Part shown: positions 1 to 64,000 of the stretch, one piece after another
Layout of the letters: every line of letters begins with the position of its first letter
How positions within the stretch are numbered: position 1 is the first letter of the stretch
NCBI GenBank assembly: GCA_019448385.1
Contig: JAGTXO010000002.1
Coordinates: 868,001 to 932,000, forward strand
DNA: 64,000 nt
Direction: 5' to 3'
Source of the DNA: Diacronema lutheri
Lineage: Eukaryota; Haptophyta; Pavlovophyceae; Pavlovales; Pavlovaceae
The notes under the pieces: generated by a model
Databases searched by the model: none
What the model saw: the letters and a program-made list of their open reading frames with translations, nothing else
What the model was told of the DNA's origin: nothing
Made by a program: the position numbers and the translations under genes

Positions 1-388
1 CGCGCGCCGGTGCGCAGCGCGGCGGCGCGCGTTCAGCGCCGCACGCGCCGCTTGGAGCGCGCGGGTTGGGCCGGCAAGCGTGCAAAGGCGGGTGGCGCAA
101 GGAAACTTGGGCGCACAACGCCAGCGCGAGAGCACAACGGCCGCGCAAGGGCGGAGCGCTGGGAGGCGTGTGCGAAGACGCGTGGCTGCCGTGACCCACC
201 CACAGGAGCAGAGCCCTCAAGAGCGGGGGGCAGCCAATCCCGCCGCTGCAGCGCAGCTCGCAATCTCGCACGCCGTCGAAGCGCGGGCCGGCAGGGCGGA
301 TGGCCGGAGCGCTCTTGGCTAGTTGGGTGCGTGGCCGCGCGGCGGGCGGGAAAGGCGCGTGCATGCCGGTCGGATGGCGCGTTTACAC
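1..388 (-). other. Intron 3 (partial) of the DLD gene
   Basis: Begins with GT directly after the VAGVIK codons and contains no continuation of the E3 protein (the expected next segment would read like KNIIIATGS). No other gene is recognisable in it. It is unusually long for this locus, where most introns are 20 to 150 bases. Confidence 0.6.
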
Positions 389-1081
389 CTTGATCACGCC
401 AGCGACATTGCCGTCAAGGTCGGTGACCTGCACCTCGCCAGCCTTGAGGATCTTGCCCTTGCCCTTGATGTAGTCGCACTTGTACTTCTTGAGCAGGCCC
501 TCAATGCCTGCGCACGAAAGGACGCGTTGCGCCGCTCGGTGGTCGGCCGGGGCGCGGCTGGCGCACGTGGCGGGCACGCGCGTAGCGGACGCGCACCCGA
601 GGTCAGCCCGGTCACCGTCTTCTGCTTGTGCTCCATCAGCTTGTCGAGCTCGATCCGCACGTTGTCCGCCTTGATGCCATGCGGTCCGAAGCCGTGCGCC
701 GCCTCCTCGTACAGGTGGGACGAGTGCAGGAGCGCCTTGGACGGAATGCAGCCCACGTTGAGGCACGTGCCACCAAGCGCGCCGCGCATCTCGACGCACG
801 CCACCTGCGCACGTGGCGTGCGCCGCGGACGAGGCTCAGCTGCGCGGGGTGCGGGCTGGGCACGCGCGGCGCGCTTCGCGCCTCACGCGAGGCGCGCGCG
901 GCGCGCGGCGGGCGCTCCACACCTTGAGGCCGAGCTGCCCGGCCTTGATCGCCGCGGGATAGCCGCCCGGGCCACCACCGACGATGACCACGTCGTACTC
1001 CGTCCCCCCAAAGCTAGACAGCCGGCGGAGCGCCGAGCGCGCGAACGGCGTGCGCGCAATGCATCGGGCGAGTGCGCCCAT
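389..1081 (-). CDS. DLD: Dihydrolipoamide dehydrogenase (E3), 5' part, three exons, runs off left edge
   Basis: E3 flavoprotein of the mitochondrial 2-oxoacid dehydrogenase complexes and glycine cleavage system; it reoxidises dihydrolipoyl groups with NAD+. Exons read on the minus strand are 1081-923, 804-597 and 507-389 (162 codons). Exon junctions are exact: AAG|GT, CAG|GTGGCG, TCGG|GTGCGC, GCAG|GCATT, and the reading frame is kept. Residues 1-24 are basic and Ser/Leu-rich like a mitochondrial presequence. [10 protein letters not shown] (35-44) is the FAD-binding turn and [16 protein letters not shown] (64-79) holds the redox-active C67/C72 disulfide. Exon 3 ends at DGNVAGVIK with a donor, so the remaining ~330 residues expected for the family lie left of the window; bases 1-388 are intron. 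Identification is secure; the exact donor of exon 3 is inferred. Confidence 0.93.
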
Positions 1082-1199
1082 TGCAGACCGCACCAAAACG
1101 CTGTGCGCCCGTCCGCCAGTGCACGAGAATGGCCGCGAGTGCAGTGAATGTCAACACTCATCCCGGACGCGTCCAGCCGGGCCACGCTGACGTCGCCAC

Positions 1200-2711
1200 T
1201 CACGCGCTCTGGCCCGTCCAAACCTTGGCGCGCGCCATGGGCGCGGCCGAGCCGGCGGCGGCAACCGCGGCGGCGTCGGCGCGCCTGCGCGCGAGCCACT
1301 CGGCCCTCCCCGCCGTCAGCCGCGCGGCGAGCGCAGTGCACTCGCGCAGCGTCGCGGGCATCTCCCGAGCTCCGCCCGCCTCTGTCTCGCCGCGCAGCGT
1401 GTGCCCCGACGCGTGTTCGATCCGAACGACCACGTACTCGCCGACGCGCGGCGTGGGCGAGTCGGCGCGGTGCGCGAACACGACGCGCTTGTTGCCGTCG
1501 GTCCGGCCGGTGAGTTGCCCCACCGACTTTCGCGCGTCACCCTCGACAAGCACGACGTGCGCGGCGCCCGGCTCGTCCTCGCCGTTCTTCGCGTGCACGT
1601 GCGCGTGGAAGGTGTCAATCACCTCGCGCAGCCGGCGCTGCTTGGTCTCGCGCGGCACGTCGTCCGCGAGGTGATGCGCGGCGTGCGTGCGCGAGCGCAG
1701 CGAATATGCATACATGAACGCCTGCTCGTAGCGGACGTGCCGCATGAGCGAGAGGGTCTCCTCGTGCTCGGCCTCCGTCTCCGCACAGAAGCCGGCGATG
1801 ATGTCCGTCGAAAGCGTCACGCCTGCGATGCGCTCGCGCGCGCGGTCGGCGAGCGCGAGGTACGCGTCGCGCCCGTACTCGCGCCGCATCCTCGCGAGCA
1901 CCGCGCTCGAGCCCGACTGCGCGGGCAGGTGCAGCTGCTTGCACACGTTTGGCGTGTGGGCAATCGTCTCGAGCAGCTCGGCCGGAAAATCCTTCGGGTG
2001 GGGCGAGGTAAAACGCACGCGCAGCTCGGGAGAGACGGCAGCGACGGCGGAGAGAAGCTCAGTGAAGCGCGCGCCGCCGCCCTCGCGCGCCTTGAACACG
2101 TTGCCAAAGCCGTCCGCCGTGCGGTAGCCGCTGCCGGTCGGCGCTGCAGCATCCCAATAACTGTTCACGTTCTGCCCGAGGAGCACAACCTCGCGTACAC
2201 CGCGCTCAACCAGCCGATGCACCTCGTCGACAATCGTGCCGAGCGCGCGCGAGCGCTCGCGCCCGCGCGTGAATGGCACGACGCAGTACGAGCACATGTT
2301 GTTGCACCCGCGCATGACGGTGACATATGCGGTCGGCGACGCACCGTCGGCGGCGGCGCGTACGGGCGCAATGTCGGCGTAGGTCTCCTCGAGGGAGAGC
2401 TGCGTATGCATCGCATGCGCCGCGCCGCCATCAAGCGCGTCGAGCAGCTCGGGCAGGTGGCGGTAGCTGTCGGGGCCTGCGACGAGGTCGGCCACGCCCG
2501 ACTCGGTCAGCTCGGCGCGCAGCCGCGACGCCATGCAGCCCAGGACGCCGAGCTTGCGCGAGCGGTCCGCGGCGCGCCACATGGCCAGCCGCGTGCGCAC
2601 CTTGTTCTCCGCCTTCTCGCGGACCGAGCACGTGTTCGTCATGAGCACGCGTGCGCCGTCCGGCGACGACGCCTCCGCCCAGCCGGCACGCTGCAGGATC
2701 GAGCGCACGAC

Positions 2712-2743
<32 letters not shown>

Positions 2744-2867
2744 GCGTCTCTAGGAAGAATGTCTTAGACGCGCCCTCCGATGACAAGCTGCGCCTGCCGG
2801 GCACGCGCAGCTGTGCAGCGAGCGGCGCGCGCTGCCGGCCAGCGCGGCCGAGCCGCGTGGCGAGCAT
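1200..2867 (-). CDS. CDK5RAP1: Mitochondrial tRNA methylthiotransferase, CDK5RAP1/MiaB type
   Basis: Radical-SAM enzyme that adds a 2-methylthio group to N6-isopentenyl-adenosine 37 of tRNAs. Single exon, 555 residues, the usual family length. An Arg-rich leader (about 1-30) suggests mitochondrial import. The N-terminal UPF0004 domain begins FFLETHGCQMNVADSD with cluster cysteines C44, C80 and C111. The radical SAM cluster motif is CNNMCSYC (C188, C192, C195). The C-terminal third carries the conserved YSLRSRTHAAHHLADDVP segment and a TRAM-like domain ending near residue 500. It lies 118 bases downstream of the DLD start on the same strand, and its ATG is 53 bases from the divergent ATG of the amino acid transporter, implying a shared promoter. 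Confidence 0.95.
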
Positions 2868-2920
2868 CGCGCTTGCCTCTCGTGCGCCTCACCTTCACCC
2901 AGCCTGTGCTTGTACTTACG

Positions 2921-4790
2921 ATGGAAGGGGAATGGAGCGGCCACGGGCACGACCGATTGTCGGGCTGGGATGGGACGGAGTCGCTGATAAGCGGCATGGA
3001 TGGGGTACGCGAGCCGACGCCGTCTGCGAGCGAGCAGTCGCTCACCAGCCTTGAGCCGCCTGATTCTGCGATCAGCGCCGACTATGCGTCGCGTGCCGCG
3101 CGCGAGCTCGACCTCGACAGCAACCACCTCACGACGAGCCTGGGCACGCTGCGCGGCGCGTCGATGGTGCAGACGCTGCTCAATTACGTTGCGGCCACGG
3201 CGGGCCACTGCCTTCTCGACGTCACGCAGACCGTGAGCACGTGCTCCGCCACGGGCATCATCGTGCTCTGCTCGGCCGTGCCGCTCCTCGTTGACCGCTC
3301 GGCCGGTATGCTCCTCGAGATCACGGAGGTGACGCGGTGCACGAGCTACTCGGACGTGGCGTACACGATCGGCGGCTGGCCCGCGCGCGCCATCGTCGAT
3401 TGGAGCACCGTCCTCTTCGCGCTCTGCCAGATGGGCAGCTGCGCGCGCCTGCTCTACGTGCTCCTCCCGTCCGTGCTTGCCATCCTCGCGTCCGTCGAGG
3501 CGACGCGCTCGGGCCCGATGATGCAGCTGGGCACGGTGCTGATGCTCGCGGCGACGACGCTCCTCCTCTGGCCGATGATGCGAGCCCGCTCGCTCCGCGC
3601 CCTCCGCGCCGCCTCCGCCGGCTGCGTCGGCGCGCTCTGCCTCTTCATCTTGTCCATTGGGATGCACGCCGTCTCGCTCGGCAAGAGGAAGCTCGCGCTC
3701 GCGCTCGCGCTGCCCACCGACGCCGAGACGAACATCGAGTTTATGCGGCTTGCGCTGCTCTGGTGCACCGCACTACAGGTGCGCGCGCGCCGCCGCCGCC
3801 GCGCGCGCGCGCGTGCGTGCGCGGCGCCACGCCGTGCCGCCAACCTGCGCGGCGCCGCGCGCACGCCGACGCCGCTAGGGGCACTCGGTTCTCCCGACGC
3901 TCTTCTCGGAGCTGCGCCGCGCGTCGGCGCGCGATGCGCGCGAGCTCGAGTACAAGCTGCGCCATTCGCGCTTTGTCTCGAAGCGAACCAAGATGCGCTG
4001 GCTCGTGCGCGTCGTGATGTTCGGCTGTGGGGGGGCGTTCGCGCTGCTCGCGCTTTCGGCGAGGCTCGCCTTTCCGGCGGGCACGGCGCTCAACGTGCTG
4101 AAGGACATCTCGGGCCACGGCGGCACAGCCTCCGACAGCTCGACCGCCAGCCTGCAGATCGCCGCCATCGTGTCGCTCATCCTTGGCATGCCGCAGCATG
4201 GCGTCGTCGGCGCGCGCTGCCTCCACTCCGCGGCCGGCATGCTGCACGCGTGCACGGCGCGCGCGTGCGAGGCAAGCGGCTGCGGCTGGCTGTGCTGCCG
4301 CGAGCCGCACGCGGCGCGTCGGCTGGCGGCCGGTCCGCGCGCCAACCAGCAGCGCTTCGAGGCGGGGATCGCGTCGACACCGCGCGCGGCGCACAGCGCG
4401 GCGGTGGGCACCCTCCTGCTCGGCAGCGCGGCGCTCGGGCTCTCGTTGCCGCTGAGCATCCTCGCGTGCGTGTACGACCTCGTGTCGGGCGTGAGCAGCG
4501 CGCTCCTCCTCTTCGTGATGCCCGCCGCGCTCCTAGTCACGCTGCGCGGCTGGCAGCGCAAGAACCTGCCCCCCCGCTCGGGCGGCGCGGTGATGCACGG
4601 CACACGCTACAGGCGCGCGAGCTCGTTGCTGCGCTCGGCGGAGGTATGGGCGGTGCTGCTGTGCGGGATCGCGCTCGCACTGCTCTCCGTGCTCGTCCCT
4701 CTGTTCGAGCTTGGGCTGCTGAGCCCCTGCTTGGAGCGGCTCGTCTTCTCACTCAATCGCGGACCGCCGCCGAGAACAGTGACTAGATGA
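2921..4790 (+). CDS. Aa_trans-family amino acid transporter, two exons
   Basis: Polytopic membrane protein of the AAAP/Aa_trans family (amino acid/auxin permease and vacuolar transporter relatives), probably a proton-coupled amino acid carrier. Exons 2921-3778 and 3879-4790 (589 residues) join in phase 0 at CACTACAG|GTGCGC and CCGCTAG|GGGCAC. The first ~75 residues are a Ser/Glu-rich cytosolic tail. About ten hydrophobic segments follow. The junction creates GHSVLPTLFSEL, the typical Aa_trans 'GHxVxPxI' segment at the end of a transmembrane helix. Substrate cannot be predicted. Shares a 53-bp divergent promoter with CDK5RAP1, and its stop is 21 bases from the stop of the convergent gene. Confidence 0.78.
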
Positions 4791-4811
4791 GCCGTGAAAC
4801 GGCGCTGACCC

Positions 4812-5840
4812 TCACTGCTGCCTTGAATGGGGCGCGGGGCCACCGGCCGACTTTGCGCGAGCAGCCTTGCCTCCGCGCTTGCGACCACCACCACCACGCT
4901 CGCGAGGCGACGCGTCGCCGACGGCGGTCGAGGATGTCGAGCTCATCTCGGAGCGCGCTGAGAAGGGCGAGCGCGCGGACGGCCTTCCGCTCGGCCGTGC
5001 GCGGGGTGACTGCGCGGGCGATGAGCTCGGCGCAGACGCCACGTCGCATGGTGCTGGCGGCGTGCGGAGCGTGTCGGCCGGTGCGTCTGCCACCTCATGT
5101 TGAATGCTGCGTGAGGCGCTCGCCTCCGCTTCCTCCGCGCGTGTCGCAATCAACGCTGCGGCTGGTGCACGTGCGCTCAGTGCGAGAGCGTGCGCGCACG
5201 GCGTGGGAGCGCGCGCGGGTGCGTGTGCACCGGCATCTGCGCACGCGGGCTGCCCGGCAGAGGCAAGCGTGGGCAGGCGAGGCGTTGCACGCAGAGCTGG
5301 AGCGCGTGACTCCGCGCCCAGCTGCTCGAGGACGCGCTCGACCGTGCGCTGCGTCATCCCGCACGCCGAACGCCTGAAGTCTGCGTTTGCGAGGATGATG
5401 CACGCGCCGGGCACGAGGAGCGGCAGGGAGACGACGAGCAGCATACAGATGGTCGCACCGGCCAGCAGCCCGATCGGGATCAGGATGGGCATGCAGCACA
5501 CAGCGCCGGCGGCAAGCACCGGATTGTTCTTGAGCCCGCGCTCCAACGACATGCCCAGGGGCGTGGCACGAGCGCACGAGACGAGGCGCAGCGCCTCGGC
5601 GCCCCACAGGCGCGCGAGCTCGCCCGCGCGAGGTCCGAGCCACACGACGCACCCGACGGTGCTGACGGTAAGAATGACAGGGATGCAGCAGAGCACGCCG
5701 ACCATCAGGATGGCCATCGACACTGCGATGAAGGGCGAGAGTACAATGCCGCTCACCGCAACCGCAGCCATCAGCGCGGGCGAGTGGCGCACCGTCAACA
5801 TGATGGCCTTTGCGGCGTTTCGAAGGGCAAGCGAATCCAT
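4812..5840 (-). CDS. Hypothetical membrane protein with basic, low-complexity C-terminus
   Basis: Not assigned to a family. The ATG at 5840 gives 342 residues; further upstream the frame has only GTG starts. The N-terminal half has four hydrophobic stretches, two pairs separated by an amphipathic loop (SGIVLSPFIAVSMAILMVGV and AAGAVCCMPILIPIGLLAGA are representative), then FRRSACGMTQRTVERVLEQL. The C-terminal half is Ala/Pro/Ser-rich and ends in an Arg/Lys/Gly cluster (KRGGKAARAK), possibly a cytosolic or nucleic-acid-contacting tail. It is convergent with the amino acid transporter (21 bases apart) and in tandem with the deacetylase upstream. Confidence 0.55.
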   Translation of the reverse strand: MDSLALRNAAKAIMLTVRHSPALMAAVAVSGIVLSPFIAVSMAILMVGVLCCIPVILTVSTVGCVVWLGPRAGELARLWGAEALRLVSCARATPLGMSLERGLKNNPVLAAGAVCCMPILIPIGLLAGATICMLLVVSLPLLVPGACIILANADFRRSACGMTQRTVERVLEQLGAESRAPALRATPRLPTLASAGQPACADAGAHAPARAPTPCAHALALSARAPAAALIATRAEEAEASASRSIQHEVADAPADTLRTPPAPCDVASAPSSSPAQSPRARPSGRPSARSPFSARSEMSSTSSTAVGDASPRERGGGGRKRGGKAARAKSAGGPAPHSRQQ

Positions 5841-5969
5841 CGCGTTTTGGATTGAGCGGGCGCGAGATTGAGTCAGTGGGGCGGTCACTCAGTGGGGCTG
5901 CGCGACACGCCCCCATCATGCCATTGACACGGTCTCAAACGCGTCTGATGAGAGGCAAGGCCGGCCCAG

Positions 5970-7031
5970 TCACGCCTCGATCATGCCTTTGACGTGCGCG
6001 CGCACCGAACGGCCGAGCGCGCCGATCTCGTACCCGCCCTCGAGGTACGAGACGATCGGCGCGCCTCCCGCTGTCTCGGCGATTTTTTTGGTGACCCACT
6101 CGTAGTCGTCCTCGTGCAGGAAGAGCGACGCGAGCGGATCAAACTCGTGCGCGTCAAAGCCCGCCGAGACGAAGACCATCTCCGGCGCAAACGCGGCCAT
6201 CGCCGGCAAAATGGTGTCGGCCCACGCCGTGCGGAACTGCTCCGAGCCCGCGCCGGGTTTGAGCGGCACATTGAGCACCTGTCCGGCGACGCCAGACGTG
6301 CCCAGCCTGTTGCCGCTTCCAGGGTAGCACGGCGACTGGTGCGAGCTGGCAAAGAAACGGTCGGCGTGCTCTGTGCACATGGCCTGCCCGCCGTTCCCGT
6401 GGTGCACGTCGAAGTCGAGCAGCGCGACCTTGCGAAGCCCGTGTGCCGCCTGTGCATGGGCAACGCCTACCATGATTGAGTTGAAAAGACAAAAGCCCAT
6501 CGCGGTGTCCGGCTCGGCGTGGTGCCCGGGCGGCCGCGCCATCACGAAGGCGCGCTTTGTGCGTGCGCCGTCCGCGAGGACGGCGTCCACCGCGGCGACA
6601 GTGAGGCCAGAGGCGCGCAAGCTCGCCGCGCCCGAGCTCGGACAAACGCGCGTGTCTGCATCGAGCGAGAGCGTCGCCTGCTTGCTCCCCGCCGTTGCAA
6701 ACGCCGCGCGCATGCGCGACACGTGCCGCTCCGTGTGCACGCGCAGCAGCTGCTCGTCGGTCACATCCACGTTGGGCTCGCGCAGCTCGAGCTCCTCGCC
6801 AAATTTGGTTGCCCACTCGCCGCGCGCGAGCGCGAGCAGGCTGGTGAGGCGCTCGGGGCTCTCGGGGTGGCCCATTCCCGCGTCGTGCTCAACGCACAAC
6901 GCAGACGTGTACAGCGCGAGCTTTGGCGGCGCGCGCTCCGTGGATGAGAGGCGGACGAGCCGTGCGCCGGCGCGCGGCGCGCGCGGCAGCGTTCGCGCGA
7001 GCACGCTCAGCAGGGCCATCCTGGCTAGCAT
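5970..7031 (-). CDS. Histone-deacetylase-superfamily enzyme with organelle-type leader
   Basis: Zinc-dependent amidohydrolase of the HDAC/AcuC superfamily, removing acyl groups from lysines or small acylated amines. 353 residues, single exon. Conserved features are GHPESPERL near 54, GHH at 169-171, DFDVHHGNG at 206-214 and GFDAHEFDPL at 291-300; the inferred zinc ligands are D208, H210 and D293. The first ~30 residues are Arg-rich and lack acids, with LVRLSSTERAP resembling a mitochondrial cleavage region. The enzyme is therefore closer to bacterial-type or plant HDA14-like organellar deacetylases than to nuclear class I enzymes. Divergent from NHP2 with 130 bases between starts. Confidence 0.88.
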   Translation of the reverse strand: MLARMALLSVLARTLPRAPRAGARLVRLSSTERAPPKLALYTSALCVEHDAGMGHPESPERLTSLLALARGEWATKFGEELELREPNVDVTDEQLLRVHTERHVSRMRAAFATAGSKQATLSLDADTRVCPSSGAASLRASGLTVAAVDAVLADGARTKRAFVMARPPGHHAEPDTAMGFCLFNSIMVGVAHAQAAHGLRKVALLDFDVHHGNGGQAMCTEHADRFFASSHQSPCYPGSGNRLGTSGVAGQVLNVPLKPGAGSEQFRTAWADTILPAMAAFAPEMVFVSAGFDAHEFDPLASLFLHEDDYEWVTKKIAETAGGAPIVSYLEGGYEIGALGRSVRAHVKGMIEA

Positions 7032-7161
7032 CCTTCAGCGCAGCCGGTGCACGCAGCGGAGTCCGAGCCGACGTGCACCGCGCGCACGCCCCCCACCCAC
7101 CCCGACCGACACTTTGAGTCCCGCTGACTTTGAAAAGAGCACACGAGGTCGCTCGTCTGCG

Positions 7162-7656
7162 ATGAAGTCCGACAAGAAGGACAAGTCGGAGAAGAAAGAG
7201 AAGCGAGAGAAAAGGGATAGGGAGGCCGTTGCCGGCGGGGAGGACGGGCACGACGAGTCCGACGTGAAGCGCGCGCGCGTCTCCGTGATCGCAAATCCGC
7301 TGGCGAGCAAGAAGCTCACGAAGAGCTTGCTCAAGCTCATCCAAAAGGCGTCGGCGGCGAAGCTCGTCCGGAGGGGGGTCAAGGAGGTGGTGAAGGCGCT
7401 CAAGAAGGACGAGAAGGGCCTGTGCATCATCGCGGGCGACATCTCACCCATTGACGTGATCTGCCACATCCCGATCTATTGCGAGGAAAAGGTCGTCCCG
7501 TACATCTACGTGCCGTCGAAGGAGGACCTCGGCTCGGCCTCGCAGACGAAGCGGCCGACGAGCATCGTCATGGTCAAAGCCGGGTCAGACGTTGAGCTGA
7601 AAAGCTTGCTCGATGAGTGCGTGGGCGAGGTGAGGCAAGCGACTCCCAAATTTTGA
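7162..7656 (+). CDS. NHP2: H/ACA ribonucleoprotein subunit NHP2
   Basis: L7Ae-family RNA-binding core subunit of H/ACA snoRNPs, which guide rRNA pseudouridylation, and of telomerase RNP in many eukaryotes; it acts in nucleolus and Cajal bodies. Single exon, 164 residues. The start ATG at 7162 gives a Lys/Glu-rich leader (MKSDKKDKSEKKEKREKR) followed by NPLASKKLTKSLLKLIQKA, RRGVKEVVKALKK, GLCIIAGDISPIDVICHIP and CEEKVVPYIYVPSKEDLG, the L7Ae/NHP2 signature order. Family length is about 150-160. Shares a 130-bp divergent upstream region with the deacetylase. Confidence 0.95.
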   Translation: MKSDKKDKSEKKEKREKRDREAVAGGEDGHDESDVKRARVSVIANPLASKKLTKSLLKLIQKASAAKLVRRGVKEVVKALKKDEKGLCIIAGDISPIDVICHIPIYCEEKVVPYIYVPSKEDLGSASQTKRPTSIVMVKAGSDVELKSLLDECVGEVRQATPKF

Positions 7657-8036
7657 GTTCGACGCGGCGGGTGCTCAACGGGATGACGCTCAGCGCACCA
7701 GTCGCGCGAGCTGTGCGCCTGCCAATGCTTGTCTTTCCGAGTGTGCTTGGCGAGATGGCGCGCTCGCACGGGAATGCGCTTTGCGTCATCGTGTTACTCG
7801 CTCTGGGCAGCCGCGCGTCATCGTGTCCTGAGTTCGGTTGGAGCAAAGGGGGGTACGCAGTGGGCAGAAGACCTGCATCAACGACGTTGACGAGCAACAG
7901 TGTGTGACAGGCTGGCAGCCCTGCATGACCGGAGAGGCTGGCTGCCAGGCAACGACGCCCGGGCAACGGACAGCGCGCCTTGACTTCCGCACCCACCCAC
8001 CCCCCCCCCCTCTCCCATCGCCCTCAGCGCCCTTCG
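7657..8036. other. Intergenic stretch between NHP2 and the 149-residue gene
   Basis: About 380 bases between two convergent stop codons. It has a C-rich run near 7995-8012 and a short plus-strand frame (from an ATG near 7683) that includes a signal-peptide-like stretch, MARSHGNALCVIVLLALGSR. No conserved gene is recognisable. Probably 3' untranslated sequence of both neighbours. Confidence 0.4.
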
Positions 8037-8486
8037 CTAGGAATCGGGCAGCCGCTCCAGGCGGAGCACGACCGGCCGCACGAATGGCGGCGCGACCGTG
8101 ACAAATGCCACGTCTTCACGCGGCGACCACTCAGCGGACTGAAGGCCGACGCCGAGCCGCCGCAACAGCGCGGTCGTGCGTGCGCCGAGCACGAATGCGA
8201 GTCCGCGTCCACTTTCGTCCGGAAAGTACGAGAGCAGCTCGTCGAGCTTGAGAGCGCCCGACAGCTGCAGCGTGGCCATGCGCGCGCTTATGATGCCGAT
8301 GCGCACTGTCTGCGAGCCGATAACCGGGAGCGAGAGCGTGCGCTCGTACACCGCCCCGATGGGCGGCGACTGGCCGGGCGCGCCCACGGTGCTCGCGCCA
8401 GCCTGCTCGAGGACTGCCAGCGTAAAGACTAGGCGAGCGAGGCCCGCCTTCATGCGGCCCGTCATGCGGGCTTCGCGCCGCTGCAT
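8037..8486 (-). CDS. Hypothetical protein with N-terminal signal-like segment
   Basis: 149 residues from the ATG at 8486. After two early methionines it reads MKAGLARLVFTLAVLEQAGA, which could be a signal peptide or the end of a transit peptide. The body is a compact alpha/beta-looking domain (VYERTLSLPVIGSQTVRIG, LKLDELLSYFPDESGRGLAF, VAFVTVAPP). I do not recognise the family. It is head-to-head with the beta-carotene ketolase gene, 63 bases between starts. Confidence 0.5.
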   Translation of the reverse strand: MQRREARMTGRMKAGLARLVFTLAVLEQAGASTVGAPGQSPPIGAVYERTLSLPVIGSQTVRIGIISARMATLQLSGALKLDELLSYFPDESGRGLAFVLGARTTALLRRLGVGLQSAEWSPREDVAFVTVAPPFVRPVVLRLERLPDS

Positions 8487-8549
8487 CACGCCAACGACGT
8501 CCAATACCGGCGACTTGCGGCGCGTTTAAGGAAAAACGCGCGAACTCCA

Positions 8550-9368
8550 ATGGCGGAGAAGGGGCGACATCTGGCTGGCAGGGACGCTGTGCGCTCTGGC
8601 CCGCTCTTCACGCCACCGCAGATGCCGCGGCACGAATACTTGCGAGCTGCGCGCCAGAACGGCTCGGCGTGCGGGCTCGCCATAGCCGCGTGCATCCTTG
8701 TCGCCTGGGTAGCGGCTCTGCGCATGTCGCTCTTCTCCGCTCAAGTGGCGGACGGGCCGCTCGCATTGTGGCTGCTCTCCTCGACCGCCACAGCGTGGCT
8801 CTACACCGCCGTTTTCATCACCGCTCACGAGGCCATGCATGGACTCGTGTGCCCGGATTGGCCGAGGGTCAACCACGCGATCGGCTGGCTCTGCGCGCGC
8901 AGCTTTGCCCACCTCGACTACCGCGTGCTCATCCACGCGCACTGGGCGCACCACCGCAGCCCCGCGCAGCCCGGGCTTGACCCCGACTTTCATGACGGCG
9001 TGCACCGCGGCTTTGCGCGCTGGTTTGCGTCCTTCATGCTGGGCTACCTCTCGGCCGATCAGCTCGTCAGCATGGCATTCTCATGTTGGCTGCTCGCAGC
9101 AGTGCTCTCGCCGACGCGCGTATTGGTAGGGTGGGTGCTGCCGCTCTGTGCGTCCTCCATGCAACTTTTCTTCTTTGGCACCTACCTCCCCCATCGCGAA
9201 CCCGACCTTGCGGGCGTGCCGTACGCAGACCACCACCGCGCGCGCTCCAAATACACATGGTGCAGTGCGGTTCACGTGGCAACCTGCCTGAATTTTGGCC
9301 TTCACCACGAGCACCACGCGTTGCCCTTCGTGCCGTGGTGGCGGCTGCACACCGTGCGCTTTGACTGA
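8550..9368 (+). CDS. BKT: Beta-carotene ketolase (CrtW/BKT type)
   Basis: Membrane di-iron oxygenase that introduces 4-keto groups into beta-carotene, giving echinenone and canthaxanthin, and astaxanthin when combined with a hydroxylase. 272 residues, single exon. Three histidine boxes match the CrtW branch of the fatty-acid-hydroxylase-like superfamily: HEAMH (93-97), HAHWAHH (129-135) and HHEHH (252-256) followed by ALPFVPWWRL. The segment FFFGTYLPHREPD (207-219) is diagnostic for CrtW-type ketolases. Several hydrophobic helices flank the boxes. No clear plastid bipartite leader is visible, so an upstream leader exon cannot be excluded. Shows the host makes ketocarotenoids. Confidence 0.88.
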   Translation: MAEKGRHLAGRDAVRSGPLFTPPQMPRHEYLRAARQNGSACGLAIAACILVAWVAALRMSLFSAQVADGPLALWLLSSTATAWLYTAVFITAHEAMHGLVCPDWPRVNHAIGWLCARSFAHLDYRVLIHAHWAHHRSPAQPGLDPDFHDGVHRGFARWFASFMLGYLSADQLVSMAFSCWLLAAVLSPTRVLVGWVLPLCASSMQLFFFGTYLPHREPDLAGVPYADHHRARSKYTWCSAVHVATCLNFGLHHEHHALPFVPWWRLHTVRFD

Positions 9369-9636
9369 ATCCCCGCGCCCCATGTATGTGTGTGGCGCGG
9401 CGACGGCGGCGGCGGCCGGCGGGGGTGGCTAGGCGTGTGTGCGTGTCCGCCCATGCCGCGTCCACCCGCGTCCTTGCCGTCCCGGCCGTCCCCGCTGCCT
9501 GCGTGCACAGGGTCGACGCCCTGACATCGGCCCGACGTTGCGTGCGCCCTTTCGCTCGCTCCGTTCGTCACGCCTCGGCCCCGTGCACGCCCCTCCTGCT
9601 GACCCGCCTGTGCGTCGTTAGTATATATGTGTGTAC

Positions 9637-10059
9637 TCACGGCGCAGCCATGAGGGAGGACTGGACGTTGACCGGGAAGAGCTTCTGCACCGTGATCTTG
9701 GCCGACGCCGCCATCTTCGGGACATGCGTGGTGAAATGCGCCATGGTCTCATGGCGCGCAAGTGCCGCTTCCGAGGACCACTCCTCAAGCAGGACATAGG
9801 TTGAGGCCGCGTCCTCCTTGCCGCGTGTGAGCTGGTACTTTATGCAGCCAGCCTCCTTGATGGACGCGGCGAGGAGCGGACGAAAGGCGGCGAAGAACGC
9901 GGCCTCGTTGGCAGGCTTGACCTCGAACGTCACGTAGAGGAAGACACGTGAGTCCGTCGCGTGCGAACGGTGGCGTGCGCGCAGGCGGGCAACCTCGGCG
10001 ATCAGCGCAGCCGCGGCCACGGTCGAGACAGCCGCGACGACTGACGCGGGCGAGACCAT
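9637..10059 (-). CDS. Antibiotic-biosynthesis-monooxygenase (ABM) domain protein
   Basis: 140 residues, single exon. A short hydrophobic Ala/Val-rich N-terminus (about 4-25) is probably a signal anchor or targeting segment. It is followed by one ABM ferredoxin-like domain: FLYVTFEVKPANEAAFFAAF, CIKYQLTRGKEDAASTYVLLEEW and HETMAHFTTHVPKM are the expected beta-alpha-beta elements with the conserved E-x-W and H-x-x-S/T region. Such proteins are quinol or small-metabolite oxygenases or stress-related enzymes; the substrate is unknown. Transcribed in tandem with the BK-beta-like gene. Confidence 0.75.
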   Translation of the reverse strand: MVSPASVVAAVSTVAAAALIAEVARLRARHRSHATDSRVFLYVTFEVKPANEAAFFAAFRPLLAASIKEAGCIKYQLTRGKEDAASTYVLLEEWSSEAALARHETMAHFTTHVPKMAASAKITVQKLFPVNVQSSLMAAP

Positions 10060-10185
10060 CCTGGGAGGGGATGATCTGGCCTGAACGATGGCGGAACAAT
10101 GGCGGAGGGGTCCCTCTAGAATGGCGGAGGGCGGGAGGGGGCCCTCCGCGACTCCGTCGTCTCCCGCGCCCCGGCGCCTGGCCCC

Positions 10186-10965
10186 TCAGAAGAACTGCAA
10201 ATCTCGGATTGGCGGGGGGCACCGGCACAGCCATTCGCGGCAGCAAAAGAAGAGGCACGCGGGCAGCGAGAGTACGAGAGCCATCATTGTTGTCAGGGCC
10301 CATGCGAGGACCTCCTCGTCGGACTGGACCTGCTTGAGCACCACGAGCGCTGCGAGGTCGCTTTCGCCCTGTCGCGGCTTGTAGATCCAACACGGAAGGC
10401 TGCTGCCCAACGGGTAGCGCTCGGCGATCTGCTCGTTGATCGCCTCGACCTCCCGCGCGTTGCGGCGGCAGTCGAGAAAGGTGCACGTGCGCGTGCCAAA
10501 GAGCGCGCGCGTGAGTGTCGATGTCCTCCTCCCGTTAACCTTGCCGTCGGGCCCGGGGACGGGCGGCCCTACGTAGTCGCCCGAGTTGTACTCTCGCTGC
10601 TGCGAGCCGGCCGAGTACTCGGCGAGCAGGACGGCGCGTCGCGGCATGGCGACGTCGCAATTTCGCAAGCTGCCTGACGAGTTCGTGTATGAGACGTTCA
10701 CCTGCACGCACGGTACGACGGCAAGCCCGTTGTCCTGCGCGTCCGATCGCTCCGTATTCGGGAAGGAGCACTCCACCTCATTGGTGGTCTGCACGTTGTT
10801 GATCGTGCAGTTCACCTCCTCGTAGTTGCGCGCCCAGTCGATCGCCGGCCCGATCGCCACGCACAGGGCGGTCAGGAAGGCGAAGCACGACATGGCAGAG
10901 AGAATGACGAACGCGCGCAAGATGCTCGCATAGCGCTTGTCGCCAGCCTGTTGCAGGCCGCCCAT
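10186..10965 (-). CDS. Two-TM protein with cysteine-rich loop, BK-channel beta-subunit-like
   Basis: 259 residues. TM1 lies at about 15-38 and TM2 at about 218-243, with both ends cytosolic and a ~180-residue extracytosolic loop holding about seven cysteines and Asn-x-Ser/Thr sites (NVSYTNSSG). Topology, cysteine spacing and local phrases (VNCTINN...VECSF, PCVQVNVSYTNSSG, and LPCWIYKP before TM2) resemble calcium-activated potassium channel beta subunits (CaKB/KCNMB). The C-terminus is Cys-rich (CLFFCCREWLCRC), which may be palmitoylated. The likeness is read by eye and may be convergence. Head-to-head with the SNARE gene, 68 bases between starts. Confidence 0.5.
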   Translation of the reverse strand: MGGLQQAGDKRYASILRAFVILSAMSCFAFLTALCVAIGPAIDWARNYEEVNCTINNVQTTNEVECSFPNTERSDAQDNGLAVVPCVQVNVSYTNSSGSLRNCDVAMPRRAVLLAEYSAGSQQREYNSGDYVGPPVPGPDGKVNGRRTSTLTRALFGTRTCTFLDCRRNAREVEAINEQIAERYPLGSSLPCWIYKPRQGESDLAALVVLKQVQSDEEVLAWALTTMMALVLSLPACLFFCCREWLCRCPPPIRDLQFF

Positions 10966-11033
10966 CGTTTTTCACGCTCCTTTGGCGGAAACTCACGACC
11001 GCGGCGGAAGGGGCGCCGCGTCCTCGGCGCGGG

Positions 11034-12113
11034 ATGGAGGACCCCTTCCAAGTCGTGAAGGAGTGCGTCGCCCCGCCGCGCGCGCCCCACACAGAGTCGC
11101 CCGTTTTCCGCGCCTTTAACGTCCGGCCGACCCCGAGTTCGTGCGGATGCGTGCGCGCGCGCGCGCGCGCGCGCGGCCGGGCTCGTGCAGCGAGGTTCAG
11201 CATTCGCTCACCGTCGTCCACGAATTGCACAAGCGGTGGAAGGAGATCCTTAAGTCGGCGACCGGAAAGGAGAGCGAAGAGTACGAGTGGACCAAATCCG
11301 AGCTGCTGTCGGGCTTGCGCTCCATCGAGTGGGACCTGCAGGACCTCGAGGAGACGATCAGGATCGTCGAGTCCAACCGCGCCAAGTTTGGCCTGAGCGA
11401 CGACGAGGTGGACTCGCGAAAGCACTTTGTGGAGAGCACGCACAAGAGCATCTCCATGATCAGGGCCGAGGTCGCCAGCACTGAGCCCGCCGAATCTGCC
11501 GCCTCAAAGACCAGCTCGGTGACGAAAAAGGCCGCCAAGAAGGCCGGCACCGAGCGCGAGTCGCTCCTCTCGGCCGACAGCGCGTCCGGCTCGAGGGTCG
11601 CGATCACGGTGCGTGGGTGGCTTTCGGCGCGTCCTCGTTGGCGCGCGGTTGCGCGCACGGAGTTCAACGCGCCGCGACACCTGGCCTGGCCGCGTGCTGC
11701 CCGACGCACGCCGACCGCCCGCATTTGCGCGGCACCCCCATCTCCGCCGCGTGCGGCGCGCGCCCGCTGCCGCGCAGATCGACAAGGAGGCTGCCGCGGA
11801 CAACAAGCGGTTCATTGGCGACGAGACGCAAAAGCAGGCGATGATCATGGCCGAGCAGGACACGCAGCTCGACTCGATCTCGTCGACCGTCAGCCGGATA
11901 AAGGACATCTCGCTCGAGATCAATTCTGAGCTCAAGGTGCAGGACAAGCTGATCGACGACATCGGCGAGCAGACGGACTCGGCGGCGGGGCAGATGCGAA
12001 ACTCGATGAAGGCCCTCACCAAGCTTGCAAAGGACTCGGACAACGGCAAGCTGTGCGTCATCTTCGTGCTCACGCTCATCCTCGTCGGGCTCTGTTATGC
12101 CATCTTCTCATGA
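11034..12113 (+). CDS. Syntaxin-6-type Qc-SNARE, three exons
   Basis: Trans-Golgi/endosome SNARE. Exons 11034-11062, 11191-11608 and 11778-12113 give 260 residues. The first exon is only 29 bases and encodes MEDPFQVVK; splicing across GA|GTGCGT and GCAG|C restores MEDPFQVVKDEVQHSL, the hallmark start of syntaxin-6/10/61 proteins. The N-terminal three-helix domain covers about 1-100. The Qc SNARE helix is DTQLDSISSTVSRIKDISLEI with the central Gln in the SELKVQDKLIDDIGEQTD register, and the C-terminal anchor is LCVIFVLTLILVGLCYAIF. A ~170-base intron separates the linker from the SNARE motif. The 3' end is 82 bases from the convergent XLF-like gene. Confidence 0.92.
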
Positions 12114-12195
12114 GCCACCCCCTCCTTGCCTCCGCTCTGCGCGCCCGGCTGGCAGAGCCGCAGAGGAGGGAAATGGAGCGGGAGCCGTCAGCCCG

Positions 12196-13083
12196 TCACC
12201 TGAACAAGTTGCCCTGGTTTTTGGGTCGCTTGACCATCGGCAGCGCGGCAACTGGCGCGGCACTCGACGGCACGCACATCCCACCACCCTCCGAATGAGA
12301 CGGTGCTCGGTCCGGCCGCCCGGCTGCAAGGTTCCCGGCAGCAAGCCCCCCGGCACGCGGCTCGAGCTCGCGCGAATGCCGCTGCCCATCATCGCCCGTC
12401 ACCGGCCCTGCGGCCTCCGCAGCCGGTAGCGCAAGCTCGACGGAGGCTGGTGCCAAAGCTGTGGGGCACGCAGCGTACCGGCTTCGCATCAGCGCGACGT
12501 AGATGTCGGCGATTGCCCCGTCAAACTCGAACCGGGACGACACGCCGGCCGCCTCGTTGGCTGCTCGCGCGGCCTGCGCGGCGCTCCACTGGTCCACGGT
12601 GGAGGAGGCGCGGAGGATGTTGCCAACGTGCAGCACTGGCAGGATCATTTGGTCGCGAAGGACCACCGACGATTCGAGCGGCGGCAACGCCGCGCACTCG
12701 ATCTCGCAGCTCCAGCGCTGGCTGAGCCGTGTTGTCACGAGCAGCGCGGGCGGGCCCGTCGCAGCTTGGTAGGGCGCGGGGGCCACGCGTACGAGAGGCG
12801 GGAAGGAAGCGTCCGCGCCGATGAGTGTGTCGCGAATGCGCCCGAGGAGCGTCGCGTACGTCTCCTCCACATTTGGGAACCTCGCGCGCACCCACTCCGG
12901 CGCGTCTCGGTGCGCGATCGACGTGCGCCACACAACGAGCAAGTCGGTTATGAGCAGCACGAACGCAAAATCATCACCGACCGTGCTCGCGAGCCCGTCG
13001 GTCGCGACGACCTTGGCGTAAAAGTATTCGTCTGTCTCCCTGTTGACGATCGTACACCACCGCTCGCACGTGACGTCCGCCAT
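12196..13083 (-). CDS. XLF/NHEJ1-like non-homologous end-joining factor
   Basis: 295 residues, single exon. Residues about 8-55 follow the XLF head-domain pattern: W-x-x-x-x-x-E...YFYAKV...FAFVLLITDLLVVW, then a second half LLVTTRLSQRWSCEIECAAL and HVGNILRASSTVDQW, where XLF has its second beta sheet and start of the coiled-coil stalk. The extreme C-terminus, MVKRPKNQGNLFR, is a basic stretch followed by G-x-L-F, which fits the XLF-type Ku-binding motif. A Gly/Ala/Pro-rich linker separates head/stalk from this tail, as in known XLFs. Function inferred: bridging DNA ends with XRCC4-Ligase IV and Ku. Divergent from the P-loop kinase gene through a large palindrome. Confidence 0.62.
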   Translation of the reverse strand: MADVTCERWCTIVNRETDEYFYAKVVATDGLASTVGDDFAFVLLITDLLVVWRTSIAHRDAPEWVRARFPNVEETYATLLGRIRDTLIGADASFPPLVRVAPAPYQAATGPPALLVTTRLSQRWSCEIECAALPPLESSVVLRDQMILPVLHVGNILRASSTVDQWSAAQAARAANEAAGVSSRFEFDGAIADIYVALMRSRYAACPTALAPASVELALPAAEAAGPVTGDDGQRHSRELEPRAGGLAAGNLAAGRPDRAPSHSEGGGMCVPSSAAPVAALPMVKRPKNQGNLFR

Positions 13084-13138
13084 TGATGACCGCGGTATGA
13101 TTTGATCGAAATTCAGAACAGCTCATTTTGAATTTTGG

Positions 13139-13409
13139 TTGACAACCGGCGAGGGTGGCCGATAGAGAGAGAACATGATTCGTACGTGGTACGCGCTTGT
13201 CGCCGCCCTGCGGTGCGGACATGCGTGAACGGGTTGAGAGCTCGCGGCTGAGCGCGAGCCCGAACGGCCACCCTCGCCGGATGCATGTTTATATACCGTC
13301 GGGTGAGGGTGGCCGTTCGGGCTCGCGCTCAGCCGCGAGCTCTCAACCCGTCCACGCATGTCCGTACGCAGAGCAAGTACGAATGTACGAATCATGTTCT
13401 ATCGGTCAA
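13139..13409. repeat. Large imperfect palindrome forming a divergent promoter
   Basis: The inner arms 13216-13278 and 13302-13364 are inverted copies with only two mismatches in 63 bases. They surround a 23-base spacer containing TTTATATACC, a TATA-like element on either strand. An outer pair (13159-13185 with 13385-13405, and TTGAC 13139-13143 with GTCAA 13405-13409) extends the symmetry, with unmatched filler between. It occupies the whole space between the XLF-like ATG (13083) and the P-loop kinase ATG (13417). It could be an inverted promoter duplication, a fold-back element, or a cruciform/hairpin-forming control site. Confidence 0.85.
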
Positions 13410-13416
13410 CTCGAAA

Positions 13417-14262
13417 ATGGCGGGGCGGCTGATGGCAGGGCGGCTGGCGGCGGGGCGGCTGGTGGCGGCAGGACGATGGTCACGCCCAACGGGCGCGCAG
13501 GGTGTAGTCTCAGCGGCGTCGCGCGGCGAGCGCAGGCCGCAGCCGCAGCTGCAGGCTGTCTTCACGTGTGGCGTCCCCGCCGCCGGGAAGACTCACGTCC
13601 TCGACCGCGTCTTTGGCTGGTGGAGCGATCGCCTCGTCTTCGACCTCGACCAGGAGATCAAGCTGCATCCTCGGTACAACCCGCGCCGCCCGGAGGAGGT
13701 ATACGAACTGCGCGAGGCGTACGACTGGGCGGACGCGCGCGTCGCCAAGCGCTTCGAGCAGGCGCTGGAAGAGCGCGTGCCACGCCGATTGCTCGTCTTT
13801 GACGGCACGGGGACAAAGGTCGCGACGCGCATCGCGCGCATGGAGCAAGCCAAGGCCGCTGACTATACCGTGTCCTTGCTCTATGTACGCGTGCACGTCG
13901 ACACAGCGCTCGCGCGCAACGCAGCGCGGACGCGTCGCGTTCCAGATGACGTCCTGCGGCATTACTACGAGCGCATTGAGCGGACCTTTGACCTCGAGGC
14001 GCCGCACGCCGACGTTGTGCACATCGTCGACAACGACGCGCCGACGAGCGCGGAGGACCACAGCGTCTCGCTTCCGCATTCGCCCAACGACGAGTGCCCT
14101 GTGCCCCTCCGCTCGATCCCGCGCGTCGTGATGGACGAGGTCCTGCCCGACCCGCCGAGCGGAGCGCGAACGGAGCGCCTTTTGAGCCGTGGCGATCGGG
14201 CGCTTGCGCGCGCGCGCGACTGTCACGGCCGTGTGATCATCCCCGACTCACTGAGTCAGTAG
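13417..14262 (+). CDS. P-loop kinase-like protein (AAA_33/zeta-type fold)
   Basis: 281 residues from the ATG that ends the palindromic promoter. The first ~40 residues are tandem-like (MAGRLMAGRLAAGRLVAAGR). The Walker A is FTCGVPAAGKTHVL at about residues 49-62, followed by VFDLDQEIKLHP (probable acceptor-binding Asp), RRLLVFDGTGTK (Walker-B-like strand) and RRVPDDVLRHYYERIERTF, an Arg-containing lid/helix typical of small-molecule or polynucleotide kinases. Substrate unknown; kinases of this fold phosphorylate nucleotides, nucleic acid ends or sugars. The last 26 bases overlap the 3' end of the convergent Sec14-like gene. Confidence 0.65.
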   Translation: MAGRLMAGRLAAGRLVAAGRWSRPTGAQGVVSAASRGERRPQPQLQAVFTCGVPAAGKTHVLDRVFGWWSDRLVFDLDQEIKLHPRYNPRRPEEVYELREAYDWADARVAKRFEQALEERVPRRLLVFDGTGTKVATRIARMEQAKAADYTVSLLYVRVHVDTALARNAARTRRVPDDVLRHYYERIERTFDLEAPHADVVHIVDNDAPTSAEDHSVSLPHSPNDECPVPLRSIPRVVMDEVLPDPPSGARTERLLSRGDRALARARDCHGRVIIPDSLSQ

Positions 14263-15244
14263 CTGGGGGGGGGGGGGGGGGAGGGGGGGGGGGGGGGGGG
14301 CTTCTCCTGGTGCGCCACGGCCAAAACGCCGAGCTTGGCTGGCGAGATGCGAGCGGCGCCAACTCGCGCGCTGCCCTTTCCGGCCAGAGCTCGGCAGGGG
14401 ACGGCAACGCGGCGGTTCCTCCGTATGCCTGCGGCAGCGAGCGCGCGTCGATGGCCTCGAGGAGTGCGGCTTGGTGTGCCCTGCCGAAGAAAGCGTACTT
14501 TCGGACCGTTTGCTCGGACAGCGCTCGACGGAGCACGTTGAAGACGGGCGCGACGACCAGCGGCGCGTTGAAGACGAAGAGGCGCGCGCCCGTCTCCGGG
14601 AAGCAGACGAAGCTCTCGCGCGTATCGAAGGTGCCGCGGTAATCCTTCACCGAGGACGACGTGGTGTGCAGGATGAGCTCGGCGATGGAGATCCCCTGCA
14701 GGTCGACGAGCACCGTCTGCCGCACGAGGCGGCCCTGCCGCTCGGTGAGCGCGTGCAGGAGCATCTGCATTTGAAGCTCGCGCGCGACGCGGAACTCGAG
14801 GTACTCCGCGCGGCTCACCGTCGCAACCAGCCGCTCGAACGACGTGCACAGCTGCCGGCTGAAGCAGAGCACCAGGTCGCCGCTGCGGTCGAGCGTGCCG
14901 GTGGGCAGGAACTCGGCCCACGCGACGAGCACGCGGCTCGCATGTGGGAGGCGCTCAAATTGCCACAGCTCGTCCACGTTGGGCGTGTACAGGCGTCGCC
15001 GCAGCGCGTTCGCCCCCAGGCGCTCTCGAAGGACGAGCGATTCGCGGAATGCGTCGGCTGCCTTGCGCACGTCGTGCGCTGCGGCGCGCAGGAACCGCAG
15101 CAGGGACGACTCGCCAAGCACCTCGGGAAAGTCGCGGCCAGTGGCTTGCTCGGCAGCAAGGTCCGGCGCGAGCTCGGCGGCCAGCGCATCCAGCTGCGCG
15201 CGCTCGGCGGCTGCGAGGGAGAGCGTTGCTATCGCGCGCACCAT
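14237..15244 (-). CDS. CRAL-TRIO (Sec14-like) lipid-transfer protein with polyproline tail
   Basis: 335 residues from the ATG at 15244. The N-terminal CRAL-TRIO-N helix region includes SSLLRFLRAAAHDVRKAADAF. The lipid-binding domain has RQTVLVDLQGISIAELI, YRGTFDTRESFVCFPETGARLFVFNAPLVVAPVFNVLRRAL, matching the order Y-P-E-T...NAP..F...W/V. Expected to bind phosphoinositides or other hydrophobic ligands. The C-terminus is a run of prolines encoded by the homopolymer at 14265-14300, so its length is prone to variation or assembly error. The 3' end overlaps the convergent kinase gene by 26 bases; the 5' end is only 9 bases from the start of the plus-strand gene at 15254. Confidence 0.78.
   Translation of the reverse strand: MVRAIATLSLAAAERAQLDALAAELAPDLAAEQATGRDFPEVLGESSLLRFLRAAAHDVRKAADAFRESLVLRERLGANALRRRLYTPNVDELWQFERLPHASRVLVAWAEFLPTGTLDRSGDLVLCFSRQLCTSFERLVATVSRAEYLEFRVARELQMQMLLHALTERQGRLVRQTVLVDLQGISIAELILHTTSSSVKDYRGTFDTRESFVCFPETGARLFVFNAPLVVAPVFNVLRRALSEQTVRKYAFFGRAHQAALLEAIDARSLPQAYGGTAALPSPAELWPERAARELAPLASRQPSSAFWPWRTRRSPPPPPPPPPPPPATDSVSRG
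14265..14300 (+). repeat. G homopolymer (36 bases, one A interruption)
   Basis: G run broken only by A at 14282. On the minus strand it encodes the polyproline end of the Sec14-like protein. Homopolymer length is unreliable in most sequencing. Confidence 0.9.
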
Positions 15245-15253
15245 GGCGCCACG

Positions 15254-17449
15254 ATGGAGCGCGGTCGTGCTGTGAGTGTCTGTCGGTCGTTCTCCACGGG
15301 CAAAGCGGACGTCGAAGCGCCGTCGGCGTGCCCTGCCGTCACGCTCGACCGGTTCGCCCTCGAGGACGCCGCGTGGCTCGAGGTGTGCGCGCCCAACGGC
15401 TCGCTCGCTGCCGCGCAATGGGCGGACTACGTTGCGCTGCACGCGCGCGCGGCACGCGGCGAGTACTCGCGCGTGCTCGTCATCCAGGACATGGATTTCG
15501 CGCAGGGCGTGGGCAACTCGATGCGGATGCTCAGCAATGTCTTCCGGCACGCGATGGCCGTGCGCCGCGCCGTCTTTATCAACGTGTCCGCGCCGGTCAT
15601 GATGAATCTCGCGGCGGGCGCGACCGCGGGGCGCACGCCGAATTCGCGAATGGTGCGCATCGAGCGCTTCAATCCAGGGGCGCACATGACCGGCCGCGAC
15701 GGCGTGGATTGGCGCTTTACAGGCCCCGAGGGCGACGCGCTCGCCGCGCGCTGGCGAGCCGCGGGCATGCGTGAGACGCGAGCGCGCCTGCCGACGTGGC
15801 GGCAGCAAGGCTGCCCGATCCCCGAGCTGATTGCGACCGATTGGCCGCCCGTTGGCTCGGTGGAGGAGGCTGCGCACTCGGCGCAGAGCCCGGCCTGGCT
15901 CACCCTCGTTGGCTTTAGCTGCTATACTCGCGTCGTCGCCCTCGTCAGGCAAACGCGCAACGACACCTTGGCGCGCTGCCGGCTGAACGCCCTCATGCGC
16001 CCGCGACTGCACCTGCAGAGGCACATCCGCGCCGCGCTGCGAACGGTCGCGCAGGGCGCGTGCGCGGGCGCCAACGCGTCGCGCGTCGCGCGCACGCCCT
16101 CCGAGCCCCGCCGCCTCGTATAGTTACAGGTGCGCACGGGCTGGGCCGACTCAGCCGCCTTTTTCGGAGGAGGGAAAGGAGAGGACGGCTCGGACGGGCA
16201 GCTCGCCAGCTGGGCGCAGCTGGAGGAGGCGATGCGCACGATGTCCGACCGTGCGCAGCTCTCGACGGTAGCCCCTCCAGCTTTGGCTCGACGGCACCGA
16301 GGCCCAATGGCGCGCGAGCTGCGCGCAGCCTTCGACGAGATCCCCAAAACGGGAACCGCCGTGGCGCAAGCAGCCCGTGTCGCCGTGGTGGTGAGACAGC
16401 GCCTGGTGCGCGACGGGCGCGGGCCCGCGGCGTCCGCACGCGCTTGGCGACATAGGGCCGCAGCGGGCGCCAACACGAGCGTGCGCCAAGTCCAGCGCGG
16501 CGCCCGCTTGCTTGCGTCGGCGTCGCCGCCGTCGCGCTTGGCGCGGCGGCGCGGGGCGCGCGCGCCTGCCGCTAACAGCACGCCCACGAGCGGCGGTGCG
16601 AGCGGCGACGGCGACGAGGAGAAAGCGGACAGACCGCTGCTGCAGGAGAGCGCGCACGAATTCTCGTGCATGGCGCGGGCTGGGCGCGCGCGCGCACCGC
16701 TCGCGCGTTCCGCCTCAACCGACGCCGCGATGCGCTCAATTCGAGCCGAGTTTGGCGGGCTGCGCGCGTTTGTACGATGCGCGCTGCTCGCTGCCGAGGA
16801 CGGCGCGGAGGTGCCACCCGTCTGGTCGACGATCCGCAGGTTTCAGTCGGAGCTGGCGGCACGCACGCGCGCGCATGCGTGCGCCGAGCGCGCGCCCGCG
16901 CAAACGGGCTGCGAGCGGGGTGCACTTTTTCTCGCGACCGACGCGCCTCCGCTCGCCCGCGCGGCACAGGCCTCCTTCGCGCCTCGCGTCGTCACGGCGA
17001 GCGGCGCGGGCACTGCGGTGCTGCATATGAGCACCCCGACGAGCCTCCTTACCAATTCGCACGCGCGGCTGCATGCATTGCGCGCCCAGCTTGCCGAGCT
17101 GTGCACCGCCTCTGCCGCCAACTCACTCGACGCCAACTGCGCGCTGCAGCTCGCGACGATGCGCTCGCTTGTCGACTGGTTTCTCATCTCGCTCTCCGAC
17201 ACGGTCTTCACCCTCGCCGCGCACTGGGGATCGAGCTTCTCGACGACGGCGATGGCGCGCTCGATGCTGCTGCGCTCGCACTTTGAATACTTTGATGCGC
17301 TGCCCAAGCTGCTCTGTGCAGAGCGCGCGCGCTGCGCCCTTCGGCGCTCGGAGACGCAGGCGCGCGCGGGCGACGCTCATCGGCTTGCACTGTGCGAGGA
17401 GCTCGTTGCGCACGCGGCACGCGCCCCGGCGGGAGGAAGCATTCTCTAA
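15254..17449 (+). CDS. Fucosyltransferase-like protein (probable Golgi glycosyltransferase), two exons
   Basis: Proposed exons are 15254-16045 and 16124-17449 (705 residues). An in-frame TAG at 16121 is removed by placing a phase-0 intron that ends GTATAG|TTACAG. The joined protein then reads LQVRTGWADSAAFF, the beta-strand and Arg motif seen in FUT8/NodZ/POFUT-type enzymes. Earlier, DMDFAQGVGNSMRMLSN resembles the GxGNRM nucleotide-sugar motif. Late in exon 2, VDWFLISLSDTVFTLAHWGSS-like sequence (about 613-632) matches the terminal D-W-x-x-x-S-x-x-D...SSF motif. The middle is Ala/Arg-rich linker. The donor GTCGCG is weak, so the splice is tentative. Start codon is 9 bases from the divergent Sec14-like start. 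Confidence 0.5.
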
Positions 17450-17512
17450 AGCTGCCTGCGCGGTGCGCGGAATGCAACCGGTTGACAGACGCAACACAGC
17501 TGAGATAGCCTG

Positions 17513-19051
17513 TCAGCGCTCGGAGAGCCGCCTGTCTTGCAGATGGACCCTCAAGTCACCCGCATCCGCGCCCGTCCCTCTGACAGCCGGCCTTCCGTCC
17601 CCGCGCGCCTGCGCAGGCCGCGTGTGCCTGCCGCTCGGGTCCTCCTGCGGGCCGTCGCGCCGCAGGCCGCGATCGTTCGCGTCCCTGCGGGGCGGCGGGT
17701 AAGCTGCGCCGTGGCTGCCGCCCGAAGTGCGCGGCCGATCATAGCGAAAGCCTGCCGAGCCGTTCCGCTCGTGCCTGCCCGGCCGCGCGGGGCTGCGGCT
17801 GCGGCTGCGGTAATGCCGAGGGCCGCGCCGAGGGCTGCGGCGAGGGCTGCGGCTGCGGCTGCGGCTGCCGCGCCGGTGGCGCTGCTCGGGACCGCGACTC
17901 ATGCTGCGCTCGCGATCGCGACTCTCGCGAGCGCGCCCTGCGTCGCGCCCACGGCTTGCGCTGGCCGTGGGCCGTGGCGCGTCCGGACCGTTACGCTCGA
18001 GCAGCCCACTCAGCCTGTCGCGGCTTGCGCGCTCCGCGCTGCGTCGACGCTCAGGGCTGCGCGCGGGCCGCTCGCTCGACGGAGCGGTGCGCAAGCTCTC
18101 GGCCCGATCGTGCGGGCGCAGGTAGGCTACGCCCCTGCCGCGCTCACGGCTGCGACCGCGGCTGCGACCGCGGCTGCGGCTGCGACTGCGCCGGGGGCTG
18201 CGGCTGCGACTGCGCCGGGGACTGCGGCTGCGGCTGCGCCGAGGGCTGCGGCTGCGGCTGCGCGCGCCGCGCCCGCGCGCACCCTTGTCGCTGCGGCGGG
18301 CGTCACGCACGTCACGCGCACCGTCACTGACAGCATGCTTGCTCGGCAGGTCGCGCGTCCCCGCCTCGCAAGCGGGCGCGGCCGCCATGGCGGAGGCACA
18401 CGCAGCGGCCGTCGGGGCGGCGGAGCGCTCCGTCGGCAAGTCGGCGCCAGTTGACGTTGGCGGCTTTGACGGTAATAATAATGGCGGCGGCGGCGGTTTG
18501 GGAGGCGGTGGCGGCGGCGGAGCGCGTGCGCCCGGAGGTGGCGGTGGCGGCGTCGGCAGCGGGAGCGGCGGCGGCGGCGGCGGCGGCGGTGTTGTCCGCG
18601 GCAGTTCGGGCGGCGCAGAGCTCGCGGCTTCGACCGGCGTCACAGAGCGCGCCTCGCCGTCGTGCTTGGCCCTTTTCACCTCAGCGACCTCGCTCAGCTG
18701 CGCAGGAGCTGTTCGCTTCCGCTCCTCGGCGGGCGGCTGTAGCGGCACCTCAATGTCCTCGCCCACTAGCCCGGCCATCGGATCATCGTCGTCGTCGAGG
18801 CCAAAGTCCACGTCCGCCTCGTCCGCGTCAGCCTCAGCGTCTGCGCGGGCGCCTGCCCGATCGGCCGTGCCAGGCGCGTGCGCGCCGCCGTTGGCAAGCG
18901 GCTGGGCGCGGTGCGTGCTGCGACCACCCGCTTCCCCGTCGCCGCCCGCGTCCCGCGTGCGCGGCGGCGCAAAAGGCGGCGGGTTTGCGGCCCGCTCGCG
19001 CGCCAACCTGTCCGCCTCCAGCCGCCTGCGCAGCTGCTCGACAATGGACGG

Positions 19052-19084
<33 letters not shown>

Positions 19085-22000
19085 CTTGCCGTTGGTGGCT
19101 CCACGCAGGCCAGCCACCGCTGCCACGCCGCCCGCACTCGCGAAGCGCTGAGCCATCTGCTGCCCACTGGCCGGCGGGCCAAGTCGGCTACGCACGTCCG
19201 CTCTGCGCGCTGCAGCGCCACGGTCACCGTGGCTCGCGCCGCTCGCAGCGGCCGCGCACGCCCCGATGGGCTGCCCGCTGATGCCGTGCCATGCGCCGGG
19301 CGCGGACCCAGCGCCGGCGGCGCCTGCGCAGGTGGGCATCTGTTGGCCCATGCCGAGGCAAGCCATCGGCGCCATGCCCATCGCTGCGGCCATCATTGGG
19401 TTGAAACCGCCGCCCATTGGCCCGCCCATCTGCGCGACCATTTGCGCGGCGAGCAGCGGGTTGAGATGGGCAAAGGGCGTTGGCATCATCTGCCCCATTG
19501 TCCCCATCTGTTGACCCATCTGCCCTCCCATATGTTGCCCCATGTGCTGCCCCATCTGCCCACCCAGGTGCTGCCCCATCTGCCCACCCATATGCTGCGG
19601 CACGCACATCTGGGCAAAGCCGCCGCCGCCCATCCCGCCCAGGCCGTACGGCGGCATCATCGCCTGCGCGCCGCCGGTGCCCATCGCGTTCGAAGGCACG
19701 CCGAGCGGCACACTCGCCGGCCTGAAGCCACAAAAGCCGCCTGCGCCACCCGGACCTCCGGCAAACGACATTGCGATGCGGCTCGCAGTCGCTGCAGCCG
19801 CAGCCGCCGCCGCGGACGACGCGGCCGGCACGAGCCGCGTCTCGGCCTGCGCCGGCTGGTCGAGCTGCGCGTGCGGAGACGGAGGCCGTCGGTCCCGAGC
19901 GCTGCCCGCGCCGTGCGCGCGCTCGTCCGCCCCGTCCGCCTTCTCGTCATCCTCGCGTGCATCGCCGCCAACCGCGCTCTGTGCACCCACGTCCGCCCTC
20001 GTTTCGGACGTGACATCCGGCGCGGATTCCGGAGCGTGCGCGCGCGAGGCCGCAAGCGGCAAGGGCGCCAGCTCGGCAGCGAGCGCGTCGCTCGGCGCCT
20101 CGCGCACTGGCGCGTGCTGCGGCGGCGGCGAGGGCTCCGGCGGGGGCGCGTGGACGGCGGCCTCGGCGCGCGACGGCTCGGCCGCTGCGGCCGGCGCGGC
20201 TGCTGCGGGCGGCGCGGCGATGGGCGGCGGTGCAGCGGCCGGGCGCGCGGCGAGGGACTGCGCCTTCGCGAGCCGCGCAGCCGCGGCCGCCTTCGCGCTG
20301 GCCTCCATCTGGGACTCGCGCGCGGCACGGAGCGCCGCCTCCTTGAACGTCGCCACAACGGAGCGGAGCTGGCGGTTGGGGAAGAGCGCGTCGACGGACA
20401 CGCCGCTCTCGCCGCAGAGCAGGCAACGCGCGCCCTCATCCTCATCGCCGCCATCGTGCTGCAACACCGACGGTACGCACTCGGAGCACACCGAGTTGCC
20501 GCAGCACGGCAGCACGACGGGCTCGCGAAAGAGGCGGCCGCACGTTGGCGCGGGGCATCGCAGCTCGTCAGGCACTTCCTGCCCAGCCGCCGGCTCGCGC
20601 TTCGTCGCCTCCTCAAACTGGTGCTCCTGCGGCACCATCCTGGCGTAGGTGCCGTCAGGCAGCAGGAGGGCGCCGTCCACCTCCGCGTCGACGGCCTGGA
20701 GAAAGGCGCGCGGGATGCCGACCGGCGCGCGGTGCAGCTTCACCTCGGTGCCGGGCTCGGCCGAGCCGCTCGGGCAGTTCTGAATGAAGTGGCCAGGGAT
20801 GCCGCAGCGGAAGCACACGTAGCCTGCAGGTGGCGGGCCAGCCGGCGCGCCCGCACGCCCGCGTCCATCGCCGCGGCCGTGCGCTCCCGCGCGGCCGCGC
20901 CCTTCACCGCGGCCGTAGCCGCCGTAGCCGCGCCCGCCGCCGCCGCCAGCCGCGCTGCGCCACTTGTCGGCCTCGTCGCTCATCATCGCCTTGAGCATCG
21001 CCTCCTCCGCGCCACGGTGCGGCGCGTCGCCCCCGCCCGCCGCGAGGCCGTCGATGGGGCCCGTCACGTAGGCCGGAAGAGGCGCGCTTGCGCCGACGGC
21101 GCCAAGCGGCAGCTGGTCCGATATTGGCAGCTGGTCGCGCAGCACGCCCGGCGGAAGTGGCTCAGATCTCGCGAGCGGCACCGTGCTGCTCGTCGGCGCC
21201 TGCGTCGCGCCCACCTCGACTGGCCGCCGGGGGGCGCCATGCGCCGCGCCGTCGCTCGCGGCCGCCGGCTGGAGCGCGGCGGCCTGGGGCGGGCGCTGCT
21301 GCGCGCGGAGGGCGCCGGGAGCGGGCGCGCGCGCAGGGCAGTGCCCACGCGGGGACGCGCCGATCAGCAGAGGGGAAATGCGCCGCGCGAGCTGCCGCGC
21401 ACGAGGCGCACGCGCCTGGAAATCCAGAGGGTGGGGGGGGGGGGGGGGGGTGGGCACGTGCAGGACCTGCGCTCCAGTCCGCTGCCTGCGCGCGGGGCTC
21501 GTGCGGGCGTGAGCGCAACGCACCGCGTGTGGGGCCAAACCCAAAGGCGTGGTCGAATGGCCGCTGCTCGTACGAGCTCCGCTGCTTGAAGGCATGGCCT
21601 GCCTGTGGGCCGAGCGCAGGACCGGGCGCGAGCGCAGGACCGGGCGCGAGCGCAGGACCGGGCGCGAGCGGAGCAAGGCGGCGGGTGGCGCCGGAAGGAA
21701 TCGTTTCAGCGGCATGCGCAGCGCGGAGAGGCATACATGGGCCCGCGCGCACGAGCGCTGGCACGACGCGGGAGGGAGCAGCGGCGCGTACGACTGAAGG
21801 CCTGCAGACCCGTCGACCGGTGCGCCACCGCCCGCGATCTGCTCAGATGCGCTGCTCGCCGTGGGCACCTCCGCCAGCGGCACGCGGCGGACAAGCACAG
21901 AGGTGTTGGCCGGCACGAGGAACGCGTCGTCGAGGTACTCTGCGCGCGAGCAAATGTCATGGGTTTGCAAAGGTGACGCGCGCGCGTAAGCGCGTGAGCG

Positions 22001-22260
22001 TGCGCGAGCGCAACGGGCACGCGCACAAACCATGGCTCGCTCGTGCCAATCGGACGGCAGACGTGGCCCGGGGAATAGAATGATGGCGCACCTTCGCTCG
22101 TTTGCGCGTTCGAGAGCACGAGCCCGAACGAATCGCCCGCAGACTTGAGCTTCTGCGCGATGATCGCGCGCTTGAGTGCGTGCACCGAGATGAACATGCC
22201 CTCAAACTCGACAGCGTCAAAGTCCTTCTGCGACTTGAGCTTGAACTGGACGGACGGCAT
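17513..22260 (-). CDS. RBBP6: RBBP6/Mpe1-type E3 ubiquitin ligase with RS-rich tail
   Basis: Component of the pre-mRNA cleavage and polyadenylation machinery. Exon 1 (22260-22092) and exon 2 (from 21939) join across GAAG|GTGCGC and CGCAG|AGTACC to give NAQTSEEYLDDAF inside the ubiquitin-like DWNN domain (about 1-80). Then come a CCHC zinc knuckle CFRCGIPGHFIQNC (near 20,800) and a RING/U-box CPAPTCGRLF...CCGNSVC (near 20,450-20,560). The C-terminal half has a Met/Gly/Gln-rich repeat, acidic DDDDDDDDDD tract, polyproline and RS/SPRR repeats (near 18,130-18,260). A further intron, with poor boundaries, likely lies between about 21,305 and 21,785 and includes the G run at 21,433. Stop at 17513. 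Reading through gives about 1,400 residues. Confidence 0.85.
19480..19600 (-). repeat. Met/Gly/Gln tandem repeat inside RBBP6
   Basis: Degenerate tandem copies of a short unit encoding HMGGQMGQ (also HLGGQMGQ, QMGTMGQ) in the RBBP6 reading frame. Low-complexity, probably disordered and length-variable. Confidence 0.7.
21433..21450 (+). repeat. G homopolymer (18 bases) within a probable RBBP6 intron
   Basis: Uninterrupted G run located where the RBBP6 reading frame loses protein-like character, consistent with intronic sequence. Confidence 0.75.
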
Positions 22261-22513
22261 TGCGCGGCGGGCGGCCAGTGCGCCTCAAGCCCAGCCGCAA
22301 ACGTCCGGGACCGAGCGCGCTCGTCTGGGCGCTCGTGCAACTACGCTCGGAGGAACGCGGCTCGCGCTGCGCCACACGCCACGATGGCGCCCAGGCCTAT
22401 TTCGCTTGGCTTTAAAAACCGCGGGTCACTCAGAGGCGGCCTTGCGCGCACGGGCGAGGAGGGTCGCCGGCGGCGTCGCAAGCCCGGGGGCCGCGAGCAC
22501 TGGGTCGCGCGCA
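22261..22513. promoter_or_regulatory. Divergent promoter of RBBP6 and AP-1 sigma
   Basis: 253 bases between opposite ATG codons. Contains TTTAAAAA at about 22,411-22,418, one of few AT-rich blocks nearby, which could serve as a core promoter element. No other gene is seen. Confidence 0.45.
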
Positions 22514-23337
22514 ATGATCCACTTCGTCATGTTGATCAGGTGCGTCTTGTATCTGTCATCCGACCCTCGCACCCCGCGCGTCGCCTCGGTTGCCTGCAGC
22601 TCACGCGTGCTCGCGCGGCGCCGACCCGCGGTTGTGTTGTGTGCACGCCCCGCGACGCGAGCAGCCGGCAGGGCAAGGTGCGGTTGACAAAGTGGTACTC
22701 GCCGTACAACAGCAAAGAAAAGACGCGGACGACGCGAGAGGTGGGCCGCCGTGACGCCCATTCGCACCGTGCGACGGCTGTCGCATGCATCATGCGCGCA
22801 GGGCGCTGACCACGCGCCGCCGCGCGTCGGCCCGCGAGCGGCTCGACGCAGGTGAGCGCCATGGTTCTCGCGCGGCAGCAAAAGCAGTGCAACTTTTTGG
22901 AATGGCACGACCTCAAGGTGATCTACAAGCGCTACGCCAGCCTCTACTTCATCGCATGCGTCGACCCGGATGACAACGAGCTGATCGTGCTCGAGACGAT
23001 CCACCATTTTGTCGAGGTCCTCGACCGCTATTTTGGCAACGTTTGCGAGCTCGACCTCATCTTTAACTTTCACAAGGCCTACCACATCCTCGACGAGCTG
23101 ATGATGGCCGGCGAGCTGCAGGTCGGTACCCGTCCGGGACCCGCGGCGCGCGCGCGGGCGCGGGCACTGTCGGGAGCCGTCTCACCATGGCGAAGTGCTT
23201 TGTGCGCGCCGCCCGTGATGCGTATCGCGCAGGAGCCGAGCAAGAAGACCATCTTGCGCGTGACTGCCGCGCAGGACGCGCTCATGGAGGGCAACGGCGA
23301 CTCAAAAGCAGTGCCAGAGCTCAAGTACGAGATCTAG
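22514..23337 (+). CDS. AP1S: Clathrin adaptor AP-1 sigma subunit, four exons
   Basis: Small subunit of the AP-1 complex that sorts cargo at trans-Golgi and endosomes. Exons 22514-22539, 22665-22740, 22852-23121 and 23233-23337 give 158 residues, exactly the family length. All junctions keep frame: ATCAG|GTGCGT, GAGCAG|CCGG, CGAGAG|GTGGGC, CGCAG|GTGAGC, CTGCAG|GTCGGT and CGCAG|GAGCCG. Diagnostic sequences are [12 protein letters not shown] (exon 2), [39 protein letters not shown] (exon 3) and [17 protein letters not shown] (exon 4). The first exon is only 26 bases. Expressed divergently from RBBP6. Confidence 0.95.
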
Positions 23338-23428
23338 TTCGGCCGGCCGTTTGGCTGTGGGCACCGTGCCGCGTGGGGGCAGGATCTAATAAGGGCCTTT
23401 CACCAGTCACACACACAGGGGTCAGCAT

Positions 23429-23430
<2 letters not shown>

Positions 23431-23494
<64 letters not shown>
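23431..23494 (+). repeat. G homopolymer (64 bases)
   Basis: Pure G run between the 3' end of AP-1 sigma and the convergent PAN-like gene, the longest homopolymer in the window, preceded by a short CA-rich stretch (CACACACAGGGG). True length is uncertain. Confidence 0.85.
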
Positions 23495-23495
<1 letters not shown>

Positions 23496-23530
23496 GGAAG
23501 AGGCAACGTCGGGCCGAATGAATCAGCTGT

Positions 23531-24436
23531 TCAGATCGAGGAAGGAAGTACACCGTGTTCGAGCACGAACGCGATGCGAAGGGGCGCGGACGGGTCCGCA
23601 GTTGCAGCCGCGCCCGCACGGACACCGGCGACGACATCCACAGCGGCCTCGCGCCCTCCGAAGCTGGCGAAAAAGGGGGCAAAAGGAGCGTCGCGCGTCC
23701 TGCCATGCACGTGCAGCGCTGGGTCGTGCAGCGCGAGCGCGTACGCCGCGCAGCGCGGCTCTCGCGCGCAGAGCGCACGTGCCGCAAACCCGCTCTCGAC
23801 CGCAAGCGTGGCGAACACGTGCTCGGCGCGGAGCGCGCCGGGCTGCGCGGAGAAAGTTGGCGGCTCGGTCAAGGACCGGCCGCTGGGCCCGACGAGCAGA
23901 GGCTCGCGCTTGGCGTAGCCGTGGCGCTGCATCCCCTCATGAGCGCTCCACAGGCGCAGCTTGCCATCCACAGGCACGAAGCCGACGCAGTCCGCTAGCG
24001 CGTCGCATTGGCGCATCGCCTGCTGCACACTCTCCGCCACACTCTCCACAGCGCCGGGCGGCATCTGCTCGGCTGTCGTCGCGGGCTCGTCACCGGGTGG
24101 CGCCGGCGCAAAGTCATACCCACGCTCATGCGGGGCAAGCCGAAAGTAGGCGACCGAGCTCGCGCCCGGAGCGGCGGTGCATCGCGAGCGCAGCGTCGCG
24201 TTCAGCTCGACTGCGCCCGCGTGTGGCCACGGCGCGTCGAAGCATTCGCAGGCCGGCTCGCGGTCGCACGCTGCGCGCGCTTCTGCGAGCGTCCACGACG
24301 CCGTGCGCAGCTCGGCGCCGGCAACAATGCGCCCCGCGACGAACTGGTACGCGCAGCTCGTCCTCGCCGTCGCTACGCCCAGACCGAGCAGCGCGTGCGC
24401 GACGTGCATTCTCGACCATTGACGACCGGCCGCCAT
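23531..24436 (-). CDS. Secreted or membrane protein with PAN/apple-like cysteine repeats
   Basis: 301 residues from the ATG at 24436; an internal ATG at 24409 (MHVAHALLGLGVATARTSCA) gives a cleaner signal peptide and may be the true start. Three similar modules carry C-x5-C-x-x-F/Y cores: RAACDREPACECFDAP, MRQCDALADCVGFVP and ARALCAREPRCAAYAL. This spacing is typical of PAN/apple-like domains that bind protein or carbohydrate outside the cell. The last ~50 residues have no cysteines. The start is 31 bases from the probable start of the divergent kynurenine monooxygenase gene. Confidence 0.55.
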   Translation of the reverse strand: MAAGRQWSRMHVAHALLGLGVATARTSCAYQFVAGRIVAGAELRTASWTLAEARAACDREPACECFDAPWPHAGAVELNATLRSRCTAAPGASSVAYFRLAPHERGYDFAPAPPGDEPATTAEQMPPGAVESVAESVQQAMRQCDALADCVGFVPVDGKLRLWSAHEGMQRHGYAKREPLLVGPSGRSLTEPPTFSAQPGALRAEHVFATLAVESGFAARALCAREPRCAAYALALHDPALHVHGRTRDAPFAPFFASFGGREAAVDVVAGVRAGAAATADPSAPLRIAFVLEHGVLPSSI

Positions 24437-24467
24437 GCTCCAGGGTCCGCCCGCACGAAGGTTCGGC

Positions 24468-26051
24468 ATGGCGACGGCGCCAAGCGAGGGAGTCGTCGTG
24501 GTCGGCGCCGGGCTCGCGGGCAGCTTGGCCGCGCTCTTTTTACGCCGACGCGGCGATGATGTGACGCTAATGGATTTGCGCTCCGACCCGCGCGCCGCGG
24601 CCGCCGTAGCCGCGTCAGCCGCGACTGACGGCGGGCTGTCGCTCCTCGCCAACGCGTCTAAGCGCTCGATCAACCTCGCGCTGAGCTCGCGCGGCTTGCG
24701 CGCGCTGCGCAAGCTCGGGCTGGCGGACGAGGTGCTGCGGGACGCGGTCATCATGCGTGGCCGCATGATTCACGCGCCCAACGGCCGCACCGAGCTGCAG
24801 CCATACGGCACGACCGACGAGGAGGTGCTCAACTCGGTATCGCGCGAGGCGATCAACCGCTTCTTGCTCGAGCGGCTCAGCGCGCCGCCCGAGGCGGGCG
24901 AGGGCCGCGTCGAGCTGTGCTTCAAGCACAAGGTCGTTGGCCTGGGCAAGGACGGTTCTCTCACCGTGCTCGACACCGCCGACGGCGGCGCACCCGCGCG
25001 CACCGTGCGCCCCCGCTTCATCATCGGCGCGGACGGTTCCTTCTCGGTCGTGCGGCGTGAGCTCTCAAAGCTATGCCGGCTGAGCCTGCGGCACGAGTAC
25101 ATCGAACATGGTTACCTTGAGCTCTCCATCCCCGCGCGCCCCGCAGGCGGGCGCTACGGCAACGGCTTTGCGCTCGAGCCGCACGCGTTGCACATTTGGC
25201 CGCGGCATGACTTTATGCTGATTGCGCTCCCCAACCGCGACGGCTCGTTCACCGGTACGCTCTTCGCGAGCTGGACGCTGCTCGAGCAGCTGGAGGATCC
25301 GGCCGTTGGCCTGCCCTTCTTTCGCGAGCACTTCGCCGACGCGCTCGCCGTGATGCCCGACCTCGCGCAGGAGCTCACGGCGAACCCGCGCGGCGCGCTC
25401 GCGACCGTTCGCTGCGACCCGTGGCACGCCGCGGGGCGTGTGCTTCTCATCGGCGACGCGGCGCACGCGGTCGTGCCGTTCTACGGGCAAGGCATGAACG
25501 CCGCCTTCGAGGACTGCCTCGCCCTCGACCAGGCCCTCGACGAGGCGCGCCACAATGTGCCCAAGGCGATCGCGTCCTTTTACACGGCGCGCAAGCCGGC
25601 GTGCGACGCGCTCGCCGACCTGTCGCTGCAAAACTATGTCGAGATGTGCGACACCGCGCAACGAGCCTGCGCCGCCCGCGCGCGCGCTGCTCTTGCGGTC
25701 CGCGGCCGCGCGCGACGCTTACGCGGCCTGCTCCGCCGTGCGGCCTGCCACGTGCCCCCACCCGCCATTGCTCTGGCTTGTAGGCGTTCCAAGACCGCGA
25801 GCCGCCTCTTTGTGCTCAAGAACTCGCTCGACGCCGCGCTGCACAGGTGGGTGCCCTCCTGGCAACCGTCGCTGCACACGGCCGTCACCTTCTCGCCCAT
25901 GCCCTACCACGTCGCAAAGGCGAGGTGCGAGTGGCAAGATTCCCTTCTCGGCACGGCATTCCACGTGTCATGCGCGCTCGTCGGGATCGCCGGCGTGGCA
26001 CTCGCGCTCAAGACGAGCGGCGCGAGCGCTCGCCTCGGCGCGCACGCGTGA
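24468..26051 (+). CDS. KMO: Kynurenine 3-monooxygenase, two exons
   Basis: FAD-dependent hydroxylase converting L-kynurenine to 3-hydroxykynurenine in the tryptophan-to-NAD pathway, normally on the mitochondrial outer membrane. Exons 24468-25645 and 25784-26051 give 481 residues. Splicing GAGAT|GTGCGA to TTGTAG|GCGTTCC makes NYVEMRSKTASRLFVLKNSLD, the conserved family segment. FAD motifs: GVVVVGAGLAGSLAA (7-21), and GDAAHAVVPFYGQGMNAAFEDC near 335-356. VTFSPMPYHVA is also conserved. A C-terminal hydrophobic segment (HVSCALVGIAGVALAL) is the expected membrane anchor. An in-frame upstream ATG at 24435 exists, but 24468 places the FAD motif at the usual distance. Confidence 0.93.
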   Translation: MATAPSEGVVVVGAGLAGSLAALFLRRRGDDVTLMDLRSDPRAAAAVAASAATDGGLSLLANASKRSINLALSSRGLRALRKLGLADEVLRDAVIMRGRMIHAPNGRTELQPYGTTDEEVLNSVSREAINRFLLERLSAPPEAGEGRVELCFKHKVVGLGKDGSLTVLDTADGGAPARTVRPRFIIGADGSFSVVRRELSKLCRLSLRHEYIEHGYLELSIPARPAGGRYGNGFALEPHALHIWPRHDFMLIALPNRDGSFTGTLFASWTLLEQLEDPAVGLPFFREHFADALAVMPDLAQELTANPRGALATVRCDPWHAAGRVLLIGDAAHAVVPFYGQGMNAAFEDCLALDQALDEARHNVPKAIASFYTARKPACDALADLSLQNYVEMCDTAQRACAARARAALAVRGRARRLRGLLRRAACHVPPPAIALACRRSKTASRLFVLKNSLDAALHRWVPSWQPSLHTAVTFSPMPYHVAKARCEWQDSLLGTAFHVSCALVGIAGVALALKTSGASARLGAHA

Positions 26052-26162
26052 GTGGGCCCGCCCGTAGAGCGCGCCGCCCGTTGGCGCCTGGCGGCAGGAG
26101 ATTGAGCGGGGTGGGGGCCACGTGTAAGTTTGCCTCCTCTGTTTTTCGGGCCACTTGGGTTT

Positions 26163-28938
26163 TCACATAGTCTGCATCTGCTCAGGCGCTCGGGTGAGCA
26201 GCTGCTCGTAGAGTGCACCATCGACCGCTGTTAGCGCAGCGAGCGTGGCGTGCGCGCTGGGAGGCAGCGCGTTCTCTAGCTCGCGCACGCTTGCATGCTC
26301 AGAGGCGAGCACGTTTGCAACGCGCGCGAGCACAGCGTCCGCAGTGGCCAGCGCGGCGGTTCCCGCGCCGCTCGACCGCAGTGCGGCTGCGGCCATCGCT
26401 CGCGCGCGGAGAGGCAGGGCAGCGGGCAGCACGGCCGAGAAGGCGGCTTTGATCTCGTCGCGCACGCGCTCAAAGCCGTCAGTCCGGTTGCCCGGCACCC
26501 AACCGTCAGTCCGGTTGCCCGGCACCCAACCGCCGTGCTCAGCGCACGCGCGCGCGACCGTGCGCGAGCGTGTGAGTGCGCAGCTGAGCGGCGCAAAGCG
26601 CTCGCCAAGCTGCGCTCGCGCGAGCAGCGCAGCGCCCAGCGCGCGTGCGCGCACGGCGACCTCTTCGCGCAAGCCGGCGTGCTCCACGCTCAGGATCGCC
26701 GAACGGCCGAGCGGGCCGGCGCGTGTGGCGAGCAGCGCGGCTCGCGGCTCGCGCAGCAGCAGCAGCCGGACGGGCGCGGCGCGCACACCGAGCACATGGC
26801 GCGCTGCAGCCCACCAGAGAGCGTCGACGAGCAGCGTGCCGCCATCCATGTCGCCTGCCTTGCCGCCGTCCGAGCCGTCCGCGCTCGCAGAGGACCGCGA
26901 GAGCGGCGTCAAGCCGGCGGCCGAGCTGCTCGGCGTGGGTGGCAGCACGATTGCAACGGCAGTCGTTGTGCACAGCCGACCGACAGGCGGGATCGGCGCG
27001 CATCGCTCCGCGCCGCGCGCTCTCTCGCGCACAGCGCGCGCGTCGGGCGCCGGCCTCAGCTGCGGCCACGCGGCGCCGACGGGCGCGGCGGCGAGCGCAG
27101 CCGCGAGCGCGCTCGAGAATGCGCGTGGCTCAACGTCGGCGCCGTCAGCGCGCAGGAGAGCGGCGGCCGATCCCGCCTCGTTCTCAGGCGGCCACCAGCT
27201 CAGCTCACGCACGCCCGCGCGCTGCTCAGCGGGTATGGGCGCAATCGCAGCAAGCCAGCGCGCACGCGCCCACGCGAGCGCATCAGACGGGCGCGCCGCG
27301 CCGAGGGTCGACGCTTGTGCGAGCGCGCTTTCCGCCTCGAAGGCGACCCACTCTCGCGCCTCCAAAGCTTCGCGCGCTGCATCAGCCCAGCCGGTTGTCG
27401 CTGCGCGCGCCGTCAGACGCTGGTCGCGCGCCGACGCCCGCGACGCGCCCGCCGTTCGTTCGCCCTCTGGGTCGCATCCATCCTCGAGTCCCTCCCAGCG
27501 GAAAGGGCGGCGAAGCACTCCGGCGGACAGCGCCGCATGCGCCCACGCTTCGGCGAGCTCGCGCGCAGCCGCCGCTGCCGCCGCCTCGCCCACAATCCCA
27601 CCGCGCGCGCGCGCGTACGCAGCGGACGGGCGCTCGCGCGCACGCTCGCGCGCCATGCCCGTGCGCATGTCGTCGGTGAGGGCGAGCAGCGTCGACGCGG
27701 CGATGCGCGCCTCCGCCCAGCACGCCGCGCCCGCGTCACTCGGCTCGTGCGCGTAAAGCCACGAAAGTGATGATGCCGAGGAAGCCGATAATGCCGATGA
27801 ACGATGTGAAGGCGGTGGTGGCGTCGAGTTGGTGCGCGTGGGCGTGGCGCTGGCGGCAAGTGCGCGCTCGGCCGCGCGCGGCAGCGGGTGCAGCGTGGCA
27901 AAGCGCGCGGCGAGACGGAGCGAGCATGGCGCGAGCAAGAGCGCGTCGGCACGCACCGCGCGCAGCACGTCGGCTGGCTCGGCGCCAGCCGCGAGCTCGA
28001 CGCGCGCGTCCGCCGCACGCGCGGCAAACGCGGCGGCGGCGGGTGGTAACACAACCTGCGAAACAGCCTCGACCGCAAGCCAGTTGGCGAGCGCCGCTTC
28101 GCTCGGCACGCACCCGCCCGCGGCGACGATAGCCAGTCCGCGCACGTGCGCGGGCGCGCGCGCGCGAGCGCGCGCGACGCGCGCCTGCCACGTCGGCTGC
28201 GCCGGGCAGTTGAGCAAAAGGGCGGCGGCCGCCTCGGATTCGAGCGAAGCGTAGCCGGCATACCCGCCGTCGCGCCCGTTGCCCGTGCTGTCGCGACGCG
28301 CCGCGTGTGCGCTCGCGCGCGCCTCTGCTGCGCGCGCCCGCGCGGCGCGCGTCTCGACCGACTCGTCCACCAACGGCGCGTCCAGCTCAGTTGGGCTCGC
28401 GCCGCGTGCGCGCACGAGGCTGCCGAGCAGCGGCGCGCGCGCGCCGTCGTCCGAGCCGCGCTCGCGCAGCTGCACGCGCGCGCACCCATCGACGACGCGT
28501 ACACCCGCCGCAGCGAGAGCGCGGGCGCCCAGCTCGAGCGCGTCGCCATCGTCCGCTGACGCCGCGAGCAGCCCATCGAGCGCGCGCAGCTGCTGCGCGT
28601 GCTCGTCCGGTGGCGCAGTCCGGTTGCCGACCGGCGGGCTTTGTGCTGCGCGAGCGTTGAGCGTGCGGAGCGTGCGCGCGCTCAACGGCGCGGCGAAGAG
28701 AAGCGCGGCGACGCCGGTGCGCGCGAGCGCACAAGCTCCTGGCGGGGGCAGTGTGATCGCCCACTCTGCGCTGGGGTCGCGCGCGCGCGCGCCGACGAGC
28801 GCGGCCGCGGCGCAGCGCAGCGCGGATCCGTCGGGCTCGTAGCGAGGCGAGGCAAGGAGCATCGCGACTCGGCCCCTGCCGCTTCCCGTCGATGCATCGA
28901 CGAGCATCCGACGAACTGACCGCACGCCCGCGCCCGCA

Positions 28939-28970
<32 letters not shown>

Positions 28971-31900
28971 AGGCGGTCCCAGGCCAGCCGAGATTGGGTG
29001 CATCGCGGCTTCGATCGACGCCTTGCGCACCCGCCGCTCCGTCGCCTGCGCGCCGCCGCTCGAGAGCACTGCCTCGAGAAGCTCGCGCCAGCAGCCAGAG
29101 CGAACCTCGCCGCTCGGGATCAGCCGAGCACGCGAGACGAGCGCGAGGCCAACCGTCGCGCTCAGCGGCGCGGACGAGCGCCACAGCTCCGCGGGCGAGC
29201 GCACGAGCACGCTGAGCTCGACGCGAGCTCGCGCCGCACCTCCATTCCTGCCGCCACCCTTGCCCCGCCCCGCCAGCCTGCCGCCATGCGCCGCGTCGCT
29301 TGGCCGTGCATACCTCAGGTTCGCGCGTGCGAGCGCGTCAAGGTCGGCTGCGAGCAGGTATCTCTCGGCAAATTCTTCGAGGTGGCGGGTCCAAAGCAGG
29401 TCGGACAGCGCGGCCGGCTCCTGCCACACGCGCGAACGGTTGCGCCACGCGCCCGCGCCGATCGCCGCGTCCGCAGCCGCCGCGTCCGCGAGCGCGGCGC
29501 GAGCCGCGTCCGTCGCCGTCGCGTTGGGGCGCTCGAGCCGCACGTCCGGCGCGCCGTCGTCGTCGTCGGCAAACGGCGCAAAGTCCGGGAGGCGCGCGGG
29601 CCGGAGCTCGCCGACGGCGGTGGCGGTGAGCCACCTGTGCCGTTCAACGAGCCCCATCCCGTCGAGCTTGAGCTGCTCAAAGGTGCCCACCATGTCAAAG
29701 CGGACCGCGCCGAGCGCGCACGCGCGTGACTGCGACTGCCATTCTGGAGGAAGGGCGCCATCGCCTCGCGAGGTCAGCGCGCGCAAAAAGGCGCCAAAAG
29801 TGAGCCTGCGCGGCAGGCGCTCGGCCATGCGCACGCGGAAGCGGAGCGACCAGCCGCTCGACCGCTTGCCCGCGCGCAGCCACGCAAAGAAGCCGCCACC
29901 TACGTTCGCCCACGGCGCGCACGCGCCCGCACGCGCGCCGCCGCCGTCGCCTCCGTCCCCGCCGCGCGTGAGCGCGCGCGGCGCGCGCGCGCGATCGCGC
30001 GCGTCCTTCCCAGAGCCCAACGCGTCGGAGCACGGCGGCGGCATGACCACGTCCACCTCCTCGCCATTTTCGAGCGCGAGCGTGCGCGAGCCGCGCGGCG
30101 CGTCGAGCAGCTGGGCGACCGCCGCGTAGTAGGCGGCGGAGCCGGCGTGCGCGGCGAAGGCGGTCGCGTACGCGCGGGCGAGACGCTCCCATGGCGAGCG
30201 GACAAGAAGCGCGCGGACGAGCCCACCGTCGCGCGCGCGCGCGCTCAGCATCACCGCCGCCGTCTCCGCGTCCAGCTCGCCGACGAGCCTCGGCCCAAGG
30301 TCGTCGAGTGCATCGTCGTCGTCGCCGCCGCCCTTCGCAACGGCTCGCGCCGCGCCCGCTCGGCGCGCGCGCTCGCGCTTGGCGCGCGCGCTCGCCTCGG
30401 CGGCGTCAGCGCGCGCGCGCGCGGCGAAGAAAAAGGCCGCGTCGCGCGCCGCGCCGTGCGCCGAGCAGATCAGCAGGCGCTGGCGCTGCGCGATGGCGGC
30501 GTTGTGCCAGAAAGGGGATGACGCGGGCGGCGGTTGCGCGTTCGCGCCGGGCGCGAGCGGCATCGTCCGCACGATCGGCGCGTTGCAGCCCGAAGCGTGC
30601 TGGCCAACGAGCGCGGGGCCGGCCCAAAGCAGCGCAACGTCCGAGTAGGATGACCAGTCTGACGTGAGCAAGTAGCTCGTCGACGAGAGAATGAGCTGCT
30701 CGGCAAGCGCGAGGCGCTGGCAGTGGACACCTCGCTTCTCTGCGCCCTCGAGGCAGGGGAGCACCTCGCGCTCCCAGCTCAGCCCCGCCGCGCTGGACAG
30801 GTTGAAGATCGACAGCGTGCCGCGCGAGCGTGCGCCCGGTGCGTCGGCAACGGCCGGTGCGAACGCGGCGCGGAGCGCGCGGTGGGCATCGGCTGAGTCG
30901 CACGCGGCGTACACTCGGCACGGCAGCCCGAGCCTGTCGCCCTCGCCCGCCCAGCTGCCCTCGCCCGCGCCGCCGCCCGCGCGGCAGAGGTGGCCGATCG
31001 AGCCAACAAAATTGCGCACGTGGCAACGCTGCCGCGCGGGCACAATCTCACCCATCGCTTCGAGCCGCGAGTCGCGAGCGACGCGCGCGCCGCGCGCAGC
31101 GCCGTGGCCGGCGGCGTGCGGCGCGTCCGGATCGATGCCGGGCACGTCGGCCCGCTGGTCCGTGCGCATGCGCACGTGCGCTCCAATGAGCGCAAACTGT
31201 GCCGGCGGCGGCGGCGCATCCGTGCCGACGGCGTCCTCACCGGCGCGCGCGCTCGACGCGCTGCCGACGGCGGCTGGTGCGCCGAGCTCGCGCAGAGCGC
31301 GCTCGACGATGCTCGCGACAGGCTGGACGGGCACGAAAACTCGGAGCGCGGTGTGGAGGAGGCCAAGCTGCGCGGAGCTGCGGAAGTCGACGGATTGAAA
31401 ATTGAGCAGATGCGACGAGCGCACGTGCACCCTCGCGTGCGCCGTATCGTCGATCCGCTCGTACACGCGCGCGCGCGGATCTCCGCCCATGACTTCCATG
31501 TAGTCGTAATGCGCCCAGCCGGCGGTGTGTGCGAAGAGCGCGAGGACGGGCTCCTCGAGCAGCCACACGGCGCGTACGCCAGGCGCAGCAGCGGGAAGCG
31601 CGTCCGGCTGCGCGGGGCGCGGTGCCGGCCCGCCCTTGCACTCTGGCGCGGACGCGCGCTCGTCGATGGACGCGCGATCGCGCCAGCCGCTGAGCGTGCC
31701 GCCGAGCCCTCCGCCAAGCGCGCGCACGTCGAAGAGCTGCTCGACGCGGGCGGAGCAGTGCACGTCGGGCTGCCACGTGATCACAAGATGGCGGCCTGTG
31801 GCATTCGCCAGCGCGAGGGCGCACGCCGCCGCTCGCATCCGGTTTGAGAGGCCATGCTTGGCGTGCAACGCGATCGCGCGGAAGCTTCCGCACTCGGCTG

Positions 31901-33860
31901 ACTCGCGCCGCGCGGCGCACGCGACGCGCAGCGCGCCGAGCCACGTGCGCGGCCGGAGCGCCGCCGCGTCCACGTCGGAGAGGGCGGCGGTGCACTCCGC
32001 GACCACCGCCGCGCGCGCCGCCTCGCCCGCGCGCGCCGCCTCCGAACCCTCCGCGACAAAGGCGCACAGCACGTCGCGCAGCGCGGACGAGCGCGCGCGG
32101 TGCCACGCGGCCGGGCCGAGCACGCTGCGCCACGTCTCGCGCGCCTTGAGCGCGTGCGGAGCGCGGGAGCAGAGGACAGCATGGCTGACGCCAGGCGAGG
32201 GCGATGGCGTGCGCGCTCCGGCCGCGTGGGTGGCGGTCGCCCACGCGGTGTGCGGCGCGCATTCCCAGCGAGAGCCGCGCGCTGAAGCCGGCGCACTCGC
32301 CGCGGCCGCCTCCGACGGCGGCGTGGCCACCTCGCGCTCCTCACGCGCCGCGGCAGCTGCGGCGGCAGCCGCGGGCAGCGCAAGCGCCAGGAGCGGCAGC
32401 GCACGCTGCTCGACCTCGAGCTCGCAGCTCTCCGCCGCGCACGGCGCGAGCCCGCCATGCTGCGCGGCGCGCGCGGCGAGCAGCGCGGCCGGCAACGGCA
32501 GCGCTCGCGCGCACACAACGCCGCCGCCATCGTCGTGTTCATGCTCGTCCGAATCTGCGACGAAGCAGGCCTCGCGCCACGCGTGCGATGCCACAATCGC
32601 GTCCGCGGGCGCGAGGAGCCGTAGGTGTAACCGCTCTGCCAGAGCGCACGTCTCCGACGCCGCGCGCGCGGCCGAGCCAAACGCCGCGCCGGCGACGGGG
32701 AGGCGCGCGAGGCGGGCGCCATCGCCGCTCTTCGCCTCGGCGCGCCGCGGCGAGCCGGCGAGCGTGCTCGCCCCGGCGCGCGGTTGCGTGCTCGCGCCAG
32801 CCTCTGGCTGCCCGTCGCGCCCCTTCAGCCCTGCGCCGCGCGCGCGCTGCGCGCGCAGCAGCCGGCCGTGCGCGGCGCGCGCGCCCAGCCCGGCGGCGGC
32901 CGTGCCCCAAAGGCGACACCGCAGCTCCGCAGCGGCCGCGTGTACGCCGCCATCGGTTGCCTCGAAGCGCTCGTCGAGCGGCCCGGCGCCAGTCGTGTTC
33001 GCCGCGCGTAGCTCGGCCGCTGTGGCGAAGAGCAGCACGGGTGCACCCGCCAGCGCGAGCTCCTCATACGCGCGCGCGCTCGCATGGGTGGGTGCGCCAT
33101 GCGAGCCGGCGCGCGCCGCCGCCCGAGCGAGCGCACCTGGCGGCATGCGCGGCCGCGCGGCGGAGGTCGTGCGAATGCGCGACGAACCGCGCGACGACGG
33201 GTCGAGCCAGAAGGGGTCGACGAGCGCGACGAGCGCGCCCGATGCTCTCTCTAAGCCGAGGTTGAACGCGTCAGGCGGGTGGCGCACTCCCCGCTCCGTC
33301 GGCGCGTGGACCAGCATCACGCTGGTCGGCTCGAGCCCGGCGGCGAGCGCGGTCGCCTCGGCCGCGGTCACATCCATCCCCCAGAGAACGACGATAATCT
33401 CGTCGGCGCCCGCGCGCGCGCACTGGGCTGCGAGTCCTCGCAGCGCCTTGAGCGCTCTCCGGCCGGCGACAAGGAGCACGGCCGAAACGGCCGGCACTCG
33501 CGCACCGTCGCCGAGCATGCCGCCCGCGCGTGCCGTGAACGCGGTGCCGCGGCCACGCGTGGCGCCCAGTGCGGCGCTCGCGCCGCTGACGAGGAGGCTC
33601 GTCGCCACGCCTTGGGGGTGATTGCGCGATGGTTGCAGCCGCTTTGTCCGCCGAGCCACAGGAGGCGACGGCGACGGCGACGGCGGCGGCGCGGGAGACG
33701 GAGGGAGCGATGACGGGCTCGACATAATACGCGACCGCTCGGCGCGCACCGAGGTATGCGCCGCGCCAAAGATGCCTCCGAGCAGCACGAGGGATGCGAC
33801 GCTGAGGACTATGCTCACGGCGCACCGCCGTCCACTCGTGGGCCCCGGATCGGGCGCCAT
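26163..33860 (-). CDS. Giant Golgi-type multidomain glycosyltransferase/sulfotransferase fusion
   Basis: 2,565 residues in a single frame from the ATG at 33860. A signal anchor lies at about 14-34 after a short basic head (type II topology), followed by a Pro/Ser stalk. Regions in order: (1) about 122-225, family-2-like glycosyltransferase (AVSAVLLVAGRRALKALRGL, ADEIIVVLWG, AFNLGLERASGALVALVDP); (2) about 655-1095, fucosyltransferase-like (LHAKHGLSNRMRAAACALAL, LIGAHVRMRTDQ, YLLTSDWSSYSDVALLWAG); (3) about 1110-1520, carbohydrate-sulfotransferase-like (ALLVRSPWERLARAYATAF, with LEEFAERYLLAADLDAL near the end); (4) 1520-2565, Ala/Arg-rich with further alpha/beta blocks not assigned. Predicted to build a fucosylated, sulfated glycan in the Golgi. 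Introns cannot be excluded in the low-complexity parts. Confidence 0.62.
26481..26535 (-). repeat. Tandem duplication encoding WVPGNRTDG twice
   Basis: Two adjacent copies of a 27-base unit inside the giant glycosyltransferase frame, encoding WVPGNRTDG; both carry an N-R-T glycosylation sequon. A third related PVGNRTAP occurs near 28,620. Confidence 0.75.
28924..28972 (-). repeat. GCGGGC tandem repeat encoding Gly-Ala
   Basis: Hexanucleotide repeat (CGCGCC-type, about 8 copies) encoding GAGAGAGAGAGAG in the same giant gene; likely flexible linker. Confidence 0.8.
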
Positions 33861-33885
33861 CGCCACAGTTCCGCGCGCGCCAGAA

Positions 33886-35028
33886 ATGGCGGTGCGGCAT
33901 GTCTTGCGCTCGCGCGTCGCGCTGCTCGCCCTCGTCAACGCGATGGGCGCTTCGACGCACCAGCGCACGGTGTCGAGCACACTCGCCGGTCTGCGCGCGG
34001 CTACGTCGCCGGCCGACTGGCACCGCGCGCGCCGCCAGCAGATTTTGGAGGAAGCGCCGGCTGTGCGCGAGCTCATCGGTGCGGATGCGCGCACGCTCCC
34101 GCTGCTCGTCTCGATCAACGCGGCGCAGTTCGGCTGCGCGGTTGCTGCGGCGCAGCACTTGCCAAATACAGCGCTCGTGCCCGCAGCGCTCACACTGGGC
34201 TCAACGCTCAGCCTGTGGAGCTTTGCGCTGCTGCACGACGTTGCGCACAGCACGGCAAAGCTGCCGCCGTGGCTGCCGCGCAAGCGCGCGCTCTCCGCCT
34301 GCTCGATGCCGTCGGTTTTTGGCTACTTTTTGTACCTTCGTTACGGCCACCTCGAGCACCACAAGGCCTTTGGCAAGCAGCCGCTCTCCGCCCTTTTCAA
34401 CTCAGAGCAGGTGCCATTCGAGGACGGCGACGCGCTCTTCGTCGCGCACAGGCAGAGCCTGCCCGGCGACGCGGAGGGCGAGCCGCTCGGCTTCTTCGGC
34501 GAGGCCGTCGGTGGACTTGGCATGTCCATCTCGCGCTCGTTTTACGCGCTCGGCTGGTCGGACGAGCGCGGCTGGATGCACAACGCGGCTGTCTATTCCG
34601 CGGGCATGACCTTTGAGCGCGCGGCGCTGTGCGTCAACGACAAGCTCACCGCGCTGATCGGGCGCAATCTCTTCTTCCCGCACAAGCCACGGGCCTTCCA
34701 CCAGACGTGCGCTACGCACGCGCGCGCGCAGGCCGCCGTACACCTGTGCATGCTCGTGCTCGGCGGTCCGAGCGCCCTTGTGTGGCTCTTCTGCGCTGAG
34801 CTGGGCTGGCAGCTGCCATGCCATCCGGCCTTCGCCATGTTCGTCTCGAACCACCCGAGCATCGCCAACGACGAGGCGGGCATGCGCGGCGCCGCAGGCG
34901 GCGAGTCGCTTCGCGGCTGCCAGCCGACATCGTCCATTTACATCGGCGCGGTCCGGGCTGGTCCGGCCAGTGCAAGGCTGAGAGTACGACCCGGGTCGTA
35001 CAATCAAGGGTTAAAAGCCAGCCAATGA
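33886..35028 (+). CDS. Sphingolipid delta-4-desaturase-like protein lacking its C-terminal histidine box
   Basis: 380 residues. The N-terminus HRARRQQILEEAPAVRELIGADARTL matches the 'RRKEIL..YPEIK.LMGPDP' lipid-desaturase signature of DES/DEGS enzymes. Histidine box 1 is LHDVAH, and box 2 sits in LRYGHLEHHKAFG; the later FVSNHPS...GCQPTSSIY stretch matches the region just before the third box. The expected HxEHHDFP box is not present: after about 34,950 the frame turns into unrelated Arg/Ser-rich sequence ending at 35028. The gene is thus truncated, or continues in a distant exon I cannot find. The start is 25 bases from the divergent giant glycosyltransferase. Confidence 0.65.
   Translation: MAVRHVLRSRVALLALVNAMGASTHQRTVSSTLAGLRAATSPADWHRARRQQILEEAPAVRELIGADARTLPLLVSINAAQFGCAVAAAQHLPNTALVPAALTLGSTLSLWSFALLHDVAHSTAKLPPWLPRKRALSACSMPSVFGYFLYLRYGHLEHHKAFGKQPLSALFNSEQVPFEDGDALFVAHRQSLPGDAEGEPLGFFGEAVGGLGMSISRSFYALGWSDERGWMHNAAVYSAGMTFERAALCVNDKLTALIGRNLFFPHKPRAFHQTCATHARAQAAVHLCMLVLGGPSALVWLFCAELGWQLPCHPAFAMFVSNHPSIANDEAGMRGAAGGESLRGCQPTSSIYIGAVRAGPASARLRVRPGSYNQGLKASQ
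34984..35001. repeat. Perfect 18-bp palindrome
   Basis: GTACGACCCGGGTCGTAC is fully self-complementary, lying just past the point where desaturase homology stops. May be an element end, a binding site or coincidence. Confidence 0.8.
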
Positions 35029-35477
35029 GCGCTCGAGGGGTCGGGGCGAGGCTTATGACGAGCCTAGGACCGAGACACCCTCCTGACCGGCCGATTTGGA
35101 GTAGAATTCGGGGTCGAGCGGGCGCGGCGGACGGAGGGCCCGAGCCGGGCCGACGGAGGGTCCGACCCCGGAATGCGGGCGACCGGAAGGGCTTGGGTGA
35201 TTTACGCCTAGTAGAATAGAATGGCGGATTCAGGGGGGGATCGCAACTGGCATCGCGCAAGCTGAGGTCCCCTGACTGACCGGACCGCGCCGAGTGCGCG
35301 TGCACCCCGTGGAGGGCGCGGCCAGTCGGACACTCTTCGCGACTGAGCTCGCCGCGGCATACCGTGCGCTGCGCCGGCGCGCTACTTGCCGTTGGCCGAG
35401 CTGCGGGTGTTGCGCACGGCCGTGTTGCGCAGCCAGCGGCTGGATGCGCCGGTGGCCGGAACCTTGGCGCGCTTTGG
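35029..35477. other. No supported gene; possible insertion-derived sequence
   Basis: Contains several imperfect repeats of GGTCGAGCGGG/GGAGGGTCCGA type (near 35,110-35,170), an AT-richer patch (TTTACGCCTAGTAGAATAGAATGG near 35,200) and a G run. No protein-like frame of length could be supported. Confidence 0.35.
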
Positions 35478-35655
35478 CTAAGCGACCTCGGCCTGCACAG
35501 ACTCGAACGCGTGCGTGAACTTGAGGCGTTGCAGGTGGCGAGCACGTGAGTTCGCGTACGAGGTCTTGTACTCGGTGGCCCGACTGTCGACCGACGAGAG
35601 CTTGGGCGAGTTTGGCGGCACGTTGGCGCACTCGGGCTCGGTGCGCGGCTCTGCC

Positions 35656-35688
<33 letters not shown>

Positions 35689-36530
35689 CTTCGGACTCGC
35701 TGCCCGGCTCTGCCTGTGCGGGCGCGATGCACTCGGACTCGATGCCCGGCTCTGCCTTCGTGGGCGCGGTCGCGGGCACGGGCGCGCCCTCGACCCCGTC
35801 GCGGTTGAAGACATCGAACTCGACGCACACGCCGTGGTCCTTGAAGTCGGTGGCCTCGCTGTCGTTTGCGTAAGCCTCGGGCGAACTCGCAACGAGCGAC
35901 GACATCTCGGCGTGGAGCCAGCAGATCTCATGCTGCACCGCGTGATCAGGTTCTTGAGCGCTCCGTTGAAACAGTCACTCCCACCGCGTGGCGCTCGCTG
36001 CACCACACCGGATAGCCATCGAGCTTGTGAGCGTGCTCGTGCGCCCGTGCGAGGTCCTTGAAGAGCGCGTCGGCGCGCGCGCACATGCCGTCGCATGATT
36101 TGGCCGTTGTCATGCTGTGCTTCCAAGGCCTGGTGCTCGGCGTTGAGCGTGTCGTGATCCACGCGAACGAGCTGCAACCAGCTGCAGCAGCCGCGCGACG
36201 CCGCTGTCGCCGACGATGCGCTGGAGCATGTGGCCCATGAGGTGCGCGCGGCACGTGCCGAGCGCGACGTTCTTGCGCAGCAGCGCGAGGATCCGGGCGC
36301 CGCGGACGAGCCGGCCCATGCACTTGAGCGCGTAGATTCGGCCGCACATGCACGCGCCGACGACCGAGTCGGCGGGCCCGCAGTCGAGCCAAAAGTTGGC
36401 CTCGGCCGCATCGCGGCGGCGGGCGACGCGCTGAAGGATGCGCACGCGGTAGTGCCGGTCGACGAGCAGCTCGTTGCCGAAGATCTCGTCGGGCAGCAGC
36501 TCGGAGAAGTTCTGGGGGTACAGGTTGTGC
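35478..36530 (-). pseudogene. Frame-broken gene remnant of unknown family
   Basis: Protein-like sequence moves through several minus-strand frames with no splice signals at the changes. It starts with LYPQNFSELLPDEIFGNELLV and GRIYALKCMGRLVRGARILALLRKN (about 36,510-36,200), then RVDHDTLNAEHQALEAQHDNG, then ADALFKDLARAHEHAHKLDG, then EICWLHAEMSSLVASSPEAY and VCVEFDVFNRDGVEG (about 35,930-35,790). An Ala/Pro repeat follows, then LSSVDSRATEYKTSYANSR to a stop at 35478. At least four frame changes imply decay or, less likely, sequence errors. The family is not recognised; the middle looks coiled-coil. Confidence 0.5.
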
Positions 36531-36609
36531 GAGCGTGCACGCGACGAGATCTCGTCGGGCGTGCCGTCCGTTCGTTCAGAGCAGAGCGCGTCGGACCGGC
36601 AGACAGACG

Positions 36610-36813
36610 ATGCAGCGCGCGAAGGCACCTGCAGCGCGCGGCGTGGCCTCGCGTGCCGTCACGAAGCCGCCTGCGCGCACTGCGGAGGCGGCGAGCGCAA
36701 CGAGGGCGGGCGCGGACGAGGTGCTGAGCGGCGTCACGTACGCGCCCTCGCCCGCCGAGCTCGACGCCGCGGCGCTGACGATGCGCGCGGCATACCACAC
36801 CGACCGCCTCTGA
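36610..36813 (+). CDS. Small hypothetical protein with mitochondrial-type leader
   Basis: 67 residues from an ATG at 36610. The first ~27 residues are basic and hydroxylated (MQRAKAPAARGVASRAVTK), like a presequence. The remainder, VLSGVTYAPSPAELDAAALTMRAAYHTDRL, is protein-like and ends in a stop. Not recognised. It is divergent from the broken minus-strand gene. Could be the last exon of a larger gene. Confidence 0.3.
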   Translation: MQRAKAPAARGVASRAVTKPPARTAEAASATRAGADEVLSGVTYAPSPAELDAAALTMRAAYHTDRL

Positions 36814-36941
36814 GACGATGCGCGGCGCCTGCGGAGGACTGGTCCGTTGGCGCGCAAACCGTGGGCGAAAGGGCGCGAAGCCAACGGCCGTCCGCGCACG
36901 TTCAAACGCGCGCATACGGGTGGCTTCCTCCCACCTTCGGC

Positions 36942-37253
36942 GCCGCTTTTCAAAAGGGTGTAGGGTGTAGGGTGTAGGATGCAAAACAAGCCCTCCCCAC
37001 ATTTGGGCCCGACGTCATTCCTTCTTCGAAGCCGTGACGTTACGCACATACGAGTACTTTTACTTAGTGTAGGATGTATCTATTCTCTACGTATTTACAT
37101 AGTGTTGGGTGTAGGATAAGTACGGTTATGAAAGTCCCATGGATGGAGAAGGAATGACGCTGTGACGAAAGAAGGAATGACGTCGGGCCCAAATGTAGGG
37201 AGGGCTTGTTTTGCATCCTACACCCTACACCCTACACCCTTTTGAAAAGCGGC
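36942..37253. repeat. 85-bp inverted repeat with telomere-like 7-mers and AT-rich core
   Basis: Arms 36942-37026 and 37169-37253 are inverted copies with a single mismatch. Each arm carries about three tandem copies of GGTGTAG (CTACACC on the other strand) next to TTTTCAAAAGGG and ATGCAAAACAAGCCCTCC. The 142-base core (37,027-37,168) is strikingly AT-rich for this DNA (TTACTTAGTGTAGGATG, TACGTATTTACATAG). It has the architecture of a MITE or fold-back element, or of an excised or healed chromosome-end sequence. No open reading frame. Confidence 0.9.
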
Positions 37254-37353
37254 GGCGCCTCAGAGCATGGCGCCCGCCCGCTCGAGCCGGACCTCCGCGC
37301 AGCCGGACTCGCCCCGCCCCGGGCTGCTCTGGCTGGGCGACGTCGTGCGCGCC

Positions 37354-37638
37354 TCAGAACGCCGCGCTCGCCACGCGCACGTAGCCCTCGTCCGGGTCCG
37401 GCTCGGGCGCCGCGTCGCGCACCGAGCGCGACGCGGCCTCGACGCCCGGCGTTTCGGCACGCGAGGCGACGGATGCCTCGTCCGGCCGGCCCCACGGCAG
37501 CTGCAGCTCGAGCTGGCGCTGGATGATGCGCGGCGTCGCCACGCGCCCGTGCTGCACCTCGCGACGTCGCGCGCGCACGTAGAGCACGATCGCCACCGAG
37601 CCGCTGAGGCCCATCATCGCGCCGAGCAGCACCGACAT
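37354..37638 (-). CDS. Small single-pass membrane protein
   Basis: 94 residues from the ATG at 37638. One N-terminal hydrophobic segment (MSVLLGAMMGLSGSVAIVLYV) is followed by an Arg-rich stop-transfer RARRREVQHGR. The cytosolic tail has IIQRQLELQLPWG and an acidic end (PEPDPDEGYVRVASAAF). The form resembles small assembly factors of mitochondrial respiratory complexes or signal-anchored proteins, but I do not recognise it. Divergent from the Pif1-like pseudogene, 190 bases between starts. Confidence 0.5.
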   Translation of the reverse strand: MSVLLGAMMGLSGSVAIVLYVRARRREVQHGRVATPRIIQRQLELQLPWGRPDEASVASRAETPGVEAASRSVRDAAPEPDPDEGYVRVASAAF

Positions 37639-37828
37639 TGTGGTCTCATTGTCTGCTTGGGCGCGAACGGAAAACGCGCGAAGGGTGGCGACGAAGATCG
37701 TTGGGTTGGGTTGGGCCACCGGCTCCCGAGGGTTGCTTGTGGCGCTCGACTGACCGTTGGCCCAGCTTTTTTTTTTCTCGAACCTACTGTGGAGCCGCCT
37801 GCAGCGTGATCTCCCGCGCAAAACGACC

Positions 37829-40210
37829 ATGGCCGCCATCGACCTGCGCGCCTTCGACGCGGCGCTCGTCAACTGCGAGATCGTGAGCACGCGGCCGGTC
37901 AAGCCGAGCGAGAAGGCGCGCACGGTCGACAAGCTGAGCTACGGACCGTCGCGCCGCGCGCTCGCCTTCGTCACGCCGCCCTGCGTCGTCGACTGGCCCG
38001 AGCTCACGGGCGACGGCAACTTTGGCACCATGTACGGGCCGACGGACGTCGACAAGGCGGCGTACACGGCCGGCGTGACCGACAAGGAGCTGCCGATTGA
38101 AGGCGCGCCGCTCGCGCAGATGGACGCCTACTTTGGCGCCCTGCGCGCCATCGACGATCAGCGCGTCGAGACGGTGCACGCGCGCCAGAAGGAGCTGCTC
38201 AACACGCGCGGCCTCTCGAAGGAGGAGGTGCGCGGCAAGCTCTCGCCCGCCGTCAAGCCCAAGTACGAGGACGACACGCTCGCGCACACGCGGCTGAACA
38301 TGTCGACGCGCACGTTCACGTGGGCGGGCTCCGAGCGCGTCGTGCCGCTCGTCGACGCGCGGCGCGAACCGGTCGACGAGATCCGGCACGAGGACGTCTG
38401 CGCCATCGCCACGCAGCTCGACCGCGTCTACACGGGGCTCACGGGCTCGATGTTTGGCACCAAGTGGAACGTGTGCGGGGTCATGCTCCTGAAGCGCGCC
38501 GAGCAGCGGCCGCAGCCCGGCTCGGACGCCTTCGCCTCGTACGGCGTGCCCGCCTGGGCCGACACGTTCGACTCCACGGGGCTGTACGTGCCCGACGAGC
38601 GCGAGCGCGCGGCGGCGCTCGCGGCGGTGGCCGGTCTGCGCACGGCGCGCGCGCCGGCCGGGCCGGGCGGGCGCGAGCTCGCGCGCGCGCAGGGCTACCA
38701 TCGCGCCGAGCGGGCTGCGAGCGCGGCGGCGGCGCGCGCGGCGATGGCCGAGGGCGGCCAGCAGTGCGCGCTCCACGGCGCGGTCGTCAAATCGGCGCTG
38801 CGCGGCGTGGGCAACCGGCTGCATCTTTGCGACGCGCCGGGCGGAACGGGCAAGACGTTCGTCGAGCGCGCCATTATCGCCGCCGTGCGCGCGGATGGGC
38901 ACGCGGTCGTCGTGGGCGCGTCCTCGGGCGTCGCCGCCACGCTGCTGCCCGACGGCCGCACCTTCCACTCGACCTTCAAGGTGCCCGGCGGTGCCGACTC
39001 AGACGGGCAAGCCGTTCAATGGCGTGCCGCGCTCCGAGCGCGGGCGCTCCCTGGCCGCCGCGGCGGCTGGTCGTGTGGGACGAGGCGCCGATGCAGACGC
39101 GGTGCCACCTCGACTCGCCTGATCGGTGTTTGCGCGACGTGACGGGCGTCGACGAGCGCTTCGGCGGCGAGACGCTGCTGCTCGCCGGCGACTTTCGCCA
39201 GTGCTTGCCGGTGGTGCGGCGCGGCTCGCGCGCGCAGATCGTGCGCTCCTGCCTCAAGTACTCGGCGCCGTGGCAGCACGATCGGCAGCACGCCTTGGTC
39301 GAGAACGTTCGCGCCTCGAGCGCGGCGCGCGACACGGGCGACGCGCTCGGCGCGGGCGAGTGGGCGGAGCTGCTGCGCAGCCCCGGCGACGGCGCCGTTC
39401 CCGCGGCGGTGCCGGCGGCCGGGGCCATGCCCGGCGCATTCCCGCTCGATCCCGTGCAGCTGCCCGAGGCCGTCGGCGGCGTCCCCATCCGCGTGGGCTC
39501 GGCCTACCCGACGGAGCTCGTGACGACTTTGTCCACGGCGCGACGTGTTGGACCGACGACGGCTCGCTGTGCGACCGCGCGGTGCTCTGCGCCAAGCAGA
39601 CGGACGTGGCGCGGATCAACTGGCTGGTGATCGGCCGCTTCCCGGGCGCGGCGGCGAGGTGCGCGTCGGCGGACGAGCTGGCGCGACGACATGGCGGGCG
39701 GGCAGATTGCGCTGGCGTCGGTCGAGTTCCCTTACTCGCTCGAGCACGCGCAGATGCCGCACCGCGTCCTCGACCTGAAGCCCGGGATGGTGGTGATGCT
39801 GCCGCGCAACCTCTCGCCCGGCGAGGGGCTGTGCGGCGGCACGCGGCTGATCGTGCGCGGCGTGCGCGCCGGCGGCCGGCTGCTCGAGTGCGCACGCCCC
39901 GGCGCGGCCGCCGGGCGCGACAGCACCGTGCTCGTCGCGCGTGTCGACCACCACTCGCCCGACGACGGCACGTTCGCGCTTGTGCGGATGCGCCGCCAGT
40001 TCCCCGGTGCGGCCGGCGTAACGAGGCGCAGGGGCAAGCGCTCGGGTGCGCGGGCGTGTGGCTCGCCGAGCCGTGCTTCACGCACGGCCAGCTCCACGTG
40101 GCCGCTTCGCGCGTCGGGCACACGTCGCGCGTCCGCTTTGCGCTCGGCGCGGACCTCGTGACGCGCAGCGTCGTCTTCAAAGAGGTGCTCCGCGCGGTCA
40201 GCGGTGGCGA
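37829..40210 (+). pseudogene. Pif1/Helitron-type helicase with novel N-terminal region, several frameshifts
   Basis: SF1B DNA helicase related to Pif1 and Helitron helicases. The N-terminal ~290 codons (37829-38700, MAAIDLRAFDAALVN...) are intact and match no family I know. Walker A: CDAPGGTGKTFVE (near 38,830), then SSGVAATLLPDGRTFHSTFKVP. The frame then shifts; motif II is RRLVVWDEAPMQ (near 39,063), followed by LLLAGDFRQCLPVVRRGSR. Another shift leads to CAKQTDVARINWLVIGRFPG, another to FPYSLEHAQMPHRVLDLKPGM and GLCGGTRLIVRGV, and a last to AEPCFTHGQLHVAASRVGH. At least four frameshifts without introns, so presently inactive unless sequence errors are involved. Confidence 0.72.
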
Positions 40211-41740
40211 GGCGGCGGCGGCGGCGCTCGCCGCGGCCGCCGTCGCCGCCGCGCGCGAATGCGCGGCGGCGGCGCGCGGTGGCGGCGAGCGCGGCGGGCG
40301 CGGCGCGGACGGCGCGCGCGGCGCCGGCGGCGGGCGGCGCGCTGGCGGCGGGCGCGCCGCCGGCGCGCGGTGCTGGCCAGCACCCGCCGGCGCGACGCCC
40401 GCCGCGCCGCTCGCGCCGACGCGCAGCCGGCGGATGCTCGCCAGCACCGCGCGCCGCGCGACCGGCCCGCGTACCTGCGCGCCCTTCGCGGGCGCGCAGG
40501 GCGGCGCCAATGCGGCCGGCGTGCAGGGGCCTCAAGCCGGCGCGCCGCCCGCCGCCGCGTGGGTCGCCGCCACGCGCGTGCCGTCGGCGCTGCCGCCGCC
40601 CGGCGTCGCGCTCGCGCCGCAGCCGCCGCCGCCGCCGTCGCCGCCGCCTGCCGCCTGCCGGCAAGCTGGGCAAGCGCGCAGCGGCGGCGACGGCGGTGCG
40701 CGACCCGGCGAGCAGGCGGCGCGCCGCCGAGCCGGGGGCGGGCTCCGTGGGCGACGAGGCTCGCCCGCCACTGGCACCACTCGCGCGCCGAGCGCGCACA
40801 ACGCGCCCCCCCCCCCCCCCACCCCACCCCCCGATGAATTTAATGCTCATACCATGGCGTCGCGCCACGGCAGTACGCCCGTGGCCCCGGCGGCCAGCCT
40901 CGCGCCGCTACGCCGTGTCGTCGCGGCCGGCGCACACAGCGAACTGTGTTTCCGCGGCACATGCCCGGCTGCTCGCGCGCTGCAAGCTTGCCGAACTGCT
41001 CGCGCTGGAATGGCGCGTTGCGGGCGTGCCCGCGCACCGCGCGTGTGCCATGCGCGTTCCGGGAGCGCCGCGCCGCGCGCCGAAGCGGCGCGCGGCGGAC
41101 GTGCGGCCTCGAGCCGAAGAGGGGCCGGCGCGACCGGCCGCGAGGCGGGCGCAGACGCTCGGCGTGCCGTTCGATGCGTCGTCCAAATCCGCGTCGGGCG
41201 GGTGCGCGCCTGGGCCGGCGCTGCGTGCAGTCGGCGGGGCCCGGCCACGCGCTCGGGCGTAACGCTCGCGCCTGTTCGGCCGAGGCGCACTCGCCGTCCC
41301 CTCGCGCCGGCAACGTGCGTGCGGGCCAGCACGCAGGCAGCGTACGATGCCACGGCAGCGGCGAGCGCGTCCCCGCCGGTGTGCCGCTCGGCGCCCCGTC
41401 ACGCGCAACGTGCGCGCCGCCCGCTGCATGCGCACGCATACGCGCGCTGGCAGCGTGCGCACAATTGCCCGGGCAAGATCGTCCCGCGCTCGCGCCGCCG
41501 ACGCATCATTCCATGTGTCCGTTTCGGCATCTGCCACCATCCACCAGCCCTCGAAAGCCGGCTTGCGCGTGGGCGCCCGTCCGGTGCGAGAAGCGGCTCG
41601 CGTCCTCGCGCGGGGCGCCTCCGCGCCAGACGCCCGGCGCGCGCTCGTCTTGCCGCGCCACCACGCTGATCTGCGCCCAACCCTCGCTCGCCAATTCCCC
41701 CGTCGTCCCTTCTGCGTAGCCCGCAACAGCGCGCGCATGG
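40211..41740. other. Low-complexity GC-rich stretch without a supported gene
   Basis: Ala/Gly/Pro-coding low-complexity tail after the helicase remnant, a C run at 40,806-40,820, then sequence open in several frames. One plus frame (about 40,930-41,070, SAAHARLLARCKLAELLALEW) looks weakly protein-like. Nothing recognisable. Confidence 0.35.
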
Positions 41741-41749
41741 CGCGTGCAC

Positions 41750-42900
41750 GGCGCAGCGCCTTGAGCAAGTTTTACGTCGTCGGTCGGCAGCCTGTGGAAG
41801 ACGCGTTTGACGGCCCGATGTGGCCGGTGAGAGTGCCCGGCGTGCCGCGTGGTGAGCGCCTGCACGGCTTGCCGGGCTCGGCGCGCGCCCAGCCAGCCTC
41901 CCTCCATCCCGCCGCAAACCGTGCGTGCGCACCCCGCACACCCGGCGCTGCGCGGCGCGGCGCAGGCGCGAAGAACGAGGGCAACGCGTGCTACACGACG
42001 TCCTTATGCAATCGCTCTTCGCCCTGAACGTGCTCCGTGCGATGCTTCGCTCCGCTTCGCGCCGTGCCAACAGCGTCGAGAGGGCGCGTTTTCGGGACTT
42101 TGGCACGCTGATCGAGGACACCAAGGCGCCGACACGGCTGTGTCTTGTGTCCGTCATCGACGTCATCTCGGGCCGTGGCGCGCGAAGGACGCCGCAGGAT
42201 GCCGCTGAGTTCTTCCGGTTGCTGCTCGGCCGAGTGCCCGGGCTCGCTGCGGCCTTCGAAGCCGACACACGCGTCGGGCCAGTGCTCGAGCAGATCGCCG
42301 TGCCTTCAGAGTCCGGCGAGGGCATCGCCGTACTCGTCAGCGTCGGCGGCGATGCGGCGCGCGCGCTTGCACACGCTCTGGGGGGCGCCGCTGGGCCGCC
42401 GCGGGATGGCCACACGAACGCGTGCCACTCGGGCGTGCTCACGCCAGCCAGCATTGCTGTCGAGGCGCCGCGCACGACGCGCGGCAATGGCCCGCAGTGC
42501 AAGAACAACCGCGCGCTCGTGTGCGCGCCGCGGCTGCTACTCGGCGGGCGCGACCACCTCCTCGTCGCCGGCGTGGTGCACGTGGGCGAGGGGCCGATGA
42601 GCGGGCACCTTGTCGCCATCGTGCTCCGCAACGAGGCTTGGCTTCCGTGCGACGACTACAACGTGCGGCGGCGCGCACGGTCGCTCGGTGCCGCGACCGG
42701 CGGTCGAGCGCAGCCGCAACCGCCCCGTCCTCCCGCGCGGCACGCGCGCGTGGCCTGAAAGCTCGCGCGCGCGCCTGCCGCACGCACGCGCGTTGCCCGC
42801 GCAGATCTACAACGTGCCAGAGTCCGACGCGCTGGCGTGGGCAAGTGGTGCGAGCATGCTCTTTTACAGCCGGCTCGACGTGGAGCCGTTGGACCCGGCG
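41750..42900 (+). pseudogene. Ubiquitin-specific protease (USP/C19) remnant with a frameshift in the Cys box
   Basis: Deubiquitinase-type sequence. The Cys box AKNEGNACYTTS (about 41,970-42,003) is followed, one base out of frame, by LMQSLFALNVLRAML; the consensus would be one continuous G-N-T-C-Y-x-N-S-x-x-Q-x-L-F. Then DAAEFFRLLLGRVPGL (near 42,195-42,245), a His box SGHLVAIVLRNEAWLPCDDYN (42,601-42,662), an apparent intron 42,663-42,804 (AAC|GTGCGG to CGCAG|ATC), and a last strand ASMLFYSR (near 42,850-42,875). A preceding short segment ALSKFYVVGRQPVEDAFDGP may be an upstream exon. The single-base break inside the catalytic box means no active product as read. Confidence 0.62.
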
Positions 42901-43159
42901 CTGGGCTTAGCGTCACCGCCGTCGGCCGCATCGTCTGCGTGGCCGAGCTCGGAGCCCGACGCGCCGACCTTGCCGGCAGCCTGGCCGCGGGTGCGGCAGA
43001 TGGCAGCGGTGCCAACAGATGCGACGATCGGCATCGCGGAGACGGCTGCAGACATCTCTACGGCGGCGATCGGCCCAGCTGCGTGCGAGGCCCGCCAAGT
43101 TGTCTCCGTGACGCGCGCATTGCCAACAGCGGTGAGTGCGTCCTCGTCTCCGGCGGCCG

Positions 43160-43164
<5 letters not shown>

Positions 43165-43216
<52 letters not shown>

Positions 43217-43221
43217 ACACA
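43165..43221 (+). repeat. C homopolymer (38) followed by CA dinucleotide repeat
   Basis: Uninterrupted C run 43,165-43,202, then (CA)n to 43,221. Compound simple repeat. Confidence 0.9.
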
Positions 43222-43763
43222 ACTCTCCCTACCTTCTTCCTCCTTTCGCACCTCGCACGCGCACGCCGTCCGCTGTCCGCTGTCCGCGGCCCAAATTGCC
43301 TTGCGGAAGCCGAGCAGGCAGAGCCCTGCTTGGATGGCTCCAGCGCGCATCTTGTGGATGGCGACGCTGTGGGCGAGCACGGACGCTCAAATGTGACCAG
43401 TGGCGCGCACGTGCACGTGCGCTAACTGGACGTCGAGCGTGTGCGCCTTGTCCGCACGTGTGCACTCACGTGCGTCTGCGGCGATCTGCCCGGCGTAGTA
43501 GTCCGCGCGCGCGGGAGCCGCGTCGGCAGTAGGAGCAGGATAACGTACTTGCGCCTGACGAGGACGGCGAGAAGTGCGGCTTTTCGCTCGGGGTCTACCA
43601 TGCCGCCGAGGTTGGCGCTGGCGCGCGTGAGGCAGTCGGAGCGCGCTGGGCCCGGGTTGAAGGCCTCACCCCGGGGGACGGGAGGATTCAAGGCGCCGAG
43701 CCGCTGCGGGTGCGGCGGGAGGCCCCGGGCGGGTGTGCTAATGCGGCTCGATGGCCGCCTGCC

Positions 43764-43806
43764 GGGGGGGGGGGGGGGGGGGGGGGGGAGGGGGGGGGGG
43801 GGGGGG
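43764..43806 (+). repeat. G homopolymer (43 bases, one A)
   Basis: G run interrupted once by A at 43,789. Confidence 0.9.
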
Positions 43807-44208
43807 CGTTGGGCCGCCCGCGGAAACGGAGGTGAGCGTGTGGGAGCGGCGCGCGTCGGCGCGCGCGGCTGGCGTGCAGCACGGATAAGTCTTGTGTGGA
43901 CTTCGCGGGGCGGATCCCGGTGCAGGGATTGCCGACGCAGGCCGCGAGCGCGAGCAGGGCGGGGATGAAGACGGATGATGGGGTTGGGGCCAAGGCCGCC
44001 GCACCCGCAGCTATCACGGTGGCAGCGACCGCCACGGTCAGTGCGAGGCTCGCGTGGCCGCTGCGCGGGCAGCTCGCCCGCCAGGTCCAGGAGGGCCGGC
44101 CTGCGGCCTCAGTGCCCAGCGTTGGGCATGTCAGCGTCTGCGTCTGCGGGCCCGCCACTGCGATGGCGCATTGAGCCTGGCGCACCAAAACGCAATCGGT
44201 CCGCCGAT

Positions 44209-44250
<42 letters not shown>
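44209..44250 (+). repeat. G homopolymer (42 bases)
   Basis: Uninterrupted G run. Confidence 0.9.
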
Positions 44251-46151
44251 CGAGGCGTGCGCGGGGGCTTGGGGTGGGCTCCGGGTGCCGGCGCTGTGCC
44301 AGCGGCGGGCTTGGTTGACGCCGTCTCGCCGGGGCCCTTGCGCCTTGCGGCGCGAGCGTCGCGGAGGGGCGTCGGCTGCGCTGGCTCCGCGTCGGCGGTG
44401 GCGTGGGGCAGGCTCTTGTGGAGGGCGGAGCGCTCGCGCACGAGTCGGTTGCCAAGGCGGGCTGTCTGCGTGCCGTTGGGCTGCGCTTGGGCAGGTAGGA
44501 CCTGCGGCCTCGGGGGCGGGCGGGTTTTCGTGTTGGGCCAGGCGGCAACGCGCACCGGCCGTGTTCGCGGCCGGCAGGCGGACGTCCGCAGCGGGGCGGA
44601 GAATGCGGGTGAAGCGCTTGCACGGGCGCGGTTCGCACCTGGCGGCCAGGCGATCACGAACCGTTGGGTCGCCCGGCTGTTTGGTGGAGCCGAGGGCAGC
44701 AAGGATAGCGAGCTTGGCCGCCTCATCGGTGACGAGCGGCACTGTTGCCCAGCTCTGTACCTCGAAGCCCTGGATGTGCAGGCGTCGGGGAAGTTCCCGG
44801 CAGCGTCGCCTGCGTCCGTCGAGAGGCGGACCGAAGTCGCGCCCGTGCCCCCGTTGGCGACACCGAGCTCTCGCTCGTTCACACCGGCCCGCCGACGCGG
44901 GCGCGTGGTGCGCGCGCGTTGGGTGCGTGTCTGCCTCGAGCAGCGTGCCCAGTCGCAGTGTGGGCGCGTGTCCGTCTGCCTCAAAACGCCACGTGGAGGG
45001 GAAGGCGCGGGGCGGGCTCGCCGAGGAGGTGCCGCCGCTCGCTGCCACCCGGCGCGGGCTCGGGGCAGCCGTCTTCGGGTGCCGCGCTCTTCGCGCCATG
45101 CACGAACGTTCCGCCGCGCTCGCAGCGCGCGAGCGCACACACAGAGCGCGCGGCGACCCCGGTGGGGGCAGTGCGTCCCGGTGGCACTCGCGGGCGCGCG
45201 CCTGGCCTGGGCGCAGCTGGGCGCGTTGCCGCCCGCGCAGCGAGCCGCCCGCGCGCCTCGCCGCGCGCGCGCTTCGTCGCACGCGTGCGCCCTGCATGCA
45301 CGCGCACAGCGCGCGGCGGCTCGGCGCAGTGCAAGGCAGAGCGTGCTGCAACGGTTGCGAGGGCGCGCACGCGCGGCGCGGCGCGCCCCTGTGTGGTCGC
45401 CTGCGCGCGGCGCGTGGTCCGGACGCAGCTCGGTGGCGTGATGCCGTTCGTGCAACACAGTGCGCGTGAGAGCCGCACGTGCACACCTGCAGTGCAACGC
45501 GGCATTGCGCGCGTTGCGTGGGCGGAGCGCGGCTGGATGTGCTTGAGGTCGCGCAGCATGCCGCGCGCCGCGCGCTGTGCGGCGCAGCGAGTCGGCCATG
45601 CCCCTGGTCCTCGTCGCCGGGGGGGGGGGGGGTGGTGGTGGCAACCAGGATCCGCCAGCGCGTGGTGGGCGCCGTCCAACTCCCAGCCAGGATGCGCCCC
45701 GTTCTTCCCCGACACTCTCCGTCCAAACCCGCCGCCCAGCCTGCCGCCGCACCCGCCGCCAACGCCGCCGCGCACCCATCCGCCGAGCTCACCTCGCGCG
45801 CGCTCGCGCTCACGCTGCGCGACGAGGCTGCGCAGGCCGGCGCGCGGCCGTGCAGAGCAGCGCAGGCCGGCGCGCGGCCGCGCGCGCGCGCTCACGTTGC
45901 GGCCGCGCAGCGAGCTTTCGCCGCGTCGCAGCCCCTCCGAGCAGCCACGATGCACGCCCCCGGAGGACGTTGGCCGCGCTCGGAGGCCGCGCTCGGGCGC
46001 GCAAAGAGAGGCGGCGCGGGCAAACGAGTAGGCTCGGCGCGCTGGCGGGTCCTGGTTGTGGGAGAGCGGGGCATTCTCCAGGGCATCATGTAAATTCTCC
46101 CAAGTATCATCCGGGCCGCCATCCGGACACTGACGTGCCCACAGTCTGCAG

Positions 46152-49100
46152 ATGGAGGACTCCGTGAAGGACGCTTTGCCCGGCGGGCGGGGCGGCTCGG
46201 ACAGTTTCTCGCTGGCCCTCAGCACCATTCTGTCGCCGGGAGATACCCACCCCCACGTGGTCCCATCCACTTGCCTCATCGCCCTGCTGCGTTACGCGGA
46301 TTTCGGCACGAGCAGGGTTAGGGTGGGCGACACGGGGTGCTCGCAGCATGCGCTCAAGGTGGCGCTGCGCAACCTGCGCAAAGCATGCGCGGATGCGGAC
46401 CGGTTTGGGCAGGTGCTCGTGGTCGTGCTACCGCTCTGCCTCCGCGCGTCCAGCGGCCTCGTGCACTGGACGGCGGCGTACCTGCTCCTCGCGCCGCCCG
46501 CGCAGCGCGGCGCGCCGCCCGGCGCCGCGCTCGCCCTGCTCGCCGATTCGCGCACCTTGGGCAACGGCGAATCGGCGTACGCCACGGCGGCCGGCGTGCT
46601 CATCAAGAAGCTTGCGCAGCGCATCGGCAGAACAGCGCCGCCCATCGATGCCTTCAAGGCGCCCCCGCAGAGTGGGGCCGCGTGTTGCTTCGCCGCGGCA
46701 ACAGTCGCGGCCGAGGTCGTGGCGAGCGCATCGACGCTCTACGGCCGCCGCGCGAGTGTCCTTGTCGACATCAAGAAGGCTTTGGACGCGCGCCTCGCGC
46801 GCCTCACGACGGCCGCGTACGAGGAGACCCGCGCGCGCACGCTCCGCGCCGCCATCGGCGCTCTGCTCGGCGACCGCGCCAGGCGCTTCGGCCCGTTCAC
46901 CCGCGAGGCCGCGCGGCTCGCCGAGGCCGCGCGGCTCGCCGAGGCGTGCGATGCCAGTGTCGGCGGATCCGCGCCCGACGGGCTGCTGCAGGCCGTCGAG
47001 GCGGCGCTGCGCGCGCCCGACGACCGCATCGCACGCACGGCCGCGCTCGACGCGCTCACGGGCGCTGCAGGCCGCGCGCTGTCGACGGCGGCCAGGCCGC
47101 GCGGCGCGGCGGCGCCAAGGCCGCCGTCGCGAGCGCCACCGCCGCGTGCGCCGCAGCGGCGCGCCGCCTCGGCGTGGGGGCCCCGACCATTCAGCAGCCT
47201 CGGCGGGGGCGAGGGCGACGGGGACGATGGCGACGCCACCACCGCTGACGACGGGGAGGGCGCGGAGGACGGGGACGACGACCCCGCGGGCGCGGCGGCT
47301 GCGGCGGTGGCGACGGGCACGGCGGCGACGAGCGCGGTGGCGGCGGGCGCGGCGCCAACCTCGCCGGCGGCGGCGGACGGCGGTGGCTCGGCGCCGCTCG
47401 AACGCCGCTGCGTCTACACTGCGCCTGATGAGGGCGACGCGGACGCGCGCGTGTACGACGCCAAGGACCCCGAGCAGCTAAAAGCGGGCAGGGCGCGGCT
47501 ACGGGCGAACAGCGGGCGCGCGCCCGCCGTGGTCGACACGCTTTTCGCGCACGCGACGGGCACGATCGTCACGCGGCAGCGCACGGAGGGCGTGACCGGC
47601 GCGGGCATGCACCACCTCGCCGCCCCGACGCAGGGCGCGGGGTACGGTACCGTCGTGCGGGCCGAGCTGGGCGAGCCCGGCTTCGCGGGGACGACATGGC
47701 ACATGACGTCGGGCGTGGAGAACCAGCCGCGCGCGGTACGAGCGGCCGCGCGCGCGTACGCGCACGACGGCTGGGGCGGCGTGTACAATGCGCACGAGGA
47801 CTTTGCCGCCTTCGAGGGCTTGCCGCGGCTCGCCGCGCCCGAATCGCTCGCGGCCATCGCCGGCGGGTCGGCGGACGCGGTGTTCTGCTGGCGGTCCGGC
47901 CGGTCCGTCATCGGCGAGGTGACGACGGTTCACTTCAATGGCGACCGCGCCGCCGCCATCGACCACGCGCGGGCGCTGCGCGTCAGGCCCGATTGGCGCT
48001 CGCAGCCCAGGATCTACGAGGCGGCGTGCGGCGCGGAGGGCACGGTGCTGCTCGTGTGGGTCGTGCCCGACCGTCACAAGAACCCGCGGCTGGACTGGGC
48101 GCCGATTCTCGTCGTGATCCACCTGCCCGCCGACCCCGACTGGCTCGCGCGCGCCACGCCGGCGATCGCGAAGGCGCGGCGCGAGGTCGAGGACGGACGC
48201 GCGCGCGCGGAGGCGCGCGGCGTGCCGCAGCACCTCGCCTACACGCTGAGCCCACGCTTCCGAGGCACCGCGCCGCGCGGAGCCGCGCGCGTGCCGCCGC
48301 GCCTCGGCGCGAGCGACGCGCGCGAGGCGCGCGCGCTCGCGGCGCTCGAGCCGGCGCTCATGTTCGCGCCGGCCTGGCGGCGCGCGGTGCGCGCGGCGAG
48401 CCGCGCCCCCGGCAGTGGCGCCGCGGCCGTCGAGCGCGCGCTCGCGCGCCTGCACAACGCGCTCGAGCCCGATGACGAGAGCGCGCCCGAGTCGACGCGC
48501 GTCGCGCCGCTCGCCGCCGCGCTCGAGCAGTCGGCGGGCTGGCCGGCGGGCACGGCGCGCATGGCGGCAAGCGTGACCAAGGGCCCCGGCGTCGGAGATG
48601 GCGCAGGTGGCGACGAAGTGACCAAAGTGGAGGAAACGGCGAAGACGAGCGGCGACGGCTGCACCGGCACGCCTCCTCTGCGCCCGGCCGCGCGCGCGGC
48701 CGGCGCGGCGGACGACGGAGGGGCGGCGGTCGTGGCGGGCGTCGAGGGCGAGCGCGACGCACTCGCCAAGACGGGTGCCGGCGGCTGCGACGACGACGCT
48801 CGCGAGCCGCTGTCGGCCGGCAAGCCCGGCGCACTCGCCGCCGCGGCGACCGTCGGGGGTCTCGGCGAGCTCGTCGGCAGCCTATGCGCGTGGCTGGCGC
48901 GCGGCGCGGCTGGCGGCGCCATCGCGGCCATCTCCCCCGGGACGGCCGCGCGCGGAGCAAACGGCACGCCGCAGCGCGCCGAGCCGCCGGCCGCCGGCGA
49001 TCCCGTCGCTCCGCACGCGCGCGTCGCCGCTGCGGCGCCCTTGGCGGGCAGCGCGGCGGCGCCGTCGTCGGCCGCGCGCGACGCGCAGCGCGGCGTCGCG

Positions 49101-52100
49101 GGATTCGACGCGGCCGCGCACGCGCACGCGCGCGACGGCAGGCGGGCGGCACGGCGGATGCGCGAGCAGGAGGGGGCGGTGCACAGGGCCTTCCGCATGT
49201 CCCTCTGGCGCGACGCGACGTTTGTCGAGTTCGTTGAGAAGCTGCGCCCCGACGGCGGCGCGCAGCTGCTCGCGCGCGAGCCCACGCGGCGCGCGGCGGC
49301 GGTGCTGTGCGAGCTCGCGCGCGGCCGCGACGGCGCGAGCGGCGCGGCCGGGCTGCTGCACGAGATGAGAGCCGCCGATGCGCGCGCGCGCGAGGCCGCC
49401 AAAGCGGCGGAGGCAGCGCAGCTTGCGCACGGGACGCTGCGCATCGTGGCAACCGTGGCGCTGGGCGGTGCGGTCTTCGCCGGCATGTCAGCGCTGGTCG
49501 TTGCTTGCGCGGCGCGCACGGCGACCGGTGCGCTTTTTGGGGCCCGCCGCCCGCGGGCGGCCGCGCGCGGAGCCGACGACGCGCTCGGCACGCTGCAGCG
49601 CGCCAAGCCGCCGCCCGCCGACAAGGGCAAGCGCAGGCGCGCCAGAGCCAACGACGACCCCGTCGACGCGGCGCGCAAGGCCGTGGGCAAGGCGGAGGGC
49701 AACTGCCGCAAGGCAGCCCGCCGGCTGCACCTCGCTGCACTGGGCGAGGAGGAGGCGCAGCAGCGCGTGCTCGACGCCGAGGCGGCGGAGCAGCTGGCGC
49801 GCTCGCGCGAGCCGGCCGGCGGCTGGGTAGGCAGCGCGCGCGCGCGCGCGCGCGCGCGCCCCGCCGCGCGCGCGCCCGTCGATTGGCGTGCGCGCAGCGC
49901 AGAACGGCGCGCCAGCTCCGTCACCTGCGCGCCGCCGCGCCCGTGCCCCTCGCGCGCAGGGGCGCCCTGCGGACCTGCGGCTGCAACAGGCGCACTTTGG
50001 CATGCGCGAAGATGCCGACGCGGATGTGCGCCGCGCGCACGAGGCGCTGCGCCGGGCGAGACAGGGTGTGGCGTGCGCCAAGGCCAGCGTGCGGCAGATG
50101 GAGGCGGCGTTGCTCAACGCGACGCGCTGCGCCACCGCGGTGCTCGCGCCGCGTGGCGTGCCGGAGGGTGACGAGCAGGCCGCGGCGAGAGAGCAGGCGG
50201 CGCTGGACCGGGAGGCGCCGCCGGCCGCGCAACGCGCGGCGCCGACGGCGCGCTCGCCCTCGGAGCCGCCGTCCGAGTGGGGCCCGCCAGCGGTCGGCCG
50301 GCGCCCGACGCCGCGTGCACTGTCGCACGCCGCGGGTCGCGGGGACGACAACCCGTTTGCGCCGCTCGCAACCGTCAGCGGCGATTGGTCGCCCACGCCG
50401 AGCTCGCGCTCGCCGTCCTCGCCGCCGCGGCAGCCGCCGTCCGACCGCCGCAGCGCGCAGCGTCGCAGCGCGCGCGCGCGGCCGCCGAGGCCGACCGTTT
50501 CGCCCGAGGACGCGCTCGCAGCCGAGCGCCAGGCGCGCGCGCTGTCGGAGCAGGCGGAGCAGAGGCGCGCCAAAAAGGCCGCCGCCAAGGCCGCGCGCCG
50601 CGCCGCGCGCGCCGCCGACAAGCGGACGGCGCGCGTCGTCCACGCGTGCGTAAGCGCCGCCTTGCGGCGCGTCTGCACGAGCGTCGCCACGGGCACGCCG
50701 CTCGCCGTGCTCCGCGAGCGCGCCGAGGGGCCGCGCGCGCCGAAGCCCGCGCCCGCGCCGCCACGCCGCGCAGCGGACGGCGGCCGCGCGCTCCGCCACG
50801 CGCGCCGTGCGGCCGCCGCGGCGGCGGAGCGCGAGGCGGCGGTGGCGGCCGACGCCGACGAGCGGTTCGAGCGGCAGCCCTCCGCCGCCCGGTTCGACGG
50901 CGGCGATGGCGGCGGAGGCGGCCACGTCGAGGCGAGCGCGCGACCGCGCGCCGGCGAGGCCGGCGAGGCTGGCGCGCACGGCGCGCCTGGCGCAGCGGGG
51001 ACCCCGGCGGCGTCGCTCGCGTCGCGCAGCCCGTGTGATGCGCGCCGCACGGCACGCCTCCCGCACGCACGCGCCGCAGCCACCTGCGCACGCAACGGCG
51101 GCTGGGGTGGCAACGTCGGCGGCGACGTGTGCGGCGGTTGTTTCGGCGGCGGCGGCGTCCGTCGCGACGCCTGCGGCGGCGGCGACGCCACCTGCGGCTG
51201 CGGCGATGGCGGCGTCGGTGCTGGCGCTGGCGAGGCCCCTGCACACGGTGCGCCGGCGCGCGCGACGGCGTCGCGCTTGCTGCGCTTGCTCGGCGCGCCA
51301 CGCGCCGTGCTCGGTGCGATGGCGCACGCCGCGGCCGTGTTGGCGCGCGGCGTGGCCGCAGCCGTCGCTGGCGTGCGCGCCGCCGCGCGCGCCGTGCGGC
51401 GCGCGCGCCGCCGAGCGCCTCGCGCGCGCCGCACGGCTGCGCGGCGGGCTCGCGGCCCGCCGATGCGCGACGTCGACGGCGCCCTGCGGCCCTCGCCGTC
51501 CTGGTTGCGCACACGCCTCGTCTGCGGCCGGCGCCTCGCGCCTCTGCGCCGCGCGGGCGCGCGCCCGCCGCCCGCACACGCCGCGCCGAGTTCCCGCGCG
51601 CGCGCTGCGCAACCCGACAGCGACGCGCCGGCGTGCGCGCCGCGGCGCTCGGCGCCTGTCGGTGCGCCGCCGCGCGCGCGTGGCCTGCGCGCGGCGCGCG
51701 CACGGCGCTTCCTCGACGTCGCCGGCCGCGCGGCGCGGAGCGCGCGCCTCGGCGCGCGCATCACGCGCCAGCGCACGCCGGGTTCGCCATCGGAGCCCTG
51801 CACGGCCGAGAGCGGCGACGGCGCGGGCGCCGGCGGCGTCGGCGCGGCGGCGCCTGGCGCGGCGACGATGCGCGCCACCGGCGCGCGCGCAGCGCGCGCT
51901 GCGGCGGCGGCGGTCGGTGGCGCCTCGCGTCTCGCGCGCCGCGCGATGGCAAGCGCCGCCGCCGCTGCCACCTCCATCGCCGGCGCTGCCGCCTCCACCG
52001 TCGCCGCCGCCGCCGTTGCCATCGGCGCGGCCGTCACGTCACCGGCGTTCGCCGCGGCGCGCGGCATGGCGGCCGCATGCGTCGCTGCCTGCGCCCGCCC

Positions 52101-54396
52101 CACCGCCGCGCAGGCGGCCGCGTCGCGCGCGCTCGGCGCGCTCTTCGTGCTCGTCGACGCGGCCGACGCGGCGGGCGACAGCGACGCCGCGCTCGGCGCG
52201 CTCGCGGCCGCGGTCGACGCGACGGAGCTGCGCCCGCCGCCGGCCTTTTGGCGCGCGGGCCGCGCCGCGGCGTACGCACCGCGTCCGCCGCCCCTCGACT
52301 CGGCGCGGCCGCGCTACAACCGGCGCGCGCGCGCACCTAGCCCTCCCGTCGCGGCCGCGCGGCGCAATCTCGCGCGCGCGGTGCGCGAGCTCACGCGCGC
52401 CGCGCGCGCTGAGCGCGAGCGCGCGCCGGCGCCGCGCGGCGCGCGCGGCGGCGTGCTCCACGCGCTGCGCGCGTCGCTCCCCGTGCACGCGCGTGCCGCG
52501 CTCGGCACGGACGCGGAGCTGCGCGCGGACATCGCCGCGTTCGCGCGCGCGCGCCGCGAGCTGCACAGCCTCACCGACGCCGAGGTGGCGGCGCTCGCGC
52601 GCCCGGACGGGCCGCCGCTGCCCGTGCGGCTCGCGTGCACGGCGGTCGCGCGCGCGCGCGGCGTGACCGTGCTGCTCGACATCGTGCCGCGCGGCGGCGG
52701 CGCGCCCGAGCGGCTCGTGTGCCGCGCCCGTCGCCGCGGCGCCGCCACGCGCACGCCACGGCCGACAGCCGCCGTTATCGCGCGCGCGCCTTGCATAGCG
52801 GCGCGCGTTGGCCACACTGAGCCGGCGCGCGCGTGCGCGGGCGGATCGATCGGGGTCGCGCGCCTCCGTTCAGCGCGCCGCCGCTCTTGGCGTGGGGCGC
52901 GGCTCGACGTGCACACCCGCGAGCGGCTGGCCACACCGGTGCCAGGCCACGTCGTGGCCTGCGCCGCCGCCTCGGCCATCGGCGCGTGCGTCGCTCGCGC
53001 GCGGCTTGGGCTTGCACGGCTGGCGCGCGCGTGGCCCTGCGCCTCCGCTCCACTGGCCGCTGCTGCTGTCGCCTTCGCGCCTGCCGCCGACGGTGTTTTC
53101 TGCGCCCCGCTGGGCGCTCCTGCATCCGCCTTCGCGCCTGCCGCCGACGGTGTTTTCCCCGCCGCACTAGCCGCTGCTGCATCCGCCTTCGCGCCTGCCG
53201 CCGATTTTCCCGCCCCACTAGTTGCTCCTGCATTCGCCTCCGCGCCTGCCACCGACGGCGTTTTCCCCGCCCCACTAGCCGCTGCCGCTGCCGCGTCCGC
53301 GCCTGCCGCCGCGGGCGCGTCTTCCGCCCCACCAGCCATCGCCGCCGCGCCCGCCGCCAACGCGCGCACCGCCAACGTGCCCGTTGCCAACGAGGCTACC
53401 GCCACCGAACCAGCCGCCCTTGAGCTTCCCCTCCAACCCGCCAACTCGGCGCTGCTTGCGTGGGCGGGCGACGCGGCTGCGCGCCGGCTGGCCGCCGCCG
53501 CTGCGAGCGCCGGCCTCCCGCAGGCAGAGGTGGAGCGCATCGCCAGCGGCGACATGCTCGCCTCAACCGTCGACGCGTGCTGCGAGGTCGTGCTGCGCGT
53601 GCACGGGCAGGCCGGCGGCGGGCATGTCTGCCACGTGCCGCTCGCCGCGCAACCCGCGGTGTTTCAGGACGACGCCGAGCGCGCCGCGCTGCTGCACCGC
53701 CTGCGCAGCGAGGCGACAACGCAGGCTGTCATCGGCGTGTGGAGCCCGTCGGACGAGCGCGGCGGCGCGGGCGGTGACGACGGCGCGCAGCTCGCCTCCG
53801 GCCATTTCACCGCGTTGCGCCTTGTGCGCGTCGCGCGCGCGGGCGAGCATCGCTACGACGCGGTGCTCGTCGACACGCTCGCGTCGCCCTGCAGGCAGGC
53901 GCTCATGCTCGCCAAGGCGATAACTGCCACGCTGCACGCGGCGGGTCTCGACATTTCGCGCGTGCGCCGCGCGCTGCTGCTCAACGAGGCGGCGCAGCGT
54001 GGCGCGACGTGCGGCCTCGCGATAGTGGGCGCGCTCAACGACGCGCTCGCCGCGGCGGGCTGCTCGTCCGCGCCGCGCACGTTCAGCGTGGCGGACATGT
54101 ACGCTGTCGGCGAGCGCCTCCGCGTCGCGCTGACCGGCGCGGCCAGCGATCGTGCGCCGGGCGGCGTCTGCGCGGTCACGAGCGCGGTGCGTGGCGGGGG
54201 CAGCCCCGATCGCGCCGAAACGCCGCCGCAGACGCGCGGCGCCAAGGCCGCCGCTGGCGTCACCGCCGCCGCCACCGCCGCCGCCACGCCGCCGCCGCCC
54301 GCGCTGGGCGCCGCCGCCGCCGCCACCGCCGCCGCCGCCGCTGCTGCCGCCGCCGTGGCCGCGCCGCCACCGCCGCCACCGCCGCCGCCGGCCGGC

Positions 54397-54476
<80 letters not shown>

Positions 54477-57400
54477 GCGCACGTTCTTGAAGCTCGCGCC
54501 CAGGGCGCGCGCGGCCGCCTCGGCGCGTGAGGCGTTGCGCGCCGCGTGTGCGCGCGCGGACGCGGCGGCGTCGTCACACGCGTCGGCGCCGCACGCGCCC
54601 GCCGGTGCGCGCCGCCGGCGGCGCGCGGGCGCAGGCGAGCTGGCGCTCGCGGCTGCGCGCGCGCTCGCCTCGACGGAGCACGGCGATTTGACGGACGACG
54701 CGCTCGAGGCCGCCGTCGAGCAGGAGCTGGGCGACGAGCGCGGCCAACTGCTGCTGTGCACGCGGGGCGCAGCGGCGCAAAGGCCCGCGCTTTGCCGGCT
54801 CCTGAAGCACGCGTGCGCGTCGGCGCGCCCCGCGAAGCGCGCGCAATTCACGGTGTTCGTCGTGCGCGCGGCCACGCGCGGCGAGCGGGGGGGCGCCGCC
54901 GCGAGGCGCGTGGACTCGGTGGTCGAGCTGTCGTGCGCGCTGCACGAGAAGGCGGGCGCGCTCGGCGGCCTCCAGCGCGTCTGTGTGCGTGGCTTTGCCC
55001 TCGAGCGCCGCCGGACACTCGACGCTGGCGCCGAGGCCGGCGCGTCCGCCATCGGCCAGGACGAGCAGGTCGAGGCAGAGGCGGGCGAGGCGTGCGTCGC
55101 CGGCGTGACGATGGCCAAGCAGCTGCGTCAGTTTGCCGAGCAAGCTGCCCGCGACGACGTGCTCTTCCACGTCGCCGTGTCCGAGGCCGACGCCCACGCC
55201 CGGCTGGCGCGCGTTGCGGGTGACGATGTCGGCGCGTACAGCGTCGTGCTCGCAGTCGCCGGGCTCGTCTGGCTGGCCAAGGCCGACGAGGTTGCGCCGG
55301 CGGCCGCCCAGCCCGCCGCCGTGCCGCCCGCCGCCCCGCCTGCTGCCGCCACGTCCGCCGACGCCGAGCGCGACGCCTCGCCTTCCGACCGCCTGCGCGC
55401 GCTGACGCTCGCCGTGCGAGTCGCGCTCGCGCGCGGCGTGCTGCGCCACCTCCTCGCCGACGCGTCGCCGGGCGCGTCCGCGACCGCTGGCGGTAGTTGC
55501 GCGACGCCCGTCGAGGCGGCCGCGTCCGACGCCGCGCCGCCCGCCACGGGCGTCGTGACGAGTGGCGTTGCGGCGGGCGCTGTGGCGGCCGCACCGGCTG
55601 CTGCGGGCGGTGCGATGGCGGGTGCATCGCCCATCACGCGGCCGGCGAAGCGCGCGCGGCGCACGCTCACCGCCGCTCCAGCCGCCTCGGCCGTTGCGGC
55701 CGCTGGAGGCGCACGCGCGGGCGCACGCGGCGCGGCCGGCGCGCCTCGCGCGCGCGCCGCGCGCGCGCCGGCCGAGTACGTCTGGCTTGCCATCGCGCGC
55801 CGGATGCTGGCGGCGCGACACGCGGCGGCCGCGGGCGGCGACTTTGTCGCGTCGTGCGTCGCCGCGATGCAGGCCGAGTACGGCGACGGCTGTGCCGTCG
55901 TCGTCGGCGACGCGCCTGATGACGCCTTGGTCGAGGCTGCGGCGGCGGCGCTGCTCGAGGGCAAGCACGCGGCGGTGAGCCTCGGCTGCGTCGACCGGCC
56001 GGCGGTGCTCGTCGTGCAGCGCGCCGTGGACGCGCCCACGTCGCGCGTGCACGGGTGGTGCGCGCACGCGGCGGGCGCCGCCGAGTTTGACGAGGGCGCC
56101 GCGCGCGACGTGTTCAACGCGATCGTCGAGCGCGCGTGGGCGCTGCGTCCGGACCCGGCCGACGGCAGCCCGCCGCCCACGCGCACGTGGGAGGTCGAGC
56201 AAATCGCTGACGACGCGCCCGACCAGGCGGGCGTGGCCGCGCTGCGCGTGCTCTACGCGCTCGTCGCGGCGCACGGCCGCTACCGCTCGGCCGCCGCGCT
56301 CTTTGGCGCGATCGCGCAGCTGCACGCGCCCGACGCCGCCGGCGCGCGCGCGGAGGTCGTCGCGGCGGCGTGCGCGGTGCCGCCCGGCGCGCGGCCGGGC
56401 GCCGCGCCGGCGGCCGCGCGGGACGACGCGAGGGAGCGCGCATGGGAGGGCGCTCAGATCGCCGCGCTCGCCGTCGGCGCGGACGCTGCGCGCAGGCGTG
56501 TCGCGCCCGTGCGCGCGCTCGTCGACGCGCTCGGCACGCCGCCGACCTCGGCGATCACGGGCGGGCCGGCGGTCCGGCTCGCGGGCGCGGGCGACGGCGG
56601 CCACGGTGCACGGTGGGTGGGCGGGCAGGCGGCGACGCCCGCCGAGCAGCTGCCGAGGGAGCTGCTGCGCGCCTACCACGAGGCGGTGCTGTGCGTCACG
56701 CCCGGCAGCCTCCAGCTCGGCCCGGCGGCGCTCGACGCGGTCACGCGGCCGCGCGAAAACGACACGCTGGAAGGCCTCCTCGCGCGCGTCAGCTGGCAGT
56801 GCGGCGCGAGGGCGAGCACGTGCGCCATGCTCGCCACGTTTTCCGAGCAGGCGGGCACCGGCTCGCGCGTCGCGCTCAAGGCCCTCCGCACGAGCTCCGA
56901 CCTGGCCGGGCTGACGGCGGCTGCGGTCGGGCAGCAGGCGCCGCAGACGCCGCCGCCGCCGCTTCTCGTGATGCTCGGCCGCTGCCCCAGCCCGCTCGTC
57001 GGCGGCGGCCTCTTCCCGCCCGACCGCGCGACGGGCGAGCCGGCGGTGCACGCGGCGACGTCCGAGCTCGCCGTCGAGCTGCTGCGCGACGCGCGCGCGC
57101 TGGCCGGCACGGACGGGCGGCTCGTCGTGCTGTGCCTCGAGGCGTCCAACCCGCTCTGGTTCTGCCCCAAGGTGCGCGAGCTCGAGCTGCCGCGGACGCG
57201 GTCGGACGGCGTGCGCGCGTCCGGCTGCACCTGCCCTGCGACGTGCAGCGATGCGCGCGGCGCGGCGGGTGGCGCTGCCCGCGGCGCATCGACGCGGCCG
57301 GCGGCGCGCGCGATCAACAAGGCGGTGCTCGACCACTTCGTCGCGCTTTTCGGCCGCGAGGGCTTCGCGACCTTTGAGTTTGCGGGCGGCGGCGAGGCGA

Positions 57401-60400
57401 GCTGGCTGTGCGACAGCGCGGCCGGCACGACGACCGTCGCGGCGTGCGCGTCGCTGCCGCCGCGCATGGGCGATGGGCAGCTGGCCATCCGGCGGCACAC
57501 GCTCGGCACGGGCGCCGACGCGCCGGCGCACGCCGTCGTCTCGCTCCGCGTCGCGCACGTGAGCCACGCCATCCGCCGCGCGGCGGACGACGGCGGCGCG
57601 CGCGCCGAGCGGATGGCGCGCGCCGCGCGCGCGTTCTGCGATGTGGCGGCCGCGCTGCGCGTCGACGCGATCCTGGCGGAGGTGCCCGAGGACCGCCCGA
57701 CGGGCACGCCCTTCCTTGGCGGGCTGCTCAAATGTTGGGACAAACGCAACGGGAGCTGGACGGCGCCAGCCACGCTCGCGCTCGGAGACGTGCGCGAGGT
57801 GGCCAAGCGGACGGCCGACGCAGCGGCCGGCCGAGCGGACGAGGTCCCTGCGGCTGGCCGTCCGCAGGTCGCGGCGCGCGCGTGCGCTGGCGCGATTGGC
57901 GGCGGCGCGGGCGCGGCGGGCGCCTCGGACGCTGCGCCGCGTGCACTGGCGGGCGCGTCGGGTGCGCGCACGGACGGCGGCCCTGCCGACGCACCGCGCC
58001 AGCTGGAGAGCCGCTACGGCGAGGCGAGCAAGCTCGACCTACCCCAAGATTCCACTACGGGCCGCGTCCTCGACGCTCGCGAGGCCCAGGACCGCGCGCG
58101 CGTGCCTGCTGCGCCCGACGGCACAGCGCTGCGCCGCGTGCTCGACGCCGTCGGCGCGGGCGCGCCCGCGCAGCGCAGCCCGCGCTGGCACGACGAGCGA
58201 TGGGAGGAGGTCACGGGCAGCAAGGTTGGCGACGTCGTGAACGACAACGCCGGCGTCGCGCACGAGACGCTCACCGACGAGTACGTGCACCGGCGGCGGC
58301 GCGAGGTGCGGACCAAGGCGACGACCGCGGGCATCCTCGGCGAGGCCGTCGCGCTGCGCAAGCTGGCGGCCGCGTACGGCATCACCGTCGTGTGCAACCT
58401 GCCGATGGTGCGTGCGGACCCGCACGACAAGAGCGCGCCGTTCGCCTTCTCGCCGGACGGGCTCGCCATCCTCCCCGAAAACAACGAGCAGGTCCTCGTC
58501 GAGGTGAAGACGCTCACCAAGGCGGGCGCCACGGCGCACGAGGACGGGCCGCCGCAGCCGCACCGCGATCAGCTGCAGCTCGGCATGCACGTCCTCGGCG
58601 TGAGCAAAGCGCTCTACGTGCAGTACCTCAGGCACGAGGACCGGATCGTCGTGCACGTCGTGACGCGCGGCGCCGGCTGGCTTGCATTCGCGCAGCCGAG
58701 GGTGCAGGCCTTCTGGGCGCGCGTCGTCGAGCGGCGCGCGCGGCTCGAGCGCGCGCGCGCCGACCACCCGGCTGCGAGCCGGCGGCACCGGCGGCAGCAG
58801 ACGCCGGCCGGGCCGCCGCTCGTGCTCGCGCTGGACGGGCGCATCCCCGCCGCGCGCGCCGCCGCGCTGCACGCCGTCGCGCACGGCACCGCGAGCGCGG
58901 CGGCGGTGACGGCGGCGGCGGCGACGGGCGACGCGACGGCGTTGCAAGACGCGATCGCGGCGCTGCGCGCGCCCGTCGGCAATGCGGCGATCGCCAGCGC
59001 AGCGCGTGCGGAGGGCGCGGCCGTCGAGCGGGCGATCGCGTACCTCGGGCAGCCGGCGGGCGACGCCGCCGCCCGCGGCACGGCCGAGGCGGCCGAGGAG
59101 GAGAGGACGGTCGACGCCGACATCTGCGCGTTGCTGCACCAGCTCGGCGCGAGCGTGGCGCACGTGCACGTCGAGGACGCGGATTGCGTCACGCGTGAGC
59201 ACTGGGGCGAGGCGGTGCTCGCTGCAGCGGACGACCCGTCGAGCGCCCCCGCCATTTCGAGCGTCATCGTCGCGCACATCGTGCGCCTCGCCGGCTTTGG
59301 CGTCGAGCTCCCGCAGTCGATTCGCGTCGCCCCCAGCACGGCCGACTGGCACGAGGGCTGGCTCGACGTGCAGTGCGTGCTGCTGCGCACGCGCCGGCGC
59401 GGGCGGCGCGACGACGACTTTGTGGCCGTCGTCAGGCGCGGTGGGCGCTGGTTTGCGTGCGAGCCCGGCCGCGCGCGGCGGCTGCAGTGGCGGTCGGTCC
59501 TACGCCGCGCGCGCGGCGGCGTCGACGGGACCGGCGAGGAGGCGTTCGCGATCGTCTACGTGCGGCGCGGCGACGCGGCCGGCGACGCGGCTGGCGACGC
59601 GCAGGCCGCACGGGCGCGCGGCGGGCGCGCGCGCAGGCGCACGCGCGGCGGCACGCGCAAGCGCAAGCGCGGCGCCTCCGCCGGGCTCGAGGCGGCCGCG
59701 CCCGCCGGCGCGCCGGCTGCCGCGCCCGCCGGCGCGCCGGCGGGCGCTGCTCACCGCCCGCCCGCCATGCGCGCCACGGTCGCCGCGCGCACCACGCGCT
59801 CTGTGACCGACGCGCTGCACTCGGCGCCTGCCGCCACGGTTGCACCTGTCTTCGACTGGCGCGCCGGCCGCCCGCCCCCCGCCGCTCGAGCCCGCCACCC
59901 GCGGCCGCGTGGGCGCGCGCCACCGGGCAAGGTCTGGGACAGCGTCTCGGGTGCGTGGGCGGACATGCCGACTGGTGCTGCCGTCGCCGCCGCGCCGCCG
60001 CCGCTGCCGCCCGCCGCCGCGCCGCCGCCCACCGCCGCGCCGCCGCCCGCCGCCGCGCCGCCGCCCGCCGTCGCGCCGCCGCCCGCCGCCGCGCCGCCGC
60101 CGCCGCCGCCACCGGCGGCGCTCAACCGCTGGCAGCACGTCGGCGCGGGCGGCAGCGCGGCGGGCCGGCGGCTCGCGGCCATCGCACGGCGGCAGCGCGG
60201 CGTGCGCGCGCCGCCGCCCACCGCGCGCTTCCTCGCCACGCTGCCGCCACCGCCACGCGACGGCCTCGCGCGCACGAGCAAGCAGGCGCGCGCGAGGCGC
60301 AACGCGGACGGACGGCCGGCGCACGCGCGCGCGGCCAACGCGCGCGCCTTCTACCGCGGCGTGGAGCTCGGCGTGCACGCGACGCGCGCCATCGTCGACG

Positions 60401-63400
60401 CGCGCCACGCCGACCTGCCGCAGGCCGTCTTCGTGGCGGAGGCGCGGGCGATCGTCGCGCGCTCCGCCGGCGGCGGCGCGCTGCTCGCGCCGGACGACGT
60501 GCGCGACCTGTGCGACGCGCAGACGGACGCCGATCGCGCTGCGATCTGGGCGTCGGTGGGCGCGCACGAGGCGACGCGCATCTTCGCGCTCGTCACGCGC
60601 AACGCGAGCTTGGCGGGCGCGGCGCTGCTCGTGCTGCACACGCCGGCGGGCGCGCCGGCGCGCGCGCTCGGGCTCGTGGCGACGCGCTCGCGCGCGCCGT
60701 CGACGGGCGCGCCGCGCGACGCGCACAGGGCGCTGGTGCAGCGGTTGGACGTGCTGATGGACGCGATCGCCGCGGCGCGAGGCGCGTCGCCGCTCGAGCT
60801 CGAACACGCGCTCGCGCCCGAGCCGCAGAGCGCGTGCAACGCGCGTGCGGCCGCGCTGCTCTGCCTGCAGGCCGTCGCGGACGCGAGCGGCCGTCCCGCC
60901 GCTGAGGACGCGCTGGCCGCGCTCGACGACGCGCGCGGCATCGACCGGCACTGCCACGCCGTCCGGCAGCAGATCGAGGCGAAGCTCGCGTGGCGGCGCG
61001 CCGACGGCGCCGTCGGCGTTGACGGCGCCGACGGCGCGCCCGCGCTCGCGCCTGCCGCCGCACCGCCGGCGTGCGCGCCGGCGCACGCTGCCGGCGAGGC
61101 GGCGGTCGACCAGGCGATCGTCACGCGGGTGCGCGACGCGCTGCGCGCGTGGGCGACGACTGGCACCGCGCCCAGCGCGGCGGTGCTCGACGACGCCTGC
61201 GCCGCGTACACGGCGCGCGCACGCGCGCGCAAGGACGCGCGCACGGCGCTGGGCCCGACGCGCGCGGCCGAGCTGCTCGCCGCGGCCGCGCGCGGCGGAG
61301 CCGACGGGGCGGATGCCGCGCGCGCGCTGCTCGGCGGCACGCCGCGCCTGCTCGTCGTGCTCCTCTGCGTGCCCGTCGCCGCGCCGTCCGGCGAGCCGCC
61401 GCGCCCGGTCGGGCTGCTCGTCGCCGACCGGCCGACGGACGACTCGCGCCCGGCCGCGCTCGTGCGCTACGACTTTGCGCCGCTCGACGCGGACGTGGCC
61501 GTCGCGGTCGGCGCGCATGCCGTCGCGCTGGCCAGTGCGATCTGGCCGCTGCTCGCGGCCGAGGGGGAGCCGCGGCCATCGCCCGTCGTGCGCTCGCAGC
61601 CGCGCGGCGGCGACGATGGCGCGTGTGCGCTCGCAACGTTCGCGTGCCTCGACGCGCTGATGACCGCCAGCGTCGGCGCGCACGGCCTCGCGGGCGGCGC
61701 GGGCATGCTGCCCGCGCTGGTCGCGCGAGGCGCCGCGGCCGCCCAGCGCGAGCGGCAGCTGCGCGCGGCCGCCGAGAGGCTGGGCGGCACGGTCGCTGGG
61801 TGGCCGGACACGGGCGCGAGCGCGGCGGGCGCGAGCGTCGACGAGGAGGCGCGCACGTACGAGGTCGAGGCGGTCGTCGACGAGCGCCGCAAGGCGGGCA
61901 AGAAGGTGACGTTCCAGTTCCGGATCAGGTGGCGGGGCTACGACGAGAGCGCCGACACGTGGGAGCCTGAGGCCAACGTGAGCAGCGACCTCGTCGCCCA
62001 GTTCCGCAAGACGCGCGACGAGGAGAAGCGGCGCGCGGGCGGATCGGGCAGCGGCAGCGGCGGCGCGGGCGCGGCGTCGGCATTGGCGTCGGCGCCGCTT
62101 CGCGCGCACGGCGAGTCGGGCGCCGCGGGCAAGCGCGCCGCGGCGGGTGCCGCCGCGAGCGCGCGCGACGCCGCGGGCGCGCGCGCGCCGAGCGTTCCCC
62201 GCGCGCGCGGCGTCGAGCGCGCGCGCGTGGACGAGCCCGCTGCGCCGAGCGCGCGCGCCGCCGGCGGCGCGACGGCGCGCACGCGCGGCAGCGTGCTCCC
62301 GGGCTTCGTGGTCAAGCGCTCGACGCTCAACGCGGGGCCGCAGGCGGTGACGGCGCAGCCCGGTGCGCGGAAGGAGCTGCGGCGCATCGCGGCGGCCGTG
62401 CACAGGCTCACGACACAGGCGTACCGCGTCATCAACAAGGTGGTGCGCGACGAGGCTGCGGTGGCGAGCGCGCAGGCCGTCGGCGCGGCGTCGGGCGGCC
62501 CGTCGACCAGCGTGCACACGTCGACCACGATGGACAAGGGATCCGTCCGTGCGATCTTCTCGGCCATCGGCTGGCACAAGGACGAGAGCACGTACGGTGC
62601 AGCGCCGCGAGGCAAGCCCGCCGAGCAAGCCGCCGCGCAGACCAAGGCGGCGACGGCGCGCGCCGTCGGCGAGATGGCCGAGGGCGTCCAGCCCGTCTGC
62701 GCGGTGGGCCTCACGGAGATCCTCGAGGCGGAGGCGACGCAGGTGTCCACCGCGTGCCTGATGCACCCATCGCGCGTCGTGAACGGGCTGCTCCGCGACG
62801 TCGTCCGCGCGGCAGTCGAGCGCGACGAGGCGCTCGTCGCGCTGCCCGAGATGCAGCGAAACGCGCGCGTGCGCGAGCTGTGCGAGCGGCTGCTGCGCGG
62901 CGACGTGGAGGGCGCGCGCGTCGGCTGCCCCGCCGCGCTCGACCGCCACCTGCCCGACATGGTCCTCCACAAGATCGACTACAAGTGCACGCCCACGAAA
63001 AGGTGGAACTACGACCGGCACACGACGCGCTACTTCCTCGTGCAGATCCGCACCCTGCAGCACGTGGCCGAGGGGCAGGCGCTGCTCTGCCGGCTCGCGC
63101 ACATCCACACGCAGCTGACCGGACGGCCGCCGCGGTACAATGTGGCGCCGCTGCGCACGCACAATGTGCGCGCGAGGCGTGGCTGCCGCTGCCGCCGCCG
63201 AGCGCCCAAGCGCGCGCGCCGCCGCCGTGCGCGCCGCCCCGCGGCCAGGTTGGTCACGCGCCCGCGCGCTCGCGCGCCGCGCGCTGCGCGCAGGTGCCGC
63301 GCAACGTGCGCCTCGCCGCGAGCGCCATCTGGGTGACGCTTTCGGATGACGAGCGCAAGGAGCTGCGCGCGCGGCTCAAGGCGCTGGACCTGCGCGACCA

Positions 63401-64000
63401 CGATGGCGAGCCGATCAAGTGGACAGGCACAAACGGCAACACCCCGCCGATGTCGGACGTGCGCGTCAGGTACGCGGTCTTTGCGACGCGCTTCGACATC
63501 TCCAACCGCGTCTTCGACTACGCCGGGCGCGAGCGGCCGCCGGCCGATCTGCCGTGGCACGCGCGGCGCTCGTGGGTTGGCCTCGCGCCGCTGCCGCGCG
63601 TGCCGCTCCCGGGCCGGCAGCCCGTCAAGTCGGTGGTGACAGATGGCGTCGCCGTGCACGCCGTCGGGACCGTCCTCGTGCCGAAGGCGCAGGCGCCGGC
63701 CGGCGGCTCGGGCGTCCTGCACCGCTGGCGCCGGCCGGACGGGCGCATCGCCGTCGCGCTCGGCTCCGAGCTGCGGCGGGCGATCGACGTCGAGGCGGCG
63801 GTCGTCGTCGCGGCCGACCCGAACATGGGCAACATCACCACCTACTCTGCGCACGTCGGGCGGGCGGCCGTCTGGCGGCAGTTCACGCAGCGCGCGCGCG
63901 CGCGCGCCGCGGGCTTTGCGCGCGAGACGGCCAAGACCAACGCGGCGCGGCGGCGCGTGCGCACCGACGGGCGCGGCGAGGAGTTCAGCGTGGAGGCGGA
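46152..64000 (+). CDS. Giant polyprotein-like gene: C48-like proteases, YqaJ exonuclease, chromodomain, Fanzor-like C-terminus (open at right edge)
   Basis: Exons 46152-49826, 49960-63165 and 63294-beyond 64000; both introns (133 and 128 bases) are phase 0 with CTGG|GTAGGC...CGCAG|GGG and CAAT|GTGCGC...CGCAG|GTG. At least 5,862 codons without a stop. Regions by residue: 1-200 Ulp1/C48-like protease (H105, D132, Q173, C179); 420-760 unassigned alpha/beta domain (YGTVVRAELGEPGFAGT, GEVTTVHFNGD); 1150-1270 coiled coil; 1400-2250 Ala/Arg-rich; 2420-2600 second protease-like domain (H2507, D2530, Q2571, C2576); 3960-4150 YqaJ-type nuclease; 5190-5248 chromodomain; 5410-5863+ Fanzor-like region. 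Upstream of 46152 a CTGCAG precedes the ATG, so a further 5' exon is possible. Best read as an element-encoded or virus-derived protein; one continuous product is inferred, not proven. Confidence 0.55.
46446..46740 (+). other. Ulp1/C48-like cysteine protease module 1 (domain within giant gene)
   Basis: SSGLVHWTAAYLLL supplies H105, ALLADSRTL supplies D132, and PPQSGAACCFAAATVAAEV supplies Q173 and C179. The His-Asp-Gln-x5-Cys order and the Q-to-C spacing fit the SUMO-protease/adenain fold. Predicted role: self-processing of the polyprotein or removal of ubiquitin-like modifiers. Confidence 0.5.
53070..53330 (+). repeat. About four copies of a ~57-bp tandem repeat in the giant gene
   Basis: Units encode variants of SAFAPAADGVFPAPLAAA; copies have diverged by substitutions and a short deletion. 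In-frame, so it lengthens the protein linker before protease module 2. Confidence 0.8.
53460..54135 (+). other. Ulp1/C48-like cysteine protease module 2 (domain within giant gene)
   Basis: SGHFTALRLVRV (H2507), YDAVLVDTLASP (D2530) and NEAAQRGATCGLAIVGAL (Q2571, C2576) follow the same His-Asp-Gln-Cys order as module 1. All expected catalytic residues are present. Confidence 0.5.
54397..54476 (+). repeat. GCC trinucleotide repeat encoding polyalanine
   Basis: Near-pure (GCC)n of about 25 units inside the giant gene reading frame, giving a long alanine tract. Prone to length change. Confidence 0.9.
58165..58740 (+). other. YqaJ / lambda-exonuclease-type nuclease domain (within giant gene)
   Basis: PD-(D/E)xK nuclease of the YqaJ viral-recombinase family, which in phages and large DNA viruses resects DNA ends for single-strand-annealing recombination. 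SPRWHDERWEEVTGSKVGDVV supplies the W..R....T-G-S entry helix; GILGEAVALRKLAAAYG gives the first acidic residue; FAFSPDGLAIL the catalytic Asp; QVLVEVKTL the E-x-K; HRDQLQLGMHVLGVSKALYVQY the conserved Gln helix. All core residues are present. Confidence 0.78.
60001..60115 (+). repeat. Proline/alanine tandem repeat in giant gene
   Basis: Repeating ~21-base unit (GCGCCGCCGCCCGCCGCC core) encoding AAPPPAAAPPPAVAPPP-type sequence; a linker. Confidence 0.8.
61852..62028 (+). other. Chromodomain (within giant gene)
   Basis: TYEVEAVVDERRKAGKKVTF, then QFRIRWRGYDESADTWEP and EANVSSDLVAQFRK, is a canonical chromodomain. The aromatic cage is complete: Y in YEVE, W in IRWRGY and W in DTWEP. Such domains read methylated histone H3 tails and in chromoviruses steer integration to heterochromatin. 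Confidence 0.9.
63294..64000 (+). other. Fanzor/TnpB-like (RuvC-fold) C-terminal region, incomplete
   Basis: Exon 3 reads VVTDGVAVHAVGTV (TDG at about 63,639-63,647) and, 58 residues later, AAVVVAADPNMGNITTYSA (GAC of DPN at 63,816). The hydrophobic strand followed by D-P-x-x-x-N-x-x-T fits the RuvC-I active-site strand of Fanzor/TnpB nucleases, and a T-D-G strand at about this distance upstream is a feature I associate with eukaryotic Fanzors. RuvC-II, the zinc finger and RuvC-III would lie past the window edge, so the call is provisional. Confidence 0.42.

Follow-up and report, generated by a model that had tools for sequence, protein, structure and literature searches.

The right-hand part of the window, by which we mean the whole 64,000-nucleotide stretch of Diacronema lutheri DNA analyzed here, is a giant transposable element and not a host gene locus. 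The element is about 31 kb long (about 31.0 kb at full length), spans window coordinates 34945 to 65424, and is present in the genome in about 200 copies, full and partial. Our main reading, to which we give a probability of about 0.5, is that of a recently amplified Fanzor element which would spread by helicase-dependent copying, with a chromodomain-tethered Fanzor as a helper; the mechanism is one that we infer. The following features were annotated.

34945..64000 in the window, plus strand: giant transposable element, with its right end at 65424 (L002:3424), about 1.4 kb past the window; block shared with C71:151845-182855
34984..35001, no strand: perfect 18-bp palindrome just inside the left end
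36113..36658, minus strand: probable coding exon of a small gene (third-position GC of 0.93)
37832..39000, plus strand: first part of the helicase gene (start and end approximate), an N-terminal region followed by the PIF1 Walker A region (PIF1, 1.7e-15)
38956..39405, plus strand: PIF1 helicase core in the next open reading frame (PIF1, 1e-24)
39724..39858, plus strand: Pif1 2B domain (PF21530, 1.5e-12)
41856..42758, plus strand: weak USP-like (ubiquitin-hydrolase) open reading frame (PF00443, 4.2e-5; 23.7 bits against a cut-off of 23.9)
46152..49826, plus strand: exon 1 of the predicted giant gene
46464..46688, plus strand: C48-like motif 1 (H...D...Q...C), without profile support
49827..49959, plus strand: predicted intron 1, GT-AG, 133 bp
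49960..63165, plus strand: exon 2 of the predicted giant gene
53803..54012, plus strand: C48-like motif 2, without profile support
58162..58737, plus strand: YqaJ/lambda-exonuclease domain with an SPDG...EVK motif (phrog_434, 2.3e-15)
61858..62010, plus strand: chromodomain (PF00385, 7.5e-12)
62182..63165, plus strand: putative N-terminal half of the Fanzor module, assigned by its position between the chromodomain and the RuvC part
63166..63293, plus strand: predicted intron 2, GT-AG, 128 bp, joining the frames exactly
63294..64000 and on to the stop at 65018, plus strand: exon 3 of the predicted giant gene, RuvC/zinc-finger half of Fanzor

Exact element ends were counted genome-wide, giving 190 left and 210 right ends and none in the control; the left ends were counted with an exact 28-mer, and the right-end pattern differs from it. 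Further left ends exist that this 28-mer missed. Junctions to the host flank could be read for 12 left and 11 right ends, the twelfth right end being a contig end. Apart from a repeat of about 50 bp common to three left flanks (one on C3 and two on C4), the left flanks look unrelated, and the dispersed copies, common ends, and unrelated flanks are those of a transposable element. The giant transposon proposed in the preliminary description is thus borne out, and single-copy synteny, which would have spoken against it, is excluded by the same set of about 200 dispersed copies. Identity among the compared copies is 97 to 100%, and a recent amplification of the family is the best reading. The 68 paired copies found among the first 95 left ends listed together measure 1.91 Mb (4.4% of the genome); extrapolation from these pairs suggests that the whole family may account for about one tenth of the genome. 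Full-length copies form the largest size class (33 of 70 end pairs, at 30.4 to 31.1 kb), and all 33 carry both the PIF1 probe and the giant-gene-start probe. A recurrent short class of 13 copies, 21.4 to 22.2 kb long, keeps both ends and, by exact matches, the Fanzor probe in 12 copies, but the PIF1 and giant-gene-start probes in none, which hints at the parts that mobility can spare. No published description of the element was found in the literature searched on Fanzors, YqaJ, giant transposable elements, and haptophyte or Diacronema genomes. Insertion at telomeres, considered for contigs that end at the last base of the element, was dropped since C32 instead starts at a left end; breaks at long repeats account for these contig ends.

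Insertions show a strong preference for the position immediately 3′ of TATATA and a single further base, mostly C or G. In this form (TATATAN), the motif precedes the left end in 88 of the 99 copies checked on contigs C1-C47, against a background of 4 TATATA in 141 kb. The intervening base is C in 55, G in 42, T in 2, and A in 1 of 100 listed copies. Three length classes were inspected (8, 7, and 11 copies), and each contains both values, so the base is part of the target and not of the element. The left junction of the window's own copy lacks TATATA. When the two flanks of 11 two-ended copies were compared, the longest common string was 5 to 8 bases in 10 of them, which is the chance level (maximum of 8 in 121 shuffled flank pairs), and 12 bases in one; the comparison would miss target duplications below about 8 bp. 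A search for exact inverted matches of at least 7 bases between the 73 bases at the left end and the final 150 bases was negative, and no right-to-left end junction, as expected of a circular or tandem intermediate, was found within 15 bases. Terminal hairpins are weak (DNA folding z of -1.98 at the left and -0.41 at the right end). The palindrome inside the left end is weak functional evidence: the element is GC-rich, and palindromes of at least 14 bases abound in it (51, overlapping ones included).

Pfam scans covered 40 open reading frames, at E≤1 and E≤0.1, and also the frames and segments of the giant gene. In the 40 frames, which lie at 34.9-46.3 kb, no known family of transposases, integrases, reverse transcriptases, or capsid proteins was matched, and the probable minus-strand exon at 36113..36658 matched no Pfam family. 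The element would move neither as a DDE element nor as a retroelement, but by helicase-dependent copying that leaves no long target duplication, with an outcome like that of Helitrons or IS91. The endonuclease needed would be one that profiles do not recognize, most likely inside the giant protein. Of the marks of a Helitron, the PIF1-type helicase is present. The N-terminal region of its gene, which has a relative (P0008) at 53%, presumably resembles virus-type single-stranded DNA-binding proteins.

These observations also fit, although we think it doubtful, a Helitron2-like rolling-circle transposon that captured Fanzor and the other domains and whose catalytic Rep has diverged too far to be recognized by profiles. 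The helicase, the target-specific 5′ junction, and the flanks (10 of 11 copies lack a long duplication and one has 12 bp) would suit such an element, as would the Chlamydomonas Helitron2 elements with Fanzor1, for which variable duplications of 7-19 bp are given in the account of PMC3627910. The excess of right over left ends points the same way but is not solid, given the different patterns and the left ends missed by the 28-mer. Helitron_like_N, however, is absent from the element: its single match in the whole genome lies on C63 and does not recur per copy, and the sensitivity of this profile was not gauged because 14 control genomes gave no positive. The TC...CTRR ends of Helitrons are absent at the junctions read, the right hairpin is not significant, the exact inverted match sought is lacking, and HUH-type strings occur just four times in the giant protein, each time outside a recognized Rep context.

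Alternatively, the element could be a passenger moved in trans by an enzyme from elsewhere, such as the Helitron-like Rep on C63 or a host retroelement, with the giant gene as persistence cargo. We regard this as unlikely. A recognizable transposase is indeed absent from the element and one Helitron Rep-like match does exist elsewhere, yet the full-length class is the largest and retains PIF1 and the giant-gene start throughout, which one would not expect if so large an element were a passive passenger. Tyrosine recombinases of the Starship or Crypton kind were likewise not seen in the Pfam scans, which could miss divergent forms.

A virus-derived origin, also put forward in the preliminary description, found no backing. 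The element's size range and its YqaJ/PIF1 content would both fit a virus, and an endogenous virus, derived from a polinton-like or giant virus, could have lost its capsid genes. However, no capsid, packaging ATPase, or protein-primed polymerase was found in the 40 open reading frames or in the frames and segments of the giant gene, so the hallmarks of a polinton-like virus are missing, as is any integrase family in the scanned frames. Four scans of viral contigs, reaching mainly close relatives, returned no relative, and neither did the prokaryotic genome scan. We consider a viral origin very improbable.

The nearly continuous frame with two clean introns described earlier agrees with our gene model, in which the giant gene runs from an ATG at 46152 to a stop at 65018, 1.0 kb past the window end, and comprises 6,201 codons. 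The coding track was built from frames 46134-50171, 49831-63336, and 61971-65018. The phase of third-position GC shifts near 49.9 kb and 63.2 kb, matching the two predicted GT-AG introns, both of which connect the reading frames exactly. A single giant gene is well supported by these sequence features. That composition merely keeps the frame open across separate neighboring genes, with Fanzor, chromodomain, and YqaJ in different proteins, seems rather unlikely to us. GC is about 79% and also yields long antisense frames by chance (one of 1,291 aa is present), so frame length is weaker evidence than it appears, and the single gene is a prediction from sequence. Nevertheless, separate genes would have to accommodate two phase changes with a precise GT-AG intron at each and a run of 4,501 codons without a stop (4,518 in the C71 copy).

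Exonic length differences from the C71 copy amount to 9, 24, 18, and 29+4 bases, the last two being 10 bases apart (net 33). All keep the frame if 29+4 is one event, and three of five do otherwise. Those of 9, 24, and 18 bases fall in tandem repeats whose unit lengths are 3, 24, and 18 bases, so their frame keeping is explicable without selection, a point in favor of separate genes. Outside the exons, the differences are 26, 14, 1, and 2 bases, none a multiple of three and two in G runs, and intron 2 takes up small length changes between copies. Between recent copies, 28 synonymous (22.9 expected) and 72 nonsynonymous substitutions (76 expected) were counted; amino-acid changes thus appear close to neutral and give no evidence that the giant protein is currently under selection. 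Twelve segments of the protein compared by BLAST (E≤1) revealed no internal tandem homology, and a protein search with the start of the giant gene gave no match.

The order YqaJ, chromodomain, and Fanzor-like end stands as originally described, each module with profile support. The YqaJ/lambda-exonuclease domain is confirmed at the sequence level by the PHROG RecE-like profile phrog_434 and a PD...EVK motif; NCBIfam TIGR03033 matches at 1.8e-6, below its cut-off, and Pfam YqaJ at 0.031 (whole open reading frame) and 0.0017 (segment) in the window copy, both below cut-off. Genome-wide, Pfam YqaJ reached E≤0.001 at 1 of 150 scored places, on C71 and above cut-off. The predicted chromodomain is confirmed by its Pfam match, and its Y/W/Y residues align with those of HP1 (1kna) at what we take to be the aromatic cage positions. 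In contrast, the two SUMO-protease-like C48 domains are not backed by profiles: they are motifs found by eye, with no Pfam C48 match at E≤10 when the giant protein was cut into separate segments. The preliminary idea that one protein would unite self-processing, resection, targeting, and cutting is hypothetical. The predicted structure of the second region is too poor to use (pLDDT of 41), a PDB search on the C48-like region returned nothing usable, and the shuffle rate of 0.008 for the C48 pattern is no test because the regular expression was written after both motifs were seen.

The C-terminal domain is probably an RNA-guided DNA cutter. The exon 3 frame matches PF07282 at 1.7e-6, above cut-off, in line with the RuvC-like end noted earlier. 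The RuvC triad D175, E357, and D417 (numbering of A2) and the cysteines C364, C378, C404, and C407 of the zinc finger (TNB domain) are invariant in three sequences, and the catalytic residues are kept in a database protein at 46%. The relocated E357 lies six residues before the zinc finger, which starts at C364 with a first pair spaced C-x13-C. RuvC-I reads DPN in the element and DTG in P0006, not the DPG that the motif account in PMC10711439 finds “near exclusively” in Fanzors. We therefore describe the domain, on its sequence, as Fanzor-type by the relocated E and not as a strict DPG Fanzor. NCBIfam guided_TnpB scored 0.022, far below cut-off, and the Fanzor part matched nothing in PHROGs; in a PDB profile search, Cas12f at 0.014 is a weak match because an unrelated earthworm enzyme scores 0.079. 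RNA folding at the right end is no better than shuffles (z of -0.91 and -1.14), and Rfam has no match there or in the window; accordingly, no guide RNA is demonstrated.

Within our main reading, the right-end Fanzor would serve as a helper. Its guide could be an RNA read from the right end and the adjoining host DNA, with the left-flank TATATA as the target-adjacent motif; cleavage of the empty donor site by Fanzor would then favor re-copying. The chromodomain would tether the giant protein to methylated-histone chromatin, and YqaJ may resect or process ends. Alternatively, the chromodomain-Fanzor-YqaJ protein could act by RNA-guided homing, breaking TATATA-flanked sites into which repair copies the element, with PIF1 driving synthesis and no transposase involved. 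The strict 5′ motif resembles a target-adjacent motif, nuclease, exonuclease, and helicase occur in one element, and the short class retains Fanzor in 12 of 13 copies without the PIF1 and giant-gene-start probes. Flanks differ among copies, whereas classical homing requires homology around the site, and the folding and Rfam results at the right end also count against homing, which we find improbable. Less probable still is a transposase-free element in which chromodomain-tethered Fanzor, YqaJ, and PIF1 open chromatin beside promoter-like TATATA and drive 31-kb copying; if true, Fanzor would be the engine of mobility and not its helper.

We know of no settled role of Fanzors for eukaryotic mobile elements. 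The element offers a natural system for this question, with about 200 recent, near-identical insertions, mapped ends, and a sharp insertion motif, and the fusion of Fanzor behind a chromodomain suggests a built-in means by which an RNA-guided nuclease could be steered on chromatin. Large size and the presence of several genes are features that the element has in common with Starships and other giant eukaryotic transposons; it differs in its about 200 near-identical copies and in that no tyrosine recombinase was found. With IS200/IS605 elements carrying TnpB, it shares a short motif on the 5′ side of the insertion, the lack of a long duplication, and a nuclease gene at the right end, but no Y1 TnpA was found, and it is eukaryotic, 31 kb long, and contains introns; the passage on IS200/605 in PMC10711439 states that its authors know of no evidence for these elements in eukaryotes. 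CRe-1/2/3 Helitron2 of Chlamydomonas, as described in the relevant part of PMC3627910, likewise place a Fanzor (Fanzor1) in a eukaryotic mobile element with a specific 5′-side sequence and duplications often absent and sometimes variable (7-19 bp). The 5′ target is TTTT in those elements (PMC3627910) and TATATA here; our element, in contrast, is 31 kb long, carries Fanzor as part of a 6,201-codon gene, fused to a chromodomain that precedes it, and has neither a detectable Helitron Rep nor asymmetric inverted repeats (exact 7-mers only). Compared with SpuFz1 and the other Fanzors in the tests covered by PMC10432273, the predicted nuclease differs in lacking DPG, in C-x13-C instead of CxxC at the start of the zinc finger, and in its N-terminal fusion. 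It shares with them the RuvC D, the relocated E before the zinc finger, and the final D, and with SpuFz1, whose target-adjacent motif is CATA, the D-x-N of RuvC-I (D383/N385 in SpuFz1) (PMC10432273).

The block at 34945-65424, the right part of which is filled by the giant gene, recurs at C71:151845-182855 of the same genome (43,492,796 bases in 103 contigs, with the window at C69:868001-932000). A 4-kb piece of this block gave at least 37 full-length matches at 100% identity as rounded (the best 37 of 1,148 candidates scored). Its exact end sequences occur genome-wide at least 190 (left) and at least 210 (right) times, counts that are lower bounds since another listing holds left ends absent from the exact-left-end count; the reversed control gave 0. 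Allowing up to two mismatches, the Fanzor and PIF1 probes found 230 and 205 sites in the genome, and a giant-gene-start probe with one mismatch allowed found 167. Junctions with host sequence were read at 12 left and 11 right ends, the twelfth right end (contig C3) being a contig end. The element harbouring the giant gene is a transposable element, in agreement with the dispersed copies and shared ends expected of the giant transposon proposed in the preliminary description. The starts of contigs C1, C5, C6, C10, C12 and C32 and the ends of C3 and C8 each fall no more than a few bases away from a right (seven) or left (one) end of the element, and with at least eight contig ends so placed, the family probably broke the assembly. 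The genome paper reports 43,502,671 bases, 103 contigs, 73.25% GC and 22.9% repeats, and the word stem "transpos" is absent from its main text (PMC8379373).

End pairing took in the listed ends on contigs C1-C45 (95 left, 98 right) and paired 70 left ends, leaving 25 left and 30 right ends unpaired; two of the 70 pairs are not real, as one right end is common to three left ends on C27. The pairs fall into length classes that differ in probe content, although a missing probe may mark a copy with altered bases, since one partially read 29.1-kb copy has an open Fanzor frame and a base change within the probe.

Length classes of the 70 pairs, with exact probe sites among the matches listed (first 100 places per probe, every one exact)
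30.4-31.1 kb, 33 pairs: Fanzor 31, PIF1 33, giant-gene start 33
29.1-29.4 kb, 9 pairs: Fanzor 2, PIF1 0, giant-gene start 9
26.0-26.9 kb, 7 pairs: Fanzor 7, PIF1 5, giant-gene start 2
21.4-22.2 kb, 13 pairs: Fanzor 12, PIF1 0, giant-gene start 0
Other lengths, 8 pairs: Fanzor 7, PIF1 4, giant-gene start 4

The giant gene reads as three successive open frames, and third-position GC follows one coding track with phase shifts near 49.9 and 63.2 kb. Its predicted introns and the other genes of the element are as follows.

49827-49959, +, predicted intron 1 (GT-AG, 133 bp; frame restored exactly)
63166-63293, +, predicted intron 2 (GT-AG, 128 bp; frame restored exactly)
38.8-39.9 kb, PIF1 helicase in three ORFs (profile matches of 1.7e-15, 1e-24 and, for the 2B domain, 1.5e-12)
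41.9-42.8 kb, USP-like ORF (profile match just under the cut-off)

Spliced in this way, the frame would run from the ATG at 46152 to a stop at 65018, with 6,201 codons and no internal stops; judged from the sequence, the nearly continuous frame of more than 5,800 codons with two introns thus appears sound, with a GT-AG intron predicted at both phase shifts. For P0006, a database relative of the Fanzor end, the start predicted by its source aligns with the beginning of exon 3; this agrees with a conserved intron 2 and is not proof of it. Compared with the C71 copy, the window copy shows exonic length differences of 9, 24, 18 and 29+4, and differences outside exons of 26, 14, 1 and 2 (two in G runs). 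Three of the exonic changes fall within tandem repeats (unit lengths 3, 24 and 18 bases), so that their frame-keeping is weaker evidence than it appears. Stretches of 38-64 bases made almost wholly of G or of C were seen at 23431-23494, 43165-43202, 43764-43806 and 44210-44250, and two of those inside the element vary in length between copies.

The domain content of the predicted protein largely followed the preliminary description. The chromodomain matched its profile at 7.5e-12, with the HP1 aromatic residues, which we take to be the cage residues, aligned. The YqaJ exonuclease was upheld by a PHROG RecE-like match (2.3e-15 for the YqaJ/lambda-exonuclease region), with scores under the cut-off in NCBIfam (1.8e-6) and Pfam (0.031 for the whole ORF, 0.0017 for the segment); of 150 places scored genome-wide with the Pfam model, a single one attained E<=0.001. 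The two C48-like cysteine proteases were unsupported. For the RuvC-like, Fanzor-like end, PF07282 matched at 1.7e-6, a PDB profile search gave Cas12f at 0.014 and an unrelated protein at 0.079, NCBIfam guided_TnpB scored 0.022 (far under its cut-off), and no PHROG match was found. The D-E-D residues are invariant among the window copy, a copy of the 29.1-kb class (97%) and P0006 (46-50%), and in all three the E sits six residues ahead of the first zinc-finger cysteine. RuvC-I reads DPN, whereas Fanzors are described as having DPG there almost without exception (PMC10711439); DPN fits the D383 and N385 used by SpuFz1 (PMC10432273).

Divergence was scored in the exon 2 frame (56.5-63.3 kb) at 20 loci, including the window itself, and is underestimated since these are the best-scoring copies. 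The 19 other copies differed from the window at 66 sites, comprising 21 synonymous changes, 45 nonsynonymous changes and 0 stops (expected 16.2, 48.9 and 0.9). A separate comparison gave 28, 72 and 0 for the C71 copy (expected 22.9, 76 and 1.1) and 11, 16 and 0 for part of a 29.1-kb copy (expected 6.0, 20.5 and 0.5). One 1-base insertion was exonic (2 of 20 loci) and two others lay within intron 2. By these substitution counts the burst is recent, with selection inside it weak or not visible.

TATATAN directly precedes the left end in 88 of 99 copies on contigs C1-C47 and is missing from 11. The window copy, on C69, is also an exception, its flanks lacking TATATA. In 141 kb of non-element sequence, TATATA was counted 4 times. 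The N of TATATAN is C in 55, G in 42, T in 2 and A in 1 of the 100 TATATA copies listed, and is set by the site, as C and G both occur within each of three length classes. Among 11 two-ended copies, the longest string common to both flanks was 5-8 bp in 10 and 12 bp in one, a comparison blind to duplications shorter than about 8 bp because 121 shuffled flank pairs reach 8 (all <=8). The copy with the 12-bp string (C9:2907808-2938843) has an extra TATAT at its left junction, as if the target had been copied with slippage. Three left flanks (L043, L045 and L054) have in common an upstream repeat of about 50 bp, possibly a promoter repeat or the end of another element, and differ just ahead of TATATA. 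By eye, a desaturase-like ORF (33622-35028, +) extends into the left end of the window copy, whose flanks look rearranged since the right flank seemingly does not continue it. A Myb-like two-repeat ORF, also read by eye, starts at 65559 (L002:3559 in the stretch continuing to the right), 135 bp beyond the right end on the same strand, and the window copy may lie within its promoter.

The ends, the TATATA motif, the gene content and, in all but one of 11 copies, the lack of a long duplication of the target are the observed basis for a mechanism in which the element would move by a replication-type process assisted by its helicase. Fanzor would act as a helper with TATATA as target-adjacent motif, the chromodomain as a tether and YqaJ as an end processor. 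The closest described behaviour is that of Fanzor1 in Chlamydomonas Helitron2, which inserts behind a fixed tetranucleotide with a duplication that is absent or variable (7-19 bp) (PMC3627910). A plain Helitron is opposed by searches of the element that found no Rep, no TC/CTRR ends and no terminal inverted match. The single Helitron_like_N match in the whole genome (C63:35738-36019, 8.3e-23) is a possible source of Rep in trans. Transposase, integrase, reverse transcriptase and capsid families were not found among 40 ORFs scanned in the 34.9-46.3-kb part. The N-terminal part of the PIF1 gene has a relative at 53% in a protein search and looks like a single-strand-binding protein.

Fanzor-carrying transposons are already known, and one paper retrieved for Fanzor and chromodomain deals with retrotransposons (PMC6338049). 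No description was found in the literature searched of a chromodomain fused to Fanzor within a gene of 6,201 codons, borne by a 31-kb element of about 200 recent copies.

Two further observations concern the surroundings. About 200 bp of 9397-9627 recur inverted at 90% identity beside the C71 copy (C71:150439-150759) and represent another repeat family. A long ORF (17513-22201, -) has a zinc knuckle (5.7e-10) with weak DWNN and RING matches, and we take it to resemble an RBBP6/Mpe1-type protein.
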